Of a stretch of DNA of 64,000 nt, positions 1 to 64,000 are shown piece after piece. Origin of the DNA: Gracilibacillus salitolerans (GTDB lineage: Bacteria > Bacillota > Bacilli > Bacillales > Amphibacillaceae). A program made the translations under genes and the position numbers. Position 1 is the first letter of the stretch, and the number at the start of each line of letters is the position of its first letter. Location of the stretch: assembly GCF_009650095.1 (NCBI RefSeq), contig NZ_CP045915.1:4898001-4962000 (forward strand), in the 5' to 3' direction. The notes beneath the pieces were generated by a model. That model was given only the letters and a program-made list of their open reading frames with translations. It did no database searches and was not told the origin of the DNA.

Positions 1-3000
1 CATATAGGCTGTTTATCAGGTGAGGAAAGAGCAGCAATCCAATCCAGCAACTCACTTAAATAATCATTGGAAATCGCATATTCATTTTTCTTAGCAAATG
101 ATAACTGTCTTTCGATCCCTTCTTTTACCTGTTCTAAGTTATCTCCTTTAAGATACTGCGTCAGGCCAATGAATGCACCATTAGCACCAGCTAAATGCAG
201 ATTACCTGATTCGATACAAAGCTGCTGCGACTTCTCTAAATAATCTAAGCTATAGCGGATAGGTTTTATCCAATGATTGACAAAAGCTCCAAACACAAAG
301 TACACACGTGCTTGTAATGCATTATTTCCAGACTTTTCTACATGCCGAATCGCAAGACTTCCAAATTGATAGCTTCCTTGATAATCACCAAAACCGGCAC
401 TTAATGTCAATGCATAATTGTTGTAAACGAGGGCAGAGAGATCCATATCACCGTATTTTAAGATTAAACGGAGGGCTCGGAGCATCAGAATCGTTGCTAA
501 ATTTTGATCGAAATGATAAGCCGGTGCATTTGAATTAATTAGTGTTCGCATAATCATTTTCTGATTTTTATCTGTTACGGGAGGGAGCTCTAGTAAATCT
601 TCTTCACGTTTGTTAGCTAAAGCTAGCTTTGTTAACAGATACTCCTTTGCTACCATCGATTTATTCGGATTATCTTTTATTTCAATACCAAATAATCGCA
701 AGCCATCAAGCCCTGAATTTGTCGCTTGTTTTACCTCATGTATATGGGTGTACAATGTTATTTTCAAATTGTATATATACAACTTTTCTTGTTTCGTTTT
801 TGGATTTAGCAATGTTTCTTCAAAAATGTCTTCTGCTTCTTCAAAAAATTGGTTAAGGTATAATGATTCTCCGTATCCCACCATAACAGAATATGTCTCT
901 TCATAATCACTCTCCCACTTATCCTGAGGTAATAATTGAAAAGCATTCTGATAAAATGTTAATCCTGATTTAAATGCTGCTGCACGCTTTGCTTGTTCCC
1001 CAGCCATTCGATTCCATTTGATTAAATCCTTTTTCTGATCTAAATTCAGCCGAGATTGACAGAGATTCAAATGGTTTACAATCGAAAAAATGTGTTCCTC
1101 TATTTCATCTGTTGTCAAATGACTAATTAATTCTTCTGCGATCGTTAAATGACTTTGTTCTCTTTCTTCTTTGGACATCGATGTATAAAAAGCTTGTTGA
1201 ATCTTATCGTGTAGAAATCGATAATTTGGAGGGTTTTCGTTTAATAGCTGTTCATTCTCATTTGGATAAACCCATTTATAACGGGCATCCATCGGGAGGA
1301 TAACTCCTTCTTCTAACCCATTCCATAATTGATTTGCAGTTGTTACATAGCTTTTACCAGCAATCGTTGCCAATAATTTAAGGCTAAACTGACTTCCTAT
1401 ACAAGCAGCTAATCGTAAAAGCTTTTTCGTTTCCGATGATAACTTATTGATCTGCTTCATAATAAAATCAATCATAGAATCCGTCATTGGAATCTGTTTC
1501 AATGTGGTAAGGTTAATATGCCAAGTCGCTGTACTTAAATCAAAATGGATCATTTTTTCTTGATTTAATAATTGTAATAACTGAATGATAAAAAAAGGAT
1601 TTCCTCTTGTAATACGATAAATTAATTCAACCAATGGTTCCGCATCCATCGCTTCAAGAGCAAGGATTTCCTCCACCCACTGTTCGATGTGGATCTTAAC
1701 TAAGGGATGGACAGGAATAGTAGATACACGTACATCCGTATGATTGATTTGGTTGACAAAAACTTCAAACGGATGACCAACCGATACTTCATTATCACGA
1801 TAAGCACCAATAATTAGTAAATTTCTTCTGTCTGGATTTGTTAGGAGATGCCTCATTAAATCAAGTGTCGCATTATCTGCCCACTGTAAATCGTCGATAA
1901 ACAATACAAGTGGATGGTTCTCTGTAGCAAACACATCAACAAATTTCCTGACCGCTAACATGAAACGATTATGAACTCCTTGCGGTGGTAAGTCTGATCC
2001 TTCTTCCTGCTTCCCAATTAACCATTCAATTTCAGGGATAAAATTTGCGATCACCCAAGCATTATTGGCCAATGAAAGATTCAGTTTATCTCTCCACCTT
2101 TGAATACTGTCTGCGTCCTCCGATAAAATTTGCCTTATTAAAGACCGAAAAGCTTCAATAATAGGTGCATAAGGGATATGCTTCTGATATTGAACGAACT
2201 TACCTGTAATGAAATATCCTTGTTTGTTTAATAATGGCCGATGCAGTTTATGAACCAGTGCCGTCTTACCTATGCCAGACGGACCTGGGAGAAGTACGAG
2301 TGCAGGCTCGCCATGCTGTACATGCTCGAACTTACCGATAAGTTCCTCCAGTTCACGATCTCTGCCATAAAGTTTATTTGGCTTCTCAAGCATGGGACTT
2401 GCATCATGCTCTCCTAATGAAAATAATTCTAAGTGATTATCGGAATAAAAAGAATGGGAACATTTCTCTAAATCTTTTTTTAATCCGTAAGTACTTTGAT
2501 ACCTTTGTTCTGGCATTTTAGAAAGGAGCTTCATGATGATATTAGATAGGATTTCGGGTACCGTTGGATTTACCTCATGAGGATACATTGCCGTTTGCGC
2601 CAGATGTGCATGAATCACTTCAACCGGGTCCTTCATTGCAAATGGAACACGACCTGTGGCTAGTTGATAGAACAGAATGCCTAATGAATATAGATCGGTA
2701 CGGTAATCAATGGGCCGATTCATCCTACCCGTTTGCTCAGGGGATACATAGCTAACTTCTTCTATCTGATAAGGTGTTATATCGGCTTGTGGCATTTCTT
2801 TAGATAGCATGGTTGATTGGTGAAAGCCTGTTAATTTTAGTTGATCAGTATCTGGGTCATATAAAATATGATCTGGTTGAATCGATTTATGAATGATATT
2901 TTTTTGATGAACAGAAGCAAGAATAGATGTTAATTTAATTGCGATCTTTAGAAATGTACTGATATCAAAGACCTGATTACTTCTTAACCAGTCTGTTAAA

Positions 3001-3266
3001 CGTTGGCCATCAAAAAACTCCATCACCAAATAAGGTTGTTCCTTACTTTTTTCCAAGGATACCGGCTTTAGAACACCATAAAGATCTATGTCAGATAGCG
3101 TATAATACTCATGAATTAATTCAGCTTTTGATTGAGGATGTGCTTTATTACGGATTGTCTTTATCAAAGCTTGTCGATTGTTGAAGTTGGAAACGGCTTT
3201 ATATAGTGCCCATGAGTTGGTAGCAATAATCGTATCAGTCAACTGATAATTCGACATTTTTTTCAT
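1..3266 (-). CDS. Hybrid Ser/Thr (pseudo)kinase - AAA ATPase sensor protein, 3' end outside window
   Basis: One frame stays open from an ATG at 3266 (AGGGTG 7 nt upstream) to the window edge, giving 1088 residues without a stop. Residues about 10-270 have a protein-kinase fold; about 300-620 are an AAA/STAND-type ATPase with Walker A GPSGIGKT near residue 328 and Walker B LVLFIDDLQWAD near 455; the helical part after it contains NYRFLHDKIQ, typical of the large family whose members end in GAF and histidine-kinase domains. Those C-terminal domains would lie beyond the window, so the histidine kinase is inferred. Odd: the catalytic loop reads IHKS (Asp replaced by Ser128), the following Asn is His, and DFG is replaced by GFH at 147-149, so the kinase domain is probably inactive. 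The OmpR-type regulator at 3517-4260 on the same strand is a possible partner. Confidence 0.85.
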   Translation of the reverse strand, partial: MKKMSNYQLTDTIIATNSWALYKAVSNFNNRQALIKTIRNKAHPQSKAELIHEYYTLSDIDLYGVLKPVSLEKSKEQPYLVMEFFDGQRLTDWLRSNQVFDISTFLKIAIKLTSILASVHQKNIIHKSIQPDHILYDPDTDQLKLTGFHQSTMLSKEMPQADITPYQIEEVSYVSPEQTGRMNRPIDYRTDLYSLGILFYQLATGRVPFAMKDPVEVIHAHLAQTAMYPHEVNPTVPEILSNIIMKLLSKMPEQRYQSTYGLKKDLEKCSHSFYSDNHLELFSLGEHDASPMLEKPNKLYGRDRELEELIGKFEHVQHGEPALVLLPGPSGIGKTALVHKLHRPLLNKQGYFITGKFVQYQKHIPYAPIIEAFRSLIRQILSEDADSIQRWRDKLNLSLANNAWVIANFIPEIEWLIGKQEEGSDLPPQGVHNRFMLAVRKFVDVFATENHPLVLFIDDLQWADNATLDLMRHLLTNPDRRNLLIIGAYRDNEVSVGHPFEVFVNQINHTDVRVSTIPVHPLVKIHIEQWVEEILALEAMDAEPLVELIYRITRGNPFFIIQLLQLLNQEKMIHFDLSTATWHINLTTLKQIPMTDSMIDFIMKQINKLSSETKKLLRLAACIGSQFSLKLLATIAGKSYVTTANQLWNGLEEGVILPMDARYKWVYPNENEQLLNENPPNYRFLHDKIQQAFYTSMSKEEREQSHLTIAEELISHLTTDEIEEHIFSIVNHLNLCQSRLNLDQKKDLIKWNRMAGEQAKRAAAFKSGLTFYQNAFQLLPQDKWESDYEETYSVMVGYGESLYLNQFFEEAEDIFEETLLNPKTKQEKLYIYNLKITLYTHIHEVKQATNSGLDGLRLFGIEIKDNPNKSMVAKEYLLTKLALANKREEDLLELPPVTDKNQKMIMRTLINSNAPAYHFDQNLATILMLRALRLILKYGDMDLSALVYNNYALTLSAGFGDYQGSYQFGSLAIRHVEKSGNNALQARVYFVFGAFVNHWIKPIRYSLDYLEKSQQLCIESGNLHLAGANGAFIGLTQYLKGDNLEQVKEGIERQLSFAKKNEYAISNDYLSELLDWIAALSSPDKQPI

Positions 3267-3376
3267 TATCTATCACCCTAATTTTCAAAATTTAAAGTTA
3301 ATTTTAACCAAATTTAAACTCTTTTTTAAACTCGCACCTTATACTTTGGATGACGAGCCAAAAAGGGGGAATTCAT

Positions 3377-3520
3377 ATGCTAGATGCAAAGAAACAAAAT
3401 CATCAGAATAATCAGGAAGTAGATAAGGAATGGTTGATCTTACTAACTTTCGCAAAACAAAAAGGATTTACTGTACAGCAAGTGAAGCAATTCTTAAGAG
3501 AGAAGAAGTTATCTGATTAA
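3377..3520 (+). CDS. SinI-like anti-repressor micro-protein
   Basis: A 47-residue protein with ATG at 3377 and a strong AAGGGGGA site 6 nt upstream. The core VDKEWLILLTFAKQKGF followed by VQQVKQFLREKK matches the SinI domain pattern (D-x-EW-x3-hydrophobic-x-A-K-x-G, then a second helix) that pairs with the SinR C-terminus to switch off repression of biofilm matrix genes in Bacillus. No SinR-like HTH gene lies next to it, so it may act on a distant SinR or on another protein with the same helical hook. It is divergent from the hybrid kinase, and its stop codon overlaps that of the convergent response regulator by two bases. Family call from sequence pattern; function inferred. Confidence 0.7.
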   Translation: MLDAKKQNHQNNQEVDKEWLILLTFAKQKGFTVQQVKQFLREKKLSD

Positions 3521-4260
3521 GGCGATTTAACATCATGGTGTTGTTCGATTCGATTAAATTTATAACCAATCCCGCGCACCGTTTCAATATATTTAAATGG
3601 ATTAGTATTTGTTTCTAATTTTTTTCTTAAATTGCTGATATGTACCATCACTGTCCGATAATCTCCTAAACTATTTTCGTCCCAGATTAACTCAAACAAT
3701 TTCTCTACACTAAAGATTCTTTCTGGATTTTGCGCTAACAAACATAAGATTTGAAACTCCTTTGCTGATAAATGTAATGTTTGGTTATTTAATTTCACAA
3801 CAGCACTGTCAAGATTAAGCACTAGACCAGGGTATTCAATTATATTTGATTTTTCCTCAGAGGTTTCATTTTGTTTGTTTGGATGGGACAATTTCCGATA
3901 CCTACGTAAATGTGCCTTTATTTTAGCCATTAATACTGGTGAACTAGTAGTTTTTTCAATAAAGTCATCTCCACCAACACCCAATCCTAAAATTTTATCC
4001 ATATCATCTTGTTTGGAGCTAAGGAAAATAATAGGTATATCTATTATTTTTTTTATTTCCTGGCAGAGCTCATATCCGTCTAATTTAGGCATCATCACGT
4101 CTAAAATGATTAAATCCGGTGCTTCCTGCTCCACCCTTGCCAGCGCTTCTAACCCATCTGCAGCAGATAACACTTGGTAGCCGTTCTCTTTCATATATAA
4201 TTCCAGTATGGTACGCATATCCGCGTCATCATCGACTATTAAAATCTTTTCGCTAGCCAC
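3517..4260 (-). CDS. OmpR-family response regulator
   Basis: 247 residues from a GTG at 4260 preceded by AGGGGAGG; an upstream GTG at 4290 is in frame but has no ribosome site. N-terminal receiver domain: acidic pair in LIVDDDADM, phospho-acceptor Asp in LIILDVMMP, switch Ser in FLSSK, and the conserved Lys in FIEKTT (the usual KPF is KTT here). C-terminal OmpR/PhoB winged helix (about 130-240) with LSAKEFQILCLLA and VRGIGYKF. No ordinary histidine-kinase gene is adjacent; the hybrid sensor downstream on the same strand is the best candidate partner. It converges on the SinI-like gene. Confidence 0.88.
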   Translation of the reverse strand: MASEKILIVDDDADMRTILELYMKENGYQVLSAADGLEALARVEQEAPDLIILDVMMPKLDGYELCQEIKKIIDIPIIFLSSKQDDMDKILGLGVGGDDFIEKTTSSPVLMAKIKAHLRRYRKLSHPNKQNETSEEKSNIIEYPGLVLNLDSAVVKLNNQTLHLSAKEFQILCLLAQNPERIFSVEKLFELIWDENSLGDYRTVMVHISNLRKKLETNTNPFKYIETVRGIGYKFNRIEQHHDVKSP

Positions 4261-4501
4261 ATTTATTCCTCCCCTCTTAAACAAGTGCACTGATATTTTC
4301 TTCTTCCCACAATATTGTATATATCTTTCGTTACTTTTGGGTAATATAAACTACCTTTAAATGGTACTTTTCTATTAGTATACCAAAGGTTTTACCGAGA
4401 ACAACAATAAGATTATATTTATTACCAATTCTTCCATGATTTTCGTAGGATAATTCTACTAACTAACTTTAAACATACATACTACTTGCTTTTTTGTTAA
4501 G

Positions 4502-4645
4502 TGCAATACGGCTGCTAAAGTAGCCAAGTTTTTAATAGAAAAAGATTACTAGGTAAAAGAATTGACTGGTGGTATTGCAGCATGGCAACAAATGAATTTC
4601 CCTGTCTCGAAACAAGGAAACACCGAAGATCATTGTGGATGTTAA
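4502..4645 (+). pseudogene. Rhodanese-domain remnant
   Basis: Translation from 4502 gives CNTAAKVAKFLIEKDY, a TAG stop, then VKELTGGIAAWQQMNFPVS up to TAA at 4643-4645. The pattern (Cys loop, AAKxL..xGY, V..L.GGI.AWQ) is the C-terminal half of a rhodanese/sulfurtransferase domain. The N-terminal half is missing and one codon has become TAG, so this is a decayed gene. It is followed by a good terminator at 4673, consistent with once being a transcribed 3' end. Confidence 0.7.
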
Positions 4646-4672
4646 CAAAAGTAATATAAAAGATTAGTTTGG

Positions 4673-4717
4673 AGGAGACCGTCTACATTGTAAGCACGGT
4701 CTCCTTCGTTTTATTTT
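4673..4717 (+). terminator. Rho-independent terminator after the rhodanese relic
   Basis: Perfect 10-bp stem AGGAGACCGT / ACGGTCTCCT with a 13-nt loop, followed by a T-rich run (TTCGTTTTATTTTT). It would end transcripts from the decayed rhodanese gene and insulate the xylanase gene. Confidence 0.8.
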
Positions 4718-4756
4718 TCAGGCCTAATTTAAAAATATATTTAATTTCTTAAGAAT

Positions 4757-4790
4757 AACCTTTAACTTTTGTGGTTAAAGGTTTTCTCTT
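4757..4790 (+). terminator. Leader hairpin upstream of the xylanase gene
   Basis: AACCTTTAAC / GTTAAAGGTT forms a 10-bp stem with a 7-nt loop, followed by TTCTCTTT, about 100 nt before the start codon. It could be an intrinsic terminator or an attenuator in the leader of the xylanase gene; the sequence alone does not decide. Confidence 0.45.
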
Positions 4791-4833
4791 TACAAGCTAA
4801 AATGATAGGTGGAAAGGAGGTAATTCACATTTT

Positions 4834-4847
4834 TGTAAGCGTTTTAT
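4834..4847 (+). promoter_or_regulatory. Possible cre-like (CcpA) box
   Basis: TGTAAGCGTTTTAT fits the cre consensus WTGNNARCGNWWWCAW in its left half and centre but lacks the final CA. It sits 39 bp before the xylanase start. Catabolite control of a xylanase is expected, but this is a weak match. Confidence 0.35.
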
Positions 4848-4885
4848 ATTTTGAAACAAAACTTTTATATGGAGGAATAGAAAAT

Positions 4886-7800
4886 ATGAACAGGAATTTT
4901 AAAAGAATTATTTCATTATTTCTCGTAGCAATTTTGGTCATTCCATCAGGTTGGATTACACCGGTTGCAGAAGCGGCAACGAACGAAGATATCCCGGTTC
5001 TTCTATATCACCGCGTCGTTGAAAATCCTACCAATGAATGGACGGATACCAGTATCGAAAAGTTTGAACAAACAATGAAATATCTCCAAGACAATGGTTA
5101 TAACACATTATCCGCAGAACAATATGTCAGTATCATGGAAGGAACAGAAACGGCACCTGAAAATCCGATTCTATTAACCTTTGATGATGCTACTCCTGAC
5201 TTTATCACCAATGCGCTACCTATCTTAGAAAAGTATGACATGCATGCTGTTCAATTTGTTATCACTGACTGGATTGATGGTGATTACAGTATGTCAGAAG
5301 AACAGCTGAAGAGTTTAACAGAAAATCCAAATGTCAGTCTGCAAAATCATTCCAAATCACATGATGAAGACATTTGGGGTAATGATGGAAGTATAAGAAG
5401 TGACATCACAAGAGAACAAGCTGAGGAAGAAATAACTCAAGCTAACACGTATCTAATGGAGATTACAGGTCAAGAACCTATTCTTATGGCATACCCTTAT
5501 GGCAGCTACAATAATGTAGTAAAAGAGGTTAACGAAGAAAATGGTATTCAATATGCATTTAAAGTTGGCTATCCTGATGAGGATGAATATACCCTGGGGC
5601 GTCATTATGTAGTAATGGACACGACGCTTGGTGAAATTGCGGAGTGGATTGATGGCCCTACACCAGAAACGGAATCAGGAGAACAATCAGAGGTGGAAAC
5701 CGTATATCATGAAACCTTTGAAGATGGTTTAGGTGTTGCAACGCCAGCTGGTGATGCTCAATTAGATTCAGTGTCTGATATTGTGTTTGAAGATAATGAA
5801 AATGGAAAAGCAGTTCATGTAAGCGAGAGAACCAATAATTGGGACGGTGTTGACATTCCATTCAATGACGTCAATATGGAAGATAGCAAAACCTATATGA
5901 TTACTATCACTGGTTATGTAGATGAAAATACCACCATACCAGAAGGTGCTCAAGCTTTGCTTCAAAATGTAGAAAGCTATAATGGATTATATGTAGCTGC
6001 TGATTTTGTAGCAGGACAAGCCTTTACCTTATCTGGAGAATATACCGTCGACGCAAGCGAAGACAGAGCTTTACGAATCCAATCTAATGATGAGGGATCA
6101 ACAGTTCCATTTTATATCGGGGATATCCATATTACCGAAGAAGTGACTTCAGAAGACGATGGTGAAGAAGGGCCAGATGAACAAAGACCACCTGCTAAAG
6201 ATTTCACCACCGTTACCTTTGAAGACCAATCAACAGGTGGTTTTGAAGCTAGAGGTGATTCGGAAACTCTTACAGTAACAGACGAAGCGAATCATACAGA
6301 AAATGGCTCCTATGCATTAAAAGTGGAGGAAAGAGCAGAAAATTGGCATGGACCATCATTACGTGTGGAGCAATATGTAGATCAAGGACAAGAATATAAA
6401 ATTTCCGCATGGGTCAAGCTGATCTCACCAGATAGTTCACAGCTTCAGCTTTCAACTCAAGTTGGTGAAGGTGACAGTGCTAATTACAATAACCTACAAG
6501 GAAAAACAATTAGTACAGAGGACGGCTGGGTCCAATTCGAAGGAACATATCGTTACAGTAGTGTAGGTGGCGAATATTTAACTATTTATATAGAAAGCTC
6601 GAATAACAGTACGGCTTCATTCTATATCGACGATGTAACTTTTGAACCTACTGATTCAGGAGAAGTTGAAATCGAAAAAGATCTAACGCCAATAAAAGAT
6701 GTATATGAAGACTATTTCTTGATAGGAAATGCAGTCTCTAATGCCGAATTTGAAGGTACAAGAATGGAACTTCTTAACATGCATCACAACCTTGTCACAG
6801 CAGAGAATGCGATGAAACCTGGTTATGCATACAATGATGACAGAGAATTTGATTTTACTGCTGAAGATGCACTTGTTGGTGAAGCCTTGGAGCAAGGATT
6901 ACAAATACATGGTCATGTCCTTGTTTGGCACCAACAATCAGATGAATGGCTACATTCTGACGAAAATGGTGAACCTTTAAGTCGGGAAGAAGCTCTTGAA
7001 AACTTAAGAAACCATGTTCAAACAACTGTTGAGCATTTCGGACCAAACGTGATTTCCTGGGACGTTGTCAATGAAGCAATGATTGATAATCCGCCTAATC
7101 CATCCGACTGGAAAGCATCCTTACGTCAATCAGGTTGGTATCATGCTATTGGCGAGGACTATGTAGAACAATCTTTCCGTGCAGCAAAAGAGGTAATTGA
7201 TGAAAAGGGCTGGGATATCAAGCTATATTACAATGATTACAATGATGATAATCAAAACAAAGCAGAAGCCATTTACCAGATGGTGAAAGAAATAAATGAG
7301 AATTATGCAACAGAAAATGACGGTGAATTGCTCATTGGCGGCGTCGGCATGCAGGGACACTACAATTTAAACACCAATCCTGAAAATGTAAGACGTTCAA
7401 TGGAGAAGTTTATTTCTCTTGGTGTGGAGGTTGGTGTGACAGAGCTTGACATTACAGCTGGTAGCGACAATGAGTTAACAGAGCAGCAAGCAAATGCCCA
7501 AGGTTATCTCTATGCACAATTGTTCCAGATTTACAGAGAACATGCAGAAGATATCTCACGCGTTACATTTTGGGGGCTAAATGATGCTACAAGCTGGAGA
7601 GCTGAACAAAGCCCATTATTGTTTGATAAAAACTTGCAAGCAAAACCGGCATACCATGCTGTGATCGATCCTGATACATTTATTGAAGAACACGAACTGG
7701 AGGAGACAGAAGCAAATCAAGCCACTTCTTCATTTGGAACTCCAGAAATCGACGGGGCCATAGATGATGTTTGGAGCGATGCACCAAAGTTGCCAGTTAA

Positions 7801-9058
7801 TCGCTATCAGATGGCTTGGCAGGGAGCAAACGGAACAGCCAAAACTTTATGGGATGACGAAAACCTGTATGTCTTGATTCAGGTAAGTGATTCAGATCTT
7901 GACGATACAAACGAAAATGCTTGGGAACAGGATTCCATAGAAGTATTTGTTGACGAAAATAATGCAAAGACATCATTCTATGAAGATGGAGACGGACAAT
8001 ATAGAGTAAACTTTAACAATGAGACCTCCTTCAACCCGGAAAGCATTGCTGACGGATTCGAATCAGCAACGGATGTTTCAGATAATGGTTACACTGTAGA
8101 GGTAAAGATACCTTTTAAAACGATTACTCCTTCTGAAGATACAGAGATTGGTTTTGACGTACAAATTAATGACGCAAAAGACGGCGCACGAGAAAGTGTT
8201 GCAACATGGAACGATACAACAGGATCCAGCTATCAGGATACATCCGTATTTGGTATTTTAACACTGAAAGATTCAAGAGACTCAACACCTGAACCAGAAG
8301 AGCCTCAACCGGAAGATCCAAAAGATCCAGGTTTAGATGATCCAAAACCTGAAAAACCAAAACAAATCGTAACCGAACCCATAGTGCAAGATAAACAAGC
8401 AACCATTAAAGATGACGACATTAATAAAGTAGAACAAGAAGACGAATTAGTCATCAATCTAAAAAATCAAGACTCTTCCATAACTGTTTCATTTACTAGC
8501 GATCAAGTGAAACAGTTAAAGCAACAAAATGCTCGCATCACCATTAACATGAAAGATGTGAGTATCCAATTGTCTGCCTCCATATTTACCAATGGAGATC
8601 AAGCTGTCGATTTGAAAATAAAAAGAATGAAAGATATGGAAGATGCATTAAGCGCAGTCTATGACTTTACCATTTTCCAAGGTGACGAAGAAATCAGTCC
8701 GTTTGATTCCAAGGTTACCCTTTCATTTAAAGTCGATAAGGATCAAATAAAAGATCCTAACAATGTCAAATTGTTCTACTGGAATCCAGATACAGAGGAA
8801 TGGGTACTCATCGGTGGAGAATACAAAGATGGGGTAGTGACAGCCGAAACGGATCACTTCAGTACATTTGCCGTATTTGAGATAGAAAACGAAGAGGAAT
8901 ATAAGGAAGAACCTGAGGCAGATGAAGTAGATCAAGTCGACGAGGAGAATGAATTACCTGACACGGCTACAAGAACATTCAACTATTTAGTGGCGGGATT
9001 AATTATACTACTTGTAGGCGCGGCTTTCCTTCTAATTAATAAAAGGAGAAAAGTTTAA
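4886..9058 (+). CDS. Cell-wall-anchored acetylxylan esterase / GH10 xylanase (CE4-CBM-CBM-GH10-CBM9-LPDTA)
   Basis: 1390 residues from ATG 4886, chosen for GGAGG 10 nt upstream. Domains: signal peptide 1-30; NodB/CE4 polysaccharide deacetylase about 33-258 with TFDD at 98-101, metal-ligand pattern H155-x3-H159 and YPYGSYN at 203-209; two beta-sandwich carbohydrate-binding modules of CBM22/CBM4_9 type at about 270-425 and 445-595; GH10 about 600-935 with acid/base E730 in WDVVNEA and nucleophile E853 in VTELDI; CBM9-like about 950-1135; Pro/Glu linker; an unassigned domain; and a sortase signal LPDTA at 1357-1361 with a membrane helix and basic tail. It should deacetylate and cut xylan while covalently held on the cell wall. 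LPDTA is a class D-type sortase motif rather than LPXTG. Followed by the secreted GH30 gene, so the two likely act together. Confidence 0.93.
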   Translation: MNRNFKRIISLFLVAILVIPSGWITPVAEAATNEDIPVLLYHRVVENPTNEWTDTSIEKFEQTMKYLQDNGYNTLSAEQYVSIMEGTETAPENPILLTFDDATPDFITNALPILEKYDMHAVQFVITDWIDGDYSMSEEQLKSLTENPNVSLQNHSKSHDEDIWGNDGSIRSDITREQAEEEITQANTYLMEITGQEPILMAYPYGSYNNVVKEVNEENGIQYAFKVGYPDEDEYTLGRHYVVMDTTLGEIAEWIDGPTPETESGEQSEVETVYHETFEDGLGVATPAGDAQLDSVSDIVFEDNENGKAVHVSERTNNWDGVDIPFNDVNMEDSKTYMITITGYVDENTTIPEGAQALLQNVESYNGLYVAADFVAGQAFTLSGEYTVDASEDRALRIQSNDEGSTVPFYIGDIHITEEVTSEDDGEEGPDEQRPPAKDFTTVTFEDQSTGGFEARGDSETLTVTDEANHTENGSYALKVEERAENWHGPSLRVEQYVDQGQEYKISAWVKLISPDSSQLQLSTQVGEGDSANYNNLQGKTISTEDGWVQFEGTYRYSSVGGEYLTIYIESSNNSTASFYIDDVTFEPTDSGEVEIEKDLTPIKDVYEDYFLIGNAVSNAEFEGTRMELLNMHHNLVTAENAMKPGYAYNDDREFDFTAEDALVGEALEQGLQIHGHVLVWHQQSDEWLHSDENGEPLSREEALENLRNHVQTTVEHFGPNVISWDVVNEAMIDNPPNPSDWKASLRQSGWYHAIGEDYVEQSFRAAKEVIDEKGWDIKLYYNDYNDDNQNKAEAIYQMVKEINENYATENDGELLIGGVGMQGHYNLNTNPENVRRSMEKFISLGVEVGVTELDITAGSDNELTEQQANAQGYLYAQLFQIYREHAEDISRVTFWGLNDATSWRAEQSPLLFDKNLQAKPAYHAVIDPDTFIEEHELEETEANQATSSFGTPEIDGAIDDVWSDAPKLPVNRYQMAWQGANGTAKTLWDDENLYVLIQVSDSDLDDTNENAWEQDSIEVFVDENNAKTSFYEDGDGQYRVNFNNETSFNPESIADGFESATDVSDNGYTVEVKIPFKTITPSEDTEIGFDVQINDAKDGARESVATWNDTTGSSYQDTSVFGILTLKDSRDSTPEPEEPQPEDPKDPGLDDPKPEKPKQIVTEPIVQDKQATIKDDDINKVEQEDELVINLKNQDSSITVSFTSDQVKQLKQQNARITINMKDVSIQLSASIFTNGDQAVDLKIKRMKDMEDALSAVYDFTIFQGDEEISPFDSKVTLSFKVDKDQIKDPNNVKLFYWNPDTEEWVLIGGEYKDGVVTAETDHFSTFAVFEIENEEEYKEEPEADEVDQVDEENELPDTATRTFNYLVAGLIILLVGAAFLLINKRRKV

Positions 9059-9077
9059 ATTTAAACAATGCACATGA

Positions 9078-9110
9078 AGAGGCTGACGGTATTTCGTCAG
9101 TCTCTATTTT
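9078..9110 (+). terminator. Terminator of the xylanase gene
   Basis: AGAGGCTGACG / CGTCAGTCTCT (11 bp with one G-T pair), 5-nt loop, then TATTTT, starting 20 nt after the stop codon. Confidence 0.65.
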
Positions 9111-9134
9111 CGTTCCTGTCATTGTATCAAACGT

Positions 9135-9214
9135 GATTTCTATTTACATTCGGGTTTTATTATCAACTTAGGTGCTTTACTATCAACTTTCGAGATTTAC
9201 TAACACTCTTTAAT
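9135..9214. repeat. Four-unit, 20-bp-period degenerate tandem repeat
   Basis: Units begin at 9135, 9155, 9175 and 9195; the conserved part is TTTAYTATCAACTTNSG in units 2 and 3 and is weaker in units 1 and 4. No coding frame or RNA hairpin explains it. It lies between the two glycoside hydrolase genes. Confidence 0.55.
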
Positions 9215-9296
9215 CAGGCTATTGATAAATGAACATTTTCATATATTATTCTTAAAATTGAAAGTTGATATTACTTTTCAATTTTGGTAACATTTA

Positions 9297-9310
9297 TGAA
9301 AACGGATTCA
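9297..9310 (+). promoter_or_regulatory. cre box (CcpA site) upstream of the GH30 gene
   Basis: TGAAAACGGATTCA, preceded by A, matches 15 of 16 positions of WTGNNARCGNWWWCAW. It is 153 bp before the GH30 start, in the expected place for carbon catabolite repression of a secreted hydrolase. Confidence 0.6.
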
Positions 9311-9462
9311 CGAACTTCATATTTCTTCCTTATCCCAACCTCTAATACAATAAAAGTCTTTCAATATATCTTCTATTCACTTGAAGGTGGTGATAAATAC
9401 TAATTTAAATCATTCCTGATTCAAGAGAAAATTCAGATTGTGGAAGGGAGAATACAATAACA

Positions 9463-11064
9463 ATGAATAAGAGATTAAAACTAACTTTAGCACTATCGCT
9501 TAGTGTTCTATTGCTTGGGTCAACAGTTAGTTATGCAAAAGAAAACAACCTAGCAGATGCCAAGAATAGCAGTGCCCAAGAAATTAATATCGACGTGGAG
9601 AGTAAGTATCAAGAAATTGATGGATTCGGCGCTTCCGGTGCTTGGTCCATGGATCCAGTTGGCAGTGAATGGTCTGAAGAAAACAAAAACCGTGTGGCTG
9701 ATTTACTATTCTCACAGGATAAAGGAATTGGTTTATCGATGTGGCGTTTTAATATCGGCGCAGGTAGTGAAATGACAGATAAAGACATCATTACAGATCG
9801 TTTTAGAAGAGCAGAAGGTTTTAAATCCGGAGAAAATGAGGATTATGATTGGTCTAAACAGGCTGGTCAACAGTGGTTTCTTCAAGCAGCAAATGAACGA
9901 GGAGTTGAGGAATTTATTGCATTTGTAAATAGTCCACCCGTTTGGATGACAAAGAATGGACATGGACAACCTGATCCCTCTGTTGGCAGCACAAATTTAG
10001 ATGAAGAACATATTGATGATTTCGCCATATTTTTAGCTGATGTATTAGAGCACTTTGAACAAGAGCAGTTGCCATTTAACTATATTAGTCCGATTAATGA
10101 GCCTACATGGGATTGGAACTATGCGGGGCAAGAAGGAAATCGTTACAATGTAGAAGATATGAAAGAGGTTATCACAGCTTTACATAATGAGCTGGAAAAC
10201 CGAGGCATTGAAACCGAGATCGATGCACCTGAAGCAGTAGAATATACCTCACTTCTTGACGATGATATATATGCAGCATTTACAGGAAGCGATAGCAGGT
10301 ATAGTAGCGGAAATGCTAGTGGTGCTTATCCAGGTAAATATCGAGAATATATAAAGGAATTTTTGGGAGATAATGATATAAAAGAAATGATCGGAAATAA
10401 GGTTAGTGCACATGCCTATTGGTCAGATCATTATTCTGGTAAAGATCGTCTAATTCCATTAAGAGAATCTGTACGGGAGAATATGGATCGATATGATGAG
10501 AACGCAAAAATATGGATGTCCGAATACTGTATTTTGGGAGATCACGGGCATGGTAGAGACTTATCCATGGAGACTGCACTAGATGTTGCCCGACTCATTC
10601 ATTATGACATGGTGGAAACACAAGCTTCCGCATGGCAATGGTGGTTAGCGCTGTCTCCGTATGATTACAAGGACGGTTTGATCTATACAGATTATGCTGA
10701 GCAGGGTGATGAAGAATCAATCATCGAATCTAAGTTATTATGGGCTTTAGGTAACTACAGCCGTTTCGTTAGACCAGGCGCACATAGAGTTGACCTTCAA
10801 GGTGCAAATGATAAGGATGGCTTAATGGGCTCTGCTTATTATCAAGAAGATGATGACCAGCTCTCTATTGTACTTGTAAATCATAGTGATGAAACAAAAT
10901 CAGTAAATGTCAATGTAGATAACCTACCAGGAAACAAGGAAGCTATTCAATTTAAACCATATGTAACATCTGAAAACTATGATCTGGAACAAAAAAACTT
11001 ATTCCCACAACATAAAACGTTTAATGTTCCATCTAACTCGATCGTTACATTAGTTGCTCAATAA
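9463..11064 (+). CDS. Secreted GH30 glycoside hydrolase
   Basis: 533 residues; ATG 9463 after GGAAGGGAG. Signal peptide 1-25 (MNKRLKLTLALSLSVLLLG..SYA). The (beta/alpha)8 GH30 core begins with YQEIDGFGASGAWSMD; the catalytic acid/base is E213 in SPINEPTW and the nucleophile E354 in IWMSEYC; a C-terminal beta domain ends in SIVTLVAQ. The WDWNYAGQEGNRY region after the acid/base resembles endo-beta-1,6-galactanase-type GH30 members as much as glucuronoxylanases, so the substrate is open; next to a GH10 xylanase, a xylan or arabinogalactan side-chain role is plausible. It has no anchor, so it is released. A cre box lies upstream and a bidirectional terminator downstream. Confidence 0.88.
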   Translation: MNKRLKLTLALSLSVLLLGSTVSYAKENNLADAKNSSAQEINIDVESKYQEIDGFGASGAWSMDPVGSEWSEENKNRVADLLFSQDKGIGLSMWRFNIGAGSEMTDKDIITDRFRRAEGFKSGENEDYDWSKQAGQQWFLQAANERGVEEFIAFVNSPPVWMTKNGHGQPDPSVGSTNLDEEHIDDFAIFLADVLEHFEQEQLPFNYISPINEPTWDWNYAGQEGNRYNVEDMKEVITALHNELENRGIETEIDAPEAVEYTSLLDDDIYAAFTGSDSRYSSGNASGAYPGKYREYIKEFLGDNDIKEMIGNKVSAHAYWSDHYSGKDRLIPLRESVRENMDRYDENAKIWMSEYCILGDHGHGRDLSMETALDVARLIHYDMVETQASAWQWWLALSPYDYKDGLIYTDYAEQGDEESIIESKLLWALGNYSRFVRPGAHRVDLQGANDKDGLMGSAYYQEDDDQLSIVLVNHSDETKSVNVNVDNLPGNKEAIQFKPYVTSENYDLEQKNLFPQHKTFNVPSNSIVTLVAQ

Positions 11065-11087
11065 TTTAAATAAATGCACCAAAGGAA

Positions 11088-11121
11088 AATGCCGGTTTAT
11101 CAATAAGTAAACCGGCATTCA
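11088..11121. terminator. Bidirectional terminator between GH30 and mqo
   Basis: Perfect 12-bp stem AATGCCGGTTTA / TAAACCGGCATT with an 8-nt loop; followed by AT-rich sequence on both strands. It serves the two convergent genes. Confidence 0.8.
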
Positions 11122-11132
11122 AAATATTTTTA

Positions 11133-12653
11133 TTAACTACTTTTTGATTTTGCACTATTAATCGGTCCATTGACGGTTAGTCCCAGTGTCTCTTCTGTTG
11201 CAGTATGAATTTCCCGGAACATTTCAGGGTTTTCCGCTAGCAACACACCATAAGATGGAACCATTTCTTTTATTTTCGGTTCCCATTCTTTAATATGTTG
11301 TGGGAAACATCTCTCCAATATTTCAAGCATAACTGGTACTGCGGTGGAAGCACCTGGAGAAGCACCAAGTAATGCGGCTATCGAGCCATCAGCAGCACTA
11401 ACAACTTCTGTACCAAATTGAAGTGTCCCTTTACCACCAGTGTCTGTGTCTTTAATAACTTGTACACGTTGACCAGCTACGACTATATCCCAATCTTCAC
11501 TTTTTGCATTCGGAATAAATTCACGTAATTCTTCCATGCGCTGTTCCTTCGATGACAACACTTGCTGAATCAGATATTTCGTCAATCCCAGCTCTTTGGC
11601 CCCTGCCGATAACATGGTTAAAACATTATTGGGTTTGACCGAACCAAGTAAATCAAAATTGGAACCCGTTTTTAAGAATTTTGGTGAGAAACCAGCAAAC
11701 GGTCCAAATAATAATGATTTTTTATTATCGATAAATCTGGTATCAAGATGCGGAACAGACATTGGCGGAGCACCAACCTTAGCTTTACCGTATACTTTTC
11801 CATGATGCTGCTCTATAATTTCAGGATTGTTACATACCATAAATAGGCCGCTTACCGGGAATCCACCTATATTTTTAGACTCTGGTATACCGGTTTTCTG
11901 TAGTAAAGGCAGACTTCCGCCCCCACCACCGATAAAGAGGAACTTTGCAGTATGATATTCTATTTTGCCGTTATCAATATCATGCACTTTTACTTCCCAG
12001 GAGCCATCACTGGTTCGTTTAATATCCTCTACACTATGCTTGTAATTTATTTCTACGTCTGTCTCCTCTAGGTGGTCGAACAATTTGCGTGTTAAAGCAC
12101 CAAAGTTTACATCCGTTCCAGAGTCGATTTTAGTTGCCGCTATCGGTTCATCTGGTGTACGTTCCTCCATAATAAGCGGGATCCATTCCTTCAGTTTCTC
12201 AGGGTCATCGGAATATTGCATATCTTGAAACAGAGGAATATTTGTTAACGCTTCAAAACGTTTTTTCAAAAATGCCACATTTTCTTCCCCTTGTACTAAA
12301 CTCATATGAGGGATTGGCATGATAAAGTCTTGTGGATTACCAATCAGATTGCTGTTAACTAAATAAGACCAAAACTGTCTTGATACCTGAAACTGTTCAT
12401 TAACTTTTACAGCTTTGGTAGTATCGATGGATCCATCAGCTTTTTCTGTAGTATAGTTAAGCTCGCACAGTGCGGCATGACCTGTACCCGCGTTATTCCA
12501 TTCGTTAGAGCTTTCTTCTCCTGCTTTATCGAGTTTCTCAAACACTGTAATATCCCAGCTTGGTGCTAATTCTTTCAGTATTGATCCCAAAGTCGCACTC
12601 ATCACTCCGGCACCAATTAAGATAACATCTGATTTTTTCTGTATGCTGCTCAT
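11133..12653 (-). CDS. mqo: Malate:quinone oxidoreductase
   Basis: 506 residues from ATG 12653, chosen for AAGGAAGG just upstream; the longer frame to 12770 has no ribosome site and is not family-like. The N-terminal FAD-binding motif is [14 protein letters not shown], followed by [30 protein letters not shown], the Mqo signature. Mqo is a peripheral membrane FAD enzyme that oxidises malate to oxaloacetate and passes electrons to the quinone pool, bypassing soluble malate dehydrogenase in the TCA cycle. Single gene, convergent with GH30. Confidence 0.95.
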
Positions 12654-13028
12654 AAAACCTTCCTTTCTTATTCCCTTATCTGCAAAAAAAGAGTAGGCTT
12701 TCCTGCTTTGGTATAACAAAAAGTAAGGTATTATCCAGGAACAAACCTTTTCTTCCTCCATTATAACCATTTATAGTCTATTATAATTAATTGAATATCT
12801 ACTAATAATTATAAACTATTTAGGGTTGGAAAAAAAGCAAGAATAATGTCACAAGAGGCTAGGAAGTAGATCCGGTTAATTCTATTGTAACAACACATAT
12901 TTATATAGAAGGAATTTAATGATCCTGTCCCAACTAGAAGTATCTTTTGAATTGGAAACCAAAAATTTAACTTTTCTTCCTTTAACCTTTAAAATGGTAA
13001 ATATAGAAAATTGGAAAGGGTGAAGCAA
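12654..13028. other. Intergenic region between divergent mqo and SDR genes
   Basis: About 375 bp of AT-rich DNA containing the two divergent promoters. I see no strong dyad, RNA fold or broken gene. The leader of mqo (12654-12770) is open in the mqo frame but lacks coding features. Confidence 0.5.
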
Positions 13029-13679
13029 ATGAAAGTATTAGTTGTAGGTGCGAATGGCCAGATAGGAAAACATCTTGTCAAATTCATCCAAGATGAAGAT
13101 AATCTAGATGCAAAAGCAATGATTCGAAAAAAAGAACAAGCCGCTTATTTTGAAGATTTAGGGGCAGAGGTTGCTGTGGTAGATCTTGAAGATGACATTG
13201 ATACAATCGCTAAGGCTGCAGAAGATGTAGATGCGATTGTATTCACAGCAGGATCTGGACCAAAAACAGGCAAAGACAAAACCCTTATGATCGATCTCGA
13301 TGGCGCTGTAAAAACAATTGAAGCTGCAAAACAAGCTAATGTGAAGCGATATGTAATGATCAGTTCATTCGATACAAGTCGCGAAGCAATCCAATCTGCT
13401 CCAGAAGGCTTTGCACCATATGTGGTTGCGAAGCATTATGCAGATGAATGGCTAACATCAACTGATTTAGATTATACAATCATTCACCCTGGCGGACTAA
13501 CCAATGATCCAGGCAAAAATCAAGTAGAACTAGCTGAAAAAGTGGAAAGAGGCCAAGTGCCACGAGAAGACATTGCAAGGGTGATCGTAGCTAGTTTGAA
13601 CAATGATTCTACGATTGGCAAGAGATTTCAGGTTGTAACAGGTAATACAGCTGTTGAAGAAGCGATCAAATCGATCTAA
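13029..13679 (+). CDS. NAD(P)-binding SDR-type oxidoreductase (YhfK-like)
   Basis: 216 residues; ATG 13029 follows GGAAAGGGTGAAGCAA. Rossmann start MKVLVVGANGQIGKHL with the GxxGxxG pattern of atypical SDRs, then YVMISSFDTSR and a YVVAKHYAD segment carrying the Tyr-x3-Lys pair. Closest in pattern to Bacillus YhfK and other NAD(P)H-binding sugar-epimerase/flavin-reductase-like proteins; the substrate is unknown. Monocistronic with its own terminator. Confidence 0.85.
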   Translation: MKVLVVGANGQIGKHLVKFIQDEDNLDAKAMIRKKEQAAYFEDLGAEVAVVDLEDDIDTIAKAAEDVDAIVFTAGSGPKTGKDKTLMIDLDGAVKTIEAAKQANVKRYVMISSFDTSREAIQSAPEGFAPYVVAKHYADEWLTSTDLDYTIIHPGGLTNDPGKNQVELAEKVERGQVPREDIARVIVASLNNDSTIGKRFQVVTGNTAVEEAIKSI

Positions 13680-13699
13680 AAATAGTTGATCATATAAAG

Positions 13700-13741
13700 A
13701 GAGATCCATTTCTCTGAATGGCGAAATGGATCTCTTTATTT
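13700..13741 (+). terminator. Terminator of the SDR gene
   Basis: 12-bp stem AGAGATCCATTT / AAATGGATCTCT, loop of 12 nt, followed by TTATTTT. Confidence 0.85.
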
Positions 13742-13792
13742 TACCATTTTACCCACAAAGCTTTTTATGGTCATTTCACACTATCATTACAT

Positions 13793-14509
13793 TTAACCCA
13801 AACTCTCCATAAGCAAATATATTCCTGTAAACAACAAGATGATATATGTAACTACCCGAAAAACATTTTGGTTAATCCATTTAAAAAGTATTTGTCCCAA
13901 ATACAGACCTATTAGTACTAATGGTAAAGCAACTCCACTAGAAACCCAGACTGTTTTACTTGTTCCTGCAAAAGTGACTTGGGTTATTAAACTAAATAAA
14001 TAGATGAATAAATAAAATGCCAGTGTTGTGCCCCGTAACTTTTCCTTTTGAGTATCTGTTCCAGAAAAGTATAACAATAATGGCGGACCGGGCATTCCGA
14101 TACTTGTTGTTAAAGAACCTGATAATCCACCGACAATCCAATCTCTTTTTTTATTCTGTTTGATTCGAAATCTTAGTATAAGCATTATTGTTAATAGCAA
14201 GATAATAATGCTAATTCCTAATTTAAGCTTGATTATATCTATTAGTAGAAATGCAAAGATTCCTATCGGCAGACCTACGACACTCCCAAATATAAATCTC
14301 CGTAAGATCTTGAAATCAACATCCTTTAAAATCTTAGTTATTAGAGCACCAGAAATAACAAGTGATAACAACAGATTTATTTGTATTGCTTCCCTCGGTT
14401 CAAATACCAAAAGAAGAAAGGGAGTAGCCAAAATGGAAAAGCCGAACCCTGTACTCGTTTGAAGGATGGAGGCTACTATTATAATTACAAAGAATAGAAT
14501 TGTGTCCAT
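13793..14509 (-). CDS. TSUP-family membrane permease (TauE/SafE-like)
   Basis: 238 residues from ATG 14509 (AAAGCAGG 6 nt upstream; a TTG at 14533 is possible but has no site). About seven to eight hydrophobic helices; the two characteristic half-repeats start with STGFGFSILATPFLLLVF and DWIVGGLSGSLTTSIGMPGPPLLLYF. TSUP proteins export sulfite, sulfoacetate or related organosulfur anions. No sulfur gene is adjacent, so the substrate is undefined. Convergent with the SDR gene. Confidence 0.85.
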   Translation of the reverse strand: MDTILFFVIIIVASILQTSTGFGFSILATPFLLLVFEPREAIQINLLLSLVISGALITKILKDVDFKILRRFIFGSVVGLPIGIFAFLLIDIIKLKLGISIIILLLTIMLILRFRIKQNKKRDWIVGGLSGSLTTSIGMPGPPLLLYFSGTDTQKEKLRGTTLAFYLFIYLFSLITQVTFAGTSKTVWVSSGVALPLVLIGLYLGQILFKWINQNVFRVVTYIILLFTGIYLLMESLG

Positions 14510-14780
14510 AGACAACCTGCTTTCTGTACTCAAGAACCTAATAAAAAGATTTTAATTAAATCAGTGCTATAGTCCTTAATAATAAATAATAGCATATTGT
14601 AACACATTAGATCATGACCTATGGTTGTTAAATGGTATCATTTGACGAACCACTGTCTTGCTATACTAAAGTCTGATCATGACTCATGACTCCTGATAAG
14701 TTGCCCTAAAAATATTTTTTTGCATAGCTTGTCTCCATTAATGCATATATATAGACTATCAATGGCTAAGGAGGCTTTTT

Positions 14781-15137
14781 ATGCTAAAGAATATTTCATC
14801 CTATCAGCTCATTCGGTATCTAGTTGGCTATGTTTTTATAGCTTCTGCTCTTATGAAATTAGTAGTTGTAGATTTTACAGGTGCATTTTCTAATTATGGT
14901 ATACCATATCCTCATGCTACAGTATTAATTGTAGGGATTACAGAATTGATATGTGGTTTACTAGTCGTTTTTAATTACTATGTGAAGAAGGCGACTATTC
15001 CATTATTAGTAATAATAGTAGCTGCAATTATCCTTACGAAAGTGCCTGTACTACAAGCTGGGCTACTGGAATTTGCATTTGAAGCGAGATTAGATATTGT
15101 TATGTTTTTTCTTCTTTATATTCTTTGGAAAAACTAA
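14781..15137 (+). CDS. DoxX/MauE-like small membrane protein
   Basis: 118 residues; ATG 14781 with AAGGAGG upstream. Four predicted helices; the N-terminal LIRYLVGYVFIASALMKLV and central VGITELICGLLVVFNYY fit DoxX-family proteins, which are linked to thiol/redox and membrane electron-transfer modules. No redox partner is adjacent. Confidence 0.7.
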   Translation: MLKNISSYQLIRYLVGYVFIASALMKLVVVDFTGAFSNYGIPYPHATVLIVGITELICGLLVVFNYYVKKATIPLLVIIVAAIILTKVPVLQAGLLEFAFEARLDIVMFFLLYILWKN

Positions 15138-15207
15138 CGATTAATCAACTATGTTCCCCATCAAGGAAGGATTCTTTCAGTTGTATAGAAGGTTACTAAG
15201 TTATAAT

Positions 15208-15250
15208 CCGCTATGATCAATAAATTGATTATAGCGGCATTTTTATCATT
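15208..15250 (+). terminator. Terminator after the DoxX-like gene
   Basis: 14-bp near-perfect stem CCGCTATGATCAAT / ATTGATTATAGCGG (one G-T pair) with a 2-nt spacer, followed by CATTTTTATC. Confidence 0.8.
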
Positions 15251-15333
15251 TATTTTAATATATAAATAATTTAATGGTAATATATGCACAATACATAGAA
15301 ACCATCTTTCAAGATACAGGAGTTGTTAATCTA

Positions 15334-16731
15334 ATGGAACTTCAAGCAAACCCCCAATTATTATGGTTTATCGGGATTTATGCTGTAATAATGATCGGGC
15401 TAGGAATTTATATGTCAAAGAAAGTGTCGAATAGTACAGACTTTATTCTAGCAGGAAAAAGCTTAGGGCCTTTTGTATTGATGGGTACCTTGCTGGCTAC
15501 CTGGACTGGAAGCGGAAGCATATCAGGTGGAGAAACGTCTGTTGCTTATAGCTTTGGTATTATCCCTTCCCTCATGTTAATGATACCAACTTTAATCGGT
15601 ATTCTTACACTTTACATAGCAGCACCTAAGATCAGAGCATTTGGAAAATATACGATTTCAGGAATTCTTGAAGAAAAATATGGTGTCTCTGCTCGCAATC
15701 TTGCCAGTGTCATTGTTCTGTTAGCGTACGTGGGTATCGTTTCTTATCAAATGAAAGGTTTCGGATTTATTCTCAATCTTACAACAGGAATGAGCGTAGA
15801 ACTCGGTACGATCATTGCTGCGGTTTTAATCATATTTCTTGCGATGATTGGTGGTCTAAAATCTGTTTCTCAAACAGATGCATTAAGTGGATTTTTAATG
15901 GTTGGTGGTTTAGTGATCACCGTACCAATGATTTTCGCAATTGCCGGTGGTTGGGATTCCATCGTTGAAAATGTCCCGGATTCTCATCTAACTGCAACGG
16001 GAGGACTAACAAACATCCAGCTGATTGGCTACCTACTACCTTCCTTATTCCTTTTACTTGGTGACCAAAACATGTATCAACGGTTAGCATCATCAAAAGG
16101 AGATGCTTCATCAAGAAAGGCGCAAATAGGTTGGCTTCTCATTATGCTAATTATTTCACCAGCCATCTCACTAATTGCATTTGCATCTCGTTCTTTATTC
16201 CCTGATATAGATCCAGGGATGGCATTAATGGCGACAACCCTTGCAATGCCTATAGCAATTGGAGGAGTTTTACTTGCTGCAGCCGCTGCTTTTATCATTA
16301 CAACAGGGAACTCCTATTTGCTTTCCGCAGCTACGAATATGACGTATGATATATATGGAAAATATATTAATAGACATGCGTCAGATGAAAAACAATTAGG
16401 TATGACAAAAGTGTTTATCGTAATCCTTGGTGCATTTTCCTATTTATTGATTAGCTTTTTCCCAACGGTGTTAGAAGTCCAAATGTATGCTTATACAGTT
16501 TATGGTGCAGGTATAACACCAGCAATTTTGGCTGTGTTTTTCTGGAAACGCGTCAATGCAATCGGTGGTATTTCTTCCATGGTTGTTGGTGTTGTAACAA
16601 CATTAGTATGGGAAATTATCCTTGGTAAACCATTTGAATTAAACAGTGTCGTTATTTCAGTTCCTGCTGCGTTCATTGTATTAATTGTTGTAACCTTAGC
16701 AACTCAAAAGGAAACGAAGCATAATTCTTGA
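15334..16731 (+). CDS. Sodium:solute symporter (SSS family)
   Basis: 465 residues from ATG 15334 (GGAG 11 nt upstream); an ATG at 15274 gives an extra 20 residues but has no site. About 13 helices; family marks are FILAGKSLGPFVLMGTLLATW near the N-terminus and GGLKSVSQTDALSGFLM in the middle. Members import proline, pantothenate, sialic acid or other solutes with Na+. The downstream M24 peptidase follows after 14 nt, so the pair is probably an operon for taking up and processing a proline-containing or other amino-acid substrate; that link is inferred. Confidence 0.88.
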   Translation: MELQANPQLLWFIGIYAVIMIGLGIYMSKKVSNSTDFILAGKSLGPFVLMGTLLATWTGSGSISGGETSVAYSFGIIPSLMLMIPTLIGILTLYIAAPKIRAFGKYTISGILEEKYGVSARNLASVIVLLAYVGIVSYQMKGFGFILNLTTGMSVELGTIIAAVLIIFLAMIGGLKSVSQTDALSGFLMVGGLVITVPMIFAIAGGWDSIVENVPDSHLTATGGLTNIQLIGYLLPSLFLLLGDQNMYQRLASSKGDASSRKAQIGWLLIMLIISPAISLIAFASRSLFPDIDPGMALMATTLAMPIAIGGVLLAAAAAFIITTGNSYLLSAATNMTYDIYGKYINRHASDEKQLGMTKVFIVILGAFSYLLISFFPTVLEVQMYAYTVYGAGITPAILAVFFWKRVNAIGGISSMVVGVVTTLVWEIILGKPFELNSVVISVPAAFIVLIVVTLATQKETKHNS

Positions 16732-16745
16732 TAGGGGTGTTTAAC

Positions 16746-17846
16746 TTGCAAGAACGATTAACAAAAGTAACGGAATGGATGAATGAGAAAAATATTGAAG
16801 TAGCTTTCTTAAATTCAACCGAAAATGTCTTTTATTTATCAAATTTTTATACAGATCCACATGAACGTTTGATGGGGATCTTCCTGTTTAAACAAGCACA
16901 ACCAGTGTTTATCCTACCTGCAATGGAAGTGGGGCAATTAAAAAATGCAGGTTGGGAATACGAGATTATCGGATATTCTGATCACGAAAATCCATGGAAA
17001 TTCATTGAAGCTATAATACAAAAAAAGCAGCTAGAAAAAGCAGAAGCAGTTGCTATTGAAAAAGACGTTCTCACTTATAGACGAAGTGAGGAATTTCTAT
17101 CTTTCTTCCCTGAAGCAAAAGTAATTTCTGTAGAAGAAAAATTAAATGCCATGCGTGTTGTGAAAGATAATGAGGAAATTAGCATCATTCGTCGCGCTGC
17201 AAACATGGCTGATTATGGCGTTCAAGTAGGAATCGATGCACTCGAAGAAGGCATTAGCGAAATGGAAGTATTAGCAACAATTGAATTTGAACTGAAAAAA
17301 AAGGGAATTCGTGAAATGTCCTTTTCGACCATGGTACTATTTGGTGAAAAATCTGGAGACCCACACGGAAATCCAGGCGATCGAATGTTAAATGCTGGTG
17401 ATATGGTTCTATTTGATTTAGGAGTTGTCATGGATGGCTATTGCTCAGATATCACGAGAACCGTAGCATTTAAATCAGTCACAGACAAACAAAAAGACAT
17501 GTATCAAACCGTATTAAAAGCAGAACAAGCTTCCTTAGAAAAAAGTAAACCAGGTAATCGTATAGGTGATTTAGACAAAGTTGCTCGAAATATTATCACG
17601 GAAGCAGGATATGGTGACTACTTCCCACATCGGATTGGGCATGGCATGGGAATCAACGTCCATGAATTCCCTTCCATGAGTCATCTAAATGATGGAATCA
17701 TAACAGAAGGTATGGTCTACACGATTGAACCAGGGATTTACCTTCCGGGAATCGGTGGTGTAAGAATAGAAGATGATGTACTTGTTACAATGGATGGTTA
17801 TGAAACATTGACCAAATTCCCCAAAGAACTACAAATAATAGAATAA
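16746..17846 (+). CDS. M24 family Xaa-Pro peptidase
   Basis: 366 residues from TTG 16746 (GGGGTG 6 nt upstream); a TTG at 16728 would overlap the symporter stop. N-terminal creatinase-like domain, then a pita-bread catalytic domain with all five metal ligands visible: Asp in VLFDLGVVMDG, Asp in CSDITRT, His in HRIGHGMG, Glu in YTIEPGIY and Glu in GVRIEDDV. It should cleave X-Pro bonds in the cytoplasm using Mn2+ or Co2+. Translationally close to the symporter upstream. Confidence 0.92.
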   Translation: MQERLTKVTEWMNEKNIEVAFLNSTENVFYLSNFYTDPHERLMGIFLFKQAQPVFILPAMEVGQLKNAGWEYEIIGYSDHENPWKFIEAIIQKKQLEKAEAVAIEKDVLTYRRSEEFLSFFPEAKVISVEEKLNAMRVVKDNEEISIIRRAANMADYGVQVGIDALEEGISEMEVLATIEFELKKKGIREMSFSTMVLFGEKSGDPHGNPGDRMLNAGDMVLFDLGVVMDGYCSDITRTVAFKSVTDKQKDMYQTVLKAEQASLEKSKPGNRIGDLDKVARNIITEAGYGDYFPHRIGHGMGINVHEFPSMSHLNDGIITEGMVYTIEPGIYLPGIGGVRIEDDVLVTMDGYETLTKFPKELQIIE

Positions 17847-17878
17847 TTTAAGGCTTTTGCGCTCTAAGTGAAGTGAAA

Positions 17879-17932
17879 ATACCCATATAAGGAACTTGTC
17901 AGTTGTTTATATGGGTATTAATTATTTTTTTA
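17879..17932 (+). terminator. Terminator of the symporter-peptidase operon
   Basis: Perfect 12-bp stem ATACCCATATAA / TTATATGGGTAT, 16-nt loop, then TAATTATTTTTTTAG. Confidence 0.85.
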
Positions 17933-18108
17933 GATGGTAGCCCCATTTTTATCCCAATAACCCCCCAGAATATTCCTCCTACAGTAATGATTCTCTAATG
18001 CAATTTGGAAAAATCACTTCTAATTATATGAATTTATCAATTAAATTTTGGAAAGAATAATAGTGTAGAAATTTTATAGGTTATAAGGGTTATCAGGAGG
18101 AATAAGCA

Positions 18109-18789
18109 GTGGAATTAATCCAAATATTGATAAAATTAGTGACAGGTTTCTTTTTACTTTTTCTGTTAGTCAGAATTATAGGATCGAAATTAATAGACCA
18201 ATTTACTCCATTTCATTTTATATCAGCTGTTGTCTTAAGTGAATTGTTGGGAAATGCCATTTATGAAGAGAAGATCCCCATTAGCTATATCTTCTTTACT
18301 TTACTAATATGGGGATGTTTATTGTTTTTAGTAGAATACATTGCTCAGAAATCTCTTTTATATAGAGGAAAGTTCGAAGGGAAGCCTGCCACCGTTATTC
18401 GAGATGGTCAAATTGACTTTGACGAGTTAAAGAAAAGTCGGATGAATCTTAATCAATTACAAAGTTTACTTCGCCAAAGCGAAATCTTTTCCATACGTGA
18501 AGTAGCATTTGCACTGATAGAACCTAATGGCTCTATCAGTGTATTAAAAAAAGCACAATATCAAAAAACTACTCAACAAGACTTCAATATGCCACCGCAA
18601 CCTGTTTATCTTCCCATAACAATAATTAAAGATGGCGAAATTATTCAGGATCATTTAAAAGAAATAAACAAAGACGAGCCATGGTTAAAGAACCAGTTAA
18701 TAGCCCATAACATAAGTAAAATGGAAGACGTGCTTTTTGCTGAATGGTTAGAAAACGATGGTTTATTTGTTGTTCCATTCAAAACTTAA
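18109..18789 (+). CDS. DUF421 membrane protein (YetF-like)
   Basis: 226 residues from GTG 18109 preceded by AGGAGGAATAAGCA. Three N-terminal helices, then a two-lobed cytoplasmic domain with GKPATVIRDGQIDFDELKKSRMN, the hallmark of YetF/YdfR/YkjA proteins. Family members are membrane proteins of largely unknown function found in many Bacillus paralogues. Monocistronic. Confidence 0.85.
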   Translation: MELIQILIKLVTGFFLLFLLVRIIGSKLIDQFTPFHFISAVVLSELLGNAIYEEKIPISYIFFTLLIWGCLLFLVEYIAQKSLLYRGKFEGKPATVIRDGQIDFDELKKSRMNLNQLQSLLRQSEIFSIREVAFALIEPNGSISVLKKAQYQKTTQQDFNMPPQPVYLPITIIKDGEIIQDHLKEINKDEPWLKNQLIAHNISKMEDVLFAEWLENDGLFVVPFKT

Positions 18790-18839
18790 ATGAAATTTAC
18801 AAACCACTGCTGTACTATTTATGATAGAGCTTATTCCTA

Positions 18840-19784
18840 TTAATCCATCGTAATCACAATCTTCCCAACAGCATGATGGGTTTCGCTTAGAGCGTGTGCA
18901 TCATAAACGCCTTGCTGTGTTAAAGGGAATGTGCTACCGACAATACTTTTCATTTTTTTCGCTTGTAGTAAATCAGCTAATTTACTTAGTTGTTTACCTT
19001 CTGGTTGAAGCCATATTCCCTTGACCTCAACATTTTTTTCTTTCGCTTTTTCCTGATCTGGTTCTCCTAAAACAGAAATAAGTCTCCCACTATTTTCTTT
19101 AAGGACATCGAAGCTATTAAGTTGTACTTCACCACCCATTGTATCTAGTACAAGATCAATATCTTGTACTACATCTCTAAAATCAGTGGTACGATAATCA
19201 ATCACTTCATCTGCACCAAGTGAGCGAAGTAGTTCATGATTCTTTTCACTTGCTGTCGTATATACATACGCACCTGCTTCTTTAGCTAATTGAATTGCAT
19301 ATGTTCCGACTCCACCAGCACCAGCATGAACTAACACTTTCTCGCCTTCTTTTAGATGTCCATGATCAAACAAACCTTGATAGGCTGTCAACCCCGCCAA
19401 CGGTACTGCTGCAGCTTCCTCAAAGGAAATATTGGCCGGTTTTTTGGCTAATAAATGATCGTCGACAATGGTATATTCCGCATAAGTCCCAAAGCGTGTT
19501 GTTTCTGGACGAGCAAATACTTCATCGCCTTCTTGCCAGTCCTTCACAGCTGATCCAACTGCTTCGATAACTCCCGCAACATCCCAACCGAGAATAATCG
19601 GAAATTCCCAATCAAACATTTGCTGTAAATATCCTTCACGAAGTTTCCAGTCAATCGGGTTAATCGAAGTTGCTTTTTCACGTACTAATACCTGATGCTC
19701 CCCAAGTTCCGGTAAAGTAACTTTACCTTCTTCTAGTACATCCTTACTGCCATATTTATTAATAATCACGGCTCTTGTTTCCAT
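18840..19784 (-). CDS. NADP-dependent zinc-less MDR oxidoreductase (quinone-reductase-like)
   Basis: 314 residues; ATG 19784 after AGGGGTGA. GroES-like N-terminal domain with SINPIDWKLREGY and a Rossmann domain with VLVHAGAGGVGTYAIQLAKEAGA. The Cys/His zinc ligands of true alcohol dehydrogenases are absent, as in quinone oxidoreductase/enoyl reductase-type members. It probably reduces a quinone or enone with NADPH. Single gene. Confidence 0.88.
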   Translation of the reverse strand: METRAVIINKYGSKDVLEEGKVTLPELGEHQVLVREKATSINPIDWKLREGYLQQMFDWEFPIILGWDVAGVIEAVGSAVKDWQEGDEVFARPETTRFGTYAEYTIVDDHLLAKKPANISFEEAAAVPLAGLTAYQGLFDHGHLKEGEKVLVHAGAGGVGTYAIQLAKEAGAYVYTTASEKNHELLRSLGADEVIDYRTTDFRDVVQDIDLVLDTMGGEVQLNSFDVLKENSGRLISVLGEPDQEKAKEKNVEVKGIWLQPEGKQLSKLADLLQAKKMKSIVGSTFPLTQQGVYDAHALSETHHAVGKIVITMD

Positions 19785-19875
19785 GATGATTCACCCCTTT
19801 TATATTGTTCAGAGTCATTCAGTCTGAGATGGATATAGTAACACTTATAGTATGACCATGAAAAATATTTTGATT

Positions 19876-21066
19876 CTATGAATGTGCTGGATAGCGTTTC
19901 ATACTTTCTTTCGTTTCATGCTTAACCGTATATAATAGTGCTAATCCACTAGCTAATAACAGTAAACTACTAAAATAGAAAACAGTAGAAATGGTATACA
20001 AGCCAGCAATCCAACCACCAATCACAGGACCAATAATGTTACCTAAAAAGCGAACACTCGTATTATAACCTAACACTTCACCTTGAATATTTAATGGTGT
20101 TACTTGGCGGATATAAGCGGTTCTGATCGGGATTACACCACCTATTGCCATTCCTAATAAAAATCGAACGATAACTAGTTGCCAAATATTATCGACTAAT
20201 GCTCCTGGTATGAAAAATACGGCAGACAAAATCAACAGTACTATTAAGACCTTTTCATAACCAATCCGATCTCCTAATTTACCCCAATTCCTTGACATGA
20301 AAAGATTTCCAAGGCCTGCCGCTGAAAATGCAAGTCCTGAAAAGAAAGCAATGCTATTAGCTCCATGTATTTCATCAACATATAAAGATAAAATCGGCTG
20401 AATACTAAAGTTTGCCACCTGAACAAACATCGATACAACCATGACCATTACAAGTACTGGCTTACTGATAATATGTTTGAGCACTTCTACAGATGAATAG
20501 CTTGTGCTTTCCGTCTTCGGTGTGTCTAATTTGACCTCTTTCGCTCCGAATACTACAAAACAAGCAGCAATAAAAAGAGTAACGGATGTCAATTGAAAAG
20601 TTGCGGCATAACCAATCGTATCCGCTAATATCCCACCAAACAATGGCCCTAATAAACTCCCAGTTACATTTCCTGTTTGTAATGTTCCCAGCACTTTACC
20701 AGCAATGTGCTTTGGTGTTTGTGTGGAAATAAATGCTTGTGACATAGAAATAAAACCAGTGAAAAACCCCATAAACATGCGTAAAATAAAAAGCTGTGGG
20801 ACATTTGTCACAAAGCCCATTAGTAACACACTGATTCCTAAACCAAAAGCTGCTAAGACTAAAAATATCTTACGACCATGTTTATCACCAAATCTTCCCC
20901 ATATTGGTGATACAATGAATGCAATCAAAAATGTTATGGCAAATACCCAACCAGACCATTTTTGCACATAGCCATCGGTATAATTGCCTAATGTTCCAAT
21001 ATATAAAGAAAGAAATGGGATCACCATCGTCATACTCGCTGCAATAAAGAAGTTCGCAAACCACAT
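19876..21066 (-). CDS. MFS efflux transporter (MdtG/YfmO-like)
   Basis: 396 residues from the first ATG, 12 helices. Motif A is WGRFGDKHGRK in loop 2-3, repeated as WGKLGDRIGYEK in loop 8-9, and FFTGFISMSQAFISTQTP follows; the pattern is that of MdtG-type drug exporters. The first ATG has no ribosome site and the frame is open another 14 codons (LAKRNLSIM precedes the helix, as in relatives) to an ATT at 21108 with GAAGGGG 5 nt upstream, so the true N-terminus is probably there. Substrate unknown. Confidence 0.85.
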   Translation of the reverse strand: MWFANFFIAASMTMVIPFLSLYIGTLGNYTDGYVQKWSGWVFAITFLIAFIVSPIWGRFGDKHGRKIFLVLAAFGLGISVLLMGFVTNVPQLFILRMFMGFFTGFISMSQAFISTQTPKHIAGKVLGTLQTGNVTGSLLGPLFGGILADTIGYAATFQLTSVTLFIAACFVVFGAKEVKLDTPKTESTSYSSVEVLKHIISKPVLVMVMVVSMFVQVANFSIQPILSLYVDEIHGANSIAFFSGLAFSAAGLGNLFMSRNWGKLGDRIGYEKVLIVLLILSAVFFIPGALVDNIWQLVIVRFLLGMAIGGVIPIRTAYIRQVTPLNIQGEVLGYNTSVRFLGNIIGPVIGGWIAGLYTISTVFYFSSLLLLASGLALLYTVKHETKESMKRYPAHS

Positions 21067-21310
21067 GATAGACAGATTACGCTTTGCAAGCTGCTCTTTA
21101 TTTGAAATAATAACCCCTTCTTCTTCTATTTATTTCGTCTCTCTAAATAATATGATACGCCTATTATTGACATAGGGGAAATATTATGCATGCAAATGGA
21201 TTAATTCGAAATATTGTGTCAATTTCAACATTTATTTGTGTATGAAGCTCTCATCATCATTTGATGAAAATTTGATTGTACTTTTCCGCTGAATAATATA
21301 TAATTCCTTT

Positions 21311-21324
21311 TGTCAGCGTTTACA
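21311..21324 (+). promoter_or_regulatory. cre box (CcpA site) upstream of cstA
   Basis: TGTCAGCGTTTACA, preceded by T, matches 15 of 16 positions of the cre consensus, 32 bp before the cstA start. CstA-type genes are known CcpA targets in Bacillus subtilis. Confidence 0.75.
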
Positions 21325-21355
21325 CAAAACAGATTTGCATAGGGGGGAGAAAAAC

Positions 21356-22795
21356 ATGATAACCTTTTTCATTGGTATCGGGTTATTAATTGTTGCCTAT
21401 TTTACGTACGGTAAATTTGTGGAAAAAACCTTCGGAGTAGATCATTCACGTAAAACACCTGCTATTGTCAATCAGGATGGTGTTGATTTTGTTCCGATGA
21501 AAAAACAAAAGAATGCCATGATTCAATTACTTAATATTGCTGGAACAGGTCCGATTTATGGCCCGATTATGGGTGCCCTATTCGGTCCGGCAGCGTTTAT
21601 TTGGATTGTATTTGGTTCCATTTTTGCTGGGGCTGTTCATGATTATTTGACTGGCATGATATCGATTCGCAACAAAGGGGCGCATATACCAGAACTTGCT
21701 GGGAAGTTTTTAGGAAAATTTCCCCGGCACCTGGTAAATGCCTTTGCACTACTGCTCCTCCTTCTAGTCGGAACAGTATTTACTACCACATCTGGATCAT
21801 TGCTTCATATTTTACTAGATGGTCATGTAGCATTATGGATTATTTTAGGTGTTATCTTTCTGTATTTTGTATTATCAACGATGCTGCCAATTGATAAGAT
21901 TATTGGAAACATCTATCCTGTCCTTGGCGCTATCTTGTTAATAGGGACAGTTGGGATTGGTATTGCAATGTTCACATCTGGAAACGGTTCCGCTATTCCA
22001 GAATTGTCATTTGAAAACATGCACCCGGAAAGCCTGGCCATATTCCCCATGCTATTTTTAACGATTACGTGTGGTGCATTGTCAGGATTTCATGCGACGC
22101 AGTCCCCGCTTATTTCCCGTACAGTACAAAAAGAGTCACAGGGGCGCTATATTTTCTATGGAATGATGGTTGCTGAAGGAATTATTGCTATGATTTGGGC
22201 AGCCGCCTCCATGAGCCTGTTCTACGGGCAAGAATTGAATGAGCTTATTAATGCTGGAACAGCCTCTGCAGTCGTAAATGAAGCATCGACAACTCTGCTT
22301 GGTGCAATAGGCGGTACTATTGCCGTATTAGGTGTTATTGTACTTCCAATCACATCAGGTGACACCGCTTTCCGTGCCGCACGCTCTGTTATTGCAGATT
22401 ATATAAAATTAAGTCAAAAGAAAGTAATGAATCGTTTAGTCATTGCAGTGCCTTTATTTGCCGTATCCATTATTTTAACGCAAATCGACTTTAACATGTT
22501 ATGGCGGTATTTCTCGTGGGCAAACCAATCAACCGCTGCACTTGCTCTATGGATTGCTACCATGTACCTGCTGTTGAAAGGTAAAAACTATTGGATATCG
22601 CTCGTTCCAGCATTGTTCATTACCGACATGGTGTTGGTCTATATTTTAAATGCACCGATCGGTTTTAATCTGCCACTTCCAATTTCTCATATCGGTGGCA
22701 TCATCCTAACCATGATTTTTGCAGTTTGGTTCTTCAGGAAGGCGAACCAAAATAAAGCTGAGAGGATTGAAGCAGATTTGCAAAACGCTGCATAA
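21356..22795 (+). CDS. cstA: Carbon starvation protein CstA family peptide transporter
   Basis: 479 residues from ATG 21356 with AGGGGGGAG just upstream (the TTG at 21335 in frame is inside the ribosome-site context). About 14-16 helices. CstA signatures are FVPMKKQKNAMIQLLNIAGTGPI, GPAAFIWIVFGSIFAGAVHDY and SGFHATQSPLISRTVQKE. CstA imports peptides and, in some species, pyruvate when preferred sugars run out, which agrees with the cre box upstream. Confidence 0.93.
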   Translation: MITFFIGIGLLIVAYFTYGKFVEKTFGVDHSRKTPAIVNQDGVDFVPMKKQKNAMIQLLNIAGTGPIYGPIMGALFGPAAFIWIVFGSIFAGAVHDYLTGMISIRNKGAHIPELAGKFLGKFPRHLVNAFALLLLLLVGTVFTTTSGSLLHILLDGHVALWIILGVIFLYFVLSTMLPIDKIIGNIYPVLGAILLIGTVGIGIAMFTSGNGSAIPELSFENMHPESLAIFPMLFLTITCGALSGFHATQSPLISRTVQKESQGRYIFYGMMVAEGIIAMIWAAASMSLFYGQELNELINAGTASAVVNEASTTLLGAIGGTIAVLGVIVLPITSGDTAFRAARSVIADYIKLSQKKVMNRLVIAVPLFAVSIILTQIDFNMLWRYFSWANQSTAALALWIATMYLLLKGKNYWISLVPALFITDMVLVYILNAPIGFNLPLPISHIGGIILTMIFAVWFFRKANQNKAERIEADLQNAA

Positions 22796-22830
22796 CTAAT
22801 TATGAATATCACTTTCTATTCAAAGAAAAT

Positions 22831-22875
22831 GCATAATCCCCTAATTCCATATAAAAAGGAATTGGGGGATTATGC
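22831..22875. terminator. Hairpin terminator between cstA and the GH13 gene
   Basis: 18-bp stem GCATAATCCCCTAATTCC / GGAATTGGGGGATTATGC with one G-T pair and a 9-nt loop. It lacks a clear T-run on either strand but sits between two convergent genes. Confidence 0.65.
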
Positions 22876-22968
22876 TGTAGTTTAAAAACGGGCTTTGAAT
22901 GTGACCTGAATTATTTCTACAATACTTTTAATAAGGATGTTGTTCCATATCCTATTACAAGTCACTAC

Positions 22969-24651
22969 TTATTCACCTTTATACACTCTTGCTTCATATG
23001 GTTGCAAGCTAAAGAGAGTAAGAGTATCTGTTTCCGGAATATCATAATTACTGATTAGTTTTTCTTTAGCTTCAAACGAAACATCTCTAGGTAATTCAAA
23101 TTTTACATATTGGTCACTAAAGTTAGTCACAACTAATAATTTTTCATCTTCATAGTTACGAAGATAAGCATAAATCTTATCATGATCTGGTAAAATCAAT
23201 TGATAGTCTCCATAAACAATAATCGGATGACTTTTTCTGAGTTGAATCAACTGACGATAATAATGAAATATAGAGTTCTTATCGTTAATAGCTTGCTCTG
23301 CATTAACAGTTGTATAATTACTATTCACCTTAATCCATGGCTCACCATCAGTAAATCCTCCATGCTTAGAATCATTCCATTGAAAAGGTGTTCTTGCATT
23401 ATCCCTTCCTTTTACATTTATAGATTCCATTACTTTGTCACGATCCTCAATACCCTCAACTACTTTTTCTTTATACATATTTAAGATTTCTATATCTTTA
23501 TAGTCATCTATCGAGTCAAATTGAACATTCGTCATCCCAATTTCTTCACCCTGGTAAATATACGGAGTGCCTTGTAACATATGCAAGAAGGTTCCTAACA
23601 TTTTGGCTGATTCCACACGGTATTCTTCATCATTACCAAAACGCGAAACAATTCGCGGTTGGTCATGGTTATTTAAGTATAAGCTATTCCAGCCAACACC
23701 ATATAACCCAGTTTGCCACTTCGTAATATTTTCCTTTAAATCCGTCAATTTTAGTGGTTTTAGATCCCATTTACCATTTGGACCTGAGTCTAAATCCATA
23801 TGTTCAAACTGGAATACCATTTGTAATTCTTCACGCTCAGGATCGGTGTATTTTTTTGCTTCTTCTACATCTACACCAGGCATTTCTCCTACTGTCATCA
23901 CATCATAATGTGAAAGAACCTCTTGATTCATCTCGTTTAAAAACTCATGAATACGTGGTCCGTTCATATAGTATTCGCCACCACCAACATATTTTTTTCC
24001 TTCAGGGTTTGGTACATCAGGCAAACTAGGTACTTTCGAGATAAAGTTGATTACATCCATACGGAAACCGTCAATACCTTTATCTAACCACCATTTCATC
24101 ATGTCATAAATTTCTTGACGAAGTTTTGGATTTTCCCAGTTTAAATCAGGTTGTTTTTTGCTAAATAAGTGTAAATAATATTCATCTGTTGCCTCATTAT
24201 ACGCCCATGCTGAACCACTAAAAGCCGATTCCCAGTTATTCGGCTCTTTCCCATCTTTACCAGGGCGCCAAATATAATAATCACGATATGGGTTATCCTT
24301 TGATTTCTTTGATTCTTGAAACCAGTGATGTTCATCAGAAGAATGGTTAACCACAAGGTCCATGATTAATTTCATGTCACGGTTATGCATTTCATCTAAT
24401 AAATTTTCCCAGTCTTTTATTGTACCGAATTCATCCATGATCGCTTGATAATCAGAAATATCATAGCCATTGTCATCATTTGGCGACTTGTAGACTGGTG
24501 ATAACCAAATAACGTCAACTCCTAGATTTTTTAAGTAATCTAATTTTTCGATAATTCCTTGAATATCTCCAATCCCGTCTCCATTACTGTCATTGAAACT
24601 TCGAGGATAGATTTGATAGACAACACTTTCTTTCCACCATGCTTGTTTCAT
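22969..24651 (-). CDS. GH13 alpha-glucosidase (oligo-1,6-glucosidase type)
   Basis: 560 residues; ATG 24651 after a GGGGGAATCTGT leader. No signal peptide, so cytoplasmic. GH13 regions: DLVVNHSSDEH, nucleophile in GFRMDVINF, acid/base in TVGEMPG and the third Asp in NNHDQPR. The N-terminus VVYQIYPRSFNDSNGDGIGD is typical of oligo-1,6-glucosidases, exo-alpha-1,4-glucosidases and trehalose-6-phosphate hydrolases; the last is unlikely because the partner is an ABC importer and not a PTS. Last gene of the sugar-uptake operon, 92 nt after the permease gene. Confidence 0.92.
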   Translation of the reverse strand: MKQAWWKESVVYQIYPRSFNDSNGDGIGDIQGIIEKLDYLKNLGVDVIWLSPVYKSPNDDNGYDISDYQAIMDEFGTIKDWENLLDEMHNRDMKLIMDLVVNHSSDEHHWFQESKKSKDNPYRDYYIWRPGKDGKEPNNWESAFSGSAWAYNEATDEYYLHLFSKKQPDLNWENPKLRQEIYDMMKWWLDKGIDGFRMDVINFISKVPSLPDVPNPEGKKYVGGGEYYMNGPRIHEFLNEMNQEVLSHYDVMTVGEMPGVDVEEAKKYTDPEREELQMVFQFEHMDLDSGPNGKWDLKPLKLTDLKENITKWQTGLYGVGWNSLYLNNHDQPRIVSRFGNDEEYRVESAKMLGTFLHMLQGTPYIYQGEEIGMTNVQFDSIDDYKDIEILNMYKEKVVEGIEDRDKVMESINVKGRDNARTPFQWNDSKHGGFTDGEPWIKVNSNYTTVNAEQAINDKNSIFHYYRQLIQLRKSHPIIVYGDYQLILPDHDKIYAYLRNYEDEKLLVVTNFSDQYVKFELPRDVSFEAKEKLISNYDIPETDTLTLFSLQPYEARVYKGE

Positions 24652-24743
24652 ACAGATTCCCCCCCATTTGGTAGCATTCGTTTATTTTTTCCTGCTACCA
24701 TCTTAAAAAGATTTCTTTTTTTATCTAAATTAAATGCTATTTA

Positions 24744-25562
24744 TTATTTAAGTGACCCTCTCATCACACCACCGATAATCCATTTCTGTGCAAAGATATA
24801 GATAATAATCATTGGTAACATCGCCATTAAATAAGATGCAAAAGCTAAGTTATAATCCGTACTAAACTGGCCTTGGAATGCATATTGCACTAACGGTAAT
24901 GTATATTGACTCGAATCACTTAAAATAACAAGTGGTAACATAAAGTCATTCCAAGCAAACAAAGCGGTTAAAATCGCAATCGTTGCGTGCATTGGTTTCA
25001 TAATCGGGAAAATAATTTTCCAGAATACCTGCCATGTACTTGCTCCATCAATAATGGCAGCTTCCTCTAATTGCACTGGAATCGATTTAAGAAAACCAAC
25101 GTAAACAAATACATTAAAGGCTAACTGCATAACCACATTTAAAAAGGCAAGCCCGATTAAGTTATCCATTCCCCACATGCTTGTTTGTTTTACAATTGGT
25201 AACATAATGATTGGAAATGGGATAAACATAGCACTAATAAAATAGAAATATAGAAACTTATAAAACTTTTTATGCATATTTCTAGCAATTGCATAAGCCA
25301 CAAGTGAATGCGTTAGCAACACTAAAACGACTGTTATAACTGTTACTAAAACACTGTTTCCTAATGCTCTAAAGAAATTGGTCATCTCAATAGCGGTAAG
25401 GAAGTTTGATATCGACCAAGATTCCGGTAACGCTAATAAGTTACCCGACATTTCTTGCGGCGTTTTAAATGCTATCGTTATCGTTAAATATAATGGAAAG
25501 AAAATAAATAGTGAGCCAAGAATTAACAACGTCGTCACTTTCCAATTCTTTTTCCCCGTCAT
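24744..25562 (-). CDS. Sugar ABC transporter permease (MalG-like)
   Basis: 272 residues, six helices, starting MTGKKNWKVTTLLILGS. The EAA loop EEAAIIDGASTWQVFWKIIFPIMKP contacts the ATPase. MalG-type family CUT1. Directly follows the first permease (1-nt gap). No ATPase gene is present in this operon, so a shared MsmX-type ATPase encoded elsewhere is expected. Confidence 0.92.
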   Translation of the reverse strand: MTGKKNWKVTTLLILGSLFIFFPLYLTITIAFKTPQEMSGNLLALPESWSISNFLTAIEMTNFFRALGNSVLVTVITVVLVLLTHSLVAYAIARNMHKKFYKFLYFYFISAMFIPFPIIMLPIVKQTSMWGMDNLIGLAFLNVVMQLAFNVFVYVGFLKSIPVQLEEAAIIDGASTWQVFWKIIFPIMKPMHATIAILTALFAWNDFMLPLVILSDSSQYTLPLVQYAFQGQFSTDYNLAFASYLMAMLPMIIIYIFAQKWIIGGVMRGSLK

Positions 25563-25563
25563 A

Positions 25564-26424
25564 TTACTTCACCTCTCTTCGTTCTAGTACACGTAATTGG
25601 ATAAGAGAAATTACTACGATTACAATAAAGTAAACAACTGCGTTAGCTGATTGGTAGGCAAATTCTCCACCCTCGAAACCACCGCGATAGATTAATAAAG
25701 AAATAGACTCTGTTGCTTGACCTGGCCCACCACCAGTCAATGCAACGATTTGATCAAATGCCATCAAAAAGTTTTTCATTGCAACAACCATGTTAATCGT
25801 GAAAAATGGCGCAATAAGTGGAAAAGTTATTTTCCAAAACTTTTTCCATGATCCAGCACCATCAATATCTGCTGCTTCATATAACTCATTCTCGATCGTT
25901 GACAGTCCTGCTAAATATAATAGTGTGTTAAACGCTGCAGACTGCCATACTGCTAGAAGCACAATACCTATCCATGCTAAGTCAGGGTTTCCTAATATAT
26001 TCGATGATAGAAATTCAATCCCAAGTGCTTTACCAAAGTCAGGTAACAAGTGTGTAAACATAAACTTAAAAATATAGCCAACAATTAAAACACTTAATAT
26101 AAATGGTAAGAAATAGGTTGCACGTAATGTTTTTCGGAACTTAATATTTGCATTAAGCCCTAATGCCACCAATAAACTAATAATATTTACAAGAATCGTT
26201 GCAGTTATAGCAAATTGAAAAGTAAAACCATAGGCGCTTAAAGCACGATCATCCTGAAATACATTTAAATAGTTTTTAAATCCTACAAAATCCCAATTCC
26301 CATATCCTTTATAGTCAGTAAAACTATAAAATATTCCTTGTAATGCCGGATAGGTGTGAAAGGTGAAAAAGATGACAAATGCAGGAATAACCATTAATAG
26401 ATAGGTATACTTTTTTTTCACCAT
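25564..26424 (-). CDS. Sugar ABC transporter permease (MalF-like)
   Basis: 286 residues from ATG 26424 with AAAGGGAGAGAT upstream; the frame extends to 26475 without a site. Six helices and EAA loop ENELYEAADIDGAGSWKKFW. CUT1 permease partner of the MalG-like protein, imports the sugar delivered by the lipoprotein encoded just upstream. Confidence 0.92.
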   Translation of the reverse strand: MVKKKYTYLLMVIPAFVIFFTFHTYPALQGIFYSFTDYKGYGNWDFVGFKNYLNVFQDDRALSAYGFTFQFAITATILVNIISLLVALGLNANIKFRKTLRATYFLPFILSVLIVGYIFKFMFTHLLPDFGKALGIEFLSSNILGNPDLAWIGIVLLAVWQSAAFNTLLYLAGLSTIENELYEAADIDGAGSWKKFWKITFPLIAPFFTINMVVAMKNFLMAFDQIVALTGGGPGQATESISLLIYRGGFEGGEFAYQSANAVVYFIVIVVISLIQLRVLERREVK

Positions 26425-26480
26425 GATGATCTCTCCCTTTAAAATAAGTAGGGGCTCTGTTAGAAAAAGCCCCAAACCTT

Positions 26481-27716
26481 TTAGCGATTTATTACTTTAT
26501 CCCACTCAGCATCTAATGTTTCTAATGCTGCTTCTTTATCCTGGTTAATCAGGAAGTCTTGTACTAGATTTTCCGCTCCCATACCAGCTGGATAATAGTG
26601 ATCAGGAAAACTAGTTAAACGGTCTTCTTCAAAGTTCACTTTAATTCCATCAAACACTGGATCTTCTTGGAATACTTCTTGTATTGCAGAAAATGCTTTT
26701 TGTTCTTCGATATATTGTTGTGCGGTTTCTTGGCTAGCCATAAATTCGATAAACTTTAATGCTTCTTCCTTGTGATCTGTATCTTCATTCACTGTCAACA
26801 CAACATCAACACCAGATACTAAGTCATTTTCTTCTGCTTCATTATTTGAAGGCAGTGCGAATGTTCCTAATTCAATATCAGGATTAGCTTTTGCAATCTC
26901 AGGAATTGCCCAGTTCCCTTGAATATAAAAAACTCCTTCACCATTTGCAAATGCACTGTTACCATCGCTATAGCCAATACCAAAGTTATCAGCGTGACCA
27001 TAATCTAATAGTTCTAACATTCTATCAGCAACGACATCGTACTCTTCTGTTAACGTTGTTTCCCCAGCATTTTTACGTTCTGCAAAGTCGTCGGAAACTA
27101 GGTTACCAGCAACACCATTCCATATTGGCATTGCTGTCCAAGCTTCTTGCAAGGTAAAGTAAATTGGAGTTTCACCAGCATCTTTTGCTGTCTCTAATGC
27201 AGCAATAAACTCGTCCCAAGTTTTTGGAATTTCAATCCCTAATTCTTCTGCTTTTTGCTTATTAAAAATAACTGTATTAGCGTTCGTTGCATATGGGATT
27301 CCATATGTTCCTTCTTCTTCAGATCCTACTAATTGGCCAAGCATATCTACATAAGAAGATTGGACTTCTCCAATTATTTCTGAGTCAGAAAAGTCATGGA
27401 ATACACCAGCACGAGCTAATTCACCATAGGTAGCATTTCCACCTAAAGACATAATATCCGGCAAATCATCTTTCGTTAATCTAGTTTTTATTACTGTTTC
27501 CGCTTCTGGAGGTGCTTCTAATTCGATGGTAATATTTGGATTATGCTTCTCGAATTCTTCAATTAACCCATTATACGTATCAATACTTTCTGATTTATTA
27601 GAGAAAAGTTCTAATGTTACTTCACCATCTCCACTATCTCCATTAGAACCACAACCAGCTAATAATAACGATGTTCCTAGGCCTAGGGCAACTAATCCTT
27701 TTGTTATTTTTTTCAT
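26481..27716 (-). CDS. Sugar-binding lipoprotein of the ABC importer
   Basis: 411 residues. Lipoprotein signal peptide with lipobox LLLAGC (Cys22) and a short acidic linker, then a family-1 solute-binding fold (ITIELEAPPEAE, GIPYATNANTVIFNKQKAEELGI). It would capture maltodextrin- or isomalto-type oligosaccharides at the membrane. First gene of the uptake operon; two palindromic LacI operators sit just upstream. Confidence 0.92.
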   Translation of the reverse strand: MKKITKGLVALGLGTSLLLAGCGSNGDSGDGEVTLELFSNKSESIDTYNGLIEEFEKHNPNITIELEAPPEAETVIKTRLTKDDLPDIMSLGGNATYGELARAGVFHDFSDSEIIGEVQSSYVDMLGQLVGSEEEGTYGIPYATNANTVIFNKQKAEELGIEIPKTWDEFIAALETAKDAGETPIYFTLQEAWTAMPIWNGVAGNLVSDDFAERKNAGETTLTEEYDVVADRMLELLDYGHADNFGIGYSDGNSAFANGEGVFYIQGNWAIPEIAKANPDIELGTFALPSNNEAEENDLVSGVDVVLTVNEDTDHKEEALKFIEFMASQETAQQYIEEQKAFSAIQEVFQEDPVFDGIKVNFEEDRLTSFPDHYYPAGMGAENLVQDFLINQDKEAALETLDAEWDKVINR

Positions 27717-27753
27717 CCTTAACCCTCCATTAAAATGTAAGTATTATATATTT

Positions 27754-27773
27754 TAACGTAAACGTTTACGTTA
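27754..27773. promoter_or_regulatory. LacI-family operator 1
   Basis: Perfect 20-bp palindrome TAACGTAAACGTTTACGTTA, 38 bp upstream of the binding-protein start; core CGTAAACGTTTACG is shared with two more sites. Confidence 0.85.
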
Positions 27774-27776
27774 AAG

Positions 27777-27800
27777 GTATACGTAAACGTTTACGTATAC
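27777..27800. promoter_or_regulatory. LacI-family operator 2
   Basis: Perfect 24-bp palindrome centred on CGTAAACGTTTACG, three bases from operator 1; the centre-to-centre distance is 25 bp. Tandem sites suggest cooperative binding. Confidence 0.85.
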
Positions 27801-27801
27801 G

Positions 27802-27835
27802 GTAAAAGAACCCTCTTTCACGATAGTTCTTTTAC
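27802..27835 (-). terminator. Hairpin at the end of the lacI-type gene
   Basis: GTAAAAGAAC / GTTCTTTTAC, 10-bp perfect stem; one arm encodes the last codons of the repressor. There is no T-run, so termination is uncertain and the structure may only stabilise the mRNA end. Confidence 0.45.
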
Positions 27836-28822
27836 ACTCTGTCTTTCAACTATTTCATGAGGAAATATACGACTTTCAACTGGTCTACTTGTTTCCATCA
27901 TTTCAAAAACCAACTCTGCAGCTTTTTTTCCCATTTCTTCTAAAGGTTGTGCGACAGTAGTTAATGGTGGTGTACTCATTTCTGCAATTCGAAGATTATC
28001 ATATCCAATAACGGACAGCTGTTTTGGTACCCGAATGTTCATCTTATAAGCAGCTGAAAGGACACCTAATGCAACTTCATCACTGGCTGCAAACACTGCT
28101 GTTATTTCCGGGAACTCATAAATAAGTTTATGGAAACCGTTTACGCCGTCCTCAAACCTAAAACCTTCTGGAACAACCCATTCCTCTTTTACTGGTAGTT
28201 GATGCGCTCTCATTGCTTCCATGAAACCATCAATCCTAGGTTGACCAGCTATGATATCTCCTCTTCTCCCGCTAATCATGCCAATTTTTCGATGACCTTT
28301 TTTAATTAAATACTCTGTTGCACTATATGCAGCACGACGGTCGCTTACTTTGACATATGGTACAGGGAAGTCAAAGGATTCTGTAGATAACAGTACCATT
28401 GGTATATTCATATCCTTAATAAGTTGATAATAATCTTCCTTAAGTATCTCACTCGTAAAGACGATACCATCAATTTGCTTTTCTTTTAACACTTGTAAAT
28501 ACTGCCTTGTTTTTTGTCCTTGGGATTCTGTGTGACAAACAATCACACTAGAACCATATTCATGGGTAGCATGTTCAATTCCATTAATAAACTCAGACAT
28601 TAGCATACTAGAAATCTCCGGAACTAAAACTCCAATTGTATGAGTCCTTTTACTAATCAACCCCCGTGCTATTCCATTCGGATGATAACCTAGTTCTTCT
28701 ATAACCTGCAGAACTTTTTTTTCTGTTTCTTTCGAATAGCCAGGTTTATTATTTAAGATTCTTGAAACGGTTGCAATGGATACATTTGCTTTTTTGGCTA
28801 CATCCTTAATTGTAATGGTCAT
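27818..28822 (-). CDS. LacI-family transcriptional repressor
   Basis: 334 residues. N-terminal HTH ITIKDVAKKANVSIATVSRILNN with the LacI hinge, then a periplasmic-binding-like effector domain (TIGVLVPEISSMLMSEFINGIE). It lies directly upstream of the sugar operon and is flanked by three copies of the CGTAAACGTTTACG palindrome, one at its own start, so it very likely represses both itself and the alpha-glucoside operon until the sugar or its phosphate binds. Confidence 0.93.
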   Translation of the reverse strand: MTITIKDVAKKANVSIATVSRILNNKPGYSKETEKKVLQVIEELGYHPNGIARGLISKRTHTIGVLVPEISSMLMSEFINGIEHATHEYGSSVIVCHTESQGQKTRQYLQVLKEKQIDGIVFTSEILKEDYYQLIKDMNIPMVLLSTESFDFPVPYVKVSDRRAAYSATEYLIKKGHRKIGMISGRRGDIIAGQPRIDGFMEAMRAHQLPVKEEWVVPEGFRFEDGVNGFHKLIYEFPEITAVFAASDEVALGVLSAAYKMNIRVPKQLSVIGYDNLRIAEMSTPPLTTVAQPLEEMGKKAAELVFEMMETSRPVESRIFPHEIVERQSVKELS

Positions 28823-28844
28823 GGTTAAGTACCCCTTTAAATTT

Positions 28845-28858
28845 CGTAAACGTTTACG
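28845..28858. promoter_or_regulatory. LacI-family operator 3 (autoregulation)
   Basis: CGTAAACGTTTACG, perfect 14-bp palindrome, 23 bp upstream of the repressor start codon; same core as the two operators upstream of the binding protein. Confidence 0.8.
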
Positions 28859-28985
28859 TAAAATATAATATCATGGAAAGAAAGGGATTTCAATAATAAA
28901 TTTATTTTCTTATACCTTTAATACAAATCTTTGTAATGTATGTATATTAAAATAATGTTCTTTCTCTCAGTTACTTTTTCCATCT

Positions 28986-29024
28986 AAATATAAGCATAGA
29001 GGTAAGCCCTCTATGCTTATATTT
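28986..29024. terminator. 17-bp hairpin beside the ABC-gene relic
   Basis: AAATATAAGCATAGAGG / CCTCTATGCTTATATTT with a 5-nt loop, immediately after the minus-strand relic at 29031. It was probably the terminator of the gene whose 3' end remains here. Confidence 0.65.
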
Positions 29025-29030
29025 AATTTG

Positions 29031-29120
29031 TTACAATACTTTTGATAAAAATGCTTGAGTTCTTTCGTTTTGCGGATGATTAAATAGTTGATCTGGTGTA
29101 CACTGTTCTACGATAAAACG
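29031..29120 (-). pseudogene. Displaced 3' end of a polar amino-acid ABC ATPase gene
   Basis: The minus strand encodes 29 residues plus stop (ending [12 protein letters not shown]) that match the C-terminus of the intact ATPase encoded at 39425-40153 at 26 of 29 positions. At DNA level 29031-29120 and 39425-39514 differ at about nine of 90 bases by my alignment. Homology stops abruptly at 29120. Nothing else of the gene remains. Confidence 0.9.
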
Positions 29121-29128
29121 ATTCAGTA

Positions 29129-29200
29129 GTTAGGGAACGATTATCTACAGAAAGAGAAGACAAACTTTATCGACAAAGAAAAGAGGCTGTGCCACTAAAA
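29129..29200 (+). pseudogene. Possible transposase remnant
   Basis: The + frame VRERLSTEREDKLYRQRKEAV resembles the C-terminal segment of IS1182-type DDE transposases (K-x-I-Y-x-x-R-K-x-x-V pattern before the last Glu). Only about 24 codons are left and there are no visible inverted repeats, so the assignment is weak. It abuts the ABC-gene relic. Confidence 0.3.
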
Positions 29201-29227
29201 TCGTTAACCACCGATCTGGACAGCCTC
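29172..29227 (-). terminator. Terminator of the CAAX-protease operon
   Basis: Read on the minus strand, GAGGCTGT / ACAGCCTC closes a hairpin followed by TTTTCTTTG, 29 bp after the CPBP gene stop. Confidence 0.6.
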
Positions 29228-29255
29228 GCTTCATCCAGAGGCGTTTCTATTTCGT

Positions 29256-30065
29256 TTAATCCACTAACATTCCGCTAATAACCATTAAGAAATTTAATAA
29301 CATATGCCAGATTACTGCAGGAATAATACTATTGGAACGAACTGTAATAGCCCCAAAAAAGAATCCTCCCACGCTAAATAGAAGGCAACTGATCCAAGAG
29401 AATCCTAAGGAATAATGTTGCAAACCAAATCCAATGCTCGTTATCAATACCGCCCATCGATTACCAAAACACTCAGAAAAACGACTAAGTAGTACACCTC
29501 TCCATATGATTTCTTCCAGCACGGAGTTAAGGATTGAAAAAACAAGCAAGAAACGCCAGATTTCTTGGATGTATGCCCAACTAGTATTTATCACAAATGG
29601 CATAAAAGTAATAAGATTAATAATCATCGCTATGACTAGAAACGTACTTACTTTCGTTCGACGGAAGCCAGACCAAATAAAAGGGATTCGAACAGACTCA
29701 CCCCATTGTGGCTTCTGCCAATAGCTCATAAAAGGAAGTCTGTAAATAAATGATATAGATATTAATGGAATGATAAGAACGATCAATGACAACCTATTGA
29801 TAATGATCCGCATTTCCTCAAGGGTCATTTCCGCAATCCATTGCGAATTCACATAGCCATAAAAAAAGAATCCGATACCAAACGTCAGTGTAATCAAAAC
29901 AAAAAATCTCATTGATTTATCAATGAAAAGGAGTCCTGCACTTATTCCCCAAGCTGTCATTAGTAGGTAACTATCTAATTGCAAAAAGATAACAAGTGTC
30001 CCAAACAAGAATAACGGTAAGATATTTGGTTCAGCGTTGGTAGGAAATAAAAGTGTTCTCTTCAT
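29256..30065 (-). CDS. CPBP-family intramembrane metalloprotease (CAAX protease-like)
   Basis: 269 residues, eight or so helices. Three catalytic motifs of the CPBP/Abi family are in order: EEIIWRG (paired Glu and Arg), FGLQHYSLG (His), and the helix IIPAVIWHMLLNF (His and Asn). Bacterial members often process peptides or act in immunity to self-made bacteriocins. The gene follows the Lys-rich protein at 30093 after 27 nt in the same direction, so they are likely co-transcribed. Function here unknown. Confidence 0.85.
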   Translation of the reverse strand: MKRTLLFPTNAEPNILPLFLFGTLVIFLQLDSYLLMTAWGISAGLLFIDKSMRFFVLITLTFGIGFFFYGYVNSQWIAEMTLEEMRIIINRLSLIVLIIPLISISFIYRLPFMSYWQKPQWGESVRIPFIWSGFRRTKVSTFLVIAMIINLITFMPFVINTSWAYIQEIWRFLLVFSILNSVLEEIIWRGVLLSRFSECFGNRWAVLITSIGFGLQHYSLGFSWISCLLFSVGGFFFGAITVRSNSIIPAVIWHMLLNFLMVISGMLVD

Positions 30066-30092
30066 AAGTGGTGAAACTCCTTCTTTTATTGG

Positions 30093-30539
30093 CTATCCAT
30101 ATATATTTCTATATAATTCTTTTCGTCGCTCTTTTTGCCTACTTTTATATGTTCTATTTTTCTTCTTAACTATCTTATCTGCTGCCTGCTTATTTGTATT
30201 CTCATATTTCTTCTCCATCATCTTCTCTATCGTCTCTGTCTGATCATTTGTATTCTTATTTTTCTTCTTCCTCTTTATCTCTGCTTCTACTTTCTCCTTA
30301 ATCATTTTCACTGTTGAGTTAATCAAATCTTCTACCGGTATTTTCTCAATTATAGTATTAAGTATATCCTCCTTTCCAACCATAGATAACGACCCTGCTT
30401 TTCCCTCTTGCTTATTTTGCTTCTCTAATTCTTGCTTGATAAATTGGTTCCACTCTTGGTCATTCGCCTGATTGTCAGCCGTAATAAGCCCTTCTTCTGC
30501 TGTCGAATTAGATTCAGTTTTTCCTTGTATCTGATCCAT
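30093..30539 (-). CDS. Unrecognised Lys/Glu-rich protein
   Basis: 148 residues; ATG 30539 with AAAAGGAGG 9 nt upstream, a strong site. The N-terminal half is acidic/polar, the middle (KEDILNTIIEKIPVEDLINSTVKMIKEKV) is amphipathic helix, and the C-terminal third is very basic (KKKNRTYKSRQKERRKELYRN). No signal peptide or membrane helix. I do not recognise a family. The basic tail could bind nucleic acid or an acidic surface. Co-directional with the CPBP protease. Confidence 0.7.
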   Translation of the reverse strand: MDQIQGKTESNSTAEEGLITADNQANDQEWNQFIKQELEKQNKQEGKAGSLSMVGKEDILNTIIEKIPVEDLINSTVKMIKEKVEAEIKRKKKNKNTNDQTETIEKMMEKKYENTNKQAADKIVKKKNRTYKSRQKERRKELYRNIYG

Positions 30540-30727
30540 TGATTGAAAACCTCCTTTTATATGTTTGATGCACTTATTTTATTTGTTTAGCCTCCATGTA
30601 TTTTATGTAAATTAGTGATTCCTGCTTAGACTGAAGTGGATTTTATAGAATAATAGTTTATTACCTATAGAATCTAGGATATTTATTCATACACTGAATT
30701 AGTCTGATAAAGCAGGAGTGAAAAAGA

Positions 30728-30925
30728 ATGCAAACAGATAACATGAATATTGGCGATAAAATCTTATTCATTCTAGGCATGAGTTTATGCGGCGTGTTGT
30801 TCTTTGTATTAGTGGCGGGCGTTATCGTTGCACTGTTTATATCTTGGGATGAGGACGATGAGGAACGTACGGAAACGAGTGGTTCCGCGCCGATACAGAA
30901 TAAAAAAATAGTGCGGAAGCAGTGA
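30728..30925 (+). CDS. Small single-span membrane protein
   Basis: 65 residues; ATG 30728 after AGCAGGAG. Short N-terminus, one long hydrophobic segment at about 11-38 (FILGMSLCGVLFFVLVAGVI), then an acidic patch WDEDDEER and a basic tail ending KKIVRKQ. No family recognised. It lies upstream of, and in line with, the small helical protein at 31000. Confidence 0.65.
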   Translation: MQTDNMNIGDKILFILGMSLCGVLFFVLVAGVIVALFISWDEDDEERTETSGSAPIQNKKIVRKQ

Positions 30926-30999
30926 CGTCGGCTTACACAAGCTGAAGTTTAAACTGAATTGGATCGCAGGAAAGGGAATATGCTAAGGAGGTGAAGCAG

Positions 31000-31269
31000 T
31001 TGTCGAGGAAAAACCAAGCGTTTTCGAAAATATTGGAACAATTTCATCGGGAATTTAGATACTTTACCGAGAACTATATGATAGCAGTAAAAAAAGGGGC
31101 AAACGTAGCTGAGAAAGAAATCAAAGAAGCTGTAAAGGATCGTGATCAACCCTTCGAAGTGATTGTAATTAAATTATTCGAAGCCATCAAGAAGGGTGTA
31201 CTATATGCCGCTAAACAAATGGTCGATTTCGGATTTAAACAAACGAAAGATGAGTCAAGAAAAAAATAA
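31000..31269 (+). CDS. Small helical protein A, paralogue-like to the one at 38112
   Basis: 89 residues from TTG 31000 (AAGGAGG 9 nt upstream; the GTG at 30991 overlaps the site). All-helical, basic at both ends, no membrane span. Its core AVKKGANVAEKEIKEAVKD and AIKKGVLYAAKQMVDFGFKQ aligns without gaps to the core of the protein at 38112-38357 (shared A..G, E, D..Q, K, G, K.M, G pattern), which lies at the other end of the hydroxybenzoate cluster. Family unknown; a structural or scaffold role is a guess. Confidence 0.65.
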   Translation: MSRKNQAFSKILEQFHREFRYFTENYMIAVKKGANVAEKEIKEAVKDRDQPFEVIVIKLFEAIKKGVLYAAKQMVDFGFKQTKDESRKK

Positions 31270-31288
31270 AGTAGTTTGTCAAAGTACC

Positions 31289-31321
31289 ATTCATTGCTCT
31301 CATATTTAAAGGCAATGAATG
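31289..31321. terminator. Hairpin between convergent genes
   Basis: CATTCATTGC / GCAATGAATG, 10-bp stem with a 13-nt loop, between the small helical protein and the chorismate-lyase-like gene. Confidence 0.5.
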
Positions 31322-31374
31322 ACCCTAAGGAATGCATTACCTCCTATAGAGCCAGCCATTGCTCAGTCGTTTGA

Positions 31375-31950
31375 TTATTTTTTCTTGATCTCTTGCTGTA
31401 AACGGTGTTCGATGAGGCTTGGATGGTAATATTCGAGCAACTGAATCCCAGGTTTACGTCCGAAATACATGAAGTATCTTTTGTAAGGTACTTTATTGTG
31501 CAGATTAGTAAAACGGATATTGACCGGCTGCCGGAAAAGATCAACCGCTTCCTCTTCATTTACGAAGCCAGAGTCAACTACCTTTCGGAAAGACCGTACT
31601 CCAAGTGAGCTGATCGCTTTACCAATTCCTTGCTTTCGATGAGCAATGTTCTTAAACAAAGCAGGAGGTACGTGCTTGGAATATACAAGTGCAATGTTGT
31701 GTGACACGACAAATCCACTCTTTTCACCGATCAAAACTGATTCTCGGATATAGTACGGACCTCCTGAAAATTCCCCTATTAAATTTGTATCTTCAGCTAT
31801 TTGTTGTTGTCGAATCACTTGTACCGTCACTTTCTCATTCAATAGAATTTCTAGCAAATCTGTTGTTCGTCCATCCGTCACTAATAGTAAGTCGAGTAAC
31901 AATTCTTGTAACAAATCCGAGGCTTTACGTTCAAACTGTGAGTCTATCAT
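31375..31950 (-). CDS. Chorismate pyruvate-lyase-like protein (4-hydroxybenzoate synthase family)
   Basis: 191 residues; ATG 31950 after GGAGGTG. Pattern of the UbiC/Rv2949c family: LLLVTDGRTTDLLEILLNEKV at the N-terminus, an IRESVLI segment with the substrate Arg, a helix ending in VPPALF, and the closing KRYFMYFGRKPGIQLLEYYHP. Such enzymes split chorismate to pyruvate and 4-hydroxybenzoate. It is last in a four-gene minus-strand run with a DAHP synthase and two adenylating enzymes, which supports an aromatic-acid pathway. Family assignment from pattern; activity not proven. Confidence 0.7.
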   Translation of the reverse strand: MIDSQFERKASDLLQELLLDLLLVTDGRTTDLLEILLNEKVTVQVIRQQQIAEDTNLIGEFSGGPYYIRESVLIGEKSGFVVSHNIALVYSKHVPPALFKNIAHRKQGIGKAISSLGVRSFRKVVDSGFVNEEEAVDLFRQPVNIRFTNLHNKVPYKRYFMYFGRKPGIQLLEYYHPSLIEHRLQQEIKKK

Positions 31951-32006
31951 ACTTTCACCTCCATCACCTATTGTGTCAGTCTATCTGTGACAGTAATAGG
32001 AAAGGC

Positions 32007-32834
32007 TTAATGGTACAAACCAGAATCGCGAACGCCGTCCAAAAACGTTTGAAACTCTTCCATATTAAGTTGTTGCTTTCCGTCAGAAAGGGCGTTCGTG
32101 GGATCTGGATGAATCTCCACCATAACTCCATCTGCCCCAGCAGCAAGTGCCGCTTTTGCACAAGGTAGGAGAATATCTTTCCGTCCAGTCGAATGACTGA
32201 CATCCACTAGTACAGGAAGATGGGTTTCTTGTTTTAAAATAGGAACAGCAGAAATATCCAGCGTATTGCGGGTTGCTGTCTCGAAAGTACGAATTCCACG
32301 TTCGATTAACATTACCTGGTCATTGCCATGATGCAAAATATACTCTGCCGCTAGCATAAACTCCTCCAAAGTAGCGGAAAGGCCTCGTTTCAGTAATACA
32401 GGTTTTTTCGTTTGGCCGACTGCTTTGAGCAGGTCGAAATTGTGCATGTTACGAGCACCGATTTGAAAGATGTCAATATACTTGGCTGCGGTATCAATTT
32501 GATTGGAACTCATAATTTCGCTAATCGTCACCAATCCCATTTCATCTGCTACACCCTTCATCATTTTTAATCCTTCTTCACCAAGTCCTTGAAAACTATA
32601 GGGGGAGGTTCTCGGTTTGAACGCTCCACCGCGTAGGACCGATAAGCCCGATTTCTTCAGTGTGGAACCAACCGTTACGAGTTGCTCTTTCGATTCGACC
32701 GAGCAAGGACCTGCGATCAACGTTTGTGAGGAGCCTCCAATAACCGTTTGCTTAACTTTAATAATGGTGTCCTCATTTTTATTGCCGCGGCTTACGAGAA
32801 GCTGCGATTTCTTTTGTTGCGATTTATCACTCAA
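32007..32834 (-). CDS. DAHP synthase, stand-alone type I-beta
   Basis: About 275 residues; the start is uncertain: TTG 32834 has AAAGG at good spacing, ATG 32843 touches the site, GTG 32882 has none. [50 protein letters not shown] and [13 protein letters not shown] are the metal- and phosphoenolpyruvate-binding motifs of 3-deoxy-7-phosphoheptulonate synthase. There is no fused AroQ chorismate-mutase domain, which in Bacillus mediates feedback inhibition, so this copy may be unregulated and dedicated to feeding the chorismate-lyase-like enzyme downstream (57-nt gap). Confidence 0.92.
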
Positions 32835-32909
32835 GGTAACCATCCTTTCTTTCTGTTGATCAAAAGAAAATATCCTAACCACTTACAGTTCTAATATGCA
32901 TGCATGAAT

Positions 32910-34151
32910 CTATCCTGATGTGCCGTGACTACGCTTTTTGATATATACAGGCTTTATCGATGGCGTGTTATCTATGAGATCCATTCGATCGACCATTGTA
33001 GTGATTTCAACAGTGACTGGCACCTTAAGCCGAGAAGATAAGAGAGAACGGACATTTTCTTCTGACCATTTTTGGGAATCATGCGAATCTAGTAATAAGT
33101 GCAAGCCCTCCTCCTGCTCTATCACCTTCCAAGCATCCGGAGCAGGGGATAACGAGTATACGGCTTCCTGAATATCCATTGCATCAAGGACAGTGCTTCC
33201 GAAGCAGATTCTATCCTTGCTTCTGCCGTAATGAACCAGTTTGGCTCCAGTCCGTCCGCAGTTGCATAAACCATGTTCTACAGAGATAATGTCTTCGTTG
33301 AAATATCGTAGCAGTGGAGAACCTTGGTGAGATAGCGTCGTGATTGTTGCAAAGCCTCTTTCCCCATCTTCCACAGAGTTTGAACCGTTCTCATTTAGTA
33401 CTTCTACGAAAAAATCTTGTTCTACGATATGCATGTTCCCATGTTCACACATGGTAGCGATATTAGCGGTTTCCGTTGAACCGTACATATTAAATACTGG
33501 CACGTTCCACAGTTTTTCTATATGCTTTCTGCGCTTGTCACTCATTAATTCACCAGCAACACATATGGCACGTAAAGCAGGAAAATCCTTACTTGGCTTA
33601 GAACCTCCTAGACGAGCCACTTCAGCCAGCAGTTCCATCTCACGCGGAAGCCCGGCCATCACTGTGACAGAAAGATTCTTCAGCAAACTTAGTACTCTTG
33701 GATAAGGAGTAACGACCGTACGTCCGCTTGCGGGAACAACTCCTGCCCCTGTTTGCCAAGCTGCATGCTGCATTAAGAATGCTGGTAGTGCCATTGCATA
33801 GGGAAAACGGATCAGCACAAGGTCTTCAGACGTCAAACGCACACCACATTCCTTCAGTTGTCTTCCCCCAATTTGTAAATCTTCTTGCGTAAACCATGAG
33901 GCAGAGGGCACTCCAGTTGTGCCTGTTGATTCGTGGTATTGAGCTATTTCCTTCCTGTCGACAGCAAGAGGACCGAAAATGCCGGCTTCTCGTAAATCTT
34001 TTTTTGTTGTTAATGGAAGTGTTTGGATTTGATCCAGTTCCATTCCGTTTACATCATGATCCGCTAGTTTCCACTTATACAGAGGAGATTTTTGAATCCG
34101 CTTATACATCTCCTGAAATTTCCTAGCCCTCTCTATATCGATGTCGCTCAT
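32910..34151 (-). CDS. Phenylacetate-CoA-ligase-type adenylating enzyme 1
   Basis: 413 residues; ATG 34151 after GAGGAGGTG. ANL-superfamily marks: STGTTGVPSA (ATP loop), FNMYGSTETAN, LLRYFNEDI (ribose-binding Asp replaced by a looser motif) and a C-terminal PSIKPVYIKK with a candidate catalytic Lys. CNCGRTG in the middle resembles the zinc-finger-like insert of PaaK enzymes. Likely activates an aryl acid such as hydroxybenzoate as AMP or CoA ester. It lies between the second adenylating enzyme (31 nt) and DAHP synthase, in one operon. Confidence 0.82.
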   Translation of the reverse strand: MSDIDIERARKFQEMYKRIQKSPLYKWKLADHDVNGMELDQIQTLPLTTKKDLREAGIFGPLAVDRKEIAQYHESTGTTGVPSASWFTQEDLQIGGRQLKECGVRLTSEDLVLIRFPYAMALPAFLMQHAAWQTGAGVVPASGRTVVTPYPRVLSLLKNLSVTVMAGLPREMELLAEVARLGGSKPSKDFPALRAICVAGELMSDKRRKHIEKLWNVPVFNMYGSTETANIATMCEHGNMHIVEQDFFVEVLNENGSNSVEDGERGFATITTLSHQGSPLLRYFNEDIISVEHGLCNCGRTGAKLVHYGRSKDRICFGSTVLDAMDIQEAVYSLSPAPDAWKVIEQEEGLHLLLDSHDSQKWSEENVRSLLSSRLKVPVTVEITTMVDRMDLIDNTPSIKPVYIKKRSHGTSG

Positions 34152-34182
34152 ATGCCACCTCCTCTCTCACTTTTCGCTATAT

Positions 34183-35529
34183 CTAATTAAATACTCTAGT
34201 CGCTTTGCCAAACGTACGAGGGATATCATCTCTGATTACAACTTTACAGTCTATCCCAATCCTATTTTTCATGTGATTTTGTATCTTTTCCACTAATTGC
34301 TCATCACTTAAATTCGTGCGGAATTTCTCGGCTTCAATCGTTAACACCCCTTGATTAAGCTTAAGGTGATACCATAAACCTACATCTGGAATTTCCATAA
34401 GAAAGTGCTCAATCATAAATGGAGAATAATCTTCTGTGCCTATACGCAACATGTGCTCCATTCTTCCTCTTAGCTCTAGGACATCCATCTTGATTCCACA
34501 ATTACATTTGGATTTTTGCAATTTGCCTAGATCTCCGGTGCGATAGCGTACCATCGGCATTCCCTCACGCAGCAGTGTCGTCACAACGATTTCTCCTGTT
34601 CGCCCGTAAGGAAGCACTTCTTTAGAAACCGGATCAATAATTTCCAATTTAACATGCCCTTCCATGACGTGATATCCTTGATGTTTGCTGCATTCTACAC
34701 CGATAACTCCGCATTCAGTTGATCCATAGAAAAAGGAAACTTCACATCCCCACCACTTTTCCAACCGTTCTCGGAACGTGGAGGAACATCCCTCACCTGT
34801 AAGCCAGATTTTCTTCAACTGAATATCTTCACCTATCTTGATACCGTACTTCTCGCTTTCTTCTGCTAGTAGCGCTGCATAAGATGGTGTTGTTGTAAGA
34901 ACAGTGGCTTGATATTCTTTCATTAATTCCAACGACTTATCAACCGGAGCCATATAACCGCCTTTTCCAAGCGATAACACCGCAGTACCAAAGGCAAACT
35001 GGAATAAGCGCTGAAACCCAAGACCAGGCAGCGCGAACTCATATGGAAGCGCAATTGCCGCGACATCATCATCTGATTCCTTAAACAGTTGCAAATACTT
35101 CGGTAACAAATCATATACATATTGATCAGCCAAGGTATAAGAGGTATAAATTGGTTTACCCGATGTACCACTTGTAAGATGAACTTGGCCTATTTCTTTC
35201 GGAGCAACACATAATATCTTCTCTTTATCTCCTCGAATAAGATCTTTCACCAACATTGGTACAGATGCTAGTTGTTCTAGGCTATCTATTTTTGGCTCTG
35301 TGAATCCTGCCTCTTCTAGCCTTGCATGATAGTATTCATTATGATTCCACACATGCTCAAGAGTGGCGTTAATAGCCTGTAACTGATATTCTTCTATTTC
35401 TTCATGAGGTAGTTTTTCAATTGTTTTTCCTTGGTCATCTAATTCTTTATAAAATTCTTTGAATTGTTCTAGATGGGATGAATGTTTATCCACGGAAACT
35501 GTCATCTTATGCGTTTGCAACTTCTCCAT
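34183..35529 (-). CDS. Phenylacetate-CoA-ligase-type adenylating enzyme 2
   Basis: 448 residues from ATG 35529 (GGAGG 6 nt upstream); an in-frame GTG at 35574 lacks a clear site. ANL marks: LTSGTSGKPIYTSY (P-loop), SFFYGSTECG, MVRYRTGDLG (ribose Asp) and a C-terminal FGKATRV with the catalytic Lys; KCNCGIKM gives a PaaK-like Cys pair. More canonical than enzyme 1. First gene of the minus-strand operon with enzyme 1, DAHP synthase and chorismate-lyase-like protein. Two different ligases suggest two substrates, or activation followed by transfer. Confidence 0.85.
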   Translation of the reverse strand: MEKLQTHKMTVSVDKHSSHLEQFKEFYKELDDQGKTIEKLPHEEIEEYQLQAINATLEHVWNHNEYYHARLEEAGFTEPKIDSLEQLASVPMLVKDLIRGDKEKILCVAPKEIGQVHLTSGTSGKPIYTSYTLADQYVYDLLPKYLQLFKESDDDVAAIALPYEFALPGLGFQRLFQFAFGTAVLSLGKGGYMAPVDKSLELMKEYQATVLTTTPSYAALLAEESEKYGIKIGEDIQLKKIWLTGEGCSSTFRERLEKWWGCEVSFFYGSTECGVIGVECSKHQGYHVMEGHVKLEIIDPVSKEVLPYGRTGEIVVTTLLREGMPMVRYRTGDLGKLQKSKCNCGIKMDVLELRGRMEHMLRIGTEDYSPFMIEHFLMEIPDVGLWYHLKLNQGVLTIEAEKFRTNLSDEQLVEKIQNHMKNRIGIDCKVVIRDDIPRTFGKATRVFN

Positions 35530-35574
35530 TTCCATCCTCCATTCCATATATTTTTCTAACGCCTCAAATTCCAC

Positions 35575-35891
35575 GCCCTAAGTTACTTTATTATTCGCCC
35601 TTAAATAGAAAGATACCCTATGACCATATTGATTGAATTATCTAAGGGCTGATTTTTTATAATGGCTTTGAAACTAACATTTTGCCAATAACTTTAATTT
35701 ATTATTTAGTTTTCTATCACCGCTTTACTTCCCTCCTTTCTTTATTCTTTATCAAATGCAAATGGTGTCAGAGTTGACTCGGACAAATATATCATTTAAT
35801 AAAAATCAGGGATTTCATCCAATCGGTTCCTATTAAAAGACATATCGTAACTAGCACAAATTATTTATTATAAAAAGGAGGTTGAACCGCA
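35575..35891. other. Divergent promoter region of the two arms of the hydroxybenzoate cluster
   Basis: About 317 bp, AT-rich, between the divergent ligase operon and the DUF4915-like operon. It should hold both promoters; I see no long palindrome or RNA fold. The + gene has AAAGGAGG at 35876. Confidence 0.5.
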
Positions 35892-36791
35892 TTGTTATAC
35901 GGATTGGAGAATGATCCAGATTTTGAACATATTAATACACGTCTACTAATCACTTGTCCATCCAGTGGGTCTGATCAAGGCGGCCTATTTTTACTAGATT
36001 TTGAAAATAATACTTTCGAGAAACTATATACAGGAAGCTGTTCAGGAATGACGATAGTTAATGATCGATTGTTTATAGCGTCTGACGATAACGAACTCAT
36101 TACGATGGACCAGAAATTCCGAGTCATTCAGAAAAAGCAATACTCGAAACTTGATTTTCACGATATTTCAAAGTTCGATGATCATGTTGTTCTGGTTGTA
36201 GAAACCGCGACCAATACAATCGGGTGCTATAATACCGAAACACTTACACGATCAGGGGAGATCCGATTTAGTGCAGAGGACAAAGACATCCATCATATTA
36301 ATGACATTTGGTTAGATGGTCATACATTGTATGTTTCTATGTTTTCTCCCTATGGAAAATGGTATATGAACCCTATGCATAAAAACGGTGGAATTGTCGC
36401 AATTGATTTAACAGATTTTCATCCCAATCAACAACTCCATATAAACCCTGAGAATCATGTCGTTGTAAAGGACTTGTATATGCCACATACGGTAATGATG
36501 CATCAAAACGAATTAGCTTATTGTGACTCTATGTCTTTCCGTGTCATAGCCGGAAACACGAAACCAATTCAACTATCGGGTTTCACACGTGGTCTTGCCA
36601 TAACAGAAAATACAATCTTTATCGGACAAAGCAGGATGAGGCATGTTTTACGAATCCCTCACGAATTCTCAAATTGCTGCTTAGATGGTGGAATCTATGT
36701 CTACGATCCTAAATATAGAATTTCGCGTTTCGTACCATTACCGGCGCAACAGGTATATCAAATCCTGAGCCTTGATCAAAATTTTATTTAG
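35892..36791 (+). CDS. DUF4915-like beta-propeller-type protein
   Basis: 299 residues from TTG 35892 with AAAGGAGG 10 nt upstream. All-beta by eye with repeating strands (LITCPSSGSDQGGLFLLDF, DDHVVLVVETATNTIGCY, HHINDIWLDGHTLYVSMFS). SGFTRGLAITENTIFIGQSRMRH fits the conserved RGLA..-FVGxSxxR block of DUF4915/TIGR03032 proteins. No signal peptide. The function of the family is unknown to me. First gene of the plus-strand arm, 15 nt before the first TPR gene. Several His/Cys/Met residues (HH, CC) could bind metal. Confidence 0.55.
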   Translation: MLYGLENDPDFEHINTRLLITCPSSGSDQGGLFLLDFENNTFEKLYTGSCSGMTIVNDRLFIASDDNELITMDQKFRVIQKKQYSKLDFHDISKFDDHVVLVVETATNTIGCYNTETLTRSGEIRFSAEDKDIHHINDIWLDGHTLYVSMFSPYGKWYMNPMHKNGGIVAIDLTDFHPNQQLHINPENHVVVKDLYMPHTVMMHQNELAYCDSMSFRVIAGNTKPIQLSGFTRGLAITENTIFIGQSRMRHVLRIPHEFSNCCLDGGIYVYDPKYRISRFVPLPAQQVYQILSLDQNFI

Positions 36792-36806
36792 AAGGGGATA
36801 ATTGTA

Positions 36807-37313
36807 ATGAAACAATTTGAGGAAGGAAAAAAACTTTTTATGAAAGGTGTAAATGGGGATAAAAAGGCGGTAAAGCTCGCCTATGATATTTTCTTAAGCC
36901 TCCGTGATACAGAGCCTAACAATGCTCTTATCGAAGCCTATTACGGCAGCACTCTCGCACTATTAGGACGAGATGCTTCTCAGCCTTTGGAAAAAGCAGA
37001 TAAAGCGCAAGAAGGACTAGACGCATTGAATCAAGCAATTTCTAGGGATCCCAAGAACAAGGAAATTCGGATGTTACGATCAAATGTATGTTTACGTCTA
37101 CCAGAATCTTTCTTCCAATGCTCAAAGACGGCGGTTGAAGATATCTCCTTTCTGCTAGATCGTTATCAAAAAAATCCTAGTTACCTTACTAATAACCAGG
37201 TGAATGAATTGATAGAAGACCTACGTACTGCTTACAAGAATATGGGTAAGCCGGACGAAGCAAGTAAAGTTTCGCAACGTTTTTCTAAGTTAACATCGAA
37301 GAAAAAGAAATAA
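36807..37313 (+). CDS. TPR protein 1
   Basis: 168 residues; ATG 36807 after AAGGGGATAATTGTA. Helical repeats; characteristic LIEAYYGSTLALLGRDASQPL, GLDALNQAISRDPKNKEIRMLR and RLPESFF. Paralogue of the next gene, with the same EAY-GST-RD-PL-K pattern, and ends in a Lys-rich tail. TPR folds bind partner proteins; no enzymatic motif. Second gene of the plus arm. Confidence 0.75.
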   Translation: MKQFEEGKKLFMKGVNGDKKAVKLAYDIFLSLRDTEPNNALIEAYYGSTLALLGRDASQPLEKADKAQEGLDALNQAISRDPKNKEIRMLRSNVCLRLPESFFQCSKTAVEDISFLLDRYQKNPSYLTNNQVNELIEDLRTAYKNMGKPDEASKVSQRFSKLTSKKKK

Positions 37314-37338
37314 AAAAACAAAAGGGAGGTACAACCAT

Positions 37339-38034
37339 TTGGTAAATATAAGCGAGAAAGATATCAAGCCTTTACAAGAAAAGGTGATTTCATTACACAA
37401 GGAAGCCGTGGAAGGAAATGAAAAGGCTGTTCAAGACCTGCATCAAATGCTAGAACGGGTGCGATCCAACTATTCAGACATCCCCCTTTTGGATGCATAC
37501 CATGGTAGCACCATGATTTTAATAGCTAGGGATAAGACAAATCCGTTAGATAAATTGAGGTGGTCGAAATCAGGACTGAAGCTTCTAGATGAAGCAGTAA
37601 GTTCCGCCCCTCAAAATATCATAGCTCGATTATTAAGAGGTAAGGCTGCATATCAATTGCCTGAAAAGCATTTCCATCGAGCACAAACAGCGATTGAAGA
37701 CTACACTTTTCTCATTGAGCGGCAAATACATGGGGAAGGCTTCCTTAACATCAAAAGATACTGGCAGCTTATTTATGAACTAGGCAATGTATATCATCGA
37801 ATTGGCCAAAATCAGCATGCAAGTATGTGCTGGCTGAGGCTTAAGAACGAAACACAAGACCCTGATTTTCTGCATCTCCTCCAACTAAAGCTTAAATTAT
37901 TGGAAGGAAAACCTGCTGTTGAGTATATACCAAAAGTAGAAAGTCCGATATCAAAGTTGATAAGGAGGGCCGTTAGTGCAACTGAGAGCGAACTCCAACC
38001 GGTAAAAGCAGCAAGAGAAAGAAGAACATCGTAA
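37339..38034 (+). CDS. TPR protein 2
   Basis: 231 residues from TTG 37339 (GGGAGG upstream). Same architecture as TPR protein 1 over its first 140 residues (LLDAYHGSTMILIARDKTNPLDK, RLLRGKAAYQLPEKHF, AIEDYTFLIER), plus an extra C-terminal helical and basic tail (ISKLIRRAV). The pair looks like a tandem duplication. Followed after 77 nt by small helical protein B. Confidence 0.75.
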   Translation: MVNISEKDIKPLQEKVISLHKEAVEGNEKAVQDLHQMLERVRSNYSDIPLLDAYHGSTMILIARDKTNPLDKLRWSKSGLKLLDEAVSSAPQNIIARLLRGKAAYQLPEKHFHRAQTAIEDYTFLIERQIHGEGFLNIKRYWQLIYELGNVYHRIGQNQHASMCWLRLKNETQDPDFLHLLQLKLKLLEGKPAVEYIPKVESPISKLIRRAVSATESELQPVKAARERRTS

Positions 38035-38111
38035 AATAACAAAAAGAAACTTTAGTCCAATTTCCAACAGATAGTGAAGGAAAGTCTCTTTGGAAGGAGG
38101 TGAACCTATAT

Positions 38112-38357
38112 ATGACAAAGGATGTTATTAAAGTGATTAAGGAAGCAAGGGAGCACTCTGAACCTTTCGTTACAGATGCATTGATCAGAGGAGTCACCCG
38201 GCTTAGCAATGAAATGAATGATGTGGCAATCGATGTAAATCAATCTCCCCGAATGCTATTAGGGAAAATGGCTATTACGCTGAGGAATGGTGCCATCACA
38301 ACAGGAAAAGAAATGATGACGAGAGGATTAGAAAGAATGCAAAATTATCGGACATAA
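38112..38357 (+). CDS. Small helical protein B
   Basis: 81 residues from ATG 38112 (AAGGAGG 11 nt upstream; a GTG at 38100 touches the site). All-helical, no membrane span. Core ALIRGVTRLSNEMNDVAID and TLRNGAITTGKEMMTRGLER aligns to small helical protein A at 31000. Last gene of the plus arm. Family unknown. Confidence 0.65.
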   Translation: MTKDVIKVIKEAREHSEPFVTDALIRGVTRLSNEMNDVAIDVNQSPRMLLGKMAITLRNGAITTGKEMMTRGLERMQNYRT

Positions 38358-38397
38358 ACTTGCCGTTTCTTTGTCATGATTAGTTTACATTTTCATT

Positions 38398-38434
38398 AAT
38401 AAAAAAACACCATAGCTACGATGGCTGTGGTGGT
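38398..38434 (-). terminator. Terminator of the minus-strand TPR gene
   Basis: On the minus strand the stem ACCACCACAGC / GCTATGGTGT is followed by seven T residues. It also sits 40 bp after the end of the plus-strand arm, so it may serve both. Confidence 0.75.
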
Positions 38435-38471
38435 TTCTAAATTTTTAATGCTATCTCTCTTTATTATTCTC

Positions 38472-39011
38472 CTAACGTTCTTTCATTGCAACTTGCAATA
38501 ATTGTAGAGCCTCTTTACTCTTCGGCTCTATTGCTAATGCCTCGTTTAGTGCTTCTTTTGCTTTTGCAAGATCGCCCGTTTCCATATAACACTTAGCCAG
38601 GGACACCCATATTTCAATATCACTCATCCCTTGCTCAATACAATAACGGAATTCTTTGGCCGCTTCAGCGGGATCCCCCCCTAACATATCCGGCGTATTT
38701 AATAACTTGGAACCATTCATCCTTCTTGCGAGTGGCAATGTCGGGTCGATTTCAAGAGCAGTCGTGATCTCGTTGTCTAACTTGTTAAAGAGATCCATTT
38801 TATCCGTCAAACTCCACGCTGTATCAATTTGACGACCGTAAACTGCTGCAAGCCATGCATGAGCTTCCGCACTGTGAGGAACCAGTGTTATTGCCTCCTT
38901 GAACAATCGATGTGCTTTCTCGTACTCATCTATTTTAAACTCACTGTATCCTCGATGAAGCAAGTCTTGCAATAGAAGTTTCCCCTCTCTATCATGCTTG
39001 TCGTTAGACAT
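38472..39011 (-). CDS. Soluble TPR protein 3
   Basis: 179 residues; ATG 39011 after GAAGGGAGAG. Four or so TPR units: GYSEFKIDEYEKAHRLFKEAI, AHAWLAAVYGRQID, a GGDPAEAAKEFRYCIEQG block and WVSLAKCYMETGDLAKAKEAL. The NGSKLL.TPDMLGGDP motif occurs in many bacterial TPR proteins of unknown role. Convergent with the plus arm; probably part of the same islet. Confidence 0.78.
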   Translation of the reverse strand: MSNDKHDREGKLLLQDLLHRGYSEFKIDEYEKAHRLFKEAITLVPHSAEAHAWLAAVYGRQIDTAWSLTDKMDLFNKLDNEITTALEIDPTLPLARRMNGSKLLNTPDMLGGDPAEAAKEFRYCIEQGMSDIEIWVSLAKCYMETGDLAKAKEALNEALAIEPKSKEALQLLQVAMKER

Positions 39012-39365
39012 GGATAACTCTCTCCCTTCGGATAATCTTCAGCCATGCATAGTGGTTATTTGTAATAACATTCCAGATCCTTAAAGACTGGAATGTTTTA
39101 TTTTACTACCTAGCCTGTTGTCTGAATCTCTTATTCTTCATTTTCAAAAGTGGAGGATTCGGCTTTATGTGTCAGTAAACCCACCTTTATGATTTAAAAA
39201 GAAGCAAATAGCAGCATTAATTTCTTATGTTTTTCCTTATCTATGCATTATTTAAAAATATATAATGATTATATGTTGTTTGCTAAGATATGCTCTCGGC
39301 TAATGCCAATATCAAGATTATAGTTGAACTGATGAAAGTCTCACTTTATAACTCTTCAAAGAAAA
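39012..39365. other. Gene-free stretch with an orphan plus-strand terminator
   Basis: Contains AACATTCCAG / CTGGAATGTT at 39067-39097 followed by TTATTTTA, a good plus-strand intrinsic terminator, yet no plus-strand gene ends here; it could end a small RNA starting inside or antisense to the TPR gene. Nothing else recognised. Confidence 0.45.
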
Positions 39366-39404
39366 AAATCCAGCAATGTTTCACGGAGAAACGTTGCTGG
39401 ATTC
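39366..39404 (-). terminator. Terminator of the amino-acid ABC operon
   Basis: Minus strand: AATCCAGCAACGTTTC pairs with TGAAACATTGCTGGATT (one G-T pair), then TTTTTTC. Strong, 20 nt after the ATPase stop. Confidence 0.9.
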
Positions 39405-39424
39405 CTTGTTTATAAATTTAGTTG

Positions 39425-40153
39425 TTATAAAACTTTCGATAGAAATGCTTGAGTTCTTTCGTTTTGCGGATGATTAAATAGTTCATCTGGTGTACCTTGT
39501 TCCACGATAAAACCTTCATCCATAAAGATAACACGATCGGCGACTTCCTTAGCGAAGCCCATTTCATGTGTCACGATTGTCATCGTCATTCCTTCTTCAG
39601 CCAAATCTTTCATGACCTGAAGTACTTCCCCAACCATTTCTGGGTCTAAGGCCGAGGTAGGCTCATCAAACAACATAATGTGCGGTTCCATCGCTAAAGC
39701 ACGAGCTATGGCTACCCGTTGCTTTTGTCCGCCAGATAAGTTGTCCGGATATACATCTGCCTTTTCTACTAATCCAACTTTATCTAGTAGCTGTGTTCCT
39801 AATTCATTGGCTTCTGATTGTGATTTGCCTTTTAATCGTTTAGGTCCAAGTGTAATGTTTTCCATTACCGTCATGTGTGGGAACAGATTAAATTGTTGGA
39901 ATACCATCCCCAACCTTTGACGCAATTCATTAATATTAGTTTTCGGATCGGTGAGATTATCTCCTTCAATAAAAATATCTCCACCAGTTGGCTCTTCTAA
40001 TAGATTCATACAGCGTAAAAGTGTACTTTTTCCAGAACCTGAAGGGCCAATGACACACACTACTTCTTGTGAGTGAACATCCATATTTATATCTTTTAGA
40101 ACCTCTAATTTACCAAATGATTTTTTAAAATTATTTACCTCGATCATTTTCAT
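39425..40153 (-). CDS. Polar amino-acid ABC transporter ATPase (GlnQ-like)
   Basis: 242 residues; ATG 40153 overlaps the permease stop (ATGA-type coupling). Walker [13 protein letters not shown]-loop MVFQQFNLF, signature [16 protein letters not shown], Walker [15 protein letters not shown]-loop VTHEMGF. Family of GlnQ/HisP that powers import of glutamine, arginine, cystine or similar. Its last 30 codons are duplicated 10.3 kb away at 29031-29120. Confidence 0.95.
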
Positions 40154-40806
40154 GCTACATCTAGTCTCCTTTCAAGCCAACGCGAGAATAGGCTTAAAGA
40201 ATAAATAATGACAAAATACAGAACGCCAACAGCAAATAATATTTCGAAAGCATGGAAATTAGCTGCATAAATGGTTTGGCCCGATAAGGTAAGCTCAGCT
40301 AATCCTATTGCGGAAAGAAGTGAAGTATCTTTAATGCTTACAATAAATTGGTTGACGAATGCGGGGATCATGCGACGTATGGCTTGAGGTAAAATAATTA
40401 AACGCATCGTTTGGCTATAAGAAAAACCAATTGTTCTTCCGGCTTCCATTTGCCCTTTATCAATAGAGTTTATTCCAGCACGGAAAATTTCTACTAAATA
40501 GGCTGCAGCATTGACCGTAATCGCAATCACACCTGCGGAAAACGCTGTTAGGTTAATATCAAGTACACTTGGCAAACCGAAATAAATAAATAATATTTGA
40601 ACGAGTAAAGGTGTTCCTCGAATGATATCAACAAAAGCAGTTGAAATCGTCCTTAATATTTTACTCTTCGTTATACTAAATACACCTAGAACTAGTCCAA
40701 TAAACATTGCTAGAATAAGTGAGATAACCGTTACTTCTATTGTCACTCCCATTCCTTTTAATAGAGTGGGTAATCCTTCAAGAATAATATTTATCGTATC
40801 CATCAT
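40150..40806 (-). CDS. Polar amino-acid ABC permease
   Basis: 218 residues, five helices, HisM/GlnP type with the EAA loop [27 protein letters not shown]. Starts [20 protein letters not shown]. Coupled to the ATPase downstream by a 4-nt overlap. One permease gene, so a homodimer is expected. Confidence 0.94.
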
Positions 40807-40887
40807 GCTAACGCATCCCTCTTTTCTTTAGAAAAGGTGTGACAAACTGCGTCACACCCTTTAATTTGATCAGAATTTTTATGCTAA

Positions 40888-41688
40888 TTATTCTGAAAAA
40901 TATTTGCTATAAATCTCGTCAAACTCACCGCTATCTTTTAGGTCTTGAAGTCCAGCATTGATTTTCTCTACTAGTCCTTCACTATCTTTAGAAATGGCAA
41001 TTCCATAGTCTTCACTTGGATATTTATCACCGACTAATTGAAGCTCGGAATCTTCGCCATCTTGGTTGATTTTGTAGGCAACACTAGGATAATCATTGAT
41101 GACAACATCAGCATTGCCGTTTTCTAACTCCATATACATGGTAGCATCGTCTTGGAGTTTAGTGACCTCACCATTATATTTTTCAGCAAGTTCGTTGGCT
41201 AATTCTAAACTGGATGTTCCTTGTTTTGCAACAATGGTTTTTCCTTCTAAGTCTTCTTCACCCTCAATAGTACTATCTTTTAACGTAATTAAAGATAGAC
41301 CTGATTCAAAATATGGATCTGAAAAATCAACTACTTCTAATCGATCCTCTCTTATTCCGATAGCAGATACAGCTGCATCCACTTGATTAGCTTGTAGTGC
41401 TGGGATAATACCATCAAATTTCATGTTTTCCCAGTTAACAGTTAAGTCTGCTTTCTCAGCAACTGCTTCCACTAGTTCAACATCGAAACCAGTAAATTCT
41501 TCATCTACTTTATATTCAAATGGTGGATAGTCTTGCACCGCTGCAACTGTGATTTCTTCTTTTGCTTCACCCGAAGAGTTACTATCATCTTCACCTGTTC
41601 CACATCCTGCTAACGCAAATGCAATGATACCAACCAAAGCAATCATGATAATCTTATTAACAAATCTGGTTTTCTTTTGTTCATGCAT
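40888..41688 (-). CDS. Polar amino-acid-binding lipoprotein
   Basis: 266 residues from ATG 41688 with GGTAGGAGG 10 nt upstream (the GTG at 41709 overlaps the site). Signal peptide with lipobox ALAGC, acidic/Ser linker, and a family-3 binding fold: YPPFEYKVDEEFTGFDVEL, IPALQANQVDAAVSAIGI, VEKINAGLQDLKDSGEFDEIYSKYF. First gene of the ABC operon. Ligand class: glutamine/arginine/cystine, not decided. Confidence 0.93.
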   Translation of the reverse strand: MHEQKKTRFVNKIIMIALVGIIAFALAGCGTGEDDSNSSGEAKEEITVAAVQDYPPFEYKVDEEFTGFDVELVEAVAEKADLTVNWENMKFDGIIPALQANQVDAAVSAIGIREDRLEVVDFSDPYFESGLSLITLKDSTIEGEEDLEGKTIVAKQGTSSLELANELAEKYNGEVTKLQDDATMYMELENGNADVVINDYPSVAYKINQDGEDSELQLVGDKYPSEDYGIAISKDSEGLVEKINAGLQDLKDSGEFDEIYSKYFSE

Positions 41689-41740
41689 TAAGAATAAGCC
41701 TCCTACCAAAAATTATTTGTTAAAAAAAACGACATTGTCT

Positions 41741-41769
41741 ATTGTATCGATATATTGAATCATTTCCAA
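41741..41769 (-). promoter_or_regulatory. Predicted sigma-A promoter of the amino-acid ABC operon
   Basis: Minus strand TTGGAA, 17-bp spacer, TACAAT, about 50 bp before the binding-protein start. Fits housekeeping promoters; not verified. Confidence 0.5.
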
Positions 41770-42036
41770 ACTAGATTAATGTTGGTTTGTGATGATATAT
41801 TTATATTTTTCAAGTTATTCTTATTTATGTAGTGGATTTTGTAGAAATCCTCTGAGAGAGTTAGATATACTGGCACATCCTTTAATATTGGTATTTTAGA
41901 GTTTGAGAGAAAGTAGGGAACCCTCCTCCTATACAATAATTGGATGTATCTTTCTATACTCTTGCTAATCAAAATGAGGTTATTAACAGTTATTCGGTTA
42001 TCCTAACCACATAGATATAACTTCGTTCAAAAACAT
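41770..42036. other. Gene-free stretch upstream of the ABC operon
   Basis: AT-rich. A 70-codon minus frame at 41760-41972 has no ribosome site and no family features, so I do not call it. No clear riboswitch fold. Confidence 0.4.
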
Positions 42037-42074
42037 AGAGGCTGCCCCAAGTCTATATTATGGAGGCAGCTTCT
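42037..42074 (-). terminator. Terminator of the secreted protease gene
   Basis: AGAGGCTGCC / GGCAGCTTCT (10 bp, one G-T pair); on the minus strand followed by ATGTTTTTG, 41 bp after the stop codon. Confidence 0.65.
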
Positions 42075-42115
42075 ATTTATAGGATTTTCATATATTCTCA
42101 GAATAAATTATTCAG

Positions 42116-44182
42116 TTATTTGTTTTTATTAGCCTTCATCACTACTTCATAATCATACTCAGCACTTCCGCCCTTACCAGGTTCAGGTGCATAAGTAACC
42201 ATCATTAATACTTTAGCGTATTGAGAGCTTTGTAACATATCACGAAGATCTACCTTATCACTTTCACTCATATTTAGTAGATCTGGGAATTGAATGACTT
42301 TGACATGATTGTCTTTCCCTTTTGCTTTTCCTTTCTTAAATCCGATGAACTGAACTTGATAATCGACGTATTCCTTTGTTACTTGTTCTAAACTCATGAA
42401 ATCATCAGTAATTTCCATTGCATCAATTAGCTCGTCATTTATTTTAAGGTTTGATAAATACCAACCTTCTTCATTGTAACCCCAGTCTGTCATGTAACGA
42501 AATGCCAGATGTACCTTTTGACCAGCATACTGAGAAAGATCGAAACTCTCTGTTGTCCAACCATTTGAACTTCCAGTGAACCCTGGTACATTTTCTTTGA
42601 TCGTTGGATAGCCCTCTTCCACGATATCACTACTTGTGTTTTCATTTGCCAAAGAAGTCCACGTCTGCCCATTATCTGTTGATACTTGAACAACACCGAA
42701 ATCCCAATGTTCTTCTATCTCATATTTTGTTTCAAAAGATAGGACGGGATTTGTATCACCTGTTAGATCAAGCTCTTTTATTAAGAAATTATCTGCCTGG
42801 TCCCCTTGATTCCCCCAAAGAACCTCACCTTTATCTGAGTTATTTACAGTTGTCCAATTGGTGCCAAGGAAATCAATACCTTTGAAATACAGATGATCGA
42901 TCTTCTTGTCAGGTGTAATGAATTTCATATCTGTTCCCCAAGCTGGTGCCAAAGTATCCAACTCCGATGCTGCTTCTAGATTAGGAGTTAAGTCTATGGT
43001 ATTAAAATTATATGTTTCACTATCTCCTTGATAGTTTCCATCTAACATTAATGCGATCATAAAATCTTGATAAACTGCTTTAAAGTCTCGATCACTTCCC
43101 ATTTCTTCTAAAACCGCATTTATACTATCAATACCTTGTAATTGGCTTTTAAACTCTTTCTGAAGAAATTCTTGTCCGTATTGTTCATATAAATAGAGTT
43201 GGAATAGGTAGGCAATTCCATAGTCACCTAGGATTTGAAGATCAGACTGATCTCCCCACTGTGTTAAGGAGTTCTTAAGGTTATTCATAATAAAATCAAC
43301 GTGTGATGTTGAATGACCATATCCCACCAGATATTGTGCAAAATCAGATAATCCTTCATTAATAAAATTTTCTTCTGCTGGATCACTGTCACGATGAAGT
43401 AAATGTTGAAATTCATGTGCAAAGGTTCCTTCATACAAGAAAGGTCTATCAGCATCCGGACCTGTACGGTTTGCCCAATCAAAACTATCAATTGTCATTA
43501 CATTTCGATCCGTAAAATCACTTATAGTAGGTGAAAAATACCCTGCAATATAACTTGGATAGTTCGGATCATAATAATTATCATCTTTAATGTTATCTAT
43601 TAAGATAACAACACGCCCAGAATCGTCTTGATGATATTCAGGAAATATGGCCTGTTCTCCCTTTCTTTCAGCAGGAGCATCGAAAAATTCAACCTCTTGT
43701 TCATACATATTTTCATCAAACTCATTTAAAAGATAATGAACCTGCTCATCAGTAACTACAGATACTTCAGCAGCATTCCTTGGATCTCCTTCAGGATACT
43801 CCAAGTTGTCAGCTACCCATACCTCTCCATGTTCACCTACTCCTTTAAGGGTAAATTCTGTTAGTACATATTGACCTGATGTATTATTAACCGTAACCCA
43901 CGGTTTGCTAATGCCTATATCATCTGGTGTGACGGCTGAAGATACCCCAGCATCTTTACTTTCTGATGATTCTTCTTCGTTTACATCAGCCCCACTAAAA
44001 TCAACCCTTCCTTCCTTTAAGGCCTCTTCTACCGTTTCAGAGCGAAAATCTGGATCTACTTCTTGCACATTCGGATCTGGGTTATACCCTTTAACTTGCG
44101 CACTTACTATGGAAGGGAATAACATACTACCTGCTAGAATGGGAATAGATAAAACGGATAAAACTTTTTTTGATGTTTTCAT
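42116..44182 (-). CDS. Secreted zinc metalloprotease with immune-inhibitor-A-like C-terminal domain
   Basis: 688 residues; signal peptide 1-28 (SIVSA), acidic pro-region about 30-90. Zinc site HEFQH at 256-260 with the third ligand probably E276 in FINEGLSDF, a gluzincin arrangement as in peptidase M30 (hyicolysin)/M6-related enzymes. The region about 430-600 (VLSFETKYEIEEHWDFGVVQV, WTTESFDLSQYAGQKVHLAFRY, EEGWYLSNLKI) is the beta-sandwich found C-terminal to immune inhibitor A proteases. It should digest extracellular protein. The very acidic composition suits a salty habitat. Confidence 0.82.
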   Translation of the reverse strand: MKTSKKVLSVLSIPILAGSMLFPSIVSAQVKGYNPDPNVQEVDPDFRSETVEEALKEGRVDFSGADVNEEESSESKDAGVSSAVTPDDIGISKPWVTVNNTSGQYVLTEFTLKGVGEHGEVWVADNLEYPEGDPRNAAEVSVVTDEQVHYLLNEFDENMYEQEVEFFDAPAERKGEQAIFPEYHQDDSGRVVILIDNIKDDNYYDPNYPSYIAGYFSPTISDFTDRNVMTIDSFDWANRTGPDADRPFLYEGTFAHEFQHLLHRDSDPAEENFINEGLSDFAQYLVGYGHSTSHVDFIMNNLKNSLTQWGDQSDLQILGDYGIAYLFQLYLYEQYGQEFLQKEFKSQLQGIDSINAVLEEMGSDRDFKAVYQDFMIALMLDGNYQGDSETYNFNTIDLTPNLEAASELDTLAPAWGTDMKFITPDKKIDHLYFKGIDFLGTNWTTVNNSDKGEVLWGNQGDQADNFLIKELDLTGDTNPVLSFETKYEIEEHWDFGVVQVSTDNGQTWTSLANENTSSDIVEEGYPTIKENVPGFTGSSNGWTTESFDLSQYAGQKVHLAFRYMTDWGYNEEGWYLSNLKINDELIDAMEITDDFMSLEQVTKEYVDYQVQFIGFKKGKAKGKDNHVKVIQFPDLLNMSESDKVDLRDMLQSSQYAKVLMMVTYAPEPGKGGSAEYDYEVVMKANKNK

Positions 44183-44470
44183 TTTCGTCCTCCTATTTTT
44201 TAAAAATATGTAATAGTTAATATAGTATCAATAGATTCACAAATATTTTGTCATAATTAGGCTAGTAGATTTGTTTTTTTATCGTTAAAATCTTGTATTT
44301 TTCAGCAACTATTTTAAATTAGAATAGGAATACAAGTATGCAAAAATTGGTGAGCAATGAGTGATCGTTCATTGTAAAAGAGGATTATTGCTTATTTATT
44401 TTTCCCGAAAATTCGAGTATAGTAGGGTTAAATGAGGCATAATTTTGGTCATACTAAGGAGTGAATCGAA

Positions 44471-44671
44471 ATGCCAAACGATGAACTAGCAAAAAGAAGA
44501 TGGCTTGCTATACCAAGTGACTTTCGCAAAAAACTAGAAAACAATGTGTTTTGTTCCAATTGTGGAGAAACGACAATTGTTGATTATGAGGTTGATTCTG
44601 TTAACCATGACATCATCCTAAAAGGTTATTGTAAAAAATGTAATGGGGAAGTCGCACGGGTTATTAATTAA
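44471..44671 (+). CDS. Small zinc-ribbon protein
   Basis: 66 residues; ATG 44471 after AGGAG. Two CxxC knuckles (FCSNCGETT and YCKKCNGEV) form a zinc ribbon; the N-terminus LAKRRWLAIPSDFRKKLENN is basic. Many Bacillales encode such uncharacterised proteins. No neighbour explains it. Confidence 0.75.
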   Translation: MPNDELAKRRWLAIPSDFRKKLENNVFCSNCGETTIVDYEVDSVNHDIILKGYCKKCNGEVARVIN

Positions 44672-44785
44672 ATTGTTCCATTCCCCATTGAACAACATCT
44701 CCCTTTAAAAGCTTACTAATTAAAGGGAAGATGACTGTTTTCCTATGATAAAGTGTGACTATTCGGGGAAATCCACTATACTAGC

Positions 44786-46516
44786 TTATGTTAATTGCTG
44801 TTCTGCAAATTCTCTATATAATTCATGTGTATCGACAAGTTCCTGATGGGTACCAATCCCGGTTACTTTACCGTTTTCAATAAAAATGATTTTGTCAGCA
44901 TTTACAATGGTTGATAATCGATGGGCAATAACAAAAGCTGTTCGCCCTACCATTAATCTTGTCAGCGCTGCTTGAACTATCCCCTCTGATTGACTATCTA
45001 AACTTGCTGTCGCTTCATCCATCATTAAGATTTTAGGATTTCGCAAAAATGCTCTTGCTATATTAATCCGCTGCCTTTGCCCACCAGAAAGTTTAATCCC
45101 TCTTTCACCAACATCGGTATCTAAACCTCGATTAAATTCTTTTATAAATCCATCCGCATAGGCCATTTTCGCAACTTCCCATAATCGGTCATCCGGAATA
45201 CGATCTGCATCCGGCATACCATAGCTTAAATTTTCACGAATAGTACCAGCCATAATCGCACTTTCTTGGGATACGTACCCAATTTGACTCCGCCATGCCT
45301 CTAAAGATAATTTGTTAATAGGCGTATTGCTAACTAATATTTCACCAGAATTCAGCTCATAATATCTTTCGATCAAAGAGAATATAGTTGACTTTCCACC
45401 ACCACTCGGACCCGCAAAAGCAATCATTTCCCCAGGGTTTGCATTAAATGAGACATTTTGTAGGACAGTTTCTCCTTCCTCATATGCAAACGAAATATCG
45501 GATACATAAATTGGTAGATTGGATATATCCATCTCAATTCCTTCCTGTCCGTTCTCATCAGACAAATTAAGAATATCAATAATTCGTTCTGTCGCTCCCT
45601 TAGCCTTCTGTAATTGGGTGAAAAACATCGCAAAAGAAGTAATAGGAAAGATAATCTGAAATAGATACAGTAAAAACGCTACTAGTGAACCTGTAGACAT
45701 AGAACCTTCAGCAACACGAATTCCTCCGTAACCAATAATCACAACGATAACCATCATCATTACTGTATACATAAGTGGGCCAATCAAGGCAAAAATTCGT
45801 GCTTCCTTTAATCCAAATTGAAATAATCTATTAATTCCTGCTACTCCCTTTTGTTTCTCAACGGATTCAGCAGTAGATGCTTTCATCAAACGAATTTCAC
45901 TGATTGTCTGTTGAATCATTCCTGTAAATGTAGCCGTCTCATCCTGTAATCCTCTAGACACTTTCGACATTTTAGACCCTAACGGAATCATTACTGCCAT
46001 TGTAACAGGTACAGATACCAACATGATCAACGTCATTTTCCAATCCATAATAAGTAAAATAGTAATAGCCCCAATAATAGAAATGACCCCGCTTATAAAT
46101 TGAGGAAAATGCTGGGTAATTAAATCTTTTACAATTCCTGTATCATTAACAACCCGACTAACGGATTCTCCACTTGCCTGTTTATCAAAGTAACGAACTG
46201 GGAGACGGATCAGCTTTTTCCACATACTCTCACGTAATCTTGCTACAATCCTCTGCCCAACATATGACAGTAAATAGGTAGATACGCCATCGGTGACTGC
46301 CTGTAAAATAAACACAGCAACAATGGCAATGATAATACCTGTACTCAACGATTCTAATGAAAATCCATCAACCAATTCACCAGTCAAAATCGGTATTGTC
46401 AATCCAATTAGGGTTGTAATGACACTTCCTATTAATCCTAAAGTTAAAGCTAGTTTTGGGATATTGGTGGATTGAATAAGTAATAGAAAAGATTTTAATC
46501 CTTGATTATTTTTCAT
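44786..46516 (-). CDS. BmrA-like multidrug ABC exporter
   Basis: About 576 residues from ATG 46516 (TAGGAG upstream; ATG 46543 inside the regulator gene is an alternative). Six-helix membrane domain about 20-310, then the ATPase with Walker A GPSGGGKSTIF, signature LSGGQRQRINIARAFL, Walker B ILMMDEATASLDS. VRYFDKQASGESVSRVVNDT and the whole layout track Bacillus subtilis BmrA, a homodimeric drug/lipid exporter. Follows the MerR regulator directly, so both are transcribed together. Confidence 0.92.
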   Translation of the reverse strand: MKNNQGLKSFLLLIQSTNIPKLALTLGLIGSVITTLIGLTIPILTGELVDGFSLESLSTGIIIAIVAVFILQAVTDGVSTYLLSYVGQRIVARLRESMWKKLIRLPVRYFDKQASGESVSRVVNDTGIVKDLITQHFPQFISGVISIIGAITILLIMDWKMTLIMLVSVPVTMAVMIPLGSKMSKVSRGLQDETATFTGMIQQTISEIRLMKASTAESVEKQKGVAGINRLFQFGLKEARIFALIGPLMYTVMMMVIVVIIGYGGIRVAEGSMSTGSLVAFLLYLFQIIFPITSFAMFFTQLQKAKGATERIIDILNLSDENGQEGIEMDISNLPIYVSDISFAYEEGETVLQNVSFNANPGEMIAFAGPSGGGKSTIFSLIERYYELNSGEILVSNTPINKLSLEAWRSQIGYVSQESAIMAGTIRENLSYGMPDADRIPDDRLWEVAKMAYADGFIKEFNRGLDTDVGERGIKLSGGQRQRINIARAFLRNPKILMMDEATASLDSQSEGIVQAALTRLMVGRTAFVIAHRLSTIVNADKIIFIENGKVTGIGTHQELVDTHELYREFAEQQLT

Positions 46517-46529
46517 ATTTTTATAGCTC

Positions 46530-47321
46530 CTAATCATTTTCATTATCTGCCCCTAAAAAAACATAGCCAATTTTTTCAAGATAATAATCCATTGCTTGCA
46601 TTAACCATTCTTCCTCCTCCTTTGTAAATGGAGATGGAACCAACGCCTCTAGCTCCTTTAATTTTTCTATCTCTACATTCATATTTCCCAATTCTGTCAT
46701 AACATCTTTACCTAAAAATGTGAATATTGCTTCCATGTAAGATACAACCAGTTTTTGCACTTCTTCGTCCTCAACTGGTCTTCCAAATAATCTTTTTAGA
46801 CCTTTTGCCACTCTGATATACTCTTTATCAATAGCCAATTTTTCTTCTTCTGATTTTTCATCAAAAATTTCTGCTACTACAGCTAACTGATACTTTTCCA
46901 ACCATTCTTTTTGGTGCTTTTCTGTCTGCATATTACCAATTAATGTTACTAATACAGAACTGTCTACTTCTCTTTCATCCTCCAAAATGGTGATCGTCCT
47001 TCTTATTGCAGCTAATGATCTTTCAATATGTTCTTTTTCTTCTTCTAATTTTTTCATATGGAGGTTTAGTGTGCTATTTAGGCTTACCGTAAAGCTTGAA
47101 TGATTTAACAGTTCACCTATTTTCTCCAAGCTATAACCAAGGAATTTCAGGCTAACGATTTTTTGTAATGTAACAACATCTTCATCCGTATACATACGAT
47201 GTCCGGAATTTGGATGTTTTTCAGGTTGAAGCAGGCCAATTTCATCATAATAATGAAGGGTTCTAATGGATATTCCAGTTCGCTTAGAAAATTCCCCAAT
47301 CAAGTAGGTTTGCTTTGTCAT
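46530..47321 (-). CDS. MerR-family regulator
   Basis: 263 residues from ATG 47321 (GGAGAGGGGAGAG upstream); the longer frame to 47402 runs through the promoter and is discarded. MerR HTH: YLIGEFSKRTGISIRTLHYYDEIGLLQPEKHPNSGHRMY, dimer coiled coil about 80-120, and a larger TipAS-like ligand-binding C-terminal domain. It probably activates its own operon with the BmrA-like exporter in response to a bound drug; the promoter has the expected long spacer. Confidence 0.92.
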   Translation of the reverse strand: MTKQTYLIGEFSKRTGISIRTLHYYDEIGLLQPEKHPNSGHRMYTDEDVVTLQKIVSLKFLGYSLEKIGELLNHSSFTVSLNSTLNLHMKKLEEEKEHIERSLAAIRRTITILEDEREVDSSVLVTLIGNMQTEKHQKEWLEKYQLAVVAEIFDEKSEEEKLAIDKEYIRVAKGLKRLFGRPVEDEEVQKLVVSYMEAIFTFLGKDVMTELGNMNVEIEKLKELEALVPSPFTKEEEEWLMQAMDYYLEKIGYVFLGADNEND

Positions 47322-47351
47322 GAAACTCTCCCCTCTCCAGTTCTTAATCCA

Positions 47352-47382
47352 ATTATAAGACCTAACGTAACTGTAGGTGCAA
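47352..47382 (-). promoter_or_regulatory. MerR-type promoter with 19-bp spacer and operator
   Basis: On the minus strand TTGCAC and TATAAT are separated by exactly 19 bp, and the spacer region carries the dyad ACCTA...TAGGT (47360-47378). Over-long spacers with a central dyad are diagnostic of MerR-activated promoters, which need DNA untwisting by the regulator. Confidence 0.85.
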
Positions 47383-47519
47383 TACTTTTTTAGAAGAAAC
47401 ATGGTGACTTAAATGAGCAAATTTGACTTATGTATGGAGCATATGCGGTTACTCAGAATAAATAGGCAAAGATTTTTCTCTAGTCGCTAGGTGGAATAGT
47501 ATTTGATTGGTTAGTGGGG

Positions 47520-47633
47520 GTGAACTGTTACATTCCTTTATTTAAGGAAGGAGATCACCATTTAGACCTTTCTCTTAAAGGAACGAAGAAATTTAATCAA
47601 TTTATTGAATTACATTATGAAATTAAAAGGTAA
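47520..47633 (+). pseudogene. Small ORF or 3' remnant of an unknown gene
   Basis: GTG 47520 opens 37 codons (LFKEGDHHLDLSLKG, KFNQFIELHYEIKR) ending at TAA; the frame is open upstream to a TAG at 47481. A clear terminator follows at 47655, suggesting a genuine gene end. The residues look protein-like but I do not recognise a family. Confidence 0.35.
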
Positions 47634-47654
47634 ATTTTTAAACTAAACAAATAA

Positions 47655-47688
47655 ACAACAGCTCTAATAAGAGAGCTGTTGTCTTTTT
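47655..47688 (+). terminator. Intrinsic terminator
   Basis: Perfect 11-bp stem ACAACAGCTCT / AGAGCTGTTGT, 6-nt loop, then CTTTTTAA. It separates the remnant ORF from the beta-lactamase promoter. Confidence 0.9.
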
Positions 47689-47702
47689 AAATAAATTTAA
47701 GG

Positions 47703-47749
47703 TTGACTTTTTATTGATTACAATTGTAATATTATATTACAGTTGTAAT
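47703..47749 (+). promoter_or_regulatory. bla promoter with two BlaI-type operators
   Basis: TTGACT at 47703 and TGTAAT at 47725 (16-bp spacer) form a promoter. Dyads ATTACAATTGTAAT (47717-47730, perfect) and ATTACAGTTGTAAT (47736-47749, one centre mismatch) overlap it and carry the TACA..TGTA core of BlaI/MecI sites. Confidence 0.8.
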
Positions 47750-47846
47750 CCTGATATTACAAAGGTGGAATACATACTTACAAATAATGATTGGTAAAAA
47801 AGAAAACCGAAACAAGAAATTTATTCCAATAGAAAGAAGGTATCAT

Positions 47847-48764
47847 ATGGGGAAAGTAAATTCATACCATAAGTTTATATTGTACATAGCATTACTGGCT
47901 CTAATAACAATTACCGCATGCTCAAATACAGACAATAAAACCGATACATCAACCGACAAGAAAATCGAAACCGAGCAAACCATCAATATAGATGAAGAGT
48001 TTGCCCAGCTCGAGGGTGAATTTGACGCCCGACTCGGCGTCTATGCTATCGATACAGGTAAGAATCAAATCGTTGAATACAATCCTGATGAGCGTTTCGC
48101 CTATGCATCCACTTTCAAAGTACTAGCAGCAGCAACCCTGCTTAAGCAAAACGAAATCAAAGATCTTGAAAAAGTTGTTACATACAGTAAGGAGGATTTG
48201 GTTACTTATTCCCCCGTTACCGAGAAACACGTGGATACCGGGATGACACTGTTAGAAATTAGTGAAGCAGCCATTCGAAAAAGTGACAATACCGCTGGAA
48301 ATCTATTGCTTGAGGCACTCGGAGGTCCTAATAAGCTTGAGCAAGCTTTACGAGACATCGGTGATGACGTTACTGAGCCCGAACGATACGAAACCGAATT
48401 GAATGAATTCACACCGGGGAGCGAAAGTGATACGAGCACACCGAGAGCTATGGCTACCAATCTGAAGAAAGTCGCACTTGATGATTTTCTTCCAAATGAA
48501 AAGCGCGAATTGCTAATCGATTGGATGAAAGGAAATGCAACAGGTGATGCACTTATACGTGCTGGTCAACCTGAGGAATGGGTCGTTGGCGACAAAAGTG
48601 GAGCCGCAAGCTATGGTACAAGAAATGACATTGGCATTGTATGGCCGCCAAACAGAGAACCAATCGTTATTGCAGTGATGTCACGTCATGATACTCAGGA
48701 TGCAGAATATGACGATGAGTTAGTAGCAAAGGCTGCCGAAATCACACGAAACGCTTTAAAATAA
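47847..48764 (+). CDS. Class A beta-lactamase (lipoprotein)
   Basis: 305 residues from ATG 47847 (AGAAGG 7 nt upstream; an ATG at 47787 precedes it without a site). Lipobox TITAC (Cys25), so it is probably tethered to the outer face of the membrane. Class A marks: STFK at 88-91 (nucleophile Ser88), SDN at 146-148, E182 in ETELN (deacylating Glu) and KSGA in place of KTG near the C-terminus. It hydrolyses penicillin-type antibiotics. Under BlaI operators and followed by blaR1 and blaI. Confidence 0.93.
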   Translation: MGKVNSYHKFILYIALLALITITACSNTDNKTDTSTDKKIETEQTINIDEEFAQLEGEFDARLGVYAIDTGKNQIVEYNPDERFAYASTFKVLAAATLLKQNEIKDLEKVVTYSKEDLVTYSPVTEKHVDTGMTLLEISEAAIRKSDNTAGNLLLEALGGPNKLEQALRDIGDDVTEPERYETELNEFTPGSESDTSTPRAMATNLKKVALDDFLPNEKRELLIDWMKGNATGDALIRAGQPEEWVVGDKSGAASYGTRNDIGIVWPPNREPIVIAVMSRHDTQDAEYDDELVAKAAEITRNALK

Positions 48765-48771
48765 CAACAGT

Positions 48772-48812
48772 TGAAAGTACACATGTCAGTCAAACTGGCA
48801 TGTATGGCCTTT
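48772..48812 (+). terminator. Imperfect hairpin after bla
   Basis: ACATGTCAGT / ACTGGCATGT with extended flanking pairs (GAAAG / CTTTC) starts 8 bp after the stop. No T-run, so possibly partial read-through. Confidence 0.5.
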
Positions 48813-48967
48813 CATCCATCATTTTTGTTTAGTCTTTTCTAATGGCCAGATTTGTTTGTAGAGTCTAGAACCAAATAGCTAATTATTGCCTTTTCATTAG
48901 CAATTGACCTAGTGTAAAATGGAGATGCTTTAAGTAAATAATTTCGCGGTTAAGGAGATGAAGTAAG

Positions 48968-50740
48968 ATGTCTGCCCTCCACCTGGCTGGATACACGTTT
49001 ATATCTTCTTTCGTGGTCATTATTATTTTGTTGATCCGAAAGTTGTTTAAAAATCAATTAACATCCAAATGGCAATACAATTTATGGTTTACTTTACTGA
49101 TTGCGTTAACCATTCCATTACTTCCAACAGATTTATTGGATTTCGGGACCAAGTTCACATGGAATGAGAATCAAAACAGCATTTCGCCCTCATCTAACCC
49201 CTCCAGAGAAAATTTGGTTACAGAAAGCGAAAGGAATTGGATGCAGGATTTATCCATCTCCGTTAACCGGTTTGATCTGACATTATTAAACCAATCCATC
49301 ACCATTATTTGGATTACAGGTATGCTGGTGATGATTGCTTTAGTGATTCACGCATGGATAAAACTACAGCGAATTAAAAAGTCCACAAGCATCGTAGAAA
49401 ATCAAGAGATTCAGACATTATTCGAACAGTGCAAACAAAGCCTCCATATTTCGCGGAAGCCTGTGTTGGTGAATTCACCACTTATTAAGTCACCACTGAC
49501 ATTCGGTATTTTCAAAACTTATATTATTTTGCCATGTCATGCTGAAGCATGGCTGTCCAAGGAAGATCTTAAATATATTTTGTTACATGAATTATGTCAC
49601 TATAAATATAAGGATATTGCTACAAATTACTTAGTTGTTCTCTTCCAGATTTTGTACTGGTATAACCCATTGGTCTGGATTGCCTTCAGAGAAATGCGGT
49701 TAGACCGGGAGATTGCCTGTGACAGTTCCGTCTTAAAAATGCTTGATCAAAATCATTATGTAGCATACGGTAACACAATCATTAAGTTCGCTGACCAAGC
49801 CTTTCTTCAAAACCAGTTCGCAATCGCTAACCAGCTCGCTAGTTCCAAAAAGCAATTAAAAAAAAGGATTGAAAGGATTGCAACCTTCACAACGGAATCA
49901 AGACTTCTAAAACTGAAGAGCATTGTAATCTTTTTACTGCTAGCGGGGTTTGTCGTGAATCAGATACCAGTTGCTTCTGCAATGCCTTACGGTGAGGATC
50001 GGATCCATTTTGATAATAAACAGACCGTGTATGAGGATTTAAGCACATTTTTCAATGGATATGACGGTAGCTTTGTACTCTATGATTTGCAGAAAGCGCA
50101 ATATCTTATCTATAATAAAGACAAAAGTGTGTTACGGGTTTCACCGAATTCCACGTATAAAATATACAGCGCATTATTCGCGTTGGAATCAGGTGTGATT
50201 ACACGGAATCATAACTCCATGGAGTGGAATGGGGAAACATATCCATACGAAGCCTGGAACCAAAACCAAAATGTATTTAACGCAATGGAAAATTCCGTGA
50301 ATTGGTACTTTCAAAAGTTAGACAATAAGATAGGGAAGGAAAATATTCAGGCATATTTTCAACAAATAAATTACGGAAATCAAAATGTGTCTGGTGGAAT
50401 GGAAGGCTATTGGCTAGAATCTTCTTTAAAAATCTCACCTATTGAACAGGTGCAGACACTCAAAGATTTTTATACAAACCAATTTGAATTTGATGAGAAG
50501 AACGTTGAATTAATAAAAGATGCCATCAAGCTAGAGACGAAAGACAATGTAACATTATATGGAAAAACCGGTACAGGAACGATCAACGATAAAAATGTAA
50601 ATGGCTGGTTCATAGGATATGTTGAAGCAAAAAACAACACCTATTTCTTTGCAACCAACATCGAAAGCGACCATCAAGCTAAAGGCAGTATAGCCACTAA
50701 CATTACAAAATCTATTTTGGAAGACAAAAACATTTATTAA
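48968..50740 (+). CDS. blaR1: BlaR1-type beta-lactam sensor-transducer
   Basis: 590 residues; ATG 48968 after AAGGAG. N-terminal membrane helices with an M56 zinc-protease domain, HELCH at about 207 plus the later EIACDSSVL Glu, then a membrane helix and an extracellular penicillin-binding domain with acylation motif STYK near 395, a YXN-like region and KTGTG near the C-terminus. Beta-lactam acylation should trigger the intracellular protease to remove BlaI. Reads through to blaI after 22 nt. Confidence 0.93.
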   Translation: MSALHLAGYTFISSFVVIIILLIRKLFKNQLTSKWQYNLWFTLLIALTIPLLPTDLLDFGTKFTWNENQNSISPSSNPSRENLVTESERNWMQDLSISVNRFDLTLLNQSITIIWITGMLVMIALVIHAWIKLQRIKKSTSIVENQEIQTLFEQCKQSLHISRKPVLVNSPLIKSPLTFGIFKTYIILPCHAEAWLSKEDLKYILLHELCHYKYKDIATNYLVVLFQILYWYNPLVWIAFREMRLDREIACDSSVLKMLDQNHYVAYGNTIIKFADQAFLQNQFAIANQLASSKKQLKKRIERIATFTTESRLLKLKSIVIFLLLAGFVVNQIPVASAMPYGEDRIHFDNKQTVYEDLSTFFNGYDGSFVLYDLQKAQYLIYNKDKSVLRVSPNSTYKIYSALFALESGVITRNHNSMEWNGETYPYEAWNQNQNVFNAMENSVNWYFQKLDNKIGKENIQAYFQQINYGNQNVSGGMEGYWLESSLKISPIEQVQTLKDFYTNQFEFDEKNVELIKDAIKLETKDNVTLYGKTGTGTINDKNVNGWFIGYVEAKNNTYFFATNIESDHQAKGSIATNITKSILEDKNIY

Positions 50741-50762
50741 ATACGTAAAGGCAGGGATTAAC

Positions 50763-51146
50763 GTGACAAATAAAATACCCACTATTTCAGAGTCGGAATG
50801 GGAAGTATTGAAAGTGCTTTGGCAAAAAGCACCGCGAACAGCAAATGAAATCATTTCATCCTTGCCGGTAGAAACGAACTGGAAGCCGAAAACCGTACGT
50901 ACCCTGTTGGACCGACTCACTAACAAAAAAGTCATCGGTGTTAACAAGGATCAGCGCGTCTATACATTCTATCCGCTATTTTCTCAGAACGAATGTCAGC
51001 GCGCCAAAACAGAGTCTTTTGTAAAACGATTCTATGACGGCACCTTAAAATCGATGCTCGTTCAATTTATTCAGGATGAGGACTTGTCCGAAGATGATAT
51101 TAAAGAGCTACGATCTATTTTGGATAAAAAGCAGGTTAAAGAATAA
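50763..51146 (+). CDS. blaI: BlaI/MecI-type repressor
   Basis: 127 residues from GTG 50763 (CAGGGATTAAC upstream). Winged helix: ISESEWEVLKVLWQKAPRTANEI and KPKTVRTLLDRLTNKKVIG, C-terminal dimer helices. It should bind the two dyads upstream of bla. The family's cleavage site region lies near the end of the HTH domain. Confidence 0.94.
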   Translation: MTNKIPTISESEWEVLKVLWQKAPRTANEIISSLPVETNWKPKTVRTLLDRLTNKKVIGVNKDQRVYTFYPLFSQNECQRAKTESFVKRFYDGTLKSMLVQFIQDEDLSEDDIKELRSILDKKQVKE

Positions 51147-51210
51147 AACTCACTCTCTTCAAAGAAGGTATAATGCTTCAATCAGAGTAGAAAAGTGGAA
51201 TCACTGAGAA

Positions 51211-51236
51211 TTTTGTTAGATAATTATCTAACAAAA
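51211..51236 (+). terminator. 26-bp perfect palindrome after blaI
   Basis: TTTTGTTAGATAA / TTATCTAACAAAA with no loop; probably the terminator of the blaR1-blaI unit, or a regulatory dyad. Confidence 0.55.
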
Positions 51237-51283
51237 GAATAATACCCATTTAGGTCAAAATGTTTATTTAAATTTTCTACTTG

Positions 51284-51335
51284 TGAAAAACGGGCGCATA
51301 TCCTATTCTGGATATGCGCCTGCCTTTTGAATAAG
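51284..51335 (-). repeat. Terminator hairpin, one of two dispersed copies
   Basis: GGCGCATATCC / GGATATGCGCC with a TATTCT loop; on the minus strand followed by CGTTTTTC, so it ends the CRP-family gene at 51377. A degraded copy of the same 50 bp lies at 55388-55440. Confidence 0.7.
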
Positions 51336-51376
51336 AGATCGAACACCTTTTAGAATAATAGCATTTATAGCTTACT

Positions 51377-52045
51377 CTAATTCTGCAACACCTCGGCAAA
51401 CTCATGTAAGGAATGGTACTGCTTAATTTGATAATTCCGTCCTTCCTTCTGTATGTATCCTTTATCACAAAATTGTGCAAGCACATGCAACAAGTGCCGG
51501 TAAGATACACCTAAATAATCACAAACCGTAACATGTCTCTCCTTATAAACTCCTTCATCTGCAGTTTGCAAAATGAAATCTGCAAGCCTGTTTTCCAGCG
51601 GGAATGCTAAACTTTGCGTATACTTAGCCGCCATCTCTGTTGCTTTCACACTTAAAAATTTGGTTAATTCACGTAGAAATTTCGCATCTTCTAGCAATTG
51701 TTTGCGGTAGTAATGAATAGGAAGAGCAAAACAAATCGTCTTCGTTGATGCTTGAATCCCTTTTGTATAATAGACATCATGTAATAATTCCATTTCCCCA
51801 ATATATTCATTTGCATTGACAAAATTAATTAACGATACTTTTCCATTTTGATGGGTTATATAAATCTTTGCTTTTCCCTCCATAACGTAAAATAGAAAGT
51901 CTGGTCTCATGCCTTCTTGAATAATCCAATCATTACGTTGATACTCATGTACTTCGATAAGATCCTCGACTGGGAAGGAAAATAAATCGGCAATAGAATT
52001 CTTCTCCAAATACAGCCGCTTTTTTTCACCATTATAAATTTTCAT
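51377..52045 (-). CDS. CRP/FNR-family regulator (YeiL-like)
   Basis: 222 residues. N-terminal cyclic-nucleotide-binding-like beta barrel (FLFYVMEGKAKIYITHQNGKVSLINF, IGEMELL), C-terminal winged helix with VTVCDYLGVSYRHLLHVLAQFCDKGYI. No FNR N-terminal Cys cluster. The pattern fits YeiL-type proteins. Divergent from an MFS transporter 81 bp away with a perfect palindrome between, so it probably controls that transporter. Confidence 0.85.
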   Translation of the reverse strand: MKIYNGEKKRLYLEKNSIADLFSFPVEDLIEVHEYQRNDWIIQEGMRPDFLFYVMEGKAKIYITHQNGKVSLINFVNANEYIGEMELLHDVYYTKGIQASTKTICFALPIHYYRKQLLEDAKFLRELTKFLSVKATEMAAKYTQSLAFPLENRLADFILQTADEGVYKERHVTVCDYLGVSYRHLLHVLAQFCDKGYIQKEGRNYQIKQYHSLHEFAEVLQN

Positions 52046-52060
52046 TATTCACCTCAGAAC

Positions 52061-52074
52061 ATGAGATATCTCAT
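52061..52074. promoter_or_regulatory. Candidate operator between CRP-like regulator and MFS gene
   Basis: Perfect palindrome ATGAGATATCTCAT in the 81-bp divergent gap, 15 bp from the regulator start. TGAG..CTCA half-sites fit a CRP/FNR-fold recognition helix. Confidence 0.6.
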
Positions 52075-52126
52075 ATTATTTGTTTCTATCTCCATGATAA
52101 CATGCAATCTATGAGGGGGATACAGA

Positions 52127-53296
52127 ATGAACACACAACGCTGGATGAGTATACATTTTTTTAGTTTCTTTTTAACATGGGGGATTTTTCTACCTTATTG
52201 GTCAGGCTGGATGATTCAAACAAAAGGGATTTCGGTGTCTGAAGCTAGTTTGATCATGAGCTTAGGATTGGTAGCTAGAGGACTTTCTACATTATTTGGA
52301 TTTCCGTATTTATCAGGGAAAGTTAGCAGTAAAATATTATTAAAAATAATGGGAATTGGTACACTAGTTGCGATTGTCAGTTATATTCCGGCAAATTCCT
52401 TTGTCAGTTTACTAGTAGCAACGATCGCCTTACACCTATTTTATCCAACATTGATGCCTGCATTAGATAGTGTCGCAAGTGTTCTTGTACAAAGCAAACA
52501 ATTAAAACATTATGGAAAAAGTCGCCAATGGGGATCGATTGGTTTTGTCTCTGTTGGGATGGTTCTAACCATTTTTACAGGGCTCCTCGGTGATGAAATC
52601 ATTTTATGGGCACTATTACTTGGCGTAATCGGATTTGTGTGTCTTGATTTTATGCAAACACCTGCTATTTTATCTAAAAAGCCACCAGTAGACAAAACCA
52701 AAAACGTAGGAATATTACAATTATTCCGTATCAAACACTTCAGCTTGGTACTGATTATTGTTATCTTATTGCAAGCAGCACATGCTACTTATTACAATTA
52801 TGGCTACATTTTTTTACAAGAAATACAAGCACCAACATATCTGATTGGTTTTATTATTAACATTGCCGTAATTGCAGAAATCATATTCTTCTCCATTGCA
52901 GATAAAAAGTTTGATAAATTTTCAATTGGATCGTTACTGACAATCGCAGCAATTGGTTCATCTGTCCGTTGGATATTAGTTTTTGCCTTTCCGAATGTGA
53001 TTATTTTCTGTATAGCTCAAACGTTACATGCATTGTCGTTTGCTATGGCACATTATGCCTTTATGAAATACTTAATCAAAAACATTCCACACTTACAGAT
53101 ACCAAAAGCACAAGGTGTTTATTCTGCGTTAGCACTTAGTTGGAGCACTGCTGTATTCACCATTTTAGGTGGTTATTTATACGAGATCGATCCGAGATTA
53201 TCCTTTATTGGAATGATTATTTGTACGATTCCAGCTATGTTGCTTGCACTTATATATCGAAGATTAGAACATAGTGAGAGGGACTTTTATTTCTAA
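52127..53296 (+). CDS. MFS transporter (HcaT/MFS_1-like)
   Basis: 389 residues, 12 helices. The N-terminus SIHFFSFFLTWGIFLPYWSGWM and the RQWGSIGFV segment fit the HcaT/nucleoside-H+ symporter-like branch of MFS, whose members import small aromatic acids or nucleosides; substrate not shown here. Weak ribosome site ATGAGGGGGATACAGA just before ATG 52127. Divergent from the YeiL-like regulator. Confidence 0.85.
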   Translation: MNTQRWMSIHFFSFFLTWGIFLPYWSGWMIQTKGISVSEASLIMSLGLVARGLSTLFGFPYLSGKVSSKILLKIMGIGTLVAIVSYIPANSFVSLLVATIALHLFYPTLMPALDSVASVLVQSKQLKHYGKSRQWGSIGFVSVGMVLTIFTGLLGDEIILWALLLGVIGFVCLDFMQTPAILSKKPPVDKTKNVGILQLFRIKHFSLVLIIVILLQAAHATYYNYGYIFLQEIQAPTYLIGFIINIAVIAEIIFFSIADKKFDKFSIGSLLTIAAIGSSVRWILVFAFPNVIIFCIAQTLHALSFAMAHYAFMKYLIKNIPHLQIPKAQGVYSALALSWSTAVFTILGGYLYEIDPRLSFIGMIICTIPAMLLALIYRRLEHSERDFYF

Positions 53297-53368
53297 ATGG
53301 TCATATACATTTGGAGCTTCTAACTGGGGTGCCGAACATTTCGGAATTTTGTACGCTATACGAATTTC

Positions 53369-53424
53369 AACCTAAAAAAGTCGAATTCCTGTACGCTAAA
53401 GGATCGACTCTTTTAGGTTTGGCT
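53369..53424. terminator. Terminator after the MFS gene
   Basis: AACCTAAAAAAGTCGA / TCGACTCTTTTAGGTT (one mismatch) with a 19-nt loop; TTTGGCTTG follows. GTACGCTA occurs twice here (53351 and 53391). Confidence 0.6.
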
Positions 53425-53540
53425 TGTTAATCTATAGCTCAGTTAATTTGATTAAAGGTCATTTATTTTAAAAATCAGATTTGACTATTTTATTGTATTC
53501 TAAGATATGAGCTATCATTAATTTGCAAGTACTATTTGAC

Positions 53541-54041
53541 CTAACTCTGATACCAATATAAAGCGAGGTCATTCATTGTCGAAGGGTACCCCTGTTGTCT
53601 TAACATAGTTGTTATGTTACCTCGATGATAAGTACCATGATTAGCAACATGGAATAAAATTTCTGAGTAAGCTGTTTCTCTAGCACCTGTCCAAGGATTA
53701 TTCAAATTAATTTTTTGTTCCAAATCTTTTTGGCTATTCATCCATTCTTCATACTGTGAAGCTAGTTCTCCATAAGACTTAACAAATTCATCTACAGAAT
53801 ATACATTAGTCTTTTCTAAGAAAGCCATAGAAGCTTCCAATGCTTCCTGCATATCAATTCCTTTAAGTACTTGTAACCACATAACATCTACCACATAGAT
53901 GTGACTAAAGGTTTGAGCAATAGTTGGATAAGAACTACTAACCTCTTCATAGAGGACATTGCTTGGTAATTCTTTTATTCTTTCTAGTAACACCTTATTA
54001 GCCCAAATATGGTACTCATACATATTTCTTGGATGGTTCAT
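53541..54041 (-). CDS. DinB-family protein
   Basis: 166 residues from ATG 54041 (AAGGAGTAG upstream); the longer frame starts at 54122 inside the WYL gene end. Four-helix bundle with metal His residues in AQTFSHIYVVDVMWLQ and FHVANHGTYHRGNI. DinB/YfiT proteins are metal-dependent thiol transferases or damage-induced proteins of unclear role. Immediately follows the WYL regulator in the same direction. Confidence 0.85.
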   Translation of the reverse strand: MNHPRNMYEYHIWANKVLLERIKELPSNVLYEEVSSSYPTIAQTFSHIYVVDVMWLQVLKGIDMQEALEASMAFLEKTNVYSVDEFVKSYGELASQYEEWMNSQKDLEQKINLNNPWTGARETAYSEILFHVANHGTYHRGNITTMLRQQGYPSTMNDLALYWYQS

Positions 54042-54118
54042 TTTACATCTACTCCTTAACTTCTTATTTTTTAAAGTTGATATTTGTATTATAAAAAAAG
54101 ATATATGACAGCAGCTTG

Positions 54119-55033
54119 TCATACATCTTCATAAACTTTAATTATTTTTTTTGCCTCATCTATTAAAATTGATTGAAGTTCCACAGGTTTTATAATTTTA
54201 GCCCCACTACCGAAGCTTAAAAGAATAGATTTAAGCCATCCAGCATGTAGAGGTTGATAAACAGAAATTGTAAATGTCATACTTCCATCACTGTTAATAA
54301 CTTTTGAAGAATTCTGGAATTGGTCTAATACTTCTGCTAAGGAATTTGGATTAACCCAGATTACTACATCCTCAAAGCCTTCTAGCTTACAGTCTGAATA
54401 AGATGAATCACCTTTAATTTCGTGATTCTGTAGAAACTTTTCTTGTGTCAGAGTTATACTCATCATACGTGATACTCTAAATTCTCTATAATTCTGACGT
54501 TCTCTGCAATAACCATATAAATACCAGTTACGGAACTTATAATGAAGGTGAATAGGTTCTAATTCACGTGATGTAAATTCATTTTTATTACTTACATAAT
54601 CAAAGCGGATTACCCTTTTTTCATGTATAGCTTTTCTCAGATTCATTAATGAATTTGGTTCTGTTCTATGGCTTTCCAAGTCAACCAATAAAGTCTTATT
54701 GTTGCTATTTGTATCAAGTATTTTTAATCTATCTATTGTATGTTCAACTTCCTTATCTTCAAAAATACTCAATAAACTACTTAATACTGTGATTAGATTC
54801 AATATGTCATAAGAACCGATTAAGCTTTTATCAAATTTGTATCCTTCTATTATACCGAAACCTCCGTTAGTACCTTGGTAAGAAACGACTGGTATTCCAG
54901 CCGCACAAATAGCTTCGATGTCTCTATAAATTGTCCGCGATGATACTTGAAATTCATCAGCTAAACTAGAAGCTGACAAAATTTCATTATTTAGGAGCTT
55001 GAATATGATGGATATCAAACGTTCTAATTTCAA
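54119..55033 (-). CDS. WYL-domain transcriptional regulator
   Basis: 304 residues from TTG 55033 (AAAGGA 8 nt upstream). N-terminal HTH_11 (ASSLADEFQVSSRTIYRDIEAICAAGIPVVSYQG), WYL domain about 135-205 (HYKFRNWYLYGYCRERQNYREFRVSRM) and a C-terminal WCX-like domain. Such YafY-type regulators sense ligands or DNA damage by-products. Followed by the DinB gene after 77 nt, likely its target. Confidence 0.9.
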   Translation of the reverse strand: MKLERLISIIFKLLNNEILSASSLADEFQVSSRTIYRDIEAICAAGIPVVSYQGTNGGFGIIEGYKFDKSLIGSYDILNLITVLSSLLSIFEDKEVEHTIDRLKILDTNSNNKTLLVDLESHRTEPNSLMNLRKAIHEKRVIRFDYVSNKNEFTSRELEPIHLHYKFRNWYLYGYCRERQNYREFRVSRMMSITLTQEKFLQNHEIKGDSSYSDCKLEGFEDVVIWVNPNSLAEVLDQFQNSSKVINSDGSMTFTISVYQPLHAGWLKSILLSFGSGAKIIKPVELQSILIDEAKKIIKVYEDV

Positions 55034-55060
55034 TTCTCATTTCCTTTCCTCAATAATTGA

Positions 55061-55240
55061 TTAAGCGACCACTATCATTCCACTGACCGTACATTTTTTT
55101 CTTGTATTTTCAATAAACTTATCCAACCTTTTATTAAAAATATCCGGTTCATTTCTATAACTTTGTATTGTATCAATTCTAATCCTCCTGGATAGTTCAG
55201 GAAAATGAATGAAGTTCTGATATAATTGAATTAAAAAGTT
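55061..55240 (-). other. Open 60-codon stretch, possible gene remnant
   Basis: The minus strand between a TAG and a TAA reads ...FIHFPELSRRIDTIQSYRNEP then FNKRLDKFIENTRKKC, protein-like in composition but without a start codon or site in frame. It may be the 3' end of a decayed gene upstream of the WYL regulator; chance cannot be excluded. Confidence 0.25.
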
Positions 55241-55535
55241 ACTTACCTAACCAGCTACATTATTTCAAGTACATTCGTTCACAATCTTCTCTTCTTAATT
55301 CTAACATAATCTTATTCATCGATATTCCACAAAAAGCCTGGTTGTTGAATTTAAAGGATCCAGCGTACTAATATAATTTTATCAAAATGAAAAATGGGAG
55401 CATATCTTATTCTGGACTTGTGCCTTTTTCTTGAATAATGTTCTATTTAAAATTCCTTGACTATTTTTGAACTATGTGAAAAACCACATCCCTATACGAA
55501 GAATGTGGCCACACATTAAAAATGATTGTTTAGGT
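55241..55535. other. Gene-free region with degraded repeat
   Basis: AT-rich; apart from the degraded hairpin copy at 55388 and a CACATTC / GAATGTG terminator-like pair around 55485-55512 I see nothing. Confidence 0.4.
55388..55440. repeat. Degraded second copy of the 51284 hairpin element
   Basis: Aligns end to end with 51284-51335 (shared GCATATC.TATTCTGGA and TTGAATAA). The stem is damaged on the right arm (ACTTGTGCC), so it has probably lost its function. Confidence 0.65.
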
Positions 55536-56090
55536 TCAGCGAAGAACGCTCAATGCACTACTCCAGTTGATCACCTGATCAAGCATGGCATGAACTGATT
55601 TTTTTTGGAAGGCAGCCGGCTTCAACTCGCTGAAATTCTCGAAATCGGTAAAGAGCGAAAGTCGAACCTGCGCACGCACATCGGCAACCTCCAATTCAGC
55701 CATAATCATCCTAAGATTTTCAACCGCAGTCGTAGCCCCCACAGCCCCGTACCCGACAAAACCGGCCGCTTTATTGTTCCATTCCTTATACAAGAAATCA
55801 ATAGCGTTCTTAAGGGCAGGTGACGTTGCGTGATTATACTCTGGCGTGACGAAAATAAAACCATCAAAAGTATCTATTTTTTTGGACCACGCCTTAGTAT
55901 GTGATTTCGTATACTCCCCTGATGCTGCTCCCTTCGGTTCATCAAGCAGTGGCAGATCGTAGTCTGCAATGTCCACGATTTCGAATTCAGCATCACTGCG
56001 TTGATTAGCTATCTCGTATACCCAATGGGCAACAGTCTCGCCATTTCGACCCGGACGTGTACTTCCAATAATAATTGCTATCTTACTCAT
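55536..56090 (-). CDS. NADPH-dependent FMN reductase
   Basis: 184 residues; ATG 56090 after AGGAGG. Flavodoxin-like fold with the FMN phosphate loop IIGSTRPGRNGE and FVTPEYNHATSPALKNAIDFLY. Such enzymes reduce quinones, azo dyes or supply reduced flavin; here it may supply FMNH2 to, or detoxify the product of, the monooxygenase encoded 133 nt upstream. Last gene of the TetR-controlled cassette. Confidence 0.9.
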   Translation of the reverse strand: MSKIAIIIGSTRPGRNGETVAHWVYEIANQRSDAEFEIVDIADYDLPLLDEPKGAASGEYTKSHTKAWSKKIDTFDGFIFVTPEYNHATSPALKNAIDFLYKEWNNKAAGFVGYGAVGATTAVENLRMIMAELEVADVRAQVRLSLFTDFENFSELKPAAFQKKSVHAMLDQVINWSSALSVLR

Positions 56091-56223
56091 GTTACATTCC
56101 TCCTATTAAAAATTGTGAAATCATTGGGGCATCACCCTTCAAGTAAACTTAAATATTTGGATAAGGTATCTTTAATTATCTTTTCATTCAAACAGCGTTT
56201 TAGCGATAAAACAAAGTATCCCT

Positions 56224-56562
56224 TTACGCGCCTTCGATCACTCGTGCAACTTGAAAGAAATCAACCTTCGCAGTCCTTGCCCCACAGCGCTTAATAACTT
56301 CAGCGATTGACTCTTTGGCTGCGTCAAAACCTATTGCCGAAGAACTTTCCATCCAGGACTCTTTTGACAGCCATTGACCATAGTTCACCACCCTTCGTCC
56401 ATCATCACTCGCATGAAAACTTGCGGAAACAAATCCAGTAAAATGGGGAAAGTATTGTTCGACTTGATCAGTAATTCCATCAATCAATACCTGTTGGAAT
56501 GGTGGTTCAACATCAAACTCAACCATCACCGTAAAGAATCGGTTTTCATCTATTGTCGCCAT
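56224..56562 (-). CDS. ABM-type monooxygenase (antibiotic biosynthesis monooxygenase fold)
   Basis: 112 residues; ATG 56562 after AAGGAGG. Ferredoxin-like fold with FTVMVEFDVEPPF, FTGFVSASFHASDDGRRVVNYGQW and a SWMESS helix. ABM proteins oxidise aromatic polyketides or quinols without a bound cofactor. Lies between the efflux pump and the flavin reductase, so it may modify the same toxic aromatic compound. Confidence 0.85.
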   Translation of the reverse strand: MATIDENRFFTVMVEFDVEPPFQQVLIDGITDQVEQYFPHFTGFVSASFHASDDGRRVVNYGQWLSKESWMESSSAIGFDAAKESIAEVIKRCGARTAKVDFFQVARVIEGA

Positions 56563-56638
56563 TTTTAATTCCTCCTTAGATCATGTAGGTTATTATTACT
56601 ACCACTGAGTGGCTATCCTCACTTATCAATGAATCGTA

Positions 56639-58042
56639 TTATGGGCTCTGCTCAGTCTGACTTGGTTTATGCGTCATTTTAAAACGCGTGCTTGACGCCC
56701 TCTGAAACTGGAAATAGTAAAGCAATATAATACTTACAAGCAAAAGAGCGAGCGAGAGGTAAATATTACTGTAAACAAACCCGTCCGAAAACAAATTTGC
56801 GGGATTCCAGTTCACAACGGCCCCCAGGTCAACTACTTTTCCGTATACGGCTCCTGCAATGCTTCCTGCCATAAAGTTCAACATTGAGAAAATACCCATG
56901 CCAACCCCAATCTGTTCATTCGGTAATGTTTGGGAAATCGTGTTCGACAGTGTAATGAGTATGAACGCAGCTCCGACATCACCAATGGTTAAAAAGACAG
57001 CGATGAAAATCGGCGAACTTCCCACAAAGGAAGATAATAAAAGAAGGGCGATGAACATTAACGCGGATGATAAGTAGAATAAGAATGGATTTCCTTTCGC
57101 ATCCGCTAATTTGCCACCTTTTTTCCCGAGAATAGCCGAAATGATGGCGGCTGGAACCATCACCATGCCAATCAGCTGTGGATCCAAATGATTGACGTCG
57201 GATAACAACAACGGACTAAGATAAACGAAGGAGAAACTGCTCCCACTGACCAAAAAAATGATCACTAGTCCAAAAGTGTAACGCTTGTTTTGGAACAGAC
57301 TAGCTTGAACAAACGGTTCTGCTGCAGAACGAATGCGTATCATGAACAAGACGAACATAATTAGGCAGCCGGTGGCAAGCATCCATCCCCCTTTCGTGAC
57401 AGACAAGAGCAATAGTGCGATTGTTCCGGCAAACAGCCCACCGCCAATCCAATCCACTTTGCTTCCATCCCCTTGTTCGTCATCCAAATATTTACGGTAA
57501 AACGGCAATAGGAACAGCGTAAAAAGGGGTAGACAGAACAACCATCGCCAATCAGCAATGCTGACAATTAAAGCAGGAACAATCGGACCCAATACTCTAC
57601 CAAGCGCCAACCCGACGGCGACCAAACCCAAAGCGCGACCGCGTCTCTCCGGTGGAAAATATCTAACGGGAATGATCATAGCCATTGCCGGAATGACTGA
57701 AGCTCCCACAGCCTGTAAGATCCTACCAAGAAGTACCATCCAATATGCTTGAGCGATCAGACCAACCATTGAACCAAGTGAAAAAAAGATCAGTCCGAAC
57801 GTCAACAAATTTTTAGGCTTGCAGCTATCGGCCAATTTCCCATAGATGACCGCTCCGATTCCATAAATCAGCATATAGGCTGATGAAACCCAGCTCACTT
57901 GGGCAAAAGAAAGGTCAAGATCCGCAGCGATATCGGGCAGCACGATATTAAACACCGTTGCACTCATGACGGACAGGACAAGCGTGAACATCAAAATACG
58001 CATTAAATTTTCTCCAGTTTGTTGCTTTACCTCGTGCACCAT
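56639..58042 (-). CDS. DHA2-type MFS drug efflux protein (Tet(K)/Tet(L)-like layout)
   Basis: 467 residues, about 14 helices; ATG 58042 after AAAGGAGAG. NIVLPDIAADLDLSFAQVSWV, YMLIYGIGAVIYGKLAD (motif A region) and GRILQAVGASVIPAM (motif C-like) match the drug:H+ antiporter-2 group including Tet(L). Substrate unknown; the neighbours point to an aromatic or quinone-like drug. Under TetR operator 1. Confidence 0.9.
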   Translation of the reverse strand: MVHEVKQQTGENLMRILMFTLVLSVMSATVFNIVLPDIAADLDLSFAQVSWVSSAYMLIYGIGAVIYGKLADSCKPKNLLTFGLIFFSLGSMVGLIAQAYWMVLLGRILQAVGASVIPAMAMIIPVRYFPPERRGRALGLVAVGLALGRVLGPIVPALIVSIADWRWLFCLPLFTLFLLPFYRKYLDDEQGDGSKVDWIGGGLFAGTIALLLLSVTKGGWMLATGCLIMFVLFMIRIRSAAEPFVQASLFQNKRYTFGLVIIFLVSGSSFSFVYLSPLLLSDVNHLDPQLIGMVMVPAAIISAILGKKGGKLADAKGNPFLFYLSSALMFIALLLLSSFVGSSPIFIAVFLTIGDVGAAFILITLSNTISQTLPNEQIGVGMGIFSMLNFMAGSIAGAVYGKVVDLGAVVNWNPANLFSDGFVYSNIYLSLALLLVSIILLYYFQFQRASSTRFKMTHKPSQTEQSP

Positions 58043-58092
58043 CTTTTATCTCTCCTTTCCAGCTAAAAATTTAGTAGTAATTCCTCATCCAT

Positions 58093-58114
58093 TGACCGTC
58101 ACTACTGACTTACA
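58093..58114. promoter_or_regulatory. TetR operator 1 upstream of the efflux gene
   Basis: TGACCGTCACTACTGACTTACA matches the dyad at 58752 at most positions (consensus TGACNGTCACTNNTGACTNACA). Located 51 bp before the MFS start. Confidence 0.7.
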
Positions 58115-58133
58115 TTTTACTTTTAAAAAATTA

Positions 58134-58730
58134 CTAGGGGGTTAAAGCCCTAGTAAATATCAAGACACTTTCTTCAATAAAGACTTCGATCGAAAAAGCG
58201 TCAAGAATGGGATCATTGTTGATTCTTCCCGTGGCTGCACCATAGTGCATATACAGGAAGACAACAGCCTGTCTTTCGGGATCTGTTTGTATGATCTTTC
58301 CCTTATTGTACATTTCTTCGAAGTACTCGGTTAAGAACTCTTTTAATTGTTGCGGGTGTTTGTGAGTAGATTCCTGAAAGCCAGGAAGATTCTCACGCTC
58401 TCTTCCACTAATTTGGATCAGTTTTCGATTCTGATGCATGATTCGATGGTAGTTTCGACTAATCATCATCAAGTCTGTATGAAGGTCCCATGTTATTTTC
58501 TTGTCAAAGAGATCTTTCATCTCTTCCGCATAATGATAACGATGAAAAGCTGATTCTAACAAATTTTGTTTGCTTTTAAAGTGTCTAAACAACGTTTTTT
58601 CACTAAATCCAGCTTTTGTTGCAATTTCTTCCGTCGTAACGCCATTGTAGCCTCTTTCTGCCATAAGATCGATAGCAGCCGTCATAATTTTATCAGCAGT
58701 GTCCTGTTTTTTATTAGAATTCATTTGCAT
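58134..58730 (-). CDS. TetR-family repressor
   Basis: 198 residues; ATG 58730 with GGAGAGG upstream. N-terminal HTH ADKIMTAAIDLMAERGYNGVTTEEIATKAGFSEKTLFRHFKSK is canonical; the rest is the ligand-binding helical domain. Matching dyads lie upstream of itself and of the efflux gene, so it should repress both until a drug binds. Confidence 0.93.
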   Translation of the reverse strand: MQMNSNKKQDTADKIMTAAIDLMAERGYNGVTTEEIATKAGFSEKTLFRHFKSKQNLLESAFHRYHYAEEMKDLFDKKITWDLHTDLMMISRNYHRIMHQNRKLIQISGRERENLPGFQESTHKHPQQLKEFLTEYFEEMYNKGKIIQTDPERQAVVFLYMHYGAATGRINNDPILDAFSIEVFIEESVLIFTRALTP

Positions 58731-58751
58731 ACCCTCGACCTCTCCGATTAA

Positions 58752-58773
58752 TGTCAGTCACCAGTGACTGTCA
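58752..58773. promoter_or_regulatory. TetR operator 2 (autoregulation)
   Basis: TGTCAGTCACCAGTGACTGTCA, an 18-of-22 dyad, 21 bp upstream of the repressor start; same half-sites as operator 1. Confidence 0.75.
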
Positions 58774-58974
58774 CAAATATACAATATCATTTTTGAATTG
58801 TCAAGTTTAATTTAAAATTTCCAGACATGTTCTTTGTTTATCTCTTCTTTTAGAAAATCGCCCGTTTGCGAAAGAACGCTCTTTCTTATTGAAAATCAAT
58901 CCAATTAATACAACATGTGTAACATTTTGAATCCAATAACTATGTCTTTTAATCTTTGACCTAATTTTGAATTC

Positions 58975-59559
58975 TTAATAAGTTGTTGTTTCTACATAAT
59001 TGGCTTGAAATTGACTCGGTGAGAGTCCAGTGCTACGTTTAAACGCATTATAAAAGCTCGAAATGCTTTTATAACCTATTTGATAACCAACTTCTGTACT
59101 ATTTAAGGCGGTTGTGAGAAGAAGCGCTTTCGCCTTCTCGATTCTGACTTTTTCCAAAAACATACGTGGCGTATATCCAGTCCTGTCCTTAAAGAGTCGA
59201 TTCAAATGGAAACGGCTGACCCCTACATCTGATGCTATATCATGTAGATGAATGTTTTTCCAGTAATTATTTTCTATAATCCCCTTAGTATCCTCTATTA
59301 TCGATTCGAGTGGGTCATAATTTTTTATTTTTAGATCGGGGCGGCATCTTTTACAGGGACGATACCCTGCTTTTTCGGCATTGACAGCATTTTTAAAAAA
59401 GGATACATTTTTATACTTTGGGGTTTTTGATCTACAAGATGGCCGACAAAAAATCCCCGTTGTCTTTATCGCATAAAAAAACTTCCCATCATATTCAGGG
59501 TTACATGTAACGGTTGCTTCCCACATGGTTTCCTTAGAAATCTTATTTTGGTCCCACAT
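58975..59559 (-). CDS. adaA: AdaA-type methylphosphotriester sensor / AraC activator
   Basis: 194 residues; ATG 59559 after AAGGAAGTG. Ada zinc domain 10-75 with four Cys: GIFCRPSC (methyl-acceptor Cys) and YRPCKRC; then an AraC double HTH about 85-190 (IASDVGVSRFHLNRLFKDRTGYTPRMFLEKVRI, SISSFYNAFKRSTGLSPSQF). Fits Bacillus AdaA, which takes a methyl group from phosphotriesters and turns on repair genes. No adaB/ogt or alkA gene is adjacent; instead the gene overlaps the end of a permease gene by 17 nt. Confidence 0.93.
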   Translation of the reverse strand: MWDQNKISKETMWEATVTCNPEYDGKFFYAIKTTGIFCRPSCRSKTPKYKNVSFFKNAVNAEKAGYRPCKRCRPDLKIKNYDPLESIIEDTKGIIENNYWKNIHLHDIASDVGVSRFHLNRLFKDRTGYTPRMFLEKVRIEKAKALLLTTALNSTEVGYQIGYKSISSFYNAFKRSTGLSPSQFQANYVETTTY

Positions 59560-60829
59560 TAGATTTTAACACTTCCTTATCGAAAGAAATCCTCTTAACA
59601 AAAACCATATAAATCACATATAAAGCCACGACAATTAACGGAGCGAAAATGTATAATTGAAAAAATGGAATCACTAGTAAACATAAAATTAAAGATACTA
59701 ACGACGTCCACCAATCCAGCTTGTTCTTCTTAAACAATTTAACACCTGCTGCCATCGAAAAAACGTAAACTAAAATTCCGAGAGAAGTCGGGATAAACAA
59801 AATATCGTTAAATGTTAGTGATAGGACCTCTGTTACTACAACACCTGCTACCGCAAAACAAACAACAAATAAAACCATCCGTCTAGGAATTTGAGTTGTT
59901 GTATGCAGTCTGGAGAAAACTTTTGGAAAAGCACCATCTCTACTTAACGAATACCCTAGTTGAATTAGACTGGCTACAAATGCATTCACTGTTCCTGTAC
60001 AAATGATTAACGCTAATACAGCCGTAACAACTTTAGCACCTATTCCCACTGTTTCTTCCATTATAACACCAATAGGAGATAGGTTGCTTTCTTTACTTCC
60101 ATAGGTAGCTGTTCCAATAGTGACAAGGCTTAACGCCAAGAACAATATGCCAATGACAACTGCACTAACAACCGTACTTTTTACAATTTCTTTTTCCGGC
60201 CTTTTAAAGTTATTCGCCAGACTACAAATCGCCTCCCAACCGAAAAAAGACCAAAAAATAATGGTTATAGCACTTCCAACAGAAAACCATCCGTTCGGAA
60301 CAAATGGGGTAAAATTATTCCATTGTATATATGGTAACGACACAAATATAGTTAACAATAAAAGCACCAGTAAACAAGTACTTAAAATCAACGCGACTTT
60401 ACCACTGACTGTTACACCATAATAATTTGAAACTCCTGCAATCGCCAAAAGGAGGATGGCAATTAGTGTGGTTTCAAAATGTGAAAATCCAAATGCATTA
60501 CTAACATAAAAAGCACCAGTTAAGGATACAATCGTTTGTCCTACTGCTGCTGTTACAAAGTAAAACCAGCCGACAATATTGCCAAGATGATATCCAAAAG
60601 AATTTCTAACAAAAGTTGCAGCTCCACCAGCATCCGGATATTTTCGAGCCAAACTCGCAAATGTGTAAGCAAGTGGAAAACTTATTAAAATCACGATAAG
60701 CCACGATATAATGGAAGCAGGACCAGCAATTGAGGCCGTAACCCCTGACACAAAAAGAACGCCTGACCCCAAAACAGCTGCAATGTATAACGCAATTCCT
60801 TGAAATAATCCAATAGATTTATTGTCCAT
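59543..60829 (-). CDS. APC-superfamily amino-acid permease (YjeH-like)
   Basis: 428 residues, about 12 helices, ATG 60829 after GGGGTGAGAGG. LYIAAVLGSGVLFVSGVTASIAGPASIISW at the N-terminus carries the GSG substrate-backbone loop; FWSFFGWEAICSLANNFKRPEKEI is typical of the APC family. YjeH-like members export or import hydrophobic amino acids. Overlaps adaA by 17 nt and is probably co-transcribed with it. Confidence 0.9.
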   Translation of the reverse strand: MDNKSIGLFQGIALYIAAVLGSGVLFVSGVTASIAGPASIISWLIVILISFPLAYTFASLARKYPDAGGAATFVRNSFGYHLGNIVGWFYFVTAAVGQTIVSLTGAFYVSNAFGFSHFETTLIAILLLAIAGVSNYYGVTVSGKVALILSTCLLVLLLLTIFVSLPYIQWNNFTPFVPNGWFSVGSAITIIFWSFFGWEAICSLANNFKRPEKEIVKSTVVSAVVIGILFLALSLVTIGTATYGSKESNLSPIGVIMEETVGIGAKVVTAVLALIICTGTVNAFVASLIQLGYSLSRDGAFPKVFSRLHTTTQIPRRMVLFVVCFAVAGVVVTEVLSLTFNDILFIPTSLGILVYVFSMAAGVKLFKKNKLDWWTSLVSLILCLLVIPFFQLYIFAPLIVVALYVIYMVFVKRISFDKEVLKSNVGPK

Positions 60830-61105
60830 AATCCTCTCACCCCTTTTTCTATATTTAGCGTACCAAGGAAGAGGTGAGAATTCTTCCTGTTTTTTGCGGT
60901 TTAATCCTTTAACAACATGATTAAAATATTTTTCTGTGATTAGTTTATCATGTCATCTCATCGCTAGTGTTTTTATGATTTTTTGGAGTGCCTGTCTGTT
61001 TTACTTTTCTTACTTATATGAGCCAAAGTAAAATGAGTTTGTTACAATTGGGCAAGATGAATATTTAAGAGGAATTGCTAATTTGATGTTTTTAAACATC
61101 TAGGC

Positions 61106-61148
61106 AAAAAATTAGATCTAATTAGACTTAACAACTCTAATTAGATCT
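61106..61148 (-). terminator. Terminator of the gas-vesicle operon
   Basis: Perfect 13-bp stem AGATCTAATTAGA / TCTAATTAGATCT, 9-nt loop, and on the minus strand AATTTTTTGCC afterwards; 41 bp beyond gvpU. Confidence 0.9.
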
Positions 61149-61189
61149 ATTTATCTGCTCTAGTGTATAATTGTATGTTTTTCTGATGA

Positions 61190-61591
61190 TTATTTGGAAT
61201 TGCTTGTACTTGAGCTTGATTTAGATTCAGCTATCTTTCCTAGAAAAAAGCCGTCAATTTCGCTTAACTTTCCTCTCCAAATTATATTACCTTTAGAAGG
61301 GGTGGATTTACTGTCACCACAATACACTTTTGTATTTTTTAAATGGATAAAGCTCACTGACTCATTTGTACTTGTCTCAGCCCCTTCACTTGCTTGTACT
61401 AATTGTTCACTGATTTTTTTTGATACTTCATTACCATCCTCGAAGGCCTCACTTAACTCTTCAAAGTATTCCTGGGCTGAAATAGTTGTGCCCGAAACAA
61501 GAGCTCCATTGACATTTAAAGTTATCTCTAGGTTAAAATCATGTTTATTTGTAGCTTGTACAAAAAAACCAAGAATAGAGTCGGTACTCAT
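61190..61591 (-). CDS. gvpU: Gas-vesicle protein GvpU
   Basis: 133 residues from ATG 61591 (GGAG 8 nt upstream, inside the end of gvpT; a GTG at 61600 is too close to the site). LEITLNVNGALVSGTTISAQEYFEELSEAFEDG and FIHLKNTKVYCGDSKSTPSKG closely follow Priestia megaterium GvpU, which in that species promotes clustering of gas vesicles by phase separation. Last gene of the operon; terminator follows. Confidence 0.93.
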   Translation of the reverse strand: MSTDSILGFFVQATNKHDFNLEITLNVNGALVSGTTISAQEYFEELSEAFEDGNEVSKKISEQLVQASEGAETSTNESVSFIHLKNTKVYCGDSKSTPSKGNIIWRGKLSEIDGFFLGKIAESKSSSSTSNSK

Positions 61592-61596
61592 TGATT

Positions 61597-62184
61597 TCAC
61601 TCCTCTTTCTCATCAGATTTTGTGTCATCATTATTAGAAACAGCTGTATCGGTTGGCTCTGTTTCTTCTGCTTTTTTACTGTTCTTATTGGTTGTTTTAT
61701 TTCTTGGCTTTTTAGTACTATTTGATCGCTGACTACTTTGCTTTTTGGCGGTGGTATTGTTTTCTCTCGCTGAAGAAATTTGATTTAATTTCTCTTCAAG
61801 ATCTTGTAATCTTTCACGCAATACCTTGTTTTCTTCCTTCAATTCTAAGTAACTCTCTTCGTTTACTAATTCAGTTGTTACGTCATCGTTCGATTCTTCT
61901 TGCTCATTTTGATCATCCGTAAAGACCGTAGAATCTTTTACACGTTGATAAGCATTCTGTGTTTTCTGTTTTCCTGCCTCTTTTAACTCAGATACTTTTC
62001 CTTTTGTTGCTTTTCCTAAATTCTTGCCTTTTTCTTTCCATTCGGTATCATTGATACGAGCAATAAGTTTTTTGCTATTTTCGGATGTTGCAAGATAGCC
62101 AATTGTAGCTCCTACTACCCCTCCAGTAATTGTTCTCTTAAGTGGGGCTTTGTTGTATTCCTTCACTGATTGTTCTTCTCTCAT
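61597..62184 (-). CDS. gvpT: Gas-vesicle accessory protein GvpT
   Basis: 195 residues; ATG 62184 after AGGAGTGG. The N-terminal APLKRTITGGVVGATIGYLATSENSKKL helix matches GvpT/YtxH-like proteins, a coiled coil follows at about 105-135 (ELKEENKVLRERLQDLEEKL), then a long charged, low-complexity tail (NSTKKPRNKTTNKNSKKAEE). The tail is shorter than in P. megaterium. Role in vesicle assembly unclear. Confidence 0.88.
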   Translation of the reverse strand: MREEQSVKEYNKAPLKRTITGGVVGATIGYLATSENSKKLIARINDTEWKEKGKNLGKATKGKVSELKEAGKQKTQNAYQRVKDSTVFTDDQNEQEESNDDVTTELVNEESYLELKEENKVLRERLQDLEEKLNQISSARENNTTAKKQSSQRSNSTKKPRNKTTNKNSKKAEETEPTDTAVSNNDDTKSDEKEE

Positions 62185-62201
62185 TATTCACCACTCCTAT
62201 T

Positions 62202-62513
62202 TTAGTTTTTGGTACTTGTATTGATCGCTTTTTCCAACTGATTTAGTCGCTCTTGAAGCTGTTTATTTTCTTCTTCTAAAGCTTTGGTGTGTTCAGTTGC
62301 TTTTGAACTCAGATAAGGATCCGTCTCCCACCAATCCATACCAATTTCCTTCGCTTTATCTACTGAGGCTACGATTAACCTTATTTTGATCGTTAACAAT
62401 TCCACATCTGCAATTCCTACAGAAATATCCCCAGCTATCACCACTCCTTTGTCCAGTATCTTATCTAATACATCAACAATCGTATTGGACTGAATTGGAT
62501 GTTCTACTGGCAT
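62202..62513 (-). CDS. gvpJ: Gas-vesicle GvpA/J-family protein GvpJ
   Basis: 103 residues from ATG 62513 (GGAGG 9 nt upstream; ATG 62519 is an alternative). NTIVDVLDKILDKGVVIAGDISVGIADVELLTIKIRLIVASVDKA is the GvpA/J core; the C-terminal helix ALEEENKQLQERLNQLEKAI and IGMDWWETDPYLSS mark it as GvpJ, a minor shell or nucleation component. Confidence 0.94.
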   Translation of the reverse strand: MPVEHPIQSNTIVDVLDKILDKGVVIAGDISVGIADVELLTIKIRLIVASVDKAKEIGMDWWETDPYLSSKATEHTKALEEENKQLQERLNQLEKAINTSTKN

Positions 62514-62536
62514 AGCCATTCACCTCCAATTTTTCA

Positions 62537-62821
62537 TTACATTAGCTTGCCTAAAGGACCTAGGTCAATATTTAAATCCTCTGCTTCCAGACCAAAAACT
62601 TCCTTTAGCTCTTCCATTTTTTCTTCTAGATTCATTAAAGCAACACCTAGGTTCTCTATTTGTTCTTCTGTTAAATTGCCTCCCTCAACTCTTCTCATGG
62701 CATGCCGTTCAACTATTTGTCGTAATAGCTCTATTACTGTCATAACAAGCTGTGCAAGTCCTTCTTCAGCATTATCAGGATCGAGATTAATCCGACCATC
62801 TTTCTGATTCGCTGGTTGCAT
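62537..62821 (-). CDS. gvpK: Gas-vesicle protein GvpK
   Basis: 94 residues from ATG 62821 (AAAGGAGGG 9 nt upstream). INLDPDNAEEGLAQLVMTVIELLRQIVERHAMRRVEGG is the GvpK signature. Needed for vesicle formation in other hosts. Its start lies inside the end of gvpS (35-nt overlap), so translation is coupled. Confidence 0.95.
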   Translation of the reverse strand: MQPANQKDGRINLDPDNAEEGLAQLVMTVIELLRQIVERHAMRRVEGGNLTEEQIENLGVALMNLEEKMEELKEVFGLEAEDLNIDLGPLGKLM

Positions 62822-63062
62822 GGGACAGATCCCTCCTTTGACTGTCAAATTGTTGGGAAGAAATTACACTAGAATCATTTTCCCTTGATTGTACAAGTTT
62901 TTCTACGGATGAAATCAATACCCGTAAATCTAAATAGACGAGGTCGACTCCTGCTATGGAAATAATTAAGTCTCCTTTTATAGCAATTCCTTTATCAAGG
63001 ATCACATCTAAAATATCAATCAATGCGATATCCTTGTTTTCGACAGATTCCTTTATCGGCAT
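62787..63062 (-). CDS. gvpS: Gas-vesicle GvpA/J-family protein GvpS
   Basis: 91 residues; ATG 63062 after GTGAGGG. VENKDIALIDILDVILDKGIAIKGDLIISIAGVDLVYLDLRVLISSVEKL matches P. megaterium GvpS nearly residue for residue. A minor GvpA paralogue thought to help nucleation. Overlaps gvpK. Confidence 0.95.
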   Translation of the reverse strand: MPIKESVENKDIALIDILDVILDKGIAIKGDLIISIAGVDLVYLDLRVLISSVEKLVQSRENDSSVISSQQFDSQRRDLSHATSESERWSD

Positions 63063-63072
63063 TACTATTCCC

Positions 63073-63879
63073 TCACTTTAAATCGGAAAAATGATAGGCA
63101 GGCCAAGGACCCGATAATTCTAAGGTAAAGCCTCGCTTCTCTACCGACTTTTCTATTTGTTCCATTTTATCTTTTAAAAGTTCTACCATTGGTCTATCCA
63201 GGAAATACACACTATTCCAGCACATATTCTCCTTACGACCTGTCATTTCCTTATTCCAATTTTTCTTAATGGTTGCCTCTATTGCAAACTGGTTCATTTG
63301 CTCATGGATTTCTTCACAGATCTGGTTCTTTTCCTTTTCCAATTCATCTTCCATTAGCCTGTCTATTTTTTTCATTTCAAAAAAACGGCGTCCTGGTGAT
63401 AGTTGACTAATTTCTTTTTTCTTTGCTTCTATAGTTGAACTATACTGACTTATATCTTCTTTTAACTCCTCATCATCACAGTAGATTTTTAGATTCCATT
63501 CTTCTTTTTCTTTCAAATTTTCTAAGACATTTATCATCTTTTCCTTTTTCGGTTCTACTGTCTGATGGAGTCTTTCTTCATTTTTATAAATAGTACAAAA
63601 CTGTAAAGGGATTAATGTGTACGTATGATTAAGATTCATAATGGTATGATGATGATGAAGAGCCTTTTGTTGAAGCCACTCCATATCATTTTCGGTTTTT
63701 TCTTGCAGTGCCTTCTCAGAAAACTCATTTTCGTCAAGTCCACAAACTACCGCTTCCATAGATCCGACTGGAACCGTATAAATGCTTCCTTTGTCATCAA
63801 AACCTTTCATTTTTGGTATAGGTTTATCCTTTGATTCATTTTCTGGAATAAATCCGTATAGATAAATTAATTGTTCCAC
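63073..63879 (-). CDS. gvpL: Gas-vesicle protein GvpL (GvpL/GvpF family)
   Basis: 268 residues from GTG 63879 (GAGGTGAGAGA upstream). LIYLYGFIPENES at the N-terminus, a His-rich QKALHHHHTIMNLNHTYTLIPLQFCTIY segment and SPGRRFFEMKKIDRL are GvpF/L features. GvpL binds GvpA and other Gvp proteins during shell assembly. Twelve nt after gvpG. Confidence 0.93.
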   Translation of the reverse strand: MEQLIYLYGFIPENESKDKPIPKMKGFDDKGSIYTVPVGSMEAVVCGLDENEFSEKALQEKTENDMEWLQQKALHHHHTIMNLNHTYTLIPLQFCTIYKNEERLHQTVEPKKEKMINVLENLKEKEEWNLKIYCDDEELKEDISQYSSTIEAKKKEISQLSPGRRFFEMKKIDRLMEDELEKEKNQICEEIHEQMNQFAIEATIKKNWNKEMTGRKENMCWNSVYFLDRPMVELLKDKMEQIEKSVEKRGFTLELSGPWPAYHFSDLK

Positions 63880-63891
63880 TCTCTCACCTCA

Positions 63892-64000
63892 TTACTTCCT
63901 CTCGGTCATCCGTTGCCACTGCTCCATTTCTATCCGCTTAGCTTGTTCATAGCGAGCCAACAATTCCTCTTCCTGTTTCTGATAATCTACCTCAGGTATT
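63892..64000 (-). CDS. gvpG: GvpG, C-terminal end only (5' end outside window)
   Basis: The last 35 codons are visible: IPEVDYQKQEEELLARYEQ and a basic/acidic helix ending EQWQRMTERK, followed by TAA at 63892-63894. This fits the C-terminus of GvpG (IPEE.F..KEDELLMRYE pattern) and its position before gvpL is the P. megaterium order. Confidence 0.85.
   Translation of the reverse strand, partial: IPEVDYQKQEEELLARYEQAKRIEMEQWQRMTERK

Follow-up and report, generated by a model that had tools for sequence, protein, structure and literature searches.

A patchily inherited gene cassette of endospore-forming Bacilli with a putative role in making and joining hydroxy-aryl acids

Gene content and conservation of the cassette

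We analyzed a stretch of 64,000 nucleotides from Gracilibacillus salitolerans (contig NZ_CP045915.1, positions 4,898,001 to 4,962,000), which we refer to as the window and to which all positions below refer. Genes for 2 PaaK-like ligases, a DAHP synthase and a chorismate-lyase-like protein are co-located here, and in 25 further loci, with genes for TPR and small helical proteins. An earlier note had grouped the genes at 31000..38357 into one pathway; all of the genes that it named were present, and the set recurred in the 25 other loci. The conserved unit is wider, extending from 29256 to 39011 and comprising about a dozen genes, with a CPBP protease, a K/R-rich protein, a small membrane protein, a second helical protein and a third TPR gene as added members.

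The genes for both ligases were found in all 25 loci, where they were adjacent or, in 2 loci (L014 and L017), separated by one intervening gene. The chorismate-lyase-like gene was identified in 24 loci, the exception being a contig of 4.6 kb (L019), and the DAHP synthase gene in 22 loci, including one fragment at a contig end; it was absent from 3 Cohnella loci. The TPR genes, present in 24 of the 25 loci, have been retained as faithfully as the genes for the enzymes. The named loci span at least 8 genera, a lower bound since 19 of the loci were retrieved with short exact peptide patterns, which confines the count to close relatives (at least 58% identity).

The genes lacI and sbp, which flank the cassette in the window, were found in none of the 25 loci, although the fetched flanks would reach them, given the same layout, in all loci but L019. 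Matches to the ABC ATPase in 2 loci were paralogs of about 30% identity. A metalloprotease-like gene (42116-44182), found in 1 of the 25 loci, is scarcely covered by the fetched flanks and was therefore discarded as a synteny control. The co-occurrence of the cassette genes is not due to chance, and their joint conservation across genera in this gene-neighborhood comparison argues for the shared pathway.

Accessory proteins

The TPR operon on the plus strand contains the genes for the TPR-like protein TprA (36807..37313; 24 of 25 loci, with TprA and TprB cross-matching) and its paralog TprB (37339..38034). The pair had been described as 2 paralogous TPR proteins, which agrees with an identity of 33% and their TPR-like character; matches to TPR profiles were below threshold in TprA and absent in TprB. 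The operon is closed by a gene for an alpha/beta hydrolase in 4 loci, 2 of which were scanned. A third TPR protein, TprC (38472..39011, minus strand), was identified in 9 of the 25 loci, and in 4 of these it forms a C-terminal fusion to the PaaK2-type ligase, a feature absent from the earlier note.

The small helical proteins HelA (30991..31269, plus strand; 20 of 25 loci) and HelB (38100..38357, plus strand; 14 of 25 loci by tblastn) are paralogs according to their alignment. Also included in the cassette are a CPBP (Rce1-like) membrane protease (29256..30065, minus strand; PF02517, 66.2 bits; 14 of 25 loci), a K/R/E-rich low-complexity protein (30093..30539, minus strand; 13 of 25 loci by tblastn), the N-terminal part of which is conserved and which contains repeats in some relatives, and a protein of 65 amino acids with a single membrane-spanning stretch, as read from its sequence (30728..30925, plus strand; 19 of 25 loci).

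The DUF4915 protein (35892..36791, plus strand) matched PF16261 with 40.7 bits (cut-off 35). Its gene was intact in only 6 of the 25 loci, a remnant or broken in 5 and absent from 14. It is thus a dispensable member, and because of this patchy gene state we rejected it as the heart of the system; its proposed role as a core scaffold was not borne out. Sequence searches for solved relatives of HelA, HelB and the DUF4915 protein gave nothing credible.

The chorismate-lyase-like protein and the extra DAHP synthase

The chorismate-lyase-like (Rv2949c-like) protein (31375..31950, minus strand) scored 22.7 bits against PF01947 (cut-off 22), and 14 of 20 members of this group matched the profile at E <= 0.01. 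It has the chorismate-lyase fold, the comparison being informative for residues 13-182, and the residues aligned with an arginine and a glutamate of UbiC were kept in 24 of 24 sequences, with the broken gene in L037 excluded. We take these to be the product-holding residues R76 and E155 of UbiC (77 and 156 counting the methionine). Compared with UbiC, Rv2949c and the DUF98 protein AF1396 (2nwi), it thus shares the fold and the 2 aligned active-site residues, whereas the sequence similarity is weak. It was the sole PF01947 match in the genome, in which no UbiC-type lyase (PF04345) was found at E <= 0.001. The retained fold and residues support the proposal that the locus supplies 4-hydroxybenzoate, which this protein would form. 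No prenyltransferase or polyketide synthase was found among the genes of the cassette unit.

The extra DAHP synthase (32007..32882, minus strand; PF00793, 288.6 bits) lacks a chorismate-mutase domain, whereas the other copy in the genome has a CM_2 domain. The chorismate-mutase domain of DAHP synthases has a feedback role, and an additional enzyme without it supports the raised chorismate supply previously suggested for the locus. Its fourth-ranked NCBIfam model was BagF_FevY (NF041229), with 318.7 bits (cut-off 700).

Two ligases of different types

PaaK1 (34183..35574, minus strand) is a PaaK-like adenylating enzyme with an AMP-binding_C_2 domain, which probably starts about 15 codons inside the listed open reading frame, near 35529, where most relatives start. 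It is nearest to the phenylacetate-CoA ligases (168.9 bits to 4r1l), with which it has both domains in common as well as the lysine stretch GKA-x-R near the C-terminus, and scored 181.8 bits against TIGR02155, below the cut-off of 646.3.

PaaK2 (32910..34151, minus strand), by its bit scores, belongs with the aryl ligases ClxA, AjiA1, NatL2 and BagE, and not with the CoA ligases. Its nearest solved relatives were ClxA, AjiA1 and NatL2 (295, 232 and 217 bits), as compared to 128, 85 and 76 bits for PaaK CoA ligases. The best NCBIfam model was BagE_FevW (NF041217), with 195.4 bits, below the cut-off of 800, and the score against the phenylacetate-CoA ligase model TIGR02155 was 105.7 bits, below the cut-off of 646.3. 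A Y-x-E-S motif ahead of the phosphate loop was present in 26 of 26 PaaK2 sequences, the L037 sequence being a fragment of a broken gene; it is shared by ClxA, AjiA1 and NatL2 and is absent from 4r1l, 2y27 and PaaK1. This criterion is our own observation on the alignments and not one taken from a publication. The locus had been thought to activate its aryl acid twice or in two ways; 2 adenylating enzymes are indeed present, but they are not alike, and the second is an enzyme of a different type.

We take ClxA, AjiA1 and NatL2 to be enzymes that join 2 hydroxy-aryl acids, and by analogy PaaK2 may join aryl acids into an ester. ClxA of Clostridium cavendishii (9s3l, 9s45), presumably from the closoxazole pathway, was solved with 3-amino-4-hydroxybenzoate, whereas the ligase here is accompanied by the chorismate-lyase-like protein, the DAHP synthase and the TPR and helical proteins. 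With AjiA1 and NatL2, which we assume to be benzoxazole ligases, PaaK2 shares the motif in the form YHES; the structure 6tm4 is titled NatL2 with 2 molecules of salicylic acid. The pathways of these 2 enzymes use 3-hydroxyanthranilate and an amidohydrolase partner, but no amidohydrolase was recognized in the cassette. The bagremycin and ferroverdin pathways likewise combine a ligase (BagE/FevW) with a dedicated DAHP synthase (BagF/FevY), but the cassette scores far below the cut-offs (195 of 800 and 319 of 700), and no further Bag or Fev gene was recognized in it.

A benzoxazole route via 3-amino-4-hydroxybenzoate was considered and rejected. The sole match in the genome to PF01959, presumably the family of one 3-amino-4-hydroxybenzoate enzyme, was a half-length gene upstream of genes that we read as trp genes, and it covered the C-terminal half only.

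A promoter-like element upstream of the TPR operon

The upstream region of the TPR operon contains the promoter-like element CCAATCGG-N14-CATATCGTA (35819..35849, plus strand). Oriented toward the TPR operon, the sequence CATANNNTA was found in 23 of 23 regions (the window and 22 loci, excluding the 3 Cohnella loci), as compared to 3.1 expected, and in only 5 of 23 regions on the PaaK1 side. CATANNNTA is the -10 consensus of sigma-K/E, for which the -35 is an AC located 15-17 bases upstream; this AC was found in 5 of 9 and 5 of 25 upstream regions, against 0.17 and 0.37 expected. By our own reading, CCA precedes CATANNNTA by 22-24 bases in 21 of 23 regions. The CATANNNTA element resembles sigma-K/E promoters. 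A second conserved block, TTTGTCCGAGTCAA (pattern TTGTCYGA), was present in 19 of 23 regions. The earlier note contained no sporulation-type promoter element.

The gene dpaA, whose control is spore-linked, has the same -10, and in Cohnella the cassette is neighbored by genes for YheC/D and DUF1796, which are spore-associated. A genome-wide search with the promoter pattern gave 14 matches, as compared to 19 for the reversed pattern, and a scripted inspection of the open reading frames behind the other 13 matches gave no sporulation lead. A sigma-70 scan of positions 29000-39600 found 26 matches against 30.6 expected. From the element we infer that the cassette may be transcribed in the mother cell.

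Distribution and probable transfer

The inheritance of the cassette is patchy across Bacillaceae, Paenibacillaceae and Thermoactinomycetaceae, and trees suggest that it has been transferred between families. Such a pattern suggests a trait that is worth gaining and easily lost. Co-occurrence with sporulation was uninformative as a test, because SpoIVA was present in 381 of the 397 sampled genomes of the order and the cassette PaaK2 in only 2. A plasmid origin was also rejected: no plasmid protein was close to PaaK1, all 101 relatives being less than 60% identical, and the 10 listed of these were 28-33% identical (best listed, 32.7%).

Interpretation and alternative explanations

The account that we tentatively favor, with somewhat less than even confidence, is that the cassette moves horizontally and serves sporulation in the mother cell, producing 4-hydroxybenzoate, building aryl esters from it and depositing these on proteins of the spore surface. 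In endospore-forming Bacilli, the cassette would be expressed in the sporulating mother cell, where the extra DAHP synthase would drive carbon toward chorismate and the lyase-like protein would convert chorismate to 4-hydroxybenzoate. PaaK2 would adenylate this acid and couple it to a second aryl acid at a phenolic hydroxyl, giving an ester without CoA, and PaaK1 would prepare the acid or the dimer for transfer by adenylation, as a CoA ester or adenylate. The TPR proteins, among them one that occurs in some genomes as a fusion with PaaK2, would keep the enzymes together, and the aryl esters would be deposited onto the small helical and the lysine/arginine-rich proteins as a surface. Of the earlier interpretation, the pathway, 4-hydroxybenzoate and chorismate supply are retained, while the DUF4915 scaffold is given up and the ligases are reinterpreted. 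With computational tools, we recognized no described system that makes a simple aromatic acid and joins it into esters.

The kinship of PaaK2 to ligases of the benzoxazole and bagremycin pathways could also mean that the product is a free aryl ester or amide of that kind, secreted or intracellular, with the TPR and helical proteins serving in enclosure or export and not as targets. The DAHP synthase, which recalls the BagF/FevY arrangement, and the hydrolase gene with which the TPR operon closes in 4 loci point the same way. However, no amidohydrolase or transporter was recognized among the families of open reading frames in at least 3 loci, most of which were assessed on the initial 60-70 residues of one example instead of by scanning (2 families common to 2 loci look permease-like). 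The retention of the TPR genes and the half-length PF01959 match also speak against a free metabolite, which we consider possible but somewhat unlikely. That both ligases form CoA thioesters for the degradation of aromatic acids, as the similarity of PaaK1 to phenylacetate-CoA ligases might indicate, is most improbable: the sequence of PaaK2 sets it apart from the CoA ligases, a biosynthetic DAHP synthase and the lyase-like protein adjoin the ligases, and no degradation family was recognized among the same, mostly unscanned, families.

The same chemistry might operate outside sporulation, in a vegetative stress or envelope locus where CATANNNTA belongs to another regulator. The incomplete -35 match, the PaaK1 side without the element and the second conserved block would fit such a locus, but the position of CCA, the -10 shared with dpaA and the neighbors in Cohnella make it decidedly unlikely. 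Ligand-binding folds of the chorismate-lyase kind also occur in GntR regulators, and the lyase-like protein could be a sensor rather than an enzyme, responding to an aromatic acid made elsewhere on which the ligases act; this appears quite improbable.

The sporulation account also has a more specific form, a coat of aromatic polyester on the spores of some spore-formers, in which the PaaK-like ester ligase, working without CoA, would link 4-hydroxybenzoate units head to tail. Dedicated lysine/arginine-rich and small helical proteins would anchor the polyester, TPR proteins would organize it, and the genes would have been acquired as a mobile cassette. We regard this version as doubtful. If the sporulation account is true, the chemistry known from bacterial spores would be extended by an aromatic-ester layer or modification, ligases of the benzoxazole type would be used for building structures and not for an antibiotic, and functions would be given to families as yet unnamed, namely the TPR pair, the small helical pair and the repeat protein.

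Organization and conservation of the cassette

The cassette spans positions 29256 to 39011 of the window, in a genome of 5.09 Mb, and its genes fall into 5 runs. The minus-strand run from 35574 to 31375 encodes PaaK1, a PaaK-like adenylating enzyme, PaaK2, an aryl ligase of the ClxA/AjiA1/NatL2/BagE group, a DAHP synthase and a chorismate-lyase-like protein. Divergent from it is the plus-strand TPR operon (35892 to 38357), with genes for a DUF4915 protein, the TPR-like proteins TprA and TprB and the small helical protein HelB. The remaining runs encode a 65-amino-acid membrane protein and HelA (30728 to 31269, plus), a K/R-rich protein followed by a CPBP protease (30539 to 29256, minus), and TprC alone (39011 to 38472, minus). 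HelA and HelB, one at each end, look like paralogs by sequence; their alignment (25 sequences) centers on A-x3-G...Q...G, with 1 invariant column and 3 others at 90% or more.

The PaaK2 scan of genome contigs gave 44 pattern matches, 19 of which were relatives, from Gracilibacillus, Metabacillus, Bacillus, Shimazuella, Aquibacillus, Oceanobacillus, Paenibacillus, and Cohnella. Among named organisms, Gracilibacillus sp. YIM 98692 had the PaaK2 closest to the window's (90%). PaaK2 was detected at E ≤ 1e-60 in 13 of 159 genomes of the window's family, the window's own included, or 3 of 46 genera, and at E ≤ 1e-90 in 2 of 397 genomes sampled from the order.

The comparison set of 25 loci includes 6 extra loci fetched from the window's genus. 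PaaK1 and PaaK2 were found in all 25, the lyase-like protein and TprA/TprB in 24 each, and the DAHP synthase in 22, one of them partial. HelA was found in 20 loci and the membrane protein in 19, while the CPBP protease and HelB were each present in 14. Fewer loci had the K/R-rich protein (13), TprC (9) or intact DUF4915 (6). For the short proteins the counts hinge on likeness to the copies in the window and should be taken as minimum values; looser comparison ties in more copies. The control pair flanking the cassette, lacI and sbp, was present in none of the 25 loci; given the window's layout, the 8-kb flanks would reach their positions except in the 4.6-kb L019. The cassette is real and conserved, and almost certainly a functional unit. 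No described system was matched to it by the tools used.

Ligases, chorismate supply and accessory proteins

A domain search at E ≤ 0.1 found no chorismate mutase domain, which passes on feedback control, in the cassette DAHP synthase. The genome's only other DAHP synthase has this domain (64.4 bits), and it was nearly whole in Paenibacillus L012 (35.6 bits) and partial in Paenibacillus L009 and L010 (27.6 and 25.6 bits). We read the cassette enzyme as a housekeeping-type enzyme after loss of the domain. The DAHP synthase was missing from 3 Cohnella loci. The cassette quite probably makes 4-hydroxybenzoate, and on balance we favor aryl esters as the product of PaaK2. It was also noted that a locus elsewhere in the genome (L063; C1, 4566500 to 4586000) contains at 9424 to 9972 on the minus strand a gene for just the C-terminal half of an archaeal-type 3-dehydroquinate synthase II; it covers only PF01959 profile positions 163 to 343 and sits upstream of apparent trp biosynthesis genes.

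In L014, L017 and L018, PaaK2 carried TprC as a C-terminal fusion, and Metabacillus arenae L002 contained, adjoining the main cassette, a second PaaK2-like ligase (774 to 2537; 55% identical) with TprC at its C-terminus. These fusions are a physical link of a TPR protein with the candidate ester ligase. The K/R-rich protein has a conserved N-terminal part; in L003, L005, L006, and L007 repeats, whose unit differed, come after it, in the style of a structural protein. An alpha/beta hydrolase gene was the last of the TPR operon in L005, L007, L008, and L013 (2 of the 4 scanned). An APS-kinase-like ORF was located in the divergent region directly before PaaK1 in L003, L009, and L010 (6006 to 6608 in L010, the copy scanned), hinting at sulfation or another phosphorylation.

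Probable transfer and possible loss

In the PaaK1 tree, Shimazuella (Thermoactinomycetaceae) grouped with Metabacillus and Bacillus within a group of 15 rows (support 100/100), all others of which were Bacillaceae or the window's genus. Support for the Shimazuella fork was 90/67 for PaaK1 and 95/92 for PaaK2, and 2 genomes of the window's genus clustered with Aquibacillus and Oceanobacillus in both ligase trees (100/97 and 100/99). These groupings, in the trees of the 2 ligases taken by themselves, point to transfer between lineages, and the cassette is probably mobile. A broken copy in a congener (L037, genome G022), in which stop codons or frame disruptions interrupt several genes, suggests that the trait can be lost. 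PaaK2 matches were flagged for stops in 3 more genomes (G027, G030, and G037); these flags probably reflect the stop codon that closes the ORF, since the PaaK2 ORFs in L039, L040, and L011, whose contig equals that of G037 in length, are open across 407 to 410 residues.

Upstream elements and the Cohnella neighborhood

Promoter regions were compared in the window and 22 loci, the 3 Cohnella loci without the divergent layout being excluded. The element CATANNNTA was located upstream of the first gene of the TPR operon in all 23 regions (3.1 expected), while first-order shuffles (n = 1000), which overstate the independence of the regions because the loci have common ancestry, gave it in at most 9. 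Toward PaaK1 it occurred in 5 of 23 regions versus 2.5 expected. By our own reading, CCA was located 22 to 24 bases upstream of CATANNNTA in 21 of 23 regions. The persistence of CATANNNTA, though many intervening bases have changed, is striking. CATANNNTA corresponds to the -10 consensus of sigma-K and is close to that of sigma-E as well. AC at the presumed -35 distance was present in part only, in 5 of 9 and 5 of 25 upstream regions; dpaA in the window's genome carries AC-N16-CATATGATA, and no CATANNNTA-type element was seen upstream at the yabG and cotE loci. The divergent region also has a second conserved block, TTTGTCCGAGTCAA followed by TTGCATTT (about 35755 to 35800, minus-strand reading), for which the pattern TTGTCYGA had a match in 19 of the 23 regions; reversed, the block has a GGACAAA core that resembles SpoIIID sites.

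In Cohnella, the cassette was flanked by YheC/D ATP-grasp, DUF1796, polysaccharide-synthesis and PEP-mutase genes, families associated with the spore coat or with surface polymers. In L013, genes next to the cassette of Cohnella terricola (11490 to 16157) encode a PEP mutase, a TPP enzyme, a radical SAM protein and a YheC/D ATP-grasp protein, and form a possible phosphonate polymer locus. The genes surrounding the cassette were also different in Cohnella L014 and L017, which have no DAHP synthase: L014 had an acyl-CoA-synthetase-like gene, a P450 and a PLP enzyme, and L017 an HMGL-like aldolase.

The cassette is rather likely to be under sporulation control; deposition of its product on the spore surface is a more tentative reading, with the chances somewhat against it.
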